From the NCBI GenBank assembly GCA_944381535.1, contig CALWLN010000019.1, positions 1 through 34,357 of the forward strand: DNA of 34,357 bases, in the 5' to 3' direction. Shown here one piece after another: positions 1 to 34,357 of this stretch (the first letter of the stretch is position 1; each line of letters opens with the position of its first letter). The notes under the pieces are model-generated. The model had not been told where the DNA came from. It was given only the letters and a program-made list of their open reading frames with translations, and searched no databases. The stretch is from an uncultured Lachnospiraceae bacterium. GTDB lineage: Bacteria > Bacillota > Clostridia > Lachnospirales > Lachnospiraceae. The translations under genes were made by a program, and so were the position numbers.

Positions 1-120
1 AAAACCGTTGTCCCGGCAAAAATGCTTCAACTCACGGCCTCACAGAGAGGCCGACAACCTTTAATGGTAGGTAACCGTAAAAAAAGATGCTTCAACTCAC
101 GGCCTCACACAGAGGCCGAC
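1..120 (-). CRISPR. Leader-proximal end of a type I-C CRISPR array (two repeats, continues left)
   Basis: Two near-identical 34-base repeats lie at 22-55 and 87-120, separated by a 31-base spacer (56-86). A second, incomplete spacer fills 1-21 and runs off the window. Read on the minus strand each repeat begins GTCGGCCTC and ends GTGAGTTGAAGCAT. A 6-bp stem GGCCTC/GAGGCC encloses a 5-base loop, the shape cut by Cas5 in type I-C systems. The loops differ by one base (TGTGT next to the leader, TCTGT in the next repeat) while the stem is intact. The array sits downstream of cas2 in the transcription direction, the usual type I-C layout, so 87-120 is the newest repeat. Only two repeats are visible, so the consensus is unknown. 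Confidence 0.93.
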
Positions 121-291
121 AGCAAAACTTCACAGTTTTACCCGAAGTTTTGCAATAATAATTTGACTAATATTACCAAAAATCCCCTATTGCTTCCTTA
201 TTTTAGAACATGTAATCCTGCTTTTTAATCCAATCAAGCCTCATAATCCGGTGCGAAAGCCCCAGGAATTTATGTGTACATCATATTCGCA
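121..291 (-). promoter_or_regulatory. CRISPR leader between cas2 and the array
   Basis: This AT-rich, gene-free stretch lies between the cas2 stop and the first repeat, where the leader is expected. A perfect 10-bp inverted repeat, GCAAAACTTC at 122-131 and GAAGTTTTGC at 144-153 with a 12-base spacer, begins one base from the first CRISPR repeat. It may be a docking site for the adaptation complex or a host factor, or a hairpin in the pre-crRNA. That role is inferred; the symmetry itself is visible. Confidence 0.7.
200..228 (-). promoter_or_regulatory. Possible pre-crRNA promoter in the leader
   Basis: On the minus strand a -35-like TTAAAA (223-228, 4/6 match) and a -10-like TAAAAT (200-205, 5/6) are 17 bases apart. 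Transcription would start near 193 and reach the first repeat after about 70 bases. AT-rich leaders give such matches by chance, so this is weak. Confidence 0.3.
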
Positions 292-582
292 CTAGAAAAT
301 CAACGGCTCAGTTACATCAAAACTCGGCTTTGCTCCCACATGTTCTACTTTGCTTTTGTATTTGTCACCAAGATTATAAAACCGCAGGCTGTCGGTATCC
401 TTATCTATTATCTCTTCCAAAATCGCTCGAATCTGACGATATTTGACGGAATCCACCTGGCATTCAAATACAGAATTTTGCACTCTCTGTCCGTAATTCA
501 CACATTGCTTTGCCACCTTTCGCAATCTCTTCCGCCCGGCCGCAGTCTGTGTATTTACATCATAAGTAATCAAAACAAGCAT
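292..582 (-). CDS. cas2: CRISPR-associated endonuclease Cas2 (type I-C)
   Basis: Cas2 is the dimeric scaffold that joins two Cas1 dimers in the spacer-integration complex. The 96-residue protein has the usual length. It opens MLVLITYDV, with the conserved Asp of the first strand (D8), followed by the RVQNSVFE segment typical of the ferredoxin-like fold. The ATG is preceded by GAGGG at suitable spacing. It is the last cas gene, 15 bases after the cas1 stop and directly upstream of the leader in the transcription direction. No disruption is visible, so the adaptation module looks intact. Confidence 0.96.
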   Translation of the reverse strand: MLVLITYDVNTQTAAGRKRLRKVAKQCVNYGQRVQNSVFECQVDSVKYRQIRAILEEIIDKDTDSLRFYNLGDKYKSKVEHVGAKPSFDVTEPLIF

Positions 583-597
583 ATGCTTCCCTCATTT

Positions 598-1629
598 CTA
601 TTTCCAGAAAAACGGCGGATACTCCTCCAGGTCTCCCCTTACACAGCGGGCCAGAAGCATTGCCTGTGCATGCGGAACCATACCCCACTCCAGCTTTTCA
701 TTCAGAAACGGGTGTGTAATCATTTCCTGTTTTCGCTCCTGCCAGGCATTTAAAAACGCCTTTCTTCCGCTGTCATTCAATACCACGGCTCCGTTCTCTT
801 TTTGGATAAAATCTGACCCTTTGACGATACGCCTGTTGATTAAAGTCAAAACGAAACGATCCGCCATGACTGCCCTGAGTTCTTCCATCATATCCAGCGC
901 CAAGGATATCCGCCCCGGCCTGTCCGTATGATAAAAACCTACATAAGGATCCAGACCAACCGCTTCCAGAGCGGCTCCGCACATTCCCGCCAGCAGACTG
1001 TACGCAAAAGAAAGCATGGCATTTACCTTATCCAGCGGCGGTCTCTTATTCCGTTCCCGAAAATAAAATTCCTCTTTTTGCTGCAATATCAGCTCATCAA
1101 AAACCGAAAAATATACGGAGGCCGCCTCTCCCTCCAGACCAAGAAGCCTGGCGCTTGTGTCGCACTTACGAATACTGTCAAGACTTTGGTAAAGAATTCC
1201 CGATTTCTGCTTTAACAGCTCCGCATCTACTCTTAAGGGATAATCCCGCGCTGCCCGTTCTAAAATCCATCTGGCATTATAGACCTTCCCTGTAATAAAA
1301 TTTCTGGCAAGCTTTATGCTCTCTTCCGGATTCTCGCTAATCCTGTACTGCTGTTTCCTTAACGTCACATTTCCTTTGACTTCCCCTGTTATCCGTGCCA
1401 GAAAGCGCCCGTTTCCGGACATAAAGGTTAATTCAATATTCCTTTCCGCACAGGCTCCCATCAGAGCAGGGCTGGCTCCTGTATATCCAAAGGTTACGAT
1501 TCCCTGAAGATTATGGAGCGGAACCCTTCCGATTTCCTCCTGCTGTTCGGAGATTACCACATTCTCACCATCCAGAGAAAGATACCTGTTCTTCCCTGTT
1601 ATATATAACGTATTCAGCAATCGTTTCAT
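598..1629 (-). CDS. cas1: CRISPR-associated integrase Cas1 (type I-C)
   Basis: Cas1 is the metal-dependent integrase that inserts new spacers at the leader end of the array. The 343-residue protein has the family length. The catalytic residues can be placed: E166 in LLGLEGEAA, H234 in GFYHTDRPGR, and the acidic D246/E249 in ALDMMEELR. The N-terminal beta domain begins MKRLLNTLYI, as in type I-C Cas1. Its ATG overlaps the cas4 stop by four bases (ATGA), which suggests translational coupling. Together with cas4 and cas2 it forms the type I-C adaptation set. Confidence 0.97.
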   Translation of the reverse strand: MKRLLNTLYITGKNRYLSLDGENVVISEQQEEIGRVPLHNLQGIVTFGYTGASPALMGACAERNIELTFMSGNGRFLARITGEVKGNVTLRKQQYRISENPEESIKLARNFITGKVYNARWILERAARDYPLRVDAELLKQKSGILYQSLDSIRKCDTSARLLGLEGEAASVYFSVFDELILQQKEEFYFRERNKRPPLDKVNAMLSFAYSLLAGMCGAALEAVGLDPYVGFYHTDRPGRISLALDMMEELRAVMADRFVLTLINRRIVKGSDFIQKENGAVVLNDSGRKAFLNAWQERKQEMITHPFLNEKLEWGMVPHAQAMLLARCVRGDLEEYPPFFWK

Positions 1630-2300
1630 CCGGTACCTTTCTCCTCTCTGATTCTGCTTTCAATATAGTCCGATACGGAAATATTTTTGTTCAATGCAGG
1701 CAAACAGATATCCTTTAAGGAACAGGCATTACAGGCTTTGCTGCGCTTGACCTTGGGCGTATATCTCTGCTCAAAATATTTATGCATTTCCACGAACATA
1801 TCCTTCACCTTGCTGCGCAATTCAGGGGTGAATTCTATCTTCTCCCGGTGTCTGGTCTCTCCATAATAAATATATCCAAACGGAATACTGCAGCACAGCA
1901 TTTCCTCCAGACATAATGTCTGGGCCATAATCTGAAGAGCGTCTATATCATTTGACTTTGGGCTGCCCCGTTTATACTCCACCGGTATCACAGTGTAGGT
2001 TCCTTCCCTTCCCGCAAGAGGTATTCCCTCCTTTGCTCGATGAAACTCCACCACATCACACTCTCCGCTGATACCCAGTTCTCTGGAATGAACCGGCAGC
2101 GCCCTGGCAATGATAAGCTCTCCCCGCTTCTCCTTTATGGAAGCGTCATGCGCTTTCTCGTGGAGCAGTCTGCCTTCCACCGTCCTTACATTTTCCTGCC
2201 ACTGCATTTCGATGTAAGCCAGCGCCCACTGTCTGCGGCAGAAGGCAAAATGCTGGATTCCCGATAACTGAAGAAAATCTTCTTCGTTATACAAAATCAA
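1626..2300 (-). CDS. cas4: CRISPR-associated Cas4 exonuclease (PAM-selecting nuclease)
   Basis: Cas4 is a RecB-type, iron-sulphur nuclease that with Cas1-Cas2 trims prespacers and enforces PAM choice and orientation. About 224 residues. The cluster cysteines are C21 (HFAFCRRQW) plus C190, C193 and C199 (KACNACSLKDIC). The nuclease core shows D82 in GECDVVEF and the E-x-K motif E108/K110 in PVEYKRG. The start is uncertain. The first possible codon is a TTG at 2300, only three bases after a GGAGG. A second TTG two codons later (2294) has nine bases of spacing and gives MYNEEDFLQLSGIQ, closer to relatives. The gene overlaps the end of cas7 either way. Confidence 0.95.
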   Translation of the reverse strand: MILYNEEDFLQLSGIQHFAFCRRQWALAYIEMQWQENVRTVEGRLLHEKAHDASIKEKRGELIIARALPVHSRELGISGECDVVEFHRAKEGIPLAGREGTYTVIPVEYKRGSPKSNDIDALQIMAQTLCLEEMLCCSIPFGYIYYGETRHREKIEFTPELRSKVKDMFVEMHKYFEQRYTPKVKRSKACNACSLKDICLPALNKNISVSDYIESRIREEKGTG

Positions 2301-3141
2301 ACACCTCCGGCTTTACACATCCGGCAAGTTCCCAATCAATCTCATAATCCTTAAAATCCTTCGGGCGGCTCACCGGATTTATATGAAAGCCTCTTTGAAT
2401 CCTCCCACTGGACACCGCCGGGGTCTTCTCCTCATGCTGCCACCAATACATCCGGCACACTTCCATACTTCCGTCCGGCCTTGCGGAGGAGGCGTCATTT
2501 TCAAATAAGGTTTTTAAGGCTTCCTTCAACAGTTCCGCATCCTCCTGGGAAAAACCTGTTTTCTCTGCCAGTTGGACATTCACACTTCCCATCACCTTAT
2601 ATACCGCATATCCGATTCGGTGCTTTGTTCCCATGGTGTCGGAGGCCTTGCTTTCTTTTCCCGCCTCACTGTTTACGCTCTTTGTGATTTGCATACTGAT
2701 GATGTCCACGGGCGACAGACTTACCGCCTGGTGAATGGACACCGGGCCCCGCACGCCAAAGGATACCTCTTCTCCCTTGAAAGCAAATACCTGTCCAAAG
2801 CTTCTCACATCGATCCATTCTTCGCAGGCAATCTTTGCGCATTCTTCCCGGTTTGCGCCCTTCTTTTTCGTAAGCTCCGCTTTTAGTCTGTCCGAACCCT
2901 CCGCTCTGTCCTTCAGACTTTGAAAACCATCATCTGACCGGTCATCCGATTGTACAAAAACCCGCTGTCCCATGTCCTGAAACCGGTTTCTAATCTTCCT
3001 CTTAATGCACACATCCGAAATTTCACCGTAGCCGTCAAGGTCGATTCTGGGACGATTCCCGTTCAGCGGGTCCCCATTGGGATTTGCGTTACATACACTG
3101 ATAAATAATGTAAAATCAATTTTTCCTTTTAATTCGCTCAT
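2287..3141 (-). CDS. cas7: Type I-C Cascade backbone protein Cas7 (Csd2)
   Basis: Cas7 polymerises along the crRNA to form the Cascade backbone. The 284-residue protein starts MSELKGKIDFTLFISVCNAN, followed by PNGDPLNGNRPRID, the hallmark N-terminus of the Csd2/Cas7 group with its RRM-like strand and glycine/asparagine-rich loop. The C-terminal FHINPVSRPKDFKDYEIDW is also typical. The ATG follows the cas8c stop with no gap (TAA then ATG) and has a GGAGG site inside the cas8c tail. Frame and length look intact. Confidence 0.96.
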   Translation of the reverse strand: MSELKGKIDFTLFISVCNANPNGDPLNGNRPRIDLDGYGEISDVCIKRKIRNRFQDMGQRVFVQSDDRSDDGFQSLKDRAEGSDRLKAELTKKKGANREECAKIACEEWIDVRSFGQVFAFKGEEVSFGVRGPVSIHQAVSLSPVDIISMQITKSVNSEAGKESKASDTMGTKHRIGYAVYKVMGSVNVQLAEKTGFSQEDAELLKEALKTLFENDASSARPDGSMEVCRMYWWQHEEKTPAVSSGRIQRGFHINPVSRPKDFKDYEIDWELAGCVKPEVFDFV

Positions 3142-3591
3142 TTAATTTTCCTCCCTATCACTTTCCTCTTTTTTATAATTTTTTAAATCAAAGGATTGAC
3201 TGTGAAAGCCCAACAGATACAGTCCGTCCAGCTTTGTATTTTCCTGAAAGCTGCTGACTTCAAACAGCTGGCAAATGCTGTCTATCAGATTTTCATAATA
3301 GCGTCTCTCTATGATAGGCAGCTTGCCAAGATACGGCTGCAGGTTTTCCTCGATTACCTTCCATGTCTCAAATGGCCTCTGGGAAAAAGTGCTCATGTAT
3401 CTTTTTGCGTTTGTGATACGCCCGGAATCGTTTTCCTTGTTAAAGGTTCTGTACTCAATCCGGTCCGCCACCGCCAAAAGCCTCCCATATAAATAATTTC
3501 TGTCAGTGCAATTTGTGTCCAACGCCACGTTCCATTCCTCCTTCTTTTTCTCAAATCTGTATTTTTTTACAAAAGAACACGCCAGGGTCAA
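3142..3591 (-). other. Candidate internal Cas11c reading frame inside cas8c
   Basis: The last 149 codons of cas8c, from an in-frame TTG at 3591 (reading MTLACSFVKKYRF), match the position and helical character of the small subunit that other type I-C systems translate from inside cas8c. A perfect TAAGGAG lies at 3613-3619, but 21 bases upstream, which is too far for normal initiation from this TTG. The existence of a Cas11 product is inferred from the family; the exact start is uncertain. Confidence 0.35.
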
Positions 3592-5133
3592 AACCCGTTC
3601 CCAGTTATAACGCTCCTTATAGGTCAGCGGAGCCGAGGCCTTTGCGATTGCCAGATTTACCAAATCATAGGGAATGTCTCTCCCATCCCATATGCAGGGC
3701 AGCAGCCGCTTGCTGATTTCCCCATATAGCCTTTTCCCGTTCTTGATGGTCAGCATTCCTCTTGTCTCCGAGCCATACAGAATATCGGCAATATCCCTGA
3801 CCCCCGGAACCCCGTAATAACGCTTTCTCTTTCCCTCCTTCCATTTTTCCTGTATCCAGCCGCACCGGTCATGCCATTTTTCAATATTTGTTAGATATCT
3901 GGCCGTATCCATGGTCTTGTACTCGGCCAATGCAAGACGTCCGGTTGTCGCCGCGTCAAATGCAAGCAAAATCATTCTGGAGGTGTTCTCTACCCGTTTT
4001 CGATAACCCTCTAAAGCCTGGTAAAATTGTTTCGCAGTGGTGGGATTTCCATCCGAACTGCTTTCCTCCTCCGGTTCTTCCTCCACAAATTCATCCGTAA
4101 ACAGGCTGTTTTCCACTTCCTCCTCTGCCAGGGGCTCTTCCTCCTCCACTCCTGCGCTCACGGTCTCCGTATCCACGCTCCACAAGGGCATTTTGACGGA
4201 ATTGGATTCCCATGTCACCATCATTAAAGTATCAAAGCTCTGCCCCTGTTTTCGGATAATCCACTTTAAGGCATTGTGTATTTTTTGAGAGGTCTCGCCT
4301 CCAATGGAAAATGCCTGCTCCTTGTTTGCAAAGCGCCCCCGGTAGGTGAATCCCGTCTCGTCGTTGGAGGAAATCAGTTTCGCGCCATCTCCTTCATTTC
4401 TTATTTTTTTTGAGTGAAGATAAGACGGCGTCTCCTGTCTTCCGGTCAGATAATCCAGCACTTTATTCCCCTGTATTGAACGGTAATATTCCACAAAACA
4501 TTGCTGAAGAGTCCTGTCCTTCCAGCAGGCATCCTCCCCTATTTCCTCCAACACCCCGGCCCTAACAATAAAACGCACAAAGGCTTTACTCTGGTCCACA
4601 TTCTTCATCTTTACCTTCGGGTCCAACATGCCATCTTCATCCAAAATCAATACATTGGCTTTCACCAAATCCTGTATTAAAGTTTGTTTTTTCAGATAAG
4701 AATATATGGCGTCCACCTTTGAATGGGTATATGGTGACAAATGCCATTGTTCCAGTGCCTGCATATAGCGTTCATAGCACTCTTTGGCGTCACCCTTTTT
4801 CCCATTCACGTATCGATCATAATCGCCTGCCAGGTATTGTAAATTGTCACACAAGGGATGTGGTTCTTTTCCCGCTGTTCTGCTTCCCGACTTTTCCGTC
4901 ACGGGAATGATCGTCATTTTATCTTCCTCATCTACCTGTGAGGCTCTCAGAAAAGTTCCCTCTTCATCAATGGTTACCTCTATCTGCGCAGCTACTGTTG
5001 TGTGAAAGGGCGGCAGCAATACATAGGGAATCCGTTCCTCCCCATTTTTTGTCTTATACCTTTTATATTCTACTTTTCCTGCCAGTCCGCTGTTTTTTTC
5101 ATACAAATCCAGCAAATCCTCTTCCCAGCTCAA
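3142..5133 (-). CDS. cas8c: Type I-C Cascade large subunit Cas8c (Csd1)
   Basis: Cas8c is the large subunit that recognises the PAM and, through its C-terminal helical part, contacts the non-target strand. The 663-residue protein starts MSWEEDLLDLYEKNSGLAGK, with the Csd1 N-terminal signature followed by KRYKTKNGEERIPYVLLPPF. A strongly acidic linker (about residues 330-365) divides the N-terminal and central parts. The start is TTG, overlapping the cas5 stop by four bases (TTGA), with GGAGG seven bases upstream. Type I-C systems are known to make Cas11 from an internal start near the 3' end of cas8c; a candidate is listed separately. Closest neighbours in the complex are Cas5 and Cas7. Confidence 0.96.
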   Translation of the reverse strand: MSWEEDLLDLYEKNSGLAGKVEYKRYKTKNGEERIPYVLLPPFHTTVAAQIEVTIDEEGTFLRASQVDEEDKMTIIPVTEKSGSRTAGKEPHPLCDNLQYLAGDYDRYVNGKKGDAKECYERYMQALEQWHLSPYTHSKVDAIYSYLKKQTLIQDLVKANVLILDEDGMLDPKVKMKNVDQSKAFVRFIVRAGVLEEIGEDACWKDRTLQQCFVEYYRSIQGNKVLDYLTGRQETPSYLHSKKIRNEGDGAKLISSNDETGFTYRGRFANKEQAFSIGGETSQKIHNALKWIIRKQGQSFDTLMMVTWESNSVKMPLWSVDTETVSAGVEEEEPLAEEEVENSLFTDEFVEEEPEEESSSDGNPTTAKQFYQALEGYRKRVENTSRMILLAFDAATTGRLALAEYKTMDTARYLTNIEKWHDRCGWIQEKWKEGKRKRYYGVPGVRDIADILYGSETRGMLTIKNGKRLYGEISKRLLPCIWDGRDIPYDLVNLAIAKASAPLTYKERYNWERVLTLACSFVKKYRFEKKKEEWNVALDTNCTDRNYLYGRLLAVADRIEYRTFNKENDSGRITNAKRYMSTFSQRPFETWKVIEENLQPYLGKLPIIERRYYENLIDSICQLFEVSSFQENTKLDGLYLLGFHSQSFDLKNYKKEESDREEN

Positions 5134-5867
5134 TCCGCCACCTCCTCCCCGGTAAATTCCTTAAGCCCGGAAAAATTCTGCCCGCCAAACTGCTTCACGC
5201 TCATTTCTTTCACGAAGCGTTTTTCCGTACATTCCTCGGGGCGGATAAACTCAATGATTCCTCCCGTTTTCATCACGGGCCGCCAGAAATTCACCGTCAT
5301 CTTGTTTTTTTCTTCCGGAAGAACCGCCTCGTCCGCATAAGTAATTCCATGATACATAAATCCATAAGAAAGCTCTCCCGGCATGGAATCATAATAGCTT
5401 TGGCCCTCCCCGAACGTACAGGGCTCCACAAAGGCCTGGCAGTCTCTCGTTCCAAGGAAAATATCCCTGCGCCCGCCTCTGTTTACCATGCGTTTCGCAA
5501 TGTTATGGTGCTTATGCTCGTTCCTGTCCGCCTCCAGCTCCGGGTGGTTCGGATTAAATTCAAAATGCGCCCGCACCTGATAGCATACATCCTTTAAATA
5601 GGTATAATATGCCAACTCATTTCCTCCGTTGTAAACCAGGGGACGCACCCCCTTGGTCTCGGTCTGAATCGGTCTCATAACACGCACCGCGTCAACAATC
5701 CACATCAGCGTGGGTTTCCAATAGATACTTTCCACAATTCCTTTCAACGCTTCATAGGTGGGGATATGGTAGCTGCTTTTTTCTCCTCCCACCCGCGTCA
5801 CCGGGTCAGCAAACAACGCGTACTTTCCATATACTTCAAATTCGATTGTGTTTCTGTATTTTTCCAC
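5130..5867 (-). CDS. cas5c: Type I-C crRNA-processing protein Cas5 (Cas5d)
   Basis: In type I-C, Cas5 replaces Cas6: it cuts pre-crRNA below the repeat stem and then caps the 5' handle in Cascade. The 245-residue protein has the conserved N-terminus (EFEVYGKYALFADPVTRVGG). A Tyr-Lys-His set is likely catalytic: Y49 (SIYWKPTLMW) and K119-H120-H121 (NEHKHHNIAKRM), comparable to the residues mapped in Bacillus Cas5d. The start is GTG, with AGGAGGTG upstream. It lies 18 bases after the cas3 stop, and its stop overlaps the cas8c start. No separate cas6 is present, as expected. Confidence 0.96.
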   Translation of the reverse strand: MEKYRNTIEFEVYGKYALFADPVTRVGGEKSSYHIPTYEALKGIVESIYWKPTLMWIVDAVRVMRPIQTETKGVRPLVYNGGNELAYYTYLKDVCYQVRAHFEFNPNHPELEADRNEHKHHNIAKRMVNRGGRRDIFLGTRDCQAFVEPCTFGEGQSYYDSMPGELSYGFMYHGITYADEAVLPEEKNKMTVNFWRPVMKTGGIIEFIRPEECTEKRFVKEMSVKQFGGQNFSGLKEFTGEEVAD

Positions 5868-5885
5868 TTTCTCACCTCCTGAAGA

Positions 5886-8351
5886 CTAAAAATTCAGAAA
5901 CTGTCTGTTCGGTGTCTCATTCACCCCCGTTTCGGAATCATAATAATCTTTATTTAAAACTAAAATGTTTCCTTCGCTGATATATTCAATAGCATCTCCC
6001 AGCTTCTCCTTCATCCACACGGAAATACCTACCGTAAAGCGCTGCAGCCGTCTTAAAATCATTTTCTGCTCAGAAATGGTCTGTCCACCCTTCTTCAGCT
6101 TGGCAATGTCTTCTTCTGCCTTCTCATTATAGGGAACCACAACTGTTATCTTCCCATCCTCCGGTATTACTTCAAACTTTTCCCCGGCGGTCTTAAACGC
6201 TTGATTTAGATATTTCGGGCAATCTTTTTTATGGTATCTTCCATACTGCCTTATTCCCATCGTATTCTTCCCTAGCAGGTCTATGAGATTGGTGCCAACA
6301 CCATCCTCAATTTCCACCGGATATTTCGTTTCGTCCTTATCCAACTCATGATAAAGAAGGCGATAATATCTCCTGACCGAATACTGCGAATCCAGGCTTC
6401 CCTGAAATTGCTCCGGTTCCTGCCTGAATTCATCCAGCAGTTTTTCACAGGCTCTCTGGGCCTGCCTTATCTCATACAGCGGCTTTCCCAGCCGCTCTGC
6501 CTCTTTTGACATCTGTATGATATACACTTTTCCTGGCTTATCATTCTCCTTATGCCGATTGCAACGCCCGGCCGCCTGGATGATACTGTCCAGCCCGGCA
6601 AGGGCACGGATGACACAGCCAAAGGAGACGTCTACCCCCGCCTCTATCAGCTGTGTACTGACGCAGATAAGCTTCTTTTTATTCGGCACATTCTCCTTAT
6701 CCTCCAGCATTTTCCTTATTTCGTTCAGCTTATCACTTCGATGCTCCGGACACATATTGGCACTCAGGTGGTATAGCTCATATTCGTCCCCACCTTCTTT
6801 TTTCAAAGCCTCGTATAAATTTTTCGCCGCTGTTTTGGTATTCATGATCACCAACACGCTGTCACATTCTTCGATAGAATCCAGGGTAAACCTTGCCGTC
6901 TGTTCGATATTCATTCCACCGGGAACAAGGTCTCTTGTATCCTCAATCTCCACCCGCCGGAACGCTTCCATATATTGATGGATATCCCCTGCCATTTCCT
7001 GGCATTTCAGAATGTTGTTTTCTTCCCGTTCCGCCAGGGATGGCTGAGTTGCGGAGCACAGGACCACCGTCGTATTGCAGAACTCCGTAAGGAAATTAAC
7101 GGCCAGTGAAAAGAGCTCCGTACACTTTAGCGGAAACGCCTGCACCTCGTCAAAGATGATCACACTGTTGCACAGGTTATACATGCGGCGGATACTGCTC
7201 TTTTGCCCTGAAAATAAGGTGTTCAGCATTTGAACCGCTGTGGTGACGATAAACGGACAGTCCCATCTCTCCGTCAGCTTTTTGTAATTCTGTTGTTTTT
7301 CCTCCTCCTCATACACCACATTGCAGTGATGTTCCAAGACATTGCCTTCACTTCCCACGGCTTTTCGAATTTCTTCCGCGTTTTGCTCCAATATGGAATT
7401 AAACGGCGCCACATAGAAAATATGCAGCTTCTCAAATTCCTTCGCATGGTGCAGGGCAAATCGCAGGCTGCTTAACGTCTTTCCCGCCCCGGTGGGAACC
7501 GTCAGACGATACAGCCGCTCTCTTAATCTCGAAGTTTGATAGCATAAATCCGATATTTCACGCCGGTAACCATCCAGGAGGCTTTTTTCCTTTTTTGAAA
7601 TAAGGCGTTCCATACGTTTATCAAAATTCAAAATCATCTCAGTCCAAATCCGTTTGCTCTGCTCTTTTGTTATTCTTTCCGGCAGCGGCCTGTCTTCTGA
7701 AAAGCTTGCGGAATCAGTCCAGTCACTGTCTATCAACACGGAGATCAAAAGCCGCTCATACATTCCCAGGAAAAAGTCTGTACTCCCATATTTTCCTTCT
7801 TCTCCGTATCTGACGGCCATTGCTTTAATGCTTTTTTGTATCTTCTGCACATCCTGGTGCGCCTTCAAAAGCCATTCTGTCAGAACTTTTTTGTCGCAGA
7901 TACTGAAATATCTTTCTTCTGCCGTTTCAAAGGATATGTCCCTCTCCCGGCGAATTTCTGAAAGGGTTTTCCCGGTAGCCATATCGATACAATCCTGAAG
8001 TCCATGGTGGGAATAGACGGCAGTTGCCACTATCTTGGAAACCAGCGCACCTTGGGCAATATTTTCCGCAATTCTGCCACCTGCTGTTGCATGGTCTATC
8101 TGCTGCCGATATGCATCTTCCCCTTTCTCCAGTATTTCCTCCATATACTGCTGAAATTCCGGTCTGAGCTTTCCTGCGTCATGCAGGACGGCTATCACCT
8201 CGGCTAAATATTTCAGACAATCCAATGGACAGATGTCCTTCGTAACGCTAAGCGTATTGCTTAAATGTGTTTTTTCATTTTGGGTTCTTTTTGATTGTGG
8301 CTCTACATGGGCGCGGTAGATATCTTCTTTTAGAAAAATATTCTTTTCTAT
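5886..8351 (-). CDS. cas3: CRISPR-associated helicase-nuclease Cas3 (non-standard ATA start)
   Basis: Cas3 is recruited by Cascade and shreds target DNA with an N-terminal HD nuclease and an SF2 helicase. Numbered from the ATA at 8351 it has 821 residues. HD ligands are H29 (KTHLSN), H57-D58 (VLHDAGK), H87 and H115/H116 (VYSHHGLQD). The helicase has PTGAGKT (286-292), DEVQ (401-404), CSATQP and QAAGRCNRH. The first ATG/GTG/TTG in frame is a TTG at 8225, which would remove 42 residues including H29 and the conserved YRAHVEPQ segment. Upstream of it the frame stays open to a TAA near 8425 with no ordinary start. A good AAGGAG (8361-8366) stands nine bases before ATA, suggesting ATG has become ATA. 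Start confidence is low; gene identity is certain. Confidence 0.93.
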   Translation of the reverse strand: MEKNIFLKEDIYRAHVEPQSKRTQNEKTHLSNTLSVTKDICPLDCLKYLAEVIAVLHDAGKLRPEFQQYMEEILEKGEDAYRQQIDHATAGGRIAENIAQGALVSKIVATAVYSHHGLQDCIDMATGKTLSEIRRERDISFETAEERYFSICDKKVLTEWLLKAHQDVQKIQKSIKAMAVRYGEEGKYGSTDFFLGMYERLLISVLIDSDWTDSASFSEDRPLPERITKEQSKRIWTEMILNFDKRMERLISKKEKSLLDGYRREISDLCYQTSRLRERLYRLTVPTGAGKTLSSLRFALHHAKEFEKLHIFYVAPFNSILEQNAEEIRKAVGSEGNVLEHHCNVVYEEEEKQQNYKKLTERWDCPFIVTTAVQMLNTLFSGQKSSIRRMYNLCNSVIIFDEVQAFPLKCTELFSLAVNFLTEFCNTTVVLCSATQPSLAEREENNILKCQEMAGDIHQYMEAFRRVEIEDTRDLVPGGMNIEQTARFTLDSIEECDSVLVIMNTKTAAKNLYEALKKEGGDEYELYHLSANMCPEHRSDKLNEIRKMLEDKENVPNKKKLICVSTQLIEAGVDVSFGCVIRALAGLDSIIQAAGRCNRHKENDKPGKVYIIQMSKEAERLGKPLYEIRQAQRACEKLLDEFRQEPEQFQGSLDSQYSVRRYYRLLYHELDKDETKYPVEIEDGVGTNLIDLLGKNTMGIRQYGRYHKKDCPKYLNQAFKTAGEKFEVIPEDGKITVVVPYNEKAEEDIAKLKKGGQTISEQKMILRRLQRFTVGISVWMKEKLGDAIEYISEGNILVLNKDYYDSETGVNETPNRQFLNF

Positions 8352-8425
8352 CTTAGTCGTCTCCTTTTGTGTGTTTTGTATATATTCATGTGATTCTTTT
8401 ACATATTTTTGTTTCCTTTTGTATT

Positions 8426-8454
8426 ATCGTATCATACGAATTGCGTTTTTTCAA
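8426..8454 (-). promoter_or_regulatory. Promoter of the cas operon
   Basis: On the minus strand TTGAAA (8449-8454, 5/6) and TACGAT (8426-8431, 4/6) are exactly 17 bases apart, and a TG one base before the -10 gives an extended -10. Predicted transcription begins near 8419, about 68 bases before the ATA start of cas3. The -35 box overlaps the left arm of an inverted repeat (8453-8462). Confidence 0.65.
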
Positions 8455-8498
8455 GTCATAGCACACAGAAACGGTCCGGTTTCAATGCGCTATGACTT
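8453..8498. repeat. 10-bp inverted repeat over the cas -35 box and the end of the DUF3892-like gene
   Basis: AAGTCATAGC (8453-8462) and GCTATGACTT (8489-8498) are perfect inverted copies separated by 26 bases. Inside the spacer GAAAC/GTTTC can pair too. The left arm covers two bases of the cas -35 box; the right arm lies in the last codons of the upstream gene. It could be an operator for the cas promoter or a transcript-end hairpin; there is no U-run after it on either strand. Confidence 0.55.
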
Positions 8499-8748
8499 TT
8501 AGATTATCCTGTCTTGTGTCATTGTCTTCAGATCTGACATATCTTTCTCCGTAGATACTCTTGGCAGGTATCAAATTCGGATACGGATAAATGTTTACCT
8601 GTATGGTATTTGGGTTTTGAAGCAGATAATCGTGGAGCTGTTCTTTTTTGTGGTAGATTCCTGTAACGTCCAGTAAAATGGAGTCAATCTCCTGTACGTT
8701 ATTAGACTCTGTACAGCCCCGCTTCATTTTGATTTTTGTTGCCTTCAT
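8482..8748 (-). CDS. Small DUF3892-like protein
   Basis: An 88-residue protein of unknown function. Its end, ERYVRSEDNDTRQDNLKVIA, resembles the tail of the DUF3892 family, where a Tyr-[VL]-Arg-[ST] segment is followed by Asn-Leu a few residues later. The N-terminus MKATKIKMKRG also fits a beta strand starting that fold. No signal peptide or membrane segment is seen. The ATG has AAGGA nine bases upstream. The stop lies only 28 bases before the cas -35 box, so read-through into cas3 is possible. Family assignment is by eye and moderate. Confidence 0.6.
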   Translation of the reverse strand: MKATKIKMKRGCTESNNVQEIDSILLDVTGIYHKKEQLHDYLLQNPNTIQVNIYPYPNLIPAKSIYGERYVRSEDNDTRQDNLKVIAH

Positions 8749-8845
8749 GCTCTTTCATCCTTAAATTAAAATGTTGTGCGTCTTTCTTCCCAACGAACAA
8801 AATTAATGTTTGCGGAAAAGTTGCGCTGTTTTTAGGCGGAAAGCA

Positions 8846-8874
8846 TTGACAATTGGATAGAGAAAAGATAAAAT
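8846..8874 (+). promoter_or_regulatory. Near-consensus plus-strand promoter without a gene
   Basis: TTGACA (8846-8851, 6/6), a 17-base spacer and TAAAAT (8869-8874, 5/6) form one of the best promoters in the window, pointing right. No plus-strand reading frame with a ribosome binding site follows before 9240. An imperfect inverted repeat (8850-8864 with 8893-8907) brackets the -10 box. Confidence 0.6.
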
Positions 8875-8880
8875 AAGTTT

Positions 8881-8962
8881 TGCGAAAAGTATATCTCTAT
8901 TCAATTTGAGGTAGCTTTCCTTCCCCTCTGAGATTTGCCGATCTTGGAGGGGATTTGTCCTT
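8881..8962 (+). ncRNA. Candidate small RNA upstream of the cas operon
   Basis: A transcript from the promoter at 8846-8874 would start near 8881. It would contain a strong hairpin at 8922-8953: arms TCCCCTC..AGAT and ATCT..GAGGGGA with a 2x2 internal mismatch and a six-base loop, followed by TTTGTCCTT. The whole 8749-9238 gap holds no convincing coding frame. No known RNA family was recognised. Transcription and ends are inferred. Confidence 0.35.
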
Positions 8963-9008
8963 ACATCAATAAAATACCATAATAGTAATATTTTGTCAAT
9001 ATTTTTTT

Positions 9009-9044
9009 AATATGCAACAATGTAAATTTATATTGTTGCATATT
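9009..9044. repeat. 13-bp perfect inverted repeat in the AT-rich gap
   Basis: AATATGCAACAAT (9009-9021) and ATTGTTGCATATT (9032-9044) are perfect inverted copies around a 10-base AT spacer. This is the size and symmetry of a dimeric regulator's operator. It is flanked by T-rich sequence but lacks a GC-rich stem, so a terminator is less likely. Confidence 0.6.
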
Positions 9045-9197
9045 TATATTTTAGAAATACAAGCATTAACATATTGCCTTGAAATACGACATTTTCTCTA
9101 TACTATCTTGTACCTTTTTGAAAAATATGTTAGATTATTTCTGTCAGGATTTTTAATTCTGTGAGTTGAAAAACATTTTTGCTTATTAATATTTGTG

Positions 9198-9234
9198 AAA
9201 AGGCGGCTGTCTTACAAACAGTCGCCTTTTTCTC
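9198..9234 (-). terminator. Rho-independent terminator of the HEPN/MNT operon (bidirectional)
   Basis: AAAAGGCGGCTGT (9198-9210) pairs with ACAGTCGCCTTTT (9218-9230) across a seven-base loop, with one mismatch. A T-run follows on both strands. It begins a few bases after the stop of the HEPN gene and could also end a plus-strand transcript from 8846. Confidence 0.85.
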
Positions 9235-9238
9235 AATA

Positions 9239-9646
9239 CTACATTCTACCCTGGATATACTTCTTCACCTCTCCGATCACTTCTTCGGCCGTTGCCACCT
9301 GTTCAACCGCTTCCTCTTTACTGGCAATATAAAAATCATCATAATCACTTTTATGGCGTATCACCTCTAACCTTGCCAGCTTACGGCCAATATCTTTGGA
9401 AAAAATATCCGTGTGAACATAATTTTTATTAAAATAAGCCAACGTATCCTTATGCCTTTTAAACGCTTTCGGCTCTAATGCTAAAACAGCGTCCACCGCA
9501 TGAAAACATGCATAGTACGCTCTGTTATTTCCTGCTTTATATTTTCCGGCTTCCAAAAGTATTTTCGCCGATTCCAAATCATCTATAGCCTGTTCCAGCT
9601 TATATTTAGCAACATCCTGATAATTCCCTGTCCGTTCTTTTTCCAC
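9239..9646 (-). CDS. HEPN-domain protein (partner of the nucleotidyltransferase)
   Basis: A 135-residue all-helical HEPN protein. Typical segments are YKLEQAIDDLESAKILLEAG in the first helices, then NNRAYYACFHAVDAVL, and near the end EVIRHKSDYDDFY. In HEPN/MNT modules the HEPN member is usually the toxin and the nucleotidyltransferase its antitoxin. Here the usual RNase motif R-x4-6-H is replaced by R-H-K-S-D-Y, as in the HEPN branch that keeps a DY pair, so RNase activity is doubtful. The start is GTG, sharing one base with the stop of the nucleotidyltransferase gene (TAGTG), so the two are translationally coupled. A terminator follows. Confidence 0.85.
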   Translation of the reverse strand: MEKERTGNYQDVAKYKLEQAIDDLESAKILLEAGKYKAGNNRAYYACFHAVDAVLALEPKAFKRHKDTLAYFNKNYVHTDIFSKDIGRKLARLEVIRHKSDYDDFYIASKEEAVEQVATAEEVIGEVKKYIQGRM

Positions 9647-9975
9647 TATAGCTCCACACCTTCTTCTTCCACATTTTTATAAAACATATACGCATTTTTC
9701 CAGTAATTAAAATGATCAACGTTCAGAACAACAGGCATAATCTCCGTCTGGTTCTCCCAGTTAAAATCATAGGTGATATCAGATACCTTATTCTGATACT
9801 GCTCCATTTGCGCCTCATCCAGGTCAACCAGTATCATGACGTCTATGTCAGAGTCATTTCTAAAATCACCCCTTGCATAAGAGCCAAATAAAATAATCTT
9901 TTTAATATGGGATTCGGATACAGACTCTAACTTGTCCCGATACTGTCTTAATAACTCCTCCATATTTTTCGACAT
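9646..9975 (-). CDS. Minimal nucleotidyltransferase (MNT-type, probable antitoxin)
   Basis: A 109-residue minimal nucleotidyltransferase of the pol-beta superfamily. The core motif GSYARG (31-36) is followed by NDSDIDVMI with the metal-binding D43 and D45. In characterised HEPN/MNT pairs the MNT protein AMPylates the HEPN partner and silences it; that role is inferred here. The frame is open 13 codons further upstream, but the ATG at 9975 has AGAGGTG seven bases before it and gives the family N-terminus MSKNMEELLR. It lies 57 bases downstream of the Fic stop. Confidence 0.85.
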   Translation of the reverse strand: MSKNMEELLRQYRDKLESVSESHIKKIILFGSYARGDFRNDSDIDVMILVDLDEAQMEQYQNKVSDITYDFNWENQTEIMPVVLNVDHFNYWKNAYMFYKNVEEEGVEL

Positions 9976-10032
9976 CAGATACACCTCTTTTCTATCTACT
10001 CTACAAAATAACATTACACACAGACCGACCCG

Positions 10033-10818
10033 TCAGCGAATGATTCTCCGGCCTCCGGTACCGTCACGATAACCGGCTTTCCTGCAAATCTGCTTTTTCC
10101 ATGTCTTTTCCGTCTGTTCCCTCAGAAAATCAAGAAGAGGACGAAGCTCCTGTCTGATATCCCAGGCCTCCAGCGCGTCGTAGTAAAATTTTCGATCCTC
10201 CTCATGGATTGTCACAGGCGGGTGATTGTGCATCACCAAAAAATAATTCATTGCCAACCGGCCGGTGCGCCCGTTGCCATCCGCAAAGGGATGAATATTT
10301 TCAAATTTTGCATGAAAATACGCCGCAGCTATGAAAGCATCTTTGTCTGAGACTTCCTTTAACTCTGTCAGCAATTCGGCCATTTCTTCCTGCACGTCCT
10401 CCGGCGGGGCTCCGATTTCTTCTTTTCCGGTTACATAATCGTGATGCTTATATTCTCCGGGTCGTTCCCCCAACTGCCATCTGCGTATATCATAGGTATT
10501 CCGGGTCAAACGCTTTTGCATTTTCTTGATGAGTACTTCATCGAAAGGCCATTTTTCACGAAATGCAATCAAAAACAGTTCATAGGCATCTTTCTCGTTA
10601 CGAATCTCAAACAATGTTCGCAAATCCCCGGTATAAGATGTTACACCGTCATGCTCAAAAATTTCTCTGGTATCATGATAGGTAATATTATCATTTTCAA
10701 TTTTGCCGGAATGATAAGCAAAGGCAATACTGTGTCCGTTCAGCACTTCCGCAAGCTCAGCGTCTGTGGTTATCCCTTTCTCTTGCCACCAGCTAACGAC
10801 TTTCTCGTAATCGGTCAT
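10033..10818 (-). CDS. Fic-domain protein with N-terminal inhibitory helix
   Basis: Fic proteins transfer AMP, or other phosphate-containing groups, to target proteins. The 261-residue protein carries the full catalytic motif HPFADGNGRTGR (176-187). It also carries an inhibitory-helix motif S-x-x-x-E-N at 37-42 (SGKIEN), whose Glu blocks ATP binding in self-inhibited class II Fic proteins. Both parts are intact, so a regulated AMPylator is likely. No membrane segment is seen. The ATG has GGAGGG ten bases upstream. It precedes the HEPN/MNT pair on the same strand and may share its transcript. The target cannot be inferred. Confidence 0.9.
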   Translation of the reverse strand: MTDYEKVVSWWQEKGITTDAELAEVLNGHSIAFAYHSGKIENDNITYHDTREIFEHDGVTSYTGDLRTLFEIRNEKDAYELFLIAFREKWPFDEVLIKKMQKRLTRNTYDIRRWQLGERPGEYKHHDYVTGKEEIGAPPEDVQEEMAELLTELKEVSDKDAFIAAAYFHAKFENIHPFADGNGRTGRLAMNYFLVMHNHPPVTIHEEDRKFYYDALEAWDIRQELRPLLDFLREQTEKTWKKQICRKAGYRDGTGGRRIIR

Positions 10819-10980
10819 TTTATCACATCCCTCCGGATTCTATCCTCTAAAATATATCCTCTGGGTTATATTTTCTCATATTTACGGCTGACATTCAAGC
10901 GAATTTATCCCTTGCCAAAAATCTCACACGACACGTTGTAACAGTTCAGACAGCAAGCCACAGACCGCCTTCTCCGAATC

Positions 10981-11262
10981 CTATTCGCTGCTGCGTTCCT
11001 CCAACACCATCTCATCAAATCTCTCCAAAAATTCTCTGGAATTTGTCCAGGTCTGCGTGCCGTCATCATTTTCAGGCGGATACCCGGACAGCTCCGCCAA
11101 AGCCCTGGCACAGATATATTCATACAGTCCCGCCTCAGGGCTTTTATAAATGATCCAGTACAGGGGCTTCATGGCCGCCTCTCCCATGCCCAGTACCTTT
11201 TTATACCGGTCGCTGTCATGCATCACTCTTATTAAAAGTATCTTCCCAGATTGTTTTTCCAT
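10981..11262 (-). pseudogene. Small hypothetical protein, probably the C-terminal remnant of a longer gene
   Basis: A 93-residue frame. From about residue 14 (MHDSDRYKKVLGMGEAAMKP) it resembles the C-terminal half of small HEAT-like bacterial proteins that usually have an N-terminal part missing here. The first 13 residues and the ATG lie in a 60-base patch (11228-11287) that is 95 per cent identical to part of the esterase gene at 21408-21467, read in another frame. The frame therefore looks like a chance fusion. A later ATG at 11223 would skip the patch but has a poor ribosome binding site. Whether any protein is made is open. Confidence 0.5.
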
Positions 11263-11287
11263 CCTGATATACCTTCATATAATCCAG
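11228..11287 (-). repeat. 60-bp displaced copy of an esterase-gene segment
   Basis: Bases 11228-11287 match 21408-21467 at 57 of 60 positions. In the esterase this codes the end of the first lectin-like repeat (DYIKVYQDGRTIWEDNFNK). Here the same frame reads DYMKVYQDGKTIWEDTFNKSDA and then stops. Similarity ends abruptly on both sides. The rest of the gap 11263-11560 holds an imperfect hairpin near 11287-11313 and the antitoxin promoter region. Confidence 0.75.
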
Positions 11288-11514
11288 GGAAAATACGCGA
11301 AACTGCGTTTTCCGATACAACATAGATTGATTCTTACATATAGAAGCTTCCGAATCAAAGTTGATGAAGTCATTTTAATACGAATATTCCCAAAATGCAA
11401 GAGAAAATTTTATAGTATCCACGCATGTTTTTGCAACAGCTCCACCACTGAAGTGAAAAATCAAATGAAAAATAAGCTGTCAGTTAGTGCACTGATTTAG
11501 TGGTATAAAATAAG

Positions 11515-11546
11515 TATAATATAGTCAGAATATTACTATCAGTAAT
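11515..11546 (+). promoter_or_regulatory. Promoter -10 and probable operator of the antitoxin gene
   Basis: A perfect -10 box TATAAT lies at 11515-11520; the matching -35 is weak. Just downstream, ATTACT (11532-11537) and AGTAAT (11541-11546) form a perfect inverted repeat between the start of transcription and the GGAGG. Phd/YefM antitoxins bind such palindromes to repress their own operon, so self-regulation is likely. Confidence 0.5.
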
Positions 11547-11560
11547 CTGGAGGTATCGCC

Positions 11561-11866
11561 ATGAATATTCGTCCATCCGCAGCAATCCGTCAAAACTACA
11601 ACGAGATTGCCGATATGTGCAGAAAGACTTCAGAACCGGTTTTCCTAACCAAAAACAGCGAGGGAGATTTAGTTGTTATGGACATCGAAACCTACAACCG
11701 CAGGGAAAAAATGCTGAAACTTCGTGAAGAGCTGCTTGCTGTCGAGGAGGACAGGATGCATGGAAGCAAAGGATACTCTGTTGATGAAGTTGCTACAATG
11801 ATGCGTAATGCAATCAAGGAGGCGGCAGGCATTGGAACCGCAGAATATCTGCGTGTTCCGGCGTGA
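11561..11866 (+). CDS. Phd/YefM-family antitoxin, without an adjacent toxin
   Basis: A 101-residue antitoxin. The N-terminal Phd/YefM DNA-binding fold is clear: MNIRPSAAIRQNYNEIADMC, then EPVFLTKNSEGDLVVMDIETY. A helical toxin-binding part follows to about residue 88 (VATMMRNAIKEAA). The last residues (GIGTAEYLRVPA) do not look like the usual tail. The RelE/ParE-like toxin gene normally found next is absent; only 11 bases separate the stop from the convergent glycosidase gene. ATG with GGAGG upstream. This is the only convincing plus-strand gene here. It may neutralise a toxin encoded elsewhere or be a relic of a truncated pair. Confidence 0.85.
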   Translation: MNIRPSAAIRQNYNEIADMCRKTSEPVFLTKNSEGDLVVMDIETYNRREKMLKLREELLAVEEDRMHGSKGYSVDEVATMMRNAIKEAAGIGTAEYLRVPA

Positions 11867-11874
11867 TAACGCCG
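11859..11874. terminator. Compact hairpin between convergent genes
   Basis: CGGCGT (11859-11864), loop GATA and ACGCCG (11869-11874) form a 6-bp stem exactly where the antitoxin and the glycosidase operon converge. It could end both transcripts, but neither side has a T-run. Confidence 0.35.
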
Positions 11875-11877
11875 TCG

Positions 11878-13158
11878 CTAATCGCTGCCAGATTGATGCT
11901 CCCATACAGCCCGCCCCACACCATTCAGCCTCTGTGCCGCATACAGATAAAACAGCATACAGCTGGAGTACCATTCCGAACACTGGCTTGGCTCCCCGGT
12001 AAAGGGATCCAGCTCCTGTCCCAGCTTCATATCATCAAAGCATCTTGTCCAGGCTTCCAGCCATTTCCGACAGATATGGTCAAAGTCCTCACCAAACCCG
12101 TAGTCGTCCATCCATCTGGTACAGCGCAGGGCAATCAGCGCCTGGGAATAATATCCCCAGCAGTTCCCCGGCATGTGTCCTTTGCAGGAGGGATCACACA
12201 CCGCCATGGAGGGAAACGGATATTCCGTCCAGAATTCCTCCGGATTTTTGATGTGCCGTGTGTAGATCTCACGGATCAGCTCACTGTCCGCTTCCGGATC
12301 CAGCACCTTTTCCTGAAACAGATGAAAAATCGTGCTGGAAAGATATTTCCGCTTTTTCCCATGCTTATCCACATCATAAAAGAAAGCGTCCTCCTTGTCA
12401 TAGCAGATCTCAAACAGCTTCTGCTTTACTTCCGCCGCCCGCTGCTCCCATTCCTGCGCTTCCTGTTCTTTCCCGCACAGCCGTGCCAGGGCAGCCAGAG
12501 CCTTCTGCGTGCCGTAGAAATTCGCATTCATATCCACCGCGATCACCGGCACTACGTCATCCTGAGGCAGAACAGCCGCATTCATCGGTTCTCCATCCTT
12601 CTCATAGCGCCCCGGACAGGAGAAGCCCTGGATTCGGCCGCTCCAGTCATGCCCTGTGTCATATCCCACAAACTGCTCCACCAGCCCCAGGCCTCTTGTC
12701 ATGCGATATTTCCGAAGCCAGCCATCCCACTTCTTCGCCGATTCATAAACCCGCTCTGTAAGACGGGAATCCTCCGCCATCTGACAGACCTCCAGGCAGA
12801 GGGCCGGGAAGGAGACGCATTCCTGAATATGACTATAGCCCATCCACTCTCCCTGCCAATTTACCGCCCTGGCCGGATCCCGGTAAAAGCAGGGATACTG
12901 GCCCTCCGCAGTCTGATTGTCAATGAAGAACTGAATCGTATTCTTCGCGATGGCAAGCCGTTCGGGCAAAACTTCCCCGGAAAGCTTCGCATAAAAAACT
13001 GCGTCATATACATGCTCCAGCCACAATCCCGGATACTCCGTGGAGATAAAAAAGAGCGGTGCGTCGGAACCATGGAAACACCCGATGTGCTTTTCTTCAA
13101 TTCTCTGACTGATTTTATCACAGATTATCCTTACTCTGTCTCTCTCCTGCTCTGTCAT
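11878..13158 (-). CDS. (alpha/alpha)6-barrel glycoside hydrolase, MGH1/GH63-like
   Basis: A 426-residue cytoplasmic protein with the repeated aromatic/acidic helices of (alpha/alpha)6-barrel glycosidases. Examples are FISTEYPGLWLEHVYDAVFY, CPGRYEKDGEPMNAA, VDMNANFYGTQKALAALARL and SEWYSSCMLFYLYAAQRL. The VD-N-A-x-x-Y-x-x-x-x-ALA pattern is shared by trehalase, GH63 and mannosylglycerate-hydrolase-like enzymes. The specific sugar is not evident. The frame is open 20 codons further, but those overlap the GH30 gene. The ATG at 13158 lies 16 bases after the GH30 stop, with GAGGG upstream. No signal peptide, so it acts on imported oligosaccharides. Last gene of the operon. Confidence 0.75.
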   Translation of the reverse strand: MTEQERDRVRIICDKISQRIEEKHIGCFHGSDAPLFFISTEYPGLWLEHVYDAVFYAKLSGEVLPERLAIAKNTIQFFIDNQTAEGQYPCFYRDPARAVNWQGEWMGYSHIQECVSFPALCLEVCQMAEDSRLTERVYESAKKWDGWLRKYRMTRGLGLVEQFVGYDTGHDWSGRIQGFSCPGRYEKDGEPMNAAVLPQDDVVPVIAVDMNANFYGTQKALAALARLCGKEQEAQEWEQRAAEVKQKLFEICYDKEDAFFYDVDKHGKKRKYLSSTIFHLFQEKVLDPEADSELIREIYTRHIKNPEEFWTEYPFPSMAVCDPSCKGHMPGNCWGYYSQALIALRCTRWMDDYGFGEDFDHICRKWLEAWTRCFDDMKLGQELDPFTGEPSQCSEWYSSCMLFYLYAAQRLNGVGRAVWEHQSGSD

Positions 13159-13174
13159 TTTTTCTTCCCTCTTC

Positions 13175-14515
13175 CTACACTTTTTCTTCCTTGCGAGAAT
13201 GAAATATATACGTCCCAATAGAATGAGCCTCTGCTGTGGTCTTCACGATCTTTCCCTGGATACTGAAGAAAAAGGGAATCTCATCTTCTGTGGTATTGAG
13301 CACAATGGAAACAATGCTTCCATCCGGATTTTTGAAAGAAACAGTGCCAATGGCAGAAGTCCATTTGCTGCTTCCGATCCTCTTCGCTCCCTTTTTCACA
13401 TACCTGCTGAAATGACCGATGTAATAATAGGAATCATGGACATATAATGTATCGTTCTGCGTATCCGCCATGATGGGCGCATCGCAATAATTTCCCACAT
13501 GATTCGGCCCACCCTTTTCATCCAGCAGCAGATTCCAGTCGCAGAACATATTGCAGTAATTGTTGAAATTGCCAATCATATCGTGAGCGTACTTTTCACC
13601 GATCTTCACCGTGTCCTGGGCTCCAAGGCTGTACTCATAGCATCCCTCTGAAAAGACAAGAGCTCTGTCCGGATATAATCTGTGAAACATTTCCAGCTGT
13701 TCAAAATGATCGCCGCTGTACCAGTGAAACGCGATTCCATATATATATTTTCCCGCTTCTTCATCTCCCAGCATGACCCTGGATCTTGAGATCACACGCT
13801 CCTTGTTATGATCCCAGAACATAATCTTGACACCGATTTTTTCCATTTTGGGGCCGAGATAATTTTTTACAAAATCCCGTTCCTCTTCAGCGGTATAGAC
13901 GCAGGAATCCCATGGCTGCACTGCCTTCGGCTCATTCTGAACCGTGATTCCCCAGATATCGATGCCACATTTCCGATATTCCTCAATAAATTTCACATAA
14001 TACTCTGCCCATAACTCAAAGTATTCCTCTTTCAGCTTCCCGCCCCGATTCATCTGCCCGTTTGTCTTCATATAAGCAGGTGGACTCCAGGGGGAGGAAA
14101 AGATACAGATATCGCCATAGGCCATGGCTTCCTTAATCATGGGAATCACAGAACCTTTGTCGCGCTCAATATTAAAACTCTCCAGGGTATCGTCATTTTC
14201 CTCCACGCAGGAATAGTTCCCCAATGAAAAATCGCAGCTGTTCATATGAATCCGTCCCAGGTTATATCCGATTCCCTCCACAGGATCAAAATAAAGCTTT
14301 AAGACCTTTTCACGATTCTCGCTGCCAAGCTTGTCCAGGGTGGTGGAGGCGGCCTCCGTAAAGGCTCCTCCAAAACCCTCAATCTCCTGGTATTCGATAT
14401 CCGGGAAAATATTGATCAGCCTGCCTTCCTCTCCGTTATCTTCTGTAACAACAGCCTCCTGCATTTCCTGCATTGGCTTGCAGCCTTTGATTGTCTTGAT
14501 TACTTTTACATTCAT
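13175..14515 (-). CDS. Glycoside hydrolase family 30 enzyme (cytoplasmic)
   Basis: GH30 enzymes are retaining beta-glycosidases (beta-glucosidase, beta-1,6-glucanase, beta-xylosidase or glucosylceramidase types). The 446-residue protein shows the TIM-barrel hallmarks EIEGFGGAFTEA, LGRIHMNSCDFS and FSSPWSPPAYMKTNGQM. The acid/base E195 is in VQNEP and the nucleophile E290 in FSEGCYEY. A C-terminal beta-sandwich (NPDGSIVSIVLNTTEDEIPF) completes the usual architecture. There is no signal peptide, unlike many family members, so it should work on imported sugars. GAGGAG stands nine bases before the ATG. Substrate specificity cannot be decided from sequence alone. Confidence 0.92.
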   Translation of the reverse strand: MNVKVIKTIKGCKPMQEMQEAVVTEDNGEEGRLINIFPDIEYQEIEGFGGAFTEAASTTLDKLGSENREKVLKLYFDPVEGIGYNLGRIHMNSCDFSLGNYSCVEENDDTLESFNIERDKGSVIPMIKEAMAYGDICIFSSPWSPPAYMKTNGQMNRGGKLKEEYFELWAEYYVKFIEEYRKCGIDIWGITVQNEPKAVQPWDSCVYTAEEERDFVKNYLGPKMEKIGVKIMFWDHNKERVISRSRVMLGDEEAGKYIYGIAFHWYSGDHFEQLEMFHRLYPDRALVFSEGCYEYSLGAQDTVKIGEKYAHDMIGNFNNYCNMFCDWNLLLDEKGGPNHVGNYCDAPIMADTQNDTLYVHDSYYYIGHFSRYVKKGAKRIGSSKWTSAIGTVSFKNPDGSIVSIVLNTTEDEIPFFFSIQGKIVKTTAEAHSIGTYIFHSRKEEKV

Positions 14516-14524
14516 AGAAAATAG

Positions 14525-14561
14525 CTCCTCTTTTATTTTCGCTGCCCTCCCGGTTCACCGG
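14525..14561 (-). repeat. Intergenic scar made of two pieces of the GH78 gene region
   Basis: Bases 14525-14546 match 15594-15615, the sequence just after the GH78 stop, at 21 of 22 positions. The adjoining 14541-14561 match 16368-16388, inside the GH78 gene, at 20 of 21. The two matches meet at an eight-base direct repeat, GGCGGCGA, present at both places in GH78. This is what an internal deletion of a second GH78 copy would leave. It now provides the ribosome binding site of the GH30 gene. Confidence 0.6.
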
Positions 14562-14570
14562 CATCCTGTT

Positions 14571-15581
14571 CTACTCCGATACCGCCAGCGCAATAAAACG
14601 CTCGTTCTGATCGTTTACCGCACAATAAAAATGGTAATTCTTTCCGTTATATCTGATAAACCATGGCTTATGGGCATGGCCATTTTCAAAAGGATACTCG
14701 CTCTTTACAAGCGGTTCTCCTTCCCACACAGTCCAGTTGGCAAGATCTCTGGAGCAGGCAAACGAATCATACGCCGCTTCACAGTTCCGAGACCCGTAAT
14801 ACAGCATCACATAGATATCGCCGATCAGGATGATCTGCGGATCCGCGACGGTGGTTCCCTGACCATTGCTGATAAGGTCCAAAACTGCATGTTCCCCGTA
14901 CCGTTCCCAGTGCTCTCCATCCTCCGAAACCGCCAGAAAAATACGCTCCCCGTTATCCTCGCCTTTGGCATTGTATACATTCACATAGGGATAACCCGTT
15001 GTATTCAAGGGATCCCGAAACATAAAGCTCTTATAGAGCGTTTTCCCTTCATATGGCCTTGCATCCACGTCCTCCGGGCGCAGGATCGGCTTAAGAAACC
15101 GTTCAAAAGAGGCCGGATCCACCGGATCCTTTGTCTTTGCCAATCCCATATACAACGGATCCGGCTCATAACCATCGCTGTTTCCTGCAAGATAGGGAAT
15201 ATAATAGTTCCCGTTAAGCTGTTCCAGTCTTCCCCCGCCTTCATATGCAATGTCAAGAAATGACGCGTATCCTGCACACTGCTTGCTGTCCCACCGGTCA
15301 AGCTCATTGCGTTTCAATATCTTTCCCACATACGTCCAGTGAATCAGATCCTCGGATCTTGCCAGGTGCGTCTCATACCCTGACACAGACACATCCTTGG
15401 AAATCGATATAAAGTACATATAGAATACGCCGTCCTTCTGAAATACGGTTGCACTGTCCGTAAAGTCATTCTCCCATTTCACAACAGGCCCCAGCTTCTT
15501 CGGCGTTTTGATCTTCTCATAAATCTCTTTCATCTCGTTTGCAGTTACCTGAAGGCATCTGCTTTGTTTAAAAGGTATCAT
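14571..15581 (-). CDS. Five-bladed beta-propeller glycosidase, GH43/GH117-like
   Basis: A 336-residue, signal-less protein built of propeller blades. Typical strands are DFTDSATVFQKDGVFYMYFI near the start, then YLGLAKTKD-like and SFMFRDP, TVADPQIILIGDIYVMLYYG, and HAHKPWFIRYNGKNYHFY at the end. The repeated pattern of an Asp or His followed by an exposed aromatic strand matches the GH43/GH32/GH117 clan, which includes arabinosidases, xylosidases and galactosidases. I cannot name the family with certainty. GAGGAGG precedes the ATG. It sits between GH78 and GH30, so it probably trims a side chain of the same imported oligosaccharide. Confidence 0.75.
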   Translation of the reverse strand: MIPFKQSRCLQVTANEMKEIYEKIKTPKKLGPVVKWENDFTDSATVFQKDGVFYMYFISISKDVSVSGYETHLARSEDLIHWTYVGKILKRNELDRWDSKQCAGYASFLDIAYEGGGRLEQLNGNYYIPYLAGNSDGYEPDPLYMGLAKTKDPVDPASFERFLKPILRPEDVDARPYEGKTLYKSFMFRDPLNTTGYPYVNVYNAKGEDNGERIFLAVSEDGEHWERYGEHAVLDLISNGQGTTVADPQIILIGDIYVMLYYGSRNCEAAYDSFACSRDLANWTVWEGEPLVKSEYPFENGHAHKPWFIRYNGKNYHFYCAVNDQNERFIALAVSE

Positions 15582-15614
15582 CTTCTCTTATTCCTCCTCT
15601 TTTATTTTCGCCGC

Positions 15615-17885
15615 CTATCGCTCAAGGTCCACAATATCCTTCCACTTTCCTGTCTCCACCTGACAAACAACGCCATCCGGGCAATCTACCGCAAGACAGA
15701 TCCGGCCATTCTCCCGTTTCCAGGAAACGGCTACCTCTCCCGCCGGAAGACAATGGCTGGCCTTCACATCGTTCAACGCTTCGATAAACTCCGGCCGGAT
15801 CACCACATGGGTGCTGTCCGTCACCCGGATACCTCCCGGATAACGCATAAACCACTGCACCACGTCCCCCAGAAAATGATGGTTCTGTGACATGGTCCAC
15901 TTCCGTTCATCGGACAGAAACTGTTCCGGCAGGGTGGTAGCGCCCTGCTCCACCAGATACCCGTAGGCCGGGAATTCCTTTCCCATAATCATCCGCCAGG
16001 CCAGCTCTGCCTCCCCGTATTCCGCCAGCACATGGTACAGCACCCGCGTTCCCAGGAATCCGCAGGTCAGCTTCTCCCCATCACGCTTAAGGATCTCAAG
16101 AAGCCCGGCAAAGGCTTCCGGCTTCTCGTCATCTGCGAAAATACCGTAATACAGTCCCATCGCCTGGGCCGTCTGGCAGGCACTCTCGATCACCATGGTA
16201 TCCCGGTCAATATACCGGCTGCGCACTGCCGCAAGAAGCTCCTCTCCGAGCTGTTCGGCAAAGGCTGCGTGACCGTCAAGGCCCAGGGCATGGAACATCG
16301 TCCGTCCCTTGCAGCACATATCATATACCATCACGCTGTCCGTGAATCCCAGGGGAGCCTGATAGTCGCCGCCCTCCCGGTTCACCGGAACCCAGTCGCC
16401 CAGACCAACGGCAATCAGCCCTTCCCCGTTCCGCCGTCTGCCGATGTATTCCAGATAGCGCAGCATGGCATGGGCATTCTCTTCGATCACCGCCGTCTCT
16501 CCCCGGTATTTCCAGATACAGTAAGGAAGCTCGAACAGCACCCGGTCCCAGGCCGGCCCACTGCCCCAGTCATAGCCCCAGGTATCCGTTGGAACAATAC
16601 AAGGGAGCTTTCCGTCCTCCCGCTGGGCGCAGCGAAGATTACAAAGCCACTCCCGATAGCTCTTCTCCACGCCCATGGTCAGGATCATATGCTCTGCGGA
16701 AGCGTTCGCGTCCCCGGTCCATCCGTTCTTCTCCCGGTGGGGGCAGTCCAGCGGAAAATAAATGAAATTAGAGATATCGCTGCGTCTTGCCATCTCATAG
16801 ATCTTATTGGCCGTCTCATCCGAACAGGAAAAGGTCCCCCGTTCCGTAAGATCTGAACTCACCGTGAGATAGGTGAGAAGCTCGGGCGTAGCCTGCTCCC
16901 TGGTAATTCCAGACACATAGAGATAGCGGAATCCATGACAGGTGAACATGGGCTCAAATATTTCCTCATTCTCACTGCCCACAATATAGATATCCCGCTG
17001 GGCGTAGCCGTCCGGATAGTAATACATATTCCCGTAATACACCGCGCCGTCCCGCAACGTCTCCGCGCACTGGATATCCACGCGCTGCCCCGGCCACCCC
17101 TTGATCTTCAAGCGGAAGATACCGGTATTATTCTGCCCGAAGTCGTAGATATAACCGCCGGTCCGCACAGGGGCCTGCTCTACTGTATCCCGGCCGCCCA
17201 GCGCCTCTGTCACATCTGGCTTGGCCGCATAATCCGCCAGCTCACCGGGCCAGACTTTCACCGGCTTTAATTCTCCCGTGACAACCACCGGCTCTGCCAT
17301 ACACAGCTTCGCCCGCCCTCTTGGCGGATCTGCAGGAATCGGGCTGTGCCAACTGTCATCCTCCGCAAAGCCCGGAAGCTTCCACCTCTCCGGCTCCAGC
17401 CGCTTGTCAAAAAATATACCGTTTCTATAGTCATTGAACACGACAGGGCCTTTCCGGCACAAAAAGTCCGGTGCCTCCCACTCCTGTCTCTCTTCCTCAT
17501 CTTCCACTGCAACATGAACTGCAAGCTTTGGCGCAGAGCGAAACACATTCTGTGAAAAATCCCATACATGCGTTTTACAGTTTAAAAAACCGTCTCCCAG
17601 CATAATGGCGATCACATTTTCTCCCGGTTGCAGATATGGCGCAATATCATACCTGTCATAATATAGGATGTGATCCGGATTAGATACATAAGGGGCCAAC
17701 AGTCCCTTGGTGATCTTCCTGCCATTGAGGAACAGATCATAGAAACCGAGACCGCAAATGACGATCTCGGCTATGCGCACCTCCCCATGCACCGCAAAAT
17801 TTTTGCGGAACATGGGTGCAGCCACGTGTTCGGTATAGGAGGAATACTCCCGGCACTCACTGACAAATCTCTTTGAAAATATCAT
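15615..17885 (-). CDS. Alpha-L-rhamnosidase, glycoside hydrolase family 78
   Basis: GH78 enzymes release terminal alpha-L-rhamnose by inversion. The 756-residue protein has two N-terminal beta-sandwich domains (FRKNFAVHGEVRIAEIVICG, then YIYDFGQNNTGIFRLKIKG). The (alpha/alpha)6 catalytic domain carries the signature DCPHREKNGWTGDA at 380-393. D380, E385, W389 and D392 align with the active-site residues known from Bacillus RhaB, and a later Glu in GATTLPEQF fits the general base. NHHFLGDVVQWFMRYPGGI near the end is also typical. No signal peptide, so it is cytoplasmic. AAAGGAG precedes the ATG. Its presence implies the imported glycan contains rhamnose. Confidence 0.93.
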   Translation of the reverse strand: MIFSKRFVSECREYSSYTEHVAAPMFRKNFAVHGEVRIAEIVICGLGFYDLFLNGRKITKGLLAPYVSNPDHILYYDRYDIAPYLQPGENVIAIMLGDGFLNCKTHVWDFSQNVFRSAPKLAVHVAVEDEEERQEWEAPDFLCRKGPVVFNDYRNGIFFDKRLEPERWKLPGFAEDDSWHSPIPADPPRGRAKLCMAEPVVVTGELKPVKVWPGELADYAAKPDVTEALGGRDTVEQAPVRTGGYIYDFGQNNTGIFRLKIKGWPGQRVDIQCAETLRDGAVYYGNMYYYPDGYAQRDIYIVGSENEEIFEPMFTCHGFRYLYVSGITREQATPELLTYLTVSSDLTERGTFSCSDETANKIYEMARRSDISNFIYFPLDCPHREKNGWTGDANASAEHMILTMGVEKSYREWLCNLRCAQREDGKLPCIVPTDTWGYDWGSGPAWDRVLFELPYCIWKYRGETAVIEENAHAMLRYLEYIGRRRNGEGLIAVGLGDWVPVNREGGDYQAPLGFTDSVMVYDMCCKGRTMFHALGLDGHAAFAEQLGEELLAAVRSRYIDRDTMVIESACQTAQAMGLYYGIFADDEKPEAFAGLLEILKRDGEKLTCGFLGTRVLYHVLAEYGEAELAWRMIMGKEFPAYGYLVEQGATTLPEQFLSDERKWTMSQNHHFLGDVVQWFMRYPGGIRVTDSTHVVIRPEFIEALNDVKASHCLPAGEVAVSWKRENGRICLAVDCPDGVVCQVETGKWKDIVDLER

Positions 17886-17918
17886 GATTTACTCCTTTAT
17901 CAATTTCAGGCCGCCACA

Positions 17919-20900
17919 TTACTTAAATTTTTTTCTACAGCCAATCGCCAGACCACCGCCTGCTAATACCAGGCCAAGCATACCGGCAATCGGTGTAGTA
18001 TCACCTGTTTTCGGTGTTGTTGCGCCGTTTGATGTGCTTTCCGATCCCGTCTGCGGTTTGTTGTCTGTGGCAGTATCGTTATCTGTTGGTTTATCTTCCC
18101 CTGGATCATCTGTGAATACCAATACCTTATCCAGCCAATCCACAATCTTTGTCGCATTGCTCTCCTGCAGGAATTTTTTTACCGCATGGGTAATACCCGG
18201 GAATAATTCTAACGTCGTATTGGAATTCCCAGTTGCCTTTACCAGAGCTTCATACAGTCTCACACTGTCCCGATAATCCACTTCGTTATCCGCCATACCA
18301 TGCTGTAAATAGAATGCAGGCGCATCCTTCTTCACATGATTCAGTGGGCTTGAATCCCTGACAATATCCATATTTTCAGCATTGGAGCCCAGCCAGTTCG
18401 GGCGGTATTGCGCATTACGATCCGTTGCCAGATCGGTAATTGCATACCAGGAAACAACCGCCTGCACTTCACTGGAGTATTCCGCGTTGCCCATGGATAA
18501 ATCTTCATATGCCGGATCGCCATTGGTAGTACCTACAAAGTCAGCGATACATCCGCCCGCAGATTCACCCCAGATCGCAATATTCGCAGAATCCAGATTA
18601 TATTTTTCTGCGTTTGCCCTCAGATAACGGATTGCCGCCTTTACATCATAAACGGGTTCCGGAAAATGCCCTTCCGGATGGCAGCGGTAATCTACCATTG
18701 CAACCGCATAGCCGCGTTCTAACGCCTTTAATGCGCCTTCTGCTGTATACAATACCAGATTACCCGCAGAGTTCCCGCCGCCAAATCCGCCGCCGTGTAT
18801 AAATACTACTACCTTATACGGCTTCTCTCCTTCTTCCGGAAGGACAAGATGAAGCTTCTGGGTTGGGGACTGGGTCGCATACTGTAATCCAATATATTTA
18901 TTTTTATATCCTGACAGATCTACATTCCCATAATTTGGACGTCTGTTTTCATCCGAGTCAAGATTTTCTTCGGGATGGAACCGTTTTTGCAGGAAATTCA
19001 TGGCTGCTTTTATCGTCTCTGCACTGTTCCATGCATCATGATGGGCATGTGGCGCATCTTCCGGGAAATAAGTATCTACCAATTCCGGATCTATATTCTC
19101 CTTCAGCTTTTCCGCCAGCGTAATCGATTGCTCACATCCCACTAAAGTATCATTTTTTCCATGTCCAACGAACATTGGCACCGTGTTGGAAGACACATAG
19201 GTAATCGGGCTGACTGCCAAAGCCTGCTCCGTCGTATAGTTATCCCCCAGCAGCATAGTGGTCGGATCTTTCCCATTTCCAATAATATTAACCAGATCCA
19301 TGGATTGATCCCAGGTACTTACATCGGAAATACCATACATGGATACAACTGCCTGAACATCGCTGGAGATTTCCGCATTGCCCATGGAAAGGTGCTCAAA
19401 TTCAGGATTCCCATTGGTAACGCCCATCATCTGAACTAAATGCCCACCGGCGGAACATCCCATGACGGCGATCTGCTCCGGATTCAGGTTGTATTTTTCC
19501 GCATTGGCGCGAATGAAACGAATCGCAGCTTTACAGTCATAGATCTGTGCCGGCCACTGCGCGTTTTGAGCCAGACGATAATTCACGCGCACGACAGCGT
19601 AACCATTCGCCAGCGCTGCAGCTAAAGTACCGCCAAGCTCTTCATCTGTTTTATCCCCGATCACCCATGCCCCGCCATGAATGAATACCAATACCGGTAC
19701 CGGCCCCGACATCTTTTCCGGCAATTGAATATCTAAGGTTTGATAAGGATCATTGCTGCCATCCACGTAAGAAACATCTGTCAGATTACCGATCCTGTCA
19801 TGATGTTCCCCAAACGCAGTCTGATAAACAACCTGACCATATACGCGTGCCAGATAATCATTTGGATGATTAATATTATTTCCTGTCATATCCCGAAAAG
19901 ATTTTTTCTCTATCAACGCTCTATGCATTGCTGTCATATTCGCAACAACAATTCCTTCCTGTTCCATGGCTAACATTGGCTCTTCATATGCTTCGTGCTC
20001 TCCCCGTACCCCCGGAGCGTCCGAATTGGGCAGCGTAGTGGAGACCAGGACGATTTCACAAGCCGGATTTTTGGCATGGATGGCATCTATCATTGCCTGA
20101 AGATTCGCCACATATTCTTTTGCGGAGCGTTGTCCGCCGTCATTCATTCCAAATGCGAGAACAGCCAGATCCGGATCATGAGCAATGACACGTTCTGTAA
20201 TATTCTGAACTCCCCAGCGCGTATCCTTCCCGGATAATCCGGTGTTTACTTCCGTGATATTGGAAAATGGATAAGCTTTTTTCAAATACTCCGTCACTAA
20301 GACAGACCATTTCGGCATATAGGGCGCTGTATTTACAAAGCCGGATGTATTATATCCCTCGGTGATGCTGTCACCGTAAAATACAATCTTTAAGTCCTGC
20401 CTGTTTTCCAAACGCTGGATCGTTTTGGGCAACAGACTTGATTTATCAACCGGTTTTTCTCCTTCCCAGAAATCGGAATGTTGGTAGGTAACATAAATCT
20501 GCCGTGTTACAATTCCTGTTCCCTCTTCCCAGTAAACATATCCGCCGTTTCCATCCGAAAACTCACCGTTGGAAGGATGATAGGTATCGTAAGAAGTAAC
20601 CGGAATACCGGAACCTTTTGGAATACGCAGTTTTCCATCTGCTAAAATATAGTCCTTTCCCTGCTGATAGGTAACCGTGCGGGCCAGATTCTGGACAGAT
20701 AAAATCCTATCTGCACGGTACAACAGCGGGATATCCTTTACCGTCCCATCCTGCTCCGCTACCGGCCATACACTTTCCTCGTAAGCGGTCGTACCTTCCC
20801 ATACCTGTTCCATATAGGATTCCGGAACGTCGCTTACAGCATCCGCTGCCGGAACGGCATAATCCCATTTCGTGGTATCAAGAAAATCAAATTCATCCTG

Positions 20901-21983
20901 CCATACAATCTGACCATTCTCACTGACACGGATATAATCAATATCAGCGGATTCGCTTCCGGCAAAGCGCAATCTCAAGGGACCGGAAGTGACTGATTCT
21001 TCCATCTGACACTCATGTACTCTTTGATCGTTCAGATAGGTGGTAACCGTAGTTCCTTTCACTTCAATTTTCATAGTAACCGGAACATCTTTTTTCACCT
21101 GGTCCGACATAACCCGCTCAATGTCCGTCCAGTTTCCGGGATGATGGGCCCATAAACCATACGGTTCAACCAGGGCTAAGATCCAAAGCGGCGGATTGGG
21201 ATCGCCGGAGCCAAAGGTTAACCCCGCCGCCTGGTTATGTACCGTTGCTCTCATTTCAACTGTGTAATCTCCGCGGAAGTTCTTTTTCGAGGTATAAATA
21301 ACATCGTCACCGCCCGGCACAATCAACTGGCCGTTCTGCGTCCATACCCGTCCATCTCCGGCTGCGCTATATCCCGGTTCCGGAAAGTCCCATTTGTTTG
21401 TGTCAAGCTTATTAAAATTATCTTCCCAGATTGTTCTTCCATCCTGATATACCTTAATATAATCCAGATCCGCGGCCTCCGTCTCGACAAAGCGCAGGCC
21501 AATCGGGCCATTTGAAGAACCTTCCGGTACGGCGCGCTGATCTACCTGCCGGTCATTTAACCAGGTAGTTGCTGTTGTTCCCTGGATTTCTACTTTTAAT
21601 GTCGCCCACTTATCATTCTGAACCTGGTCAGATTGCACTCTCGCAACATCACCCCAACGGTTCATCGGATGAATCCATACACCAGATGGGTTCACCGTTG
21701 CAAGGCTCCACATTGCCGCCTGATTACCGCCTTGTCCAAGCAGCAATCCGGCAGCCCGATTGCGCACCTTTGCACGCATCTCCACCGTATAATCTCCGCA
21801 AAACACCTGATTCGTATGGAAAAAAGTATCCTGCCGTATATTTGAAACAATCAATTTACCATCTTCAATCTTCAAGACATCATCCCCTGTTGCAGCATTA
21901 TTTGCCAAACTCTGTACCTGCGTTGCGTATATCATAGTCAACACCATAGCAATTGTCAACAGAACGCTAATACCTCTTTTCAT
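17919..21983 (-). CDS. Cell-wall-anchored triple esterase (SGNH plus two BD-FAE-type alpha/beta hydrolases)
   Basis: A 1354-residue surface protein. After a signal peptide (MKRGISVLLTIAMVLTMIYA) come two about 175-residue lectin-like repeats (40-195 and 210-375). A beta domain and an SGNH hydrolase follow (Ser in FYGDSITEGYN at 539, FGMNDGG, His in NHPND at 706). Two alpha/beta hydrolases come next. The first (760-1000) has HGGAW, GCSAGG (S844) and D945 with a His in PHAHHDA. The second (1055-1290) has HGGGF, GESAGG (S1141), D1232 and H1266. A sortase signal TPKTG, hydrophobic stretch and RKKFK end it. Together these should strip acetyl or feruloyl-type esters from a glycan outside the cell. 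The ATG at 21983 (GAGG upstream) is preferred over a GTG four codons earlier. It overlaps the preceding gene by 17 bases. Confidence 0.88.
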   Translation of the reverse strand: MKRGISVLLTIAMVLTMIYATQVQSLANNAATGDDVLKIEDGKLIVSNIRQDTFFHTNQVFCGDYTVEMRAKVRNRAAGLLLGQGGNQAAMWSLATVNPSGVWIHPMNRWGDVARVQSDQVQNDKWATLKVEIQGTTATTWLNDRQVDQRAVPEGSSNGPIGLRFVETEAADLDYIKVYQDGRTIWEDNFNKLDTNKWDFPEPGYSAAGDGRVWTQNGQLIVPGGDDVIYTSKKNFRGDYTVEMRATVHNQAAGLTFGSGDPNPPLWILALVEPYGLWAHHPGNWTDIERVMSDQVKKDVPVTMKIEVKGTTVTTYLNDQRVHECQMEESVTSGPLRLRFAGSESADIDYIRVSENGQIVWQDEFDFLDTTKWDYAVPAADAVSDVPESYMEQVWEGTTAYEESVWPVAEQDGTVKDIPLLYRADRILSVQNLARTVTYQQGKDYILADGKLRIPKGSGIPVTSYDTYHPSNGEFSDGNGGYVYWEEGTGIVTRQIYVTYQHSDFWEGEKPVDKSSLLPKTIQRLENRQDLKIVFYGDSITEGYNTSGFVNTAPYMPKWSVLVTEYLKKAYPFSNITEVNTGLSGKDTRWGVQNITERVIAHDPDLAVLAFGMNDGGQRSAKEYVANLQAMIDAIHAKNPACEIVLVSTTLPNSDAPGVRGEHEAYEEPMLAMEQEGIVVANMTAMHRALIEKKSFRDMTGNNINHPNDYLARVYGQVVYQTAFGEHHDRIGNLTDVSYVDGSNDPYQTLDIQLPEKMSGPVPVLVFIHGGAWVIGDKTDEELGGTLAAALANGYAVVRVNYRLAQNAQWPAQIYDCKAAIRFIRANAEKYNLNPEQIAVMGCSAGGHLVQMMGVTNGNPEFEHLSMGNAEISSDVQAVVSMYGISDVSTWDQSMDLVNIIGNGKDPTTMLLGDNYTTEQALAVSPITYVSSNTVPMFVGHGKNDTLVGCEQSITLAEKLKENIDPELVDTYFPEDAPHAHHDAWNSAETIKAAMNFLQKRFHPEENLDSDENRRPNYGNVDLSGYKNKYIGLQYATQSPTQKLHLVLPEEGEKPYKVVVFIHGGGFGGGNSAGNLVLYTAEGALKALERGYAVAMVDYRCHPEGHFPEPVYDVKAAIRYLRANAEKYNLDSANIAIWGESAGGCIADFVGTTNGDPAYEDLSMGNAEYSSEVQAVVSWYAITDLATDRNAQYRPNWLGSNAENMDIVRDSSPLNHVKKDAPAFYLQHGMADNEVDYRDSVRLYEALVKATGNSNTTLELFPGITHAVKKFLQESNATKIVDWLDKVLVFTDDPGEDKPTDNDTATDNKPQTGSESTSNGATTPKTGDTTPIAGMLGLVLAGGGLAIGCRKKFK

Positions 21984-23520
21984 CTTGTTCCTCACATCCT
22001 TTTTTCAGCGTTTTACTTCCGCTTCCAAACCGCCGCCACGTCAGCACCAGTTCCTTCTCTTCCGGTGCAAGCAACAGCCTTCCGTCCTTCTTTGCAATAC
22101 TTCCTCCGGCCACCTCCAGAGAATAATGATTTCCCTTGTAGACATAGCTAAGCCGCTGCTTCTCTGCAGTGATCTCCGCCTTACTTCCCGCAGGATTCAG
22201 ACTCGCCGTGATATTCTTCAGTACGATTTTCTCTTCCTGAAAGATGACAGCCTTCTCACCCCAGCTTACTTCCAACACATCCTTCGGCAATCTTTTCACC
22301 TGAAATGGAATTGCATGTTCTTCCAGCACAAGTCCATCTCTGTCTTCCCATAAAAGTGTATCAATCACAGGCAGATTCTCATAAGCCGCATCCCATGTAT
22401 CGCAAGGCTCCTCGTAATAGCTCTCATAAACACGCTCATCAAAAAGATACCATGCTCGTATGAATATCTTATTCTCATACCGGAACACATTCGCCGTATA
22501 ATTTTCGCAATCGTAATACACAGACTGAACATCCTCGCTCCCGTCCCAATCCTCTGTGGCACAAACCGAGGTTACCGGGGTCTTCTGGTATCTTCTCTTA
22601 AAATCCTCACCTGTATCACACATCTTCATGCATTTCACATCCGGATAGTCTTTCAACAGTTCCAGTTGATACCGAAGGCCTGTGATGGTAGTTTCTTCAC
22701 AGAAATTATTTTCCTGTCCCAGCTGCGCATAGGAATAGCCCATGTCCTCGTTGCAAAAATACGTATCAAAAAACCATTTTATAATCTCCGGATCTCTTCC
22801 GGCTGCCCAGGCAGGCTCCAGGGTATAACACCCGCAATAAGGAAGATATTTCTGGTTCCGGATGTATCTGTCATTGTCGTAATTATGGATGGGATCCGGC
22901 CCCAGTAGCCGGAATACCGGCGTTTCGATACGATATTCCTCCGACCTTGCGGGTGTGAACATATTGTTCTTAGACGGATAATACGCCTGGTTGAAATATC
23001 CGCCCACTAAGGTATAGGCGTCCGTATTGGTCTGATCACGGCAGATTCCCAGGGCGGATACCCCATAACGCTCCGTCAGATACACAACACTATGGCTGTC
23101 CAAAAGCCAACTGGCTACCGTTGCCGGATAGTAACCATAGATTTCTTTAAATTTCCCCATGGCCTCATCCACAAGAAGCTCCCGTTCCTTCACCGTGTAC
23201 GCCATCAGAAAACCGGGGATCACATGCCAGTCCCAGGTAGTCCCCTCCCGGCCGCGCCAGGGCAGCCCAACTGCGTCCGTCAGAGGCTTTACCACCTCGA
23301 ACCACAGGCCAAGCTCCGTGCGTTCCGTGGCCTTTGTCCGGAATAAGCGAATGTATCGCTCATCCATCAAAGCGTCATACTGGAGCAGGAATGTATTCTC
23401 CTTCCCGTACTCGTTAACCAGTTCCAGTTCCTGTTCTGTCATGCGATACATCCGTTCCTCGGAATCCTCCATCCGAAAATCGCACTTTCGCACAAAATTC
23501 ATAATATTAACTACTTTCAT
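21967..23520 (-). CDS. NodB-like (beta/alpha) barrel protein, carbohydrate-related
   Basis: A 517-residue protein without a signal peptide. Residues about 100-180 (TWDWHVIPGFLMAYTVKERE, then YGYYPATVASWLLDSHSVVY and LTERYGVSALGI) resemble the barrel of the deacetylase/GH57/GH38 superfamily, in which a conserved turn precedes a strand of discovery-type 'change of guise' with sequence like GVSALG. The C-terminal 130 residues look like beta-sandwich (VLEVSWGEKAVIFQEEKIVL). I could not identify certain metal ligands. The activity is therefore unknown; a role in handling the operon's glycan is inferred from context. GAGGAT precedes the ATG, and an 85-base gap with a hairpin separates it from the gene upstream. 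Confidence 0.6.
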   Translation of the reverse strand: MKVVNIMNFVRKCDFRMEDSEERMYRMTEQELELVNEYGKENTFLLQYDALMDERYIRLFRTKATERTELGLWFEVVKPLTDAVGLPWRGREGTTWDWHVIPGFLMAYTVKERELLVDEAMGKFKEIYGYYPATVASWLLDSHSVVYLTERYGVSALGICRDQTNTDAYTLVGGYFNQAYYPSKNNMFTPARSEEYRIETPVFRLLGPDPIHNYDNDRYIRNQKYLPYCGCYTLEPAWAAGRDPEIIKWFFDTYFCNEDMGYSYAQLGQENNFCEETTITGLRYQLELLKDYPDVKCMKMCDTGEDFKRRYQKTPVTSVCATEDWDGSEDVQSVYYDCENYTANVFRYENKIFIRAWYLFDERVYESYYEEPCDTWDAAYENLPVIDTLLWEDRDGLVLEEHAIPFQVKRLPKDVLEVSWGEKAVIFQEEKIVLKNITASLNPAGSKAEITAEKQRLSYVYKGNHYSLEVAGGSIAKKDGRLLLAPEEKELVLTWRRFGSGSKTLKKGCEEQDEKRY

Positions 23521-23558
23521 CTAAGACATCCTCGTTCTTTTTTGTTATGTAAAAGAGC

Positions 23559-23590
23559 CTCTCCTGTAGCATTCCATACCTACAGGAGAG
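23559..23590 (-). terminator. Intercistronic hairpin (attenuator or mRNA-end element)
   Basis: CTCTCCTGTAG (23559-23569) and CTACAGGAGAG (23580-23590) form a perfect 11-bp stem with a 10-base loop, 14 bases after the stop of the CBM9-like gene. On the minus strand GCTCTTTT follows, a weak U-run. It probably reduces expression of the enzymes downstream relative to the transporter and surface genes, or protects the upstream mRNA. Confidence 0.65.
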
Positions 23591-23604
23591 ACATCTTTTC
23601 CACC

Positions 23605-26600
23605 TTATCTGTGTTGGTTGATATATTGCTCCACTGTACCTGCATCCGTAGAGATGCTGACATTGCTGAAACGGATGTCAGCCGTTTTATCGGCAATCAT
23701 ATAAAGTCCAAATGCCAGTTCCGTGTCCGCAGAGGCCGTTGGCACGATACTCTTCTTTGTCACCTTGCAGATAAATTGGTCGTCATAATAAATATAGATA
23801 TAATTTTCCTTCACCGCTATGGTCACGTCCACTTTGCGCTTTGTGGGATACCGCAGAATCGGATCTTCAATAAGGCCCATGTGGTACTGCCAGTTGGTGG
23901 ATACAAATCCCGTATCACAGGCCACAATCCAGCCTTGCTGTTCTCCGTCGTCAAAGCAGAATCCACCCATCAGATCCGGCTGATACTCCGACTCACTTCC
24001 GGTAAAGTCTGTGGTGTACTCCACGGTTGCGCGCAACAGCGCTTCACTGCCCTTCGCTGAGAAATAGAAGGGAGCGCCCTTGCCGCCGGCCGCATAGGAG
24101 GTCGAAACAATATTATTTCCTATATTGTCAATGTTCCAGGTTCCAAGTCTGGATAATAAGGTCTCTCCGCCCACCGTCACTTTTTCGGCAAACATCGGAT
24201 TCTCCTCCAATGGAGTATTATCCTCCGCTTTATGCTCTTCGATATACTGGCTGGCCGCAGCTGTTCCGGTCTTCAGGCTGTAGTCGGAGAACGTGATATC
24301 CGCAGTCCTATCCGCAATCATCATCAATCCCACTGCGACTTCCTCATCTGCGGCAAGACCACCGGACAGCTCGGTCCATGACATCTTCTTCACTTCTTTC
24401 CCGTTGCAATAGATGTAAGCGTCACCCCCCACCTTGGCAATCGCAAAGGTAATGCTCTTCTTTGTGGGATATGCCAGATAATCATGTGCCCACAGGCCGC
24501 CCTGGTAATTCCAGGAATCGTTATTTAGGTAGACAATACCATTAGTCCGAGCCATCACAAAGCCTGATTTATTTTTGCCAGCGAAGGAAAATCCGCCCAT
24601 CAGATCCGGTTGATACAGCGATGCATCCCCGGTAAAGTCCGTAGTGTAATCGATGGTGCTCTCCACCACAAAATCCTTGGCTGTCTCTTCAAAATAGATT
24701 GGTACCAACTTTCCTCCCGCTGCATAAGAGGTGGAAACACGATTTTCATTCTCATGGGTAAGATCCCAGACATTCAGCCCCCACTGCACATTCGAACCAT
24801 TCAAGTCTACCGTGGTTGGGAAGGCGGATGGCGATAAGGTTATATCACGCAACGTATCTCCCTTCACATTGATCTGAAATACCTCATTTCGGTACCCTTC
24901 CGCGGCAGCATACACCTTGTACCGCCCATCCGGAATCGTAACGGAAAATTCTCCATTACAGTAGGTTTCATAGTAAAGGGTTCCATCATCTTCGCTGGTC
25001 ATGGTCATAAACACCGTTGCGCTTTTGTTTGCTCCTAACAGCGTTATCTTCCCCGTGAAAGCACTTCCCTCACATTTTTGGAAGGAAAGGATGACCTTCT
25101 GATTCTCTCTCACATTGGAGACCGTGTACATACTGCCGGACGCATTTTTTTGGGCATCTTCAATCCGCTCCTCGCCGTTTATCAGAATGGAATTCACCAC
25201 ATAGCCCGGCTTAGTGACGATGGAGAAGCCGTAACTTCCTCCCTGCTCTACTGCCAGCGTGCTGCACCGCACCTCTCCGCCTTCGCCTTCCACGCTCACA
25301 TCCACAGAACAAAGCTTCTTTCCATTCAGATACTCCTTAAGCGTCTCCTCCGTCAGCTCTTTGCAGGAATAATCCTTGTAGATCACATCTGCGCCCAGAG
25401 AGCAGATTCCCGGCAGCACAGCTTTATCCATAGATGCGATCACCTCAGAGGTAACATACATGTCATTGACAAAGTAATAAAAGTTTTTCCCATATTTCAG
25501 CACCGTCAACTTGATCTCACCGGTGGGATTGGCATTGGCCTTGTTATATTGCGTCAGCGTCCGCCAGTCCCAGTTTTGGCTTACTGTCCCGATTTCCAGT
25601 GTGTTCACTTCCATTCTTCCGTCTTTTCCCTCTGTCACCACCTGACTGTTCAGATTCAGACCGGCAATATACCAGGTTGAATCCGTACCGCGAAAGAGAA
25701 ATCCTGCCTTAGGCCAATCATTATTCAACGGTTTTACATAAGTGAGCTTTGTCTCCAAAATATAATTTGAGCCATATTCTCCTGTAAAATAAATCTGATG
25801 CCATTCCTCTCCCGGAGAAGACTGCACAATTCCTTCCGCCTCCCTGGACACATCCCAGTTGGCTGTCTTGGCAAATCCAACCGCGCTGTCCCCCAGAACC
25901 GCGCCTTCCCGGTCTGCGTTCACATATCCCTCTGCCGTAAAAACATAAAAATCCCTGTTCTGATTGTTTCCGGGCGTAACATTTAACGGCCAGTTTCCTA
26001 CATCCGGAAGAACAGCCCGGTAAGACGGGCGCAGACGGAAGGAGGTAGGAACTCCCAGAGAAATATCAACTCCCAGGGACTCCCAAGGAATAAACATCTC
26101 CAGCGTGGCTGAAGTCGTATTCTCGCTGTTCAACTCTCCCTCCACCTTCACTGCACGGTCAAAATTAGGGTTTATTCCAAAATTCTCCCCCTTCATATCG
26201 ATATTGTAAGACGTGCAGTAAAGGGCGCTGCTGGAACGATCCTCCCCTACATTGTCTGCCGACACATGGAACTCCCAGTTAGAATTCGCCAGCGGCGCCC
26301 GCTCTCCGTTGTCCCTCAGATTGGTATCCTCCACCAGTGAGGCGATATATACGCCCTTTTCCGTTGGAAATCCGGTTACATGAAGCACTGGACGCTGCCC
26401 GTTTACGTTGTCCAGATATGTATTGGTATACCACTTTTTTCCCTGCCACATTGCCTCATCCAACACACCGTCGATCTTCATGTCAGGATCGTGCTCATAG
26501 GTGCAGTAGCTGTGATAGTCAGTCTCATAATGGTTCTCCGCCTTCGCAATACGCTCTCCCCGATTCCCGCTTATGAGACACCAGGCAGTCACGCCTCCCG

Positions 26601-26658
26601 CCAGAAGCAGAACGCACACCGCGGCTGCTGCGATGATAAGCTTTTTCTTTTTACTCAT
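23605..26658 (-). CDS. Membrane-anchored CBM9-like protein with lectin-like modules
   Basis: A 1017-residue protein with an N-terminal membrane anchor (KLIIAAAAVCVLLLAGGVTA) and no lipobox. Outside it come: a CBM9/DOMON-like domain (about 45-245; IDGVLDEAMW is its usual opening); a concanavalin-like domain (about 250-445); a small beta-repeat domain (SVDVSVEGEGGEVRCSTLAV); a carboxypeptidase-regulatory-like domain (SVTIPDGRYKVYAAAEGY); and two tandem lectin-like copies. Both copies contain VSTSYAAGGK and YQPDLMGGF. No catalytic motif is evident, so it should bind the glycan at the membrane. The ATG at 26658 (GGGAGG six bases upstream) is preferred over one 18 bases earlier. It overlaps the previous gene by eight bases. 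Confidence 0.8.
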   Translation of the reverse strand: MSKKKKLIIAAAAVCVLLLAGGVTAWCLISGNRGERIAKAENHYETDYHSYCTYEHDPDMKIDGVLDEAMWQGKKWYTNTYLDNVNGQRPVLHVTGFPTEKGVYIASLVEDTNLRDNGERAPLANSNWEFHVSADNVGEDRSSSALYCTSYNIDMKGENFGINPNFDRAVKVEGELNSENTTSATLEMFIPWESLGVDISLGVPTSFRLRPSYRAVLPDVGNWPLNVTPGNNQNRDFYVFTAEGYVNADREGAVLGDSAVGFAKTANWDVSREAEGIVQSSPGEEWHQIYFTGEYGSNYILETKLTYVKPLNNDWPKAGFLFRGTDSTWYIAGLNLNSQVVTEGKDGRMEVNTLEIGTVSQNWDWRTLTQYNKANANPTGEIKLTVLKYGKNFYYFVNDMYVTSEVIASMDKAVLPGICSLGADVIYKDYSCKELTEETLKEYLNGKKLCSVDVSVEGEGGEVRCSTLAVEQGGSYGFSIVTKPGYVVNSILINGEERIEDAQKNASGSMYTVSNVRENQKVILSFQKCEGSAFTGKITLLGANKSATVFMTMTSEDDGTLYYETYCNGEFSVTIPDGRYKVYAAAEGYRNEVFQINVKGDTLRDITLSPSAFPTTVDLNGSNVQWGLNVWDLTHENENRVSTSYAAGGKLVPIYFEETAKDFVVESTIDYTTDFTGDASLYQPDLMGGFSFAGKNKSGFVMARTNGIVYLNNDSWNYQGGLWAHDYLAYPTKKSITFAIAKVGGDAYIYCNGKEVKKMSWTELSGGLAADEEVAVGLMMIADRTADITFSDYSLKTGTAAASQYIEEHKAEDNTPLEENPMFAEKVTVGGETLLSRLGTWNIDNIGNNIVSTSYAAGGKGAPFYFSAKGSEALLRATVEYTTDFTGSESEYQPDLMGGFCFDDGEQQGWIVACDTGFVSTNWQYHMGLIEDPILRYPTKRKVDVTIAVKENYIYIYYDDQFICKVTKKSIVPTASADTELAFGLYMIADKTADIRFSNVSISTDAGTVEQYINQHR

Positions 26659-28483
26659 TGTTTCCCTCCCTTCCAAGAACTACAATCTCAGAGAGATTTA
26701 AGCCGATATTTGGTTCTCCAAATTTATTGAACTCCATCAGTCGTTCTCCGGCTTTAATCGTAATCTCAATCTCTGACACCAATATTTCCTCAAATTCCGC
26801 GACTGCCGCAGCGCCTACGATATATCTCTCCGTCTCCGGATTCCAGTAGCGATCCGGAAATTTCAGATCCTTGATCACCGCATAATCGTAATTCCTGCTT
26901 GCCCAGGAAGGCTGTTCTTCCAATTTAAAACGGATATCTGAGATATTGGAAAATGCCTGTTCTACATTTTGGGCATTGTAAACCATCAGAGAGCTTACGC
27001 GAACCGGCTCCTGCCATTTCATAGTGATCGTGACGTCGCCTTCCGCGCTCATCACATAATCCTTTGTCACCTCGTAGAAGGGCAGTACGGTATCCGTCAG
27101 ATATTCCGCACCGGTGCCAGCGCTGAGCGCTATCTCCGCAGTCTGCGCCAGATTCTGATAGCCACTGACGCTCTCCGGCAGCCATTGCAGACTCTTGCTG
27201 GGACCGTTGGCCGACAACACGGTCTGTCCCTCCTGATTCTCCACCAGGCTTACGCGATCCACGCTGACAGAACGCTCCCATCCTTCCTCGTAGCTATTTA
27301 CACTGCCGTTTCGGTGGTACACGATCCACAGTTCACCGTCCCGCTCCAATAACGAATGGCTTGCGGTGCCGTGGACGAAATTATACCGGCTGCCGTCCAA
27401 TACTGGATTGCCAGCCTCCTCACTCAGCTTCACGAAGGTTCCCAGAGGGGAATCCCCGATTGCCTGGTGTACGGAATAATTTGCCATACCGTAGCCATTG
27501 GAGGCATAGGTAATATAATAGGTACCATTGTGCTTGTACATATAGGGAGCTTCGTTGATCCCAGTCTCATCGGAAAAGTAAGGCTCCTCCTTCGTCACAT
27601 CCTCGATCTCGATCTTTCCAGGCGTATTGGACGCCCGATAATATCCGGCCTGAGTCAAGCAGGTAACAGTAGAGTAATCCGGAATCGTCATACTCTTCAT
27701 CTTCATTCCAAACACCCCGTTTAACTCCGTGTAATGATCGTCCGGATGCTTATTAAAGTACATGTAAAGTGTTCCGTCATCATCGAAGAAAGGTGCCGGA
27801 TCAATAACAGCCCACGGATGTTCCGTTTGGCATCCGGTCTGGAAATTGATGGTGGGAACACGCTTCCCGGTTGCAGCATCCGTATCGTAAAGTACGTCAA
27901 ACGGACCCATGGGGGAGTCGGACACGGAAACTGCTATATAGAGTCTGTCCCAGTCATAGGATGAGCTGGAGACCCCTTCTGCTCCATAATTCTGCACAGT
28001 CGCAGAGGAAAAATAGCAATAGTACTTTCCATCCGCCGGATTACGGACCACGCAGGGTCCCCACTGGTGCATCTGACACCAGTCTTCCTCATCAATGGCT
28101 ACGCAGAAACCATCCATGGATCCGCACAACTCCCATTGATACATGTCCTTGGAGCGGTAACACGTTACCGCCAGCACACTGATATGCTCTTTCGCATATT
28201 CTTCCGCGCTGGCAGTTCCGCCGGAATACATATAATAATATCCTCCGTTGACCGGGTCCTCCTCCTCTGACACATAGATCATACTCGGATCACCGCCCTG
28301 CGGTTCCTTGATATTGATTCCGTACAGTTCCGTATTATAATTGCCGTCGTCGTTGATCCCTGTGCCATAATCCAGATACACAAGTGAATCTTTTCCTGAT
28401 CCCTGGCCATTGCAGCCGGCTGTGCCAAAGCACAGCCCTGCTGCCAGAATTCCTGCCAGAAAACGCTTTATCGTCTTTTTCAT
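26651..28483 (-). CDS. Lipoprotein glycoside hydrolase, GH43-like propeller
   Basis: A 610-residue lipoprotein. The signal MKKTIKRFLAGILAAGLCFG ends in TAGC, with the lipidated Cys at 24. The first about 400 residues are a five-bladed propeller with GH43 features: GDPSMIYV (blade 1), WAVIDPAPFFDDDGTLYMYF (a central Asp), EAPYMYKHNGTYYITYASNG (the Glu-Ala-Pro motif that holds the general acid in GH43) and VHGTASHSLLERDGELWIVY. The C-terminal 180 residues form a beta-sandwich resembling a carbohydrate-binding domain. It likely removes arabinose- or xylose-type side chains at the cell surface; the exact sugar is not evident. AGGAGG precedes the ATG; the solute-binding-protein gene ends 15 bases upstream. 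Confidence 0.87.
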   Translation of the reverse strand: MKKTIKRFLAGILAAGLCFGTAGCNGQGSGKDSLVYLDYGTGINDDGNYNTELYGINIKEPQGGDPSMIYVSEEEDPVNGGYYYMYSGGTASAEEYAKEHISVLAVTCYRSKDMYQWELCGSMDGFCVAIDEEDWCQMHQWGPCVVRNPADGKYYCYFSSATVQNYGAEGVSSSSYDWDRLYIAVSVSDSPMGPFDVLYDTDAATGKRVPTINFQTGCQTEHPWAVIDPAPFFDDDGTLYMYFNKHPDDHYTELNGVFGMKMKSMTIPDYSTVTCLTQAGYYRASNTPGKIEIEDVTKEEPYFSDETGINEAPYMYKHNGTYYITYASNGYGMANYSVHQAIGDSPLGTFVKLSEEAGNPVLDGSRYNFVHGTASHSLLERDGELWIVYHRNGSVNSYEEGWERSVSVDRVSLVENQEGQTVLSANGPSKSLQWLPESVSGYQNLAQTAEIALSAGTGAEYLTDTVLPFYEVTKDYVMSAEGDVTITMKWQEPVRVSSLMVYNAQNVEQAFSNISDIRFKLEEQPSWASRNYDYAVIKDLKFPDRYWNPETERYIVGAAAVAEFEEILVSEIEITIKAGERLMEFNKFGEPNIGLNLSEIVVLGREGNNE

Positions 28484-28498
28484 CCGCGTCCTCCTGCT

Positions 28499-30313
28499 TT
28501 ACTGCTTATAGTTCTCAAGAGCTTCGTTCGTCTGTTCAATGTAGGAATACAGAAACTCTTCAAAGGACATCTCCGCATTCCGCACCTCATAGTTCAACGG
28601 ATTAGCCCAATATTCAATCCAGCTTGTATCAGGCATATACCACCAGTCGCCGGCCTTCGCTGTACTGAGGCAGTCGATGATCGCCCAGGGATTGTCAGCA
28701 TCAAAATTCTCCAGCATAAGCTCCACATCTGCCGGGCGCACCGACTGATATCCGTTTTCTGCCAAAACCCCCTGGCCATCGGAAGCTACCCAGCTCACAA
28801 ATTTGTAGGCAGCCTCTTTTACCTGGGACTTGTCATTTACGCAGATCACATTACCGAAAGAGAATGTAGAATCAGCGCCATGAACCAGCACCGTATCACA
28901 GTTAGGATCCGTGGGATCCGTATAAACCTTATATACAGGCAGCGGTGCAATTCCCCATTCATACGGCATTGCATTCTGCAGTGTTCCAATATGATATGTC
29001 TGCTGTTCCAGCAATGCTAATTCACCGGACATAAAATACGAAAGGCTGCTTCCGCCATTGGCAAAGATAGTAGGTGTGGGGCAGACATTTAACCCACCAA
29101 TGCCTGCCAGAGAGCAGAAGCGCTGGAATGCCTCACGGATCTTGGGTAACTCTGTCAGTGTTCCGTCCGCGATCTGGGCGCTAAAATCACGATATGTCGC
29201 TTCCTCTCCATTGACTGTATAGTGGAAATAGCTGGCATTGTCTGTGATATAGGAAATCGTATCCTCCGGATTTGCCTGGATGATATCCTTTACATCCAGT
29301 GTCTCATTCTCCTTATACTCATAGCCGGTATACTGCCCGGTATACGTCTTTCCTTCACCTACGATATAGTTTGGATTCTCACCTGCAAGCGCGAAGGTCC
29401 AATCGCCATCACCGCTCATGTCTTCAATGCAGTCGCCACCAACTGCCCAACCATAGCTGAACCACCATTCAGTGTAAAATCCATACTGTGTTTCTGACGC
29501 GGGATTTCGTTCCTTGGTGCAGATCAGACCGAGATCCTCCACCTCATCCCAGTTCATGGCGATGCAATCATTGAAAATCAGAACCTCATCTGATGTCGGC
29601 ATCTTCCAGGAAGCACCGTCCCGCTCATTTTCCGCCGGCACAAAGGGTGTGAGACTGCGGTAAAAGCCTTTCTTGGGAACATCCACCGTAATTCCGTAAT
29701 CCGCCTTTGTCTTTCCGTTGTTATCCGCCTTCGTCCCGGCGTTGAACTCATCCAGGTCCTCCTCATTAACGCTGATGCAGATGATACCATTATTCTCCAG
29801 CGCCTCTTTGTTATAATACAATATAACGGCATCACCATAGGCAGGCAGTCCCAAAAGCGGATCGTCCGCATTGGATGTGGTGGTTTGAATATCATAACGA
29901 TAGCGGTACAACGCCTGTTCATACACACCGTCCAACACCGACTGATCGATATGCCCGGTCAGATCATCCAGATACCGGGCATACTTTTTAAAGCCCTCAT
30001 CGCCGGTAATAAACACATCCGGGCCGCTGTTGCTGGGGAGCTGTTGGGCAAGAACATCCGTGAGGCTTGCTGTTTTGGGAATCCCCTTCACCCTCACGCC
30101 CAGCTCCGGTCCCACCGTATCATTAAATTCATCCACCAAGGTCTTAAAAGCTTCTATTCTTGTCAGATCTCCTGAATACAGGAAATCAACGGTAACCATA
30201 CCCTTATTGCTTTCCCCATCATTTGATTCTCCGCAGGCCGCCAGGCCGAGACACATCGCAGCAGCCAGTCCAACCGCAACACAGCGTTTCCAAATCATTC
30301 TTCTTTTTCTCAT
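28499..30313 (-). CDS. ABC-transporter sugar-binding lipoprotein
   Basis: A 604-residue extracellular solute-binding protein that delivers oligosaccharides to the two permeases encoded just upstream. The signal peptide ends in the lipobox LAAC, with the lipid-modified Cys at 27. A typical family-1 opening follows (VDFLYSGDLTRIEAFKTLVD, EFNDTVGPELGVRVKG), with LPSNSGPDVFITGDEGFKKY further on and a C-terminal tryptophan-rich part (GDWWYMPDTSWIEYW). It is longer than the usual 420-560 residues, which is common for binding proteins taking larger oligosaccharides. It lies 25 bases after the second permease gene, giving the order permease, permease, binding protein. Confidence 0.92.
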   Translation of the reverse strand: MRKRRMIWKRCVAVGLAAAMCLGLAACGESNDGESNKGMVTVDFLYSGDLTRIEAFKTLVDEFNDTVGPELGVRVKGIPKTASLTDVLAQQLPSNSGPDVFITGDEGFKKYARYLDDLTGHIDQSVLDGVYEQALYRYRYDIQTTTSNADDPLLGLPAYGDAVILYYNKEALENNGIICISVNEEDLDEFNAGTKADNNGKTKADYGITVDVPKKGFYRSLTPFVPAENERDGASWKMPTSDEVLIFNDCIAMNWDEVEDLGLICTKERNPASETQYGFYTEWWFSYGWAVGGDCIEDMSGDGDWTFALAGENPNYIVGEGKTYTGQYTGYEYKENETLDVKDIIQANPEDTISYITDNASYFHYTVNGEEATYRDFSAQIADGTLTELPKIREAFQRFCSLAGIGGLNVCPTPTIFANGGSSLSYFMSGELALLEQQTYHIGTLQNAMPYEWGIAPLPVYKVYTDPTDPNCDTVLVHGADSTFSFGNVICVNDKSQVKEAAYKFVSWVASDGQGVLAENGYQSVRPADVELMLENFDADNPWAIIDCLSTAKAGDWWYMPDTSWIEYWANPLNYEVRNAEMSFEEFLYSYIEQTNEALENYKQ

Positions 30314-30338
30314 TTTATAATCCGCCTTTCTTCTCCTC

Positions 30339-31430
30339 TTAACCCTTTAACCCGGACGATAAGGAGATACCGTTAATAATATATTTTTGGAATATTAGAT
30401 ATAGGATCAGCATTGGAACCAGCGTGATCACGCAGGCTGCGGCAGTTACCGACTTATCAAAGGTCAGGCTGCTCATAAAATTCAATGCTGTCTGGATCGT
30501 GTAACCCTCGGGGTCATTTATGTAAATCAACGGACCCATAAAGTCGTTGAAGCCGCCGATAAAGCCCATCACAAACTGTGTTACAATGGCTGGCCGGGCC
30601 ATGGGAATCATAATAGTCCAAAAGCACTTCCATTTTCCTGCCCCGTCGATTCTGGCTGCCTCCAGCATGGAATCCGGGATTCCCATGAAATACTCCCGCA
30701 GAAACATTACGGTCCCTGCACCGGAAAAGCACCCGGGAATGATCAAGGGCAGAGGCGAATTGGTCCAATGGTACCAATCATACATCATATAACCGGTAGC
30801 CATGGTCACGCATCCCGGCATCATCATGGTAGCGATCAGCATACGATACATGCGATTCTTATTTCGAAACCGCAGCTTAGCAAAGGCATATGCCGCAAGG
30901 CAGGCTACAGTAAGTCCCATACACAAAGGGATCATGGTATAAACAAAGGAATTGAGCAGGGCACGTAACATATTCAACTCTACAATGTCTCCTATCGTAA
31001 ATACCTCCCGAAAGGAGTCAACACTAATACCCTGTTTGGGCCACCAGGTAAAATCTATCTGGTTTGCTTCTACCGAATTCTTAAATGCGGTGATAAAAAC
31101 CATATAAAATGGAATCATAAAAATCAGGGTCGTAAAGCACAGGGGAACCATCTGCCGCGGCTCCAGCCCTCTCGCTGCAGGAGCGCGATAAACCCGATAG
31201 ACATCCTTTCTCATCTGCCACTTATGAAAGATCTTCATAGCCAGCAGCAACGCGGCACACACGCCAAGGATCAATGCGCTGTTGAGTCTGGCATTGCTGC
31301 CTGCCTTGGGACGCAGGCAGCATAAAAATGCACAGACCACCACAACAATATTCAAAACAGGCCGCAGGAACTCATATACTCCCTTAAAACACCTTAAAGG
31401 AAAAGACAACACCTTCTTATCAGAAGTCAT
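30339..31430 (-). CDS. Sugar ABC-transporter permease, MalG-type, with extra N-terminal membrane segments
   Basis: An inner-membrane permease. The cytoplasmic EAA loop that contacts the ATPase is EAARIDGAGKWKCFWTIMIP, followed by the usual last helices. MalG-type proteins have about 270-300 residues; this one has 363. The added N-terminal 90 residues contain two further hydrophobic stretches (VLNIVVVVCAFLCCL and SALILGVCAALLLAMKI) before the canonical first helix (PLCFTTLIFMIPFYMVFITA). The start overlaps the preceding permease stop by 11 bases and has GGTGG upstream. No ATPase gene lies in the window; a shared MsmK-type ATPase from elsewhere is likely. Confidence 0.92.
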   Translation of the reverse strand: MTSDKKVLSFPLRCFKGVYEFLRPVLNIVVVVCAFLCCLRPKAGSNARLNSALILGVCAALLLAMKIFHKWQMRKDVYRVYRAPAARGLEPRQMVPLCFTTLIFMIPFYMVFITAFKNSVEANQIDFTWWPKQGISVDSFREVFTIGDIVELNMLRALLNSFVYTMIPLCMGLTVACLAAYAFAKLRFRNKNRMYRMLIATMMMPGCVTMATGYMMYDWYHWTNSPLPLIIPGCFSGAGTVMFLREYFMGIPDSMLEAARIDGAGKWKCFWTIMIPMARPAIVTQFVMGFIGGFNDFMGPLIYINDPEGYTIQTALNFMSSLTFDKSVTAAACVITLVPMLILYLIFQKYIINGISLSSGLKG

Positions 31431-32376
31431 AATTTACCCACCTTTCCTGCAGTTTTAGATTGGCCCACGTTATGATCAGAACAATAATGGCAAGAATCCA
31501 TCCGGCTGCAGCTGCCAGACCATAACCATATTTATAACTGTTTTCAAATATCATATTATAAATATGCTTCACTACCGTATCGCTGACATACGCCGCAGAA
31601 TCTCCCCATGTCGGTGCAGTGGATACGGAGCTTCCGCCAACCAGTACATACATTTCCGACATAGACTGTAATGCGCCGATCAAGCGCATGGTCACTAAAT
31701 AGGACGTTGTGGGTGAGATCGCGGGCCAGGTAATCTTCCAGAACATCTGGAAGGATGTGGCACCGTCCAGCTTGGCTGACTCGTAATAGCTGGCATCCAC
31801 ACTGGCCAGCGCAGCCTGAAACAGCAGAATGCACCAGCCAATTCCACTCCACACGGACAGAATAATGGCAACCGTCATAAAACTCACCGGAGTATCTGTC
31901 AACCATGCCACCGGTTCAAATCCAAGGTTTGACAGCAGCTGGTTGATCAAACCGCCGTCTGTGGCAAAGAGCATACGGAAAGTCATACTGACCACAACCG
32001 TAGAGCAGACAAAGGGGATAAAGAATATCGTACGGAAAAATTTATTTCCAATCTTTGTCTGGTTGATCAGATTAGCAATATACAGCGATATGCCTATGGT
32101 AACCGGAACGTTCAATGAGAATACCAGCGTGCTCAGATAGGACGCATAGGTTCTCCCCTCATCTGCATTGGTCAGGATCGTTATGAAGTTCAGAACCCCA
32201 ACAAACTCCATATCCCGCAAATCTGTGGAATGCAATTCCGTAAAAGCTACGACAGCGGACATCGCCAGCGGCAATATTCCAAATAAAAGCCACCCCAGCA
32301 GGGGGATGAACGCAGCAAACTTACTGGAAAATTCATCCCGCCTCTTTTTTCGTTCTATACTTACTGCTTTTTTCAT
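31420..32376 (-). CDS. Sugar ABC-transporter permease, MalF/UgpA-type
   Basis: A 318-residue permease with six expected membrane segments. The first is FIPLLGWLLFGILPLAMSAV. The EAA loop reads ESAKLDGATSFQMFWKITWP. A basic N-terminus (MKKAVSIERKKRRDEF) marks the cytoplasmic side. It pairs with the MalG-type permease to form the transport channel. The ATG overlaps the preceding stop by four bases (ATGA), so the surface glycan-binding-like protein upstream is translationally linked to the transporter. Confidence 0.93.
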   Translation of the reverse strand: MKKAVSIERKKRRDEFSSKFAAFIPLLGWLLFGILPLAMSAVVAFTELHSTDLRDMEFVGVLNFITILTNADEGRTYASYLSTLVFSLNVPVTIGISLYIANLINQTKIGNKFFRTIFFIPFVCSTVVVSMTFRMLFATDGGLINQLLSNLGFEPVAWLTDTPVSFMTVAIILSVWSGIGWCILLFQAALASVDASYYESAKLDGATSFQMFWKITWPAISPTTSYLVTMRLIGALQSMSEMYVLVGGSSVSTAPTWGDSAAYVSDTVVKHIYNMIFENSYKYGYGLAAAAGWILAIIVLIITWANLKLQERWVNYDF

Positions 32377-34357
32377 CGTATGTTCATCTCTTTCTTATTT
32401 TCAAAAACGCGTCCTTTACAATATCTGCGCAGCAGAATGCGATTCTCTTTTCGCCGCTTTTCGCGCTGCTCTTTCCAGGCAGCACCGCTGCCTGGAGAAG
32501 AGCCGTTGTTTCTTGTTTTGTCTGACTCGCTGCCTGATCCTGCTTCATCTGCCTGGGAATCTATTCTGACATTATCCTCCACGGGCAAGAAGATCGTATT
32601 GGAGAATCTGGCCTGATTCTGGTTTGTTTGAAGTCCGCCAATTCCAATAGAAACCTGACTGGTATTCGCATCATAATTGCCATGTCCTTCTGGGAAAAGC
32701 TCTGTCATACTCCGGTTCACCAGCTCTTGTCCGTTATATTTAATATGGAAACTTCCCCCCTGCACATATGCCTCTATGTGACTGGTTCCATCTTCCTTGT
32801 ATATAGGTAACTCTCCCATCTGGAAAAGTGGATTACCCCAAGCAGCATCCCCAGTAAATTTATTACTCCAGAGCGCCGGCGCTGTTAAATAAAACAATCC
32901 ATTATTAAATTTATTTTTATTAGCCCATGCCATAAACAGACGCTCCTCCGTACCGATCCGCACGCTGATAAAAGCTCCGGTATCCCACCAATTCTCAGTT
33001 GACAGCCATGCAATATCCGTAGACAGTCCGCACTCGCCAATCTTCTTCTCACCGTAGAGCCAGACAGACCCTTTGTCTGACATTACGTAAGTTCCTGTAA
33101 ACGGATCTTCAAGAATCATATCGCCATTTTCTGCCCCCAGTGTTTTCCGGTATACTGCCATCGCATCTGCAAAGCTGTGAACCTCGCCATTCTTGCCTGT
33201 GGCAAACGCGGTCTGCTCCGTTACCTGATAGCCCATCTTCGTATCAAGATTCGTCATCTGGCCGAAACCGCCCACATCGCTCTTGATATATAGAGCCAGT
33301 TCATAGTCGCTGTCGGCATCGAAGTTATACAGTTCATTATCCGTCAGCGGAACACGCCAGCACAGTTCCCCGTCAAACCAGACATACAGAACATCTTCAA
33401 AAATCACAGCCTTGTAGTCGATACTGTCTTTTGCTTTCGGCTGTCCGAAGAAAGCGTCTGCCTTATCATTCAGAAGATAGGTCCTCCACTTTTCCGATAC
33501 CCACTCATTGATCCAGCCACTGTCGTCTCCTGCCAAAATTCCATTCTTAAAGCCTACAAGCCGCAGTGCTTTCTCACCGGATCGGATCTCAAATCCCATT
33601 CCGATCTCCGCATCGTTGGTTCGTTCCATGGTTCCCGTCACCTGCCAGGTCTTGTTCTTCCCCAATAATGACACATTTTTATTAGACTGGGTGACCGATG
33701 TAAAGGATCCTTCCGGGAAGCTATAGCTGTCGGCAGCCGGGGCGTTCGAGTAGTAACCCCACTGAGTGGGTTCTATATCCGCCATGTCCTCCCCGGACAG
33801 GAAGGTCGTATTGGAGAATCTGGCCTGATTTCCGTTGTTATACACGGCGCCGATTCCAACTGCGATCTCGCTTGTTGCCGGATTATAATCTTGGAACAAG
33901 GACACCATATTGATACACAGTGCCTGCGCGCCATTATATTTCACATAGAAATAACCATCCTTCACAAAGGCCTCCACGTGAGAATTGCCATCCGCGTCAA
34001 AAGGCGTCGCCAGATCCTTAACCGTATTCCAAAGGTTCGTTTCCGGAACCCAGAAGTTCGGATAGAACTCATTATTCCAGAGCTGGTGTCCGGTCATATA
34101 GAAGAGACCATTGTGGTAATTGCCCGGTTTGGACCACACCATAAACTGGCGGGAAGCATCCCCCATTTTCAGGGTGACAAGTGCTCCGCTGTCCCAATGT
34201 CCTTCTTTTTCCAGCCATCGGATATCTGTAGACACGCCTCGGTCTCCGGTTCCCCGTTCTCCATAGAGGTAGACCACGCCATCCTCTTTTGCCGTGACAT
34301 AGTTTCCTTCCAGTGCCTCCAGCGTCATACCGGAACGCTCCGCCTTAAGATACGTCT
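32373..34357 (-). CDS. Repeat-rich extracellular-type protein with lectin-like modules (5' end missing)
   Basis: At least 661 residues; the frame is open to the window edge (it reads TYLKAERSG before the first Met), so the N-terminus is missing. Two similar about 185-residue units are seen. Both run from a GxYV segment through LYGE and a Trp-Asp pair (HWDSGA, WWDTGA) to LFYLTAPALW-like, HIEAYVQGGSFHIKYNG and QARFSNT[IT]FL strands. Between them is a different beta domain (NKTWQVTGTMERTNDAEIGM). No enzyme motif was found, so glycan binding is inferred. After the last unit the tail is disordered, acidic, then strongly basic (WKEQREKRRKENRILLRRYC) with no membrane anchor. Confidence 0.65.
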   Translation of the reverse strand, partial: TYLKAERSGMTLEALEGNYVTAKEDGVVYLYGERGTGDRGVSTDIRWLEKEGHWDSGALVTLKMGDASRQFMVWSKPGNYHNGLFYMTGHQLWNNEFYPNFWVPETNLWNTVKDLATPFDADGNSHVEAFVKDGYFYVKYNGAQALCINMVSLFQDYNPATSEIAVGIGAVYNNGNQARFSNTTFLSGEDMADIEPTQWGYYSNAPAADSYSFPEGSFTSVTQSNKNVSLLGKNKTWQVTGTMERTNDAEIGMGFEIRSGEKALRLVGFKNGILAGDDSGWINEWVSEKWRTYLLNDKADAFFGQPKAKDSIDYKAVIFEDVLYVWFDGELCWRVPLTDNELYNFDADSDYELALYIKSDVGGFGQMTNLDTKMGYQVTEQTAFATGKNGEVHSFADAMAVYRKTLGAENGDMILEDPFTGTYVMSDKGSVWLYGEKKIGECGLSTDIAWLSTENWWDTGAFISVRIGTEERLFMAWANKNKFNNGLFYLTAPALWSNKFTGDAAWGNPLFQMGELPIYKEDGTSHIEAYVQGGSFHIKYNGQELVNRSMTELFPEGHGNYDANTSQVSIGIGGLQTNQNQARFSNTIFLPVEDNVRIDSQADEAGSGSESDKTRNNGSSPGSGAAWKEQREKRRKENRILLRRYCKGRVFENKKEMNIR
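32474..32496 (-). other. Strong hairpin inside the 3' end of the repeat-rich gene
   Basis: TCCAGGCAGC (32474-32483) and GCTGCCTGGA (32487-32496) form a perfect 10-bp stem with a three-base loop, about 100 bases before the permease start. It lies in codons for a Ser-Gly-rich linker. It has no U-run, so a role in mRNA stability or pausing is possible but unproven. Confidence 0.45.

What the first reader, a model, noticed from the sequence alone, without database searches (positions are those of the whole stretch)
8225..8425. cas3 lacks an ordinary start codon: ATA sits where ATG should be
The Cas3 frame continues 42 codons upstream of the first usable start (TTG at 8225). It codes the conserved N-terminal HD segment (YRAHVEPQ and the first metal-ligand His, H29). 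The only ribosome binding site (AAGGAG, 8361-8366) is nine bases before ATA (8349-8351), and a TAA closes the frame near 8425 with no ATG, GTG or TTG between. Either ATG has mutated to ATA, sharply lowering Cas3, or ATA is really used. Low interference with intact adaptation and Cascade could be selected, for example to limit self-targeting.
Basis: partly seen in the sequence, partly recalled or inferred. Interest (0 to 1): 0.7.

Follow-up and report, generated by a model that had tools for sequence, protein, structure and literature searches.

The report
Cas3 gene with non-ATG start codon
The DNA-shredding gene (cas3) of this bacterial CRISPR immune system has no ordinary start signal and most likely begins at the weak codon ATA; several related bacteria also appear to use ATA, ATC or ATT there, so this looks like a kept brake on the nuclease rather than a fresh defect.

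Summary
The type I-C cas3 frame has no ATG, GTG or TTG between its upstream stop (8424-8426) and TTG 8225. AAAGGAG plus nine bases leads to ATA 8349-8351, and that frame encodes the invariant HD histidine H29. A recent ATG-to-ATA loss gets little support, because relatives also lack well-placed ordinary starts. Of 103 cas3 genes, 3 have no ordinary start codon in the span searched and 9 have only ATA/ATC/ATT behind a strong Shine-Dalgarno site; for 267 other cas genes of the same loci the counts are 0 and 1. Six species share ATA at one aligned position. [Clostridium] symbiosum ATCC 14940 has only ATT. The trait needs at least four changes on the tree. infC of the same genome has ATT behind its Shine-Dalgarno site. 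Published reporters show that clostridia and S. aureus initiate at AUA/AUU, mostly below AUG levels. Best reading: AUA is the real start and sets Cas3 output at translation; IF3 dependence is further inference. No expression evidence exists. No close orthologue shares the window's exact site, and in five of the six ATA species a GTG or ATG inside the Shine-Dalgarno site is a rival start.

The parts
8349..8351 (-). ATA, proposed start codon of cas3
   Evidence: In frame, 9 nt after AAAGGAG; no ATG/GTG/TTG in frame from TAA 8424-8426 to TTG 8225
8361..8367 (-). AAAGGAG, Shine-Dalgarno site of cas3
   Evidence: Best pairing energy -11.63 kcal/mol in my stacking model, aligned spacing 8 to ATA
5886..8351 (-). 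cas3 (HD nuclease-helicase), 821 residues if read from ATA, plus stop
   Evidence: TIGR01587 and TIGR01596 above cut-off; Pfam Cas3_HD and Cas3-like_C_2
8265..8267 (-). Codon for H29, first HD histidine, lost if TTG 8225 were the start
   Evidence: His in 123 of 131 rows, gap in 8
8223..8225 (-). TTG, first ordinary start codon in the frame
   Evidence: lies inside the HD domain
8424..8426 (-). In-frame TAA that bounds any upstream start
8426..8454 (-). Promoter-like TTGAAA-17-TACGAT before cas3, would give a leader of about 65-70 nt
   Evidence: Consensus match only; 11 such sites in 8200-9300 on both strands against 3.8 expected
8348..8389 (-). 13-codon ORF in the other frame whose TAG overlaps ATA (ATAG); probably chance
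   Evidence: Read; no Shine-Dalgarno site seen before its ATG
5130..5867 (-). cas5c
   Evidence: TIGR01876
3142..5133 (-). cas8c (csd1)
   Evidence: TIGR01863
2287..3141 (-). cas7 (csd2)
   Evidence: TIGR02589
1626..2300 (-). cas4
   Evidence: TIGR00372
598..1629 (-). cas1c
   Evidence: TIGR03640
292..582 (-). cas2
   Evidence: TIGR01573
24..120 (-). Two CRISPR repeats (24-55, 89-120) with one complete spacer; the array is cut by the contig end

Best explanation
cas3 is translated from the AUA codon at 8351-8349, directed by the Shine-Dalgarno site AAAGGAG nine bases upstream. AUA is a near-cognate start, read by initiator tRNA less well than AUG, so the first gene of the shared cas operon is made at a lower rate than its message would allow while the downstream Cascade and adaptation genes use ordinary starts. 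Cas3 genes of this part of type I-C show the same solution repeatedly (ATA, ATC or ATT), so it is probably a maintained translational brake on a nuclease that is needed in few copies and can be harmful. Shown by sequence: no ordinary start, a well-placed Shine-Dalgarno site, the HD histidine in frame, recurrence in relatives, a coding pattern that begins at the shared ATA. Inferred: actual initiation at AUA, reduced yield, selection for it, and sensitivity to IF3 as is known for infC.
For: No ordinary start before the HD histidine and an AAAGGAG at good spacing. Survey of 103 cas3 genes: 83 have an ordinary codon with Shine-Dalgarno energy of -7 kcal/mol or better, 3 have no ordinary codon at all (window, L009, L111), 9 have only ATA/ATC/ATT with -8.5 or better; controls cas5, cas8, cas7, cas4, cas1 together 1 of 267. 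Over seven threshold pairs cas3 scores 5-9 of 103 and controls 0-1 of 267. Six species (L007, L037, L038, L041, L142, L144) have ATA at codon -19 from the AH histidine, 6 of 6, although ATA is 50 of 262 Ile codons in the rest of these genes and third positions vary in 17 of 19 codons after it; codons -40 to -24 vary in 17 of 17 at every codon position, as non-coding DNA would. [Clostridium] symbiosum ATCC 14940: TGA, seven codons, then ATT CTT GCG CAT behind AAAGGGGGG; the next ordinary codon lies after the HD histidine. Tree: fewest changes 5, at least 4 forced by well-supported branches. infC of the same genome has ATT behind TGGAGGTGC. Literature: infC, ccpN, citZ AUA and cvfC1 AUU in S. 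aureus (PMC13009471, passages); AUU/AUA/AUC starts work in clostridia (PMC9680021, passages).
Against: No expression data of any kind. The window's ATA (14 codons before the AH histidine) has no orthologue at the same distance; its sister on the tree, L036, has ATG codons, and own-genus genomes (5 others of 6 searched) hold no close cas3. In 5 of the 6 ATA species a GTG (L007, L037, L041, L142) or ATG (L144) sits three codons before ATA inside the Shine-Dalgarno site and could be the start. For L009 and L038 the scoring rule picked a different ATA/ATT from the codon I propose. L007 and L042 were assigned by hand and not by the rule. Most cas3 genes (83 of 103) have ordinary starts, and the cas3 relatives of L111 in its own genus (L159-L161) have ATG. 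Control genes are internal operon genes, not first genes. Thresholds were set after a first look.
Confidence: 0.7

Rival explanations
1. A recent single-base change turned an ordinary ATG into ATA in this strain, so Cas3 is nearly lost and the system is decaying or limited to adaptation and binding.
For: ATA is one change from ATG; the Shine-Dalgarno spacing fits; the sister row L036 has ATG codons.
Against: The rest of cas3 is intact with HD and helicase motifs conserved; the other cas genes are intact by profile; relatives recurrently lack well-placed ordinary starts. No relative has ATG at the matching distance.
Confidence: 0.13
2. In the six ATA-sharing relatives the real start is the GTG or ATG three codons before ATA, so those genes have ordinary starts and do not support the case.
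For: GTG in L007, L037, L041, L142 and ATG in L144 at that place.
Against: That codon is part of the Shine-Dalgarno site (AGAGGTGATT and variants); best pairing for any ordinary codon is -2.4 to -6.7 kcal/mol against -8.7 to -16.7 for ATA in these five; L038 lacks it. The window, L009 and L111 have no such codon.
Confidence: 0.2
3. Cas3 translation enters from the 13-codon ORF in the other frame (8389-8348), by frameshift or by stop-restart at ATAG.
For: The ORF's TAG overlaps ATA; L009 also has a short ORF in the same relative frame whose stop overlaps an ATA (read by eye).
Against: No Shine-Dalgarno site seen before its ATG, no classic slippery heptamer seen, and the stop sits at different distances from the HD domain in the two loci; no such ORF is needed at L111.
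Confidence: 0.04
4. Sequencing or assembly error at 8349.
For: Draft genome of 241 contigs, 93% complete; no reads to check.
Against: The pattern recurs in independent assemblies, among them records whose titles do not mark them as MAGs (Anaerostipes sp. 992a, Clostridium sp. chh4-2, [Clostridium] symbiosum ATCC 14940).
Confidence: 0.05
5. Translation starts at TTG 8225 and gives a Cas3 without the first HD histidine, a helicase with a dead or altered nuclease.
For: It is the first ordinary start codon.
Against: No Shine-Dalgarno site seen before it; the 42 codons upstream keep the conserved AH and HD residues, which would decay if untranslated.
Confidence: 0.02

Closest known systems
infC (IF3) with AUU or AUA start
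   Same: Near-cognate start behind a long Shine-Dalgarno site; infC of this genome has TGGAGGTGCAAGACC-ATT; S. aureus infC starts at AUA (PMC13009471, passages)
   Different: infC is a translation factor regulated by its own product (E. coli autoregulation: cited in that paper); cas3 is an immune nuclease and the near-cognate start is found in a minority of its family
ccpN (AUA) and cvfC1 (AUU) of staphylococci
   Same: Conserved near-cognate start with extended Shine-Dalgarno site; reporter output about 10% of AUG in poor medium, up to 30% for ccpN in rich medium (PMC13009471, passages)
   Different: Proven by Ribo-Ret and reporters there; only sequence evidence here
pcnB of E. coli (AUU)
   Same: Translation limited by a near-cognate start (title seen in a reference list; otherwise recalled)
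   Different: Different gene, phylum and no comparison made
Type I-C cas3 with ordinary start
   Same: Same protein, operon position and HD motifs
   Different: 83 of 103 surveyed genes have ATG/GTG/TTG with a Shine-Dalgarno site of -7 kcal/mol or better
cas11c made from an internal start in cas8c
   Same: Another case where start-site choice sets subunit amounts in type I-C (recalled; related passages on Cas11b and Cas11c seen in PMC11899642)
   Different: Internal start in cas8, not a near-cognate start of cas3

Membership tests
Type I-C CRISPR-Cas | cas5c, cas8c/csd1, cas7/csd2 with cas3, cas4, cas1c, cas2 | tested here: met
   Seven of seven proteins over the curated cut-off of their subtype or family model
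Type I-C CRISPR-Cas | CRISPR array next to the operon | tested here: met
   Two repeats 24-55 and 89-120, array cut by the contig end; no other exact copy of the repeat in the genome
Genes with a conserved near-cognate (AUA/AUC/AUU) start, infC-like | No ordinary start codon upstream of the conserved domain | tested here: met
   Window, L009, L111
Genes with a conserved near-cognate (AUA/AUC/AUU) start, infC-like | Shine-Dalgarno site at working distance from the near-cognate codon | tested here: met
   AAAGGAG, -11.63 kcal/mol, aligned spacing 8
Genes with a conserved near-cognate (AUA/AUC/AUU) start, infC-like | The near-cognate codon is kept across species | tested here: inconclusive
   ATA kept in 6 of 6 species of a sister group at its own position, but no orthologue of the window's own site at the same distance was found
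Genes with a conserved near-cognate (AUA/AUC/AUU) start, infC-like | Initiation at that codon shown by experiment | not testable with these tools
   Needs proteomics, profiling or reporters
Genes with a conserved near-cognate (AUA/AUC/AUU) start, infC-like | Output rises when IF3 is limiting | not testable with these tools
   Needs an IF3 titration
CreTA (CRISPR-regulated toxin RNA with a mini-ORF) | Degenerate repeats flanking a CreA gene near the mini-ORF | tested here: not met
   No further repeat match with up to 3 mismatches in the window (full repeat; its 16-base 3' part); highly degenerate repeats could be missed

The most novel reading that the evidence does not exclude
Near-cognate starts have arisen repeatedly in type I-C cas3 and are kept because they tie the making of the CRISPR nuclease to the state of the translation machinery: cells with little free IF3 relative to ribosomes would make more Cas3, so interference would be switched by initiation fidelity, in the same regulon as infC.
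Probability: 0.15. Interest if true: 0.85.

Novelty: new member of a known kind. Interest (0 to 1): 0.6.

Why it matters
If true, a class of CRISPR nucleases has its start codon outside the ATG/GTG/TTG set. Annotation tools that accept only those three would truncate these proteins inside the HD domain or call them broken. It would add CRISPR immunity to the few functions known to be held down by near-cognate starts, explain how a first-in-operon cas3 can be made in small amounts beside Cascade, and offer a direct test of whether interference is tuned through initiation. Six searches of the held library showed no paper on such starts of cas3; the library lacks most subscription journals.

Tried and rejected
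Close relatives in the window's own genus: 6 genomes searched including its own, none of the other 5 has a close cas3. First scans of genome contigs and viral contigs with the single protein confirmed nothing; the alignment query worked and viral contigs gave one distant locus. Plasmid and phage collections hold distant cas3 (101 and 6 records); their N-termini were not examined. Genus searches around relatives added two ATA loci (58 genomes, 14 matched) and otherwise only the centre itself or distant cas3 (4, 5, 8, 2 and 5 genomes).

A regulatory RNA in the leader: no Rfam match in the window, leader fold z -0.30. Frameshift or restart from the short ORF: considered, no support beyond the overlap. 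CreTA-like mini-ORF: suggested by a paper listing (passages), no repeat remnant found. Self-targeting: not tested, one complete spacer only.

Rows dropped before the count of 103: eleven copies of loci already counted (L001, L003, L048, L054, L092, L117, L118, L124, L141, L143, L156), and rows whose match does not reach the N-terminus or is cut there by a contig end. Of the 68 genomes with a match, only the 30 best loci were delivered; one search kept 80 of 451. The tree used 43 rows: those with 840 bits or more plus ten chosen rows (L144, L111 and canonical rows near L111).

Full report
What was checked. The cas3 frame on the minus strand is open from TAA 8426-8424 to 5886. It has no ATG, GTG or TTG before TTG 8225, and ATA 8351-8349 lies nine bases after AAGGAG 8366-8361. 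The locus is a type I-C system: Cas3, Cas5c, Cas8c, Cas7, Cas4, Cas1c and Cas2 all pass curated cut-offs. The frame before TTG 8225 encodes the AH motif and H29; H29 is His in 123 of 131 Cas3 rows and a gap in the other 8. So the upstream 42 codons are part of the protein, and a TTG start would cut the HD domain. That H29 is a metal ligand is recalled, not tested.

Relatives. The window is a whole contig of a draft genome with 241 contigs. In its own genus, 6 genomes including its own, no other close cas3 was found. In 397 genomes of the family, 68 had a Cas3 match at 1e-60; the 30 best loci were fetched. An alignment query in genome contigs kept 80 of 451 loci. A search of 58 genomes around L037 added L142 and L144. 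The closest rows are 55-60% identical, so every comparison is between species.

Starts in relatives. Read by eye: L041 AGAGGTGAT-TAAT-ATA; L142 AGAGGTGAT-TTCC-ATA; L007 GGAGTGAT-TATT-ATA; L144 GAGGGGATGATTATT-ATA; L037 GGGTGAG-ATAT-ATA; L038 GAAGGGATCATT-ATA; L039 GGAAAGGAG-TTATACT-ATC; L042 GGGAG-AAAAT-ATA; L009 GAGG-CGGTTGGA-ATC (least sure); L111 AAAGGGGGG-ATTAAAG-ATT. Between the in-frame stop and the AH motif there is no ordinary start codon in the window, L009 and L111. L038 has only a TTG 11 codons after ATA. L037 and L142 have only a GTG inside the Shine-Dalgarno site. L041 has that GTG and a TTG 11 codons after ATA. L144 has an ATG at that place and a TTG. L007, L039 and L042 have further ordinary codons with weaker pairing.

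Counting. I scored Shine-Dalgarno pairing with a simple stacking model for every in-frame codon up to 40 codons before a conserved N-terminal anchor. Of 103 cas3 genes, 83 have an ordinary codon at -7 kcal/mol or better, 3 have none at all, and 9 have only ATA/ATC/ATT at -8.5 or better (L009, L037, L038, L039, L041, L111, L142, L144, window). Controls from the same loci: cas5 0 of 112, cas8 0 of 43, cas7 0 of 60, cas4 1 of 50 (L066), cas1 0 of 2, together 1 of 267. Over seven threshold pairs the result stays at 5-9 of 103 against 0-1 of 267, Fisher p 2.9e-5 to 2.3e-3. The loci are related, so these p values overstate independence, and at one threshold pair L031 is also flagged. For L009 and L038 the flagged codon is not the one I propose. 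When all in-frame codons are ranked by pairing alone, the top codon is ordinary in 37, ATA/ATC/ATT in 9 and another codon in 57 of 103, so pairing alone does not name starts; the rule rests on pairing together with codon type.

Conservation. In L007, L037, L038, L041, L142 and L144 the codon 19 before the AH histidine is ATA in 6 of 6. In the 19 codons after it, variable columns by codon position are 11, 8 and 17; in the next 60 codons 25, 19 and 51; in codons -40 to -24 they are 17, 17 and 17 of 17. That is coding sequence beginning at or just before ATA. ATA makes up 50 of 262 Ile codons in these genes, so six of six would be unlikely for a plain Ile codon. The rival that GTG or ATG three codons earlier is the start in five of the six remains open; it lies inside the Shine-Dalgarno site and pairs worse.

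Tree. In a quick maximum-likelihood tree of 43 selected rows, eleven ATA/ATC/ATT rows need five changes, four of them forced by well-supported branches; shuffled labels need 9.9 on average, 0 of 500 as low. Nine of the eleven sit in a 14-row clade with the window. The tree cannot tell gain from loss. The window's sister L036 has ATG (support 89).

Physiology. In the same genomes infC was found in 13 of 13. The printed stretch shows ATT behind a GGAGG-like site in 9 of 13 loci (in 2 of these, L134 and L137, an in-frame ATG and GTG also lie in that site) and ATA in Ligilactobacillus (L129). Two loci reach it only in translation and one was missed by my motif. In the 9 ATT loci an ATG follows four codons later, farther from the Shine-Dalgarno site. 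In S. aureus, infC, ccpN and citZ start at AUA and cvfC1 at AUU, with about 10% of AUG output in poor medium and up to 30% for ccpN in rich medium (PMC13009471, passages). In Clostridium butyricum and C. sporogenes, AUU, AUA, CUG and AUC gave 5-20% of AUG in one leader, and all six alternative codons 40-100% in another, against 0.04-3% in E. coli; the authors note that one leader could make out-of-frame starts (PMC9680021, passages). So AUA is usable in this class of bacteria and the cost may be mild.

Mechanism. Most likely the 30S subunit is placed by AAAGGAG, initiator tRNA reads AUA with a third-base mismatch, and Cas3 is made at a fraction of the rate set by the message, while downstream genes keep ordinary starts. 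cas3 is first in the operon, so lowering it at initiation is a simple way to have few Cas3 and many Cascade subunits. The lower rate, the selective reason and an IF3 link are inferred.

Literature. Searches for cas3 with non-canonical, AUU, AUA or alternative start codons gave no paper on the subject. The one paper with both terms concerns a TTG start of cas4 in Francisella (PMC13034035, passages). The library lacks most subscription journals.

Verdict. It is a new member of a known kind: genes with near-cognate starts.

Noticed in passing
window 8452-8498 (-): Strong hairpin (14 pairs, one bulged base each side, then 5 pairs; -26.6 kcal/mol in a 66-nt piece, z -6.41) between the DUF3892 gene and the cas3 promoter-like site. 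It could be a terminator or a palindromic operator.
   Followed up: partly
window 8484-8748 (-): Small DUF3892 protein (PF13031) just upstream of cas3 on the same strand; a 75% identical DNA stretch lies on another contig of the genome (G000:C155).
   Followed up: no
window 9239-10014 (-): HEPN protein and nucleotidyltransferase pair (PF05168, PF01909; weak MntA match), a likely HEPN-MNT toxin-antitoxin next to the CRISPR operon.
   Followed up: no
window 10033-10818 (-): Fic/DOC family protein (PF02661).
   Followed up: no
window 13175-32376 (-): Polysaccharide-degradation genes: GH30, GH43, alpha-L-rhamnosidase, a 1358-residue protein with BD-FAE esterase and GDSL lipase domains, and an ABC transporter permease.
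   Followed up: no
L134 and L137 (infC loci): In two genomes infC has an in-frame ATG and GTG inside the Shine-Dalgarno site before ATT, the same ambiguity as in five cas3 genes.
   Followed up: no
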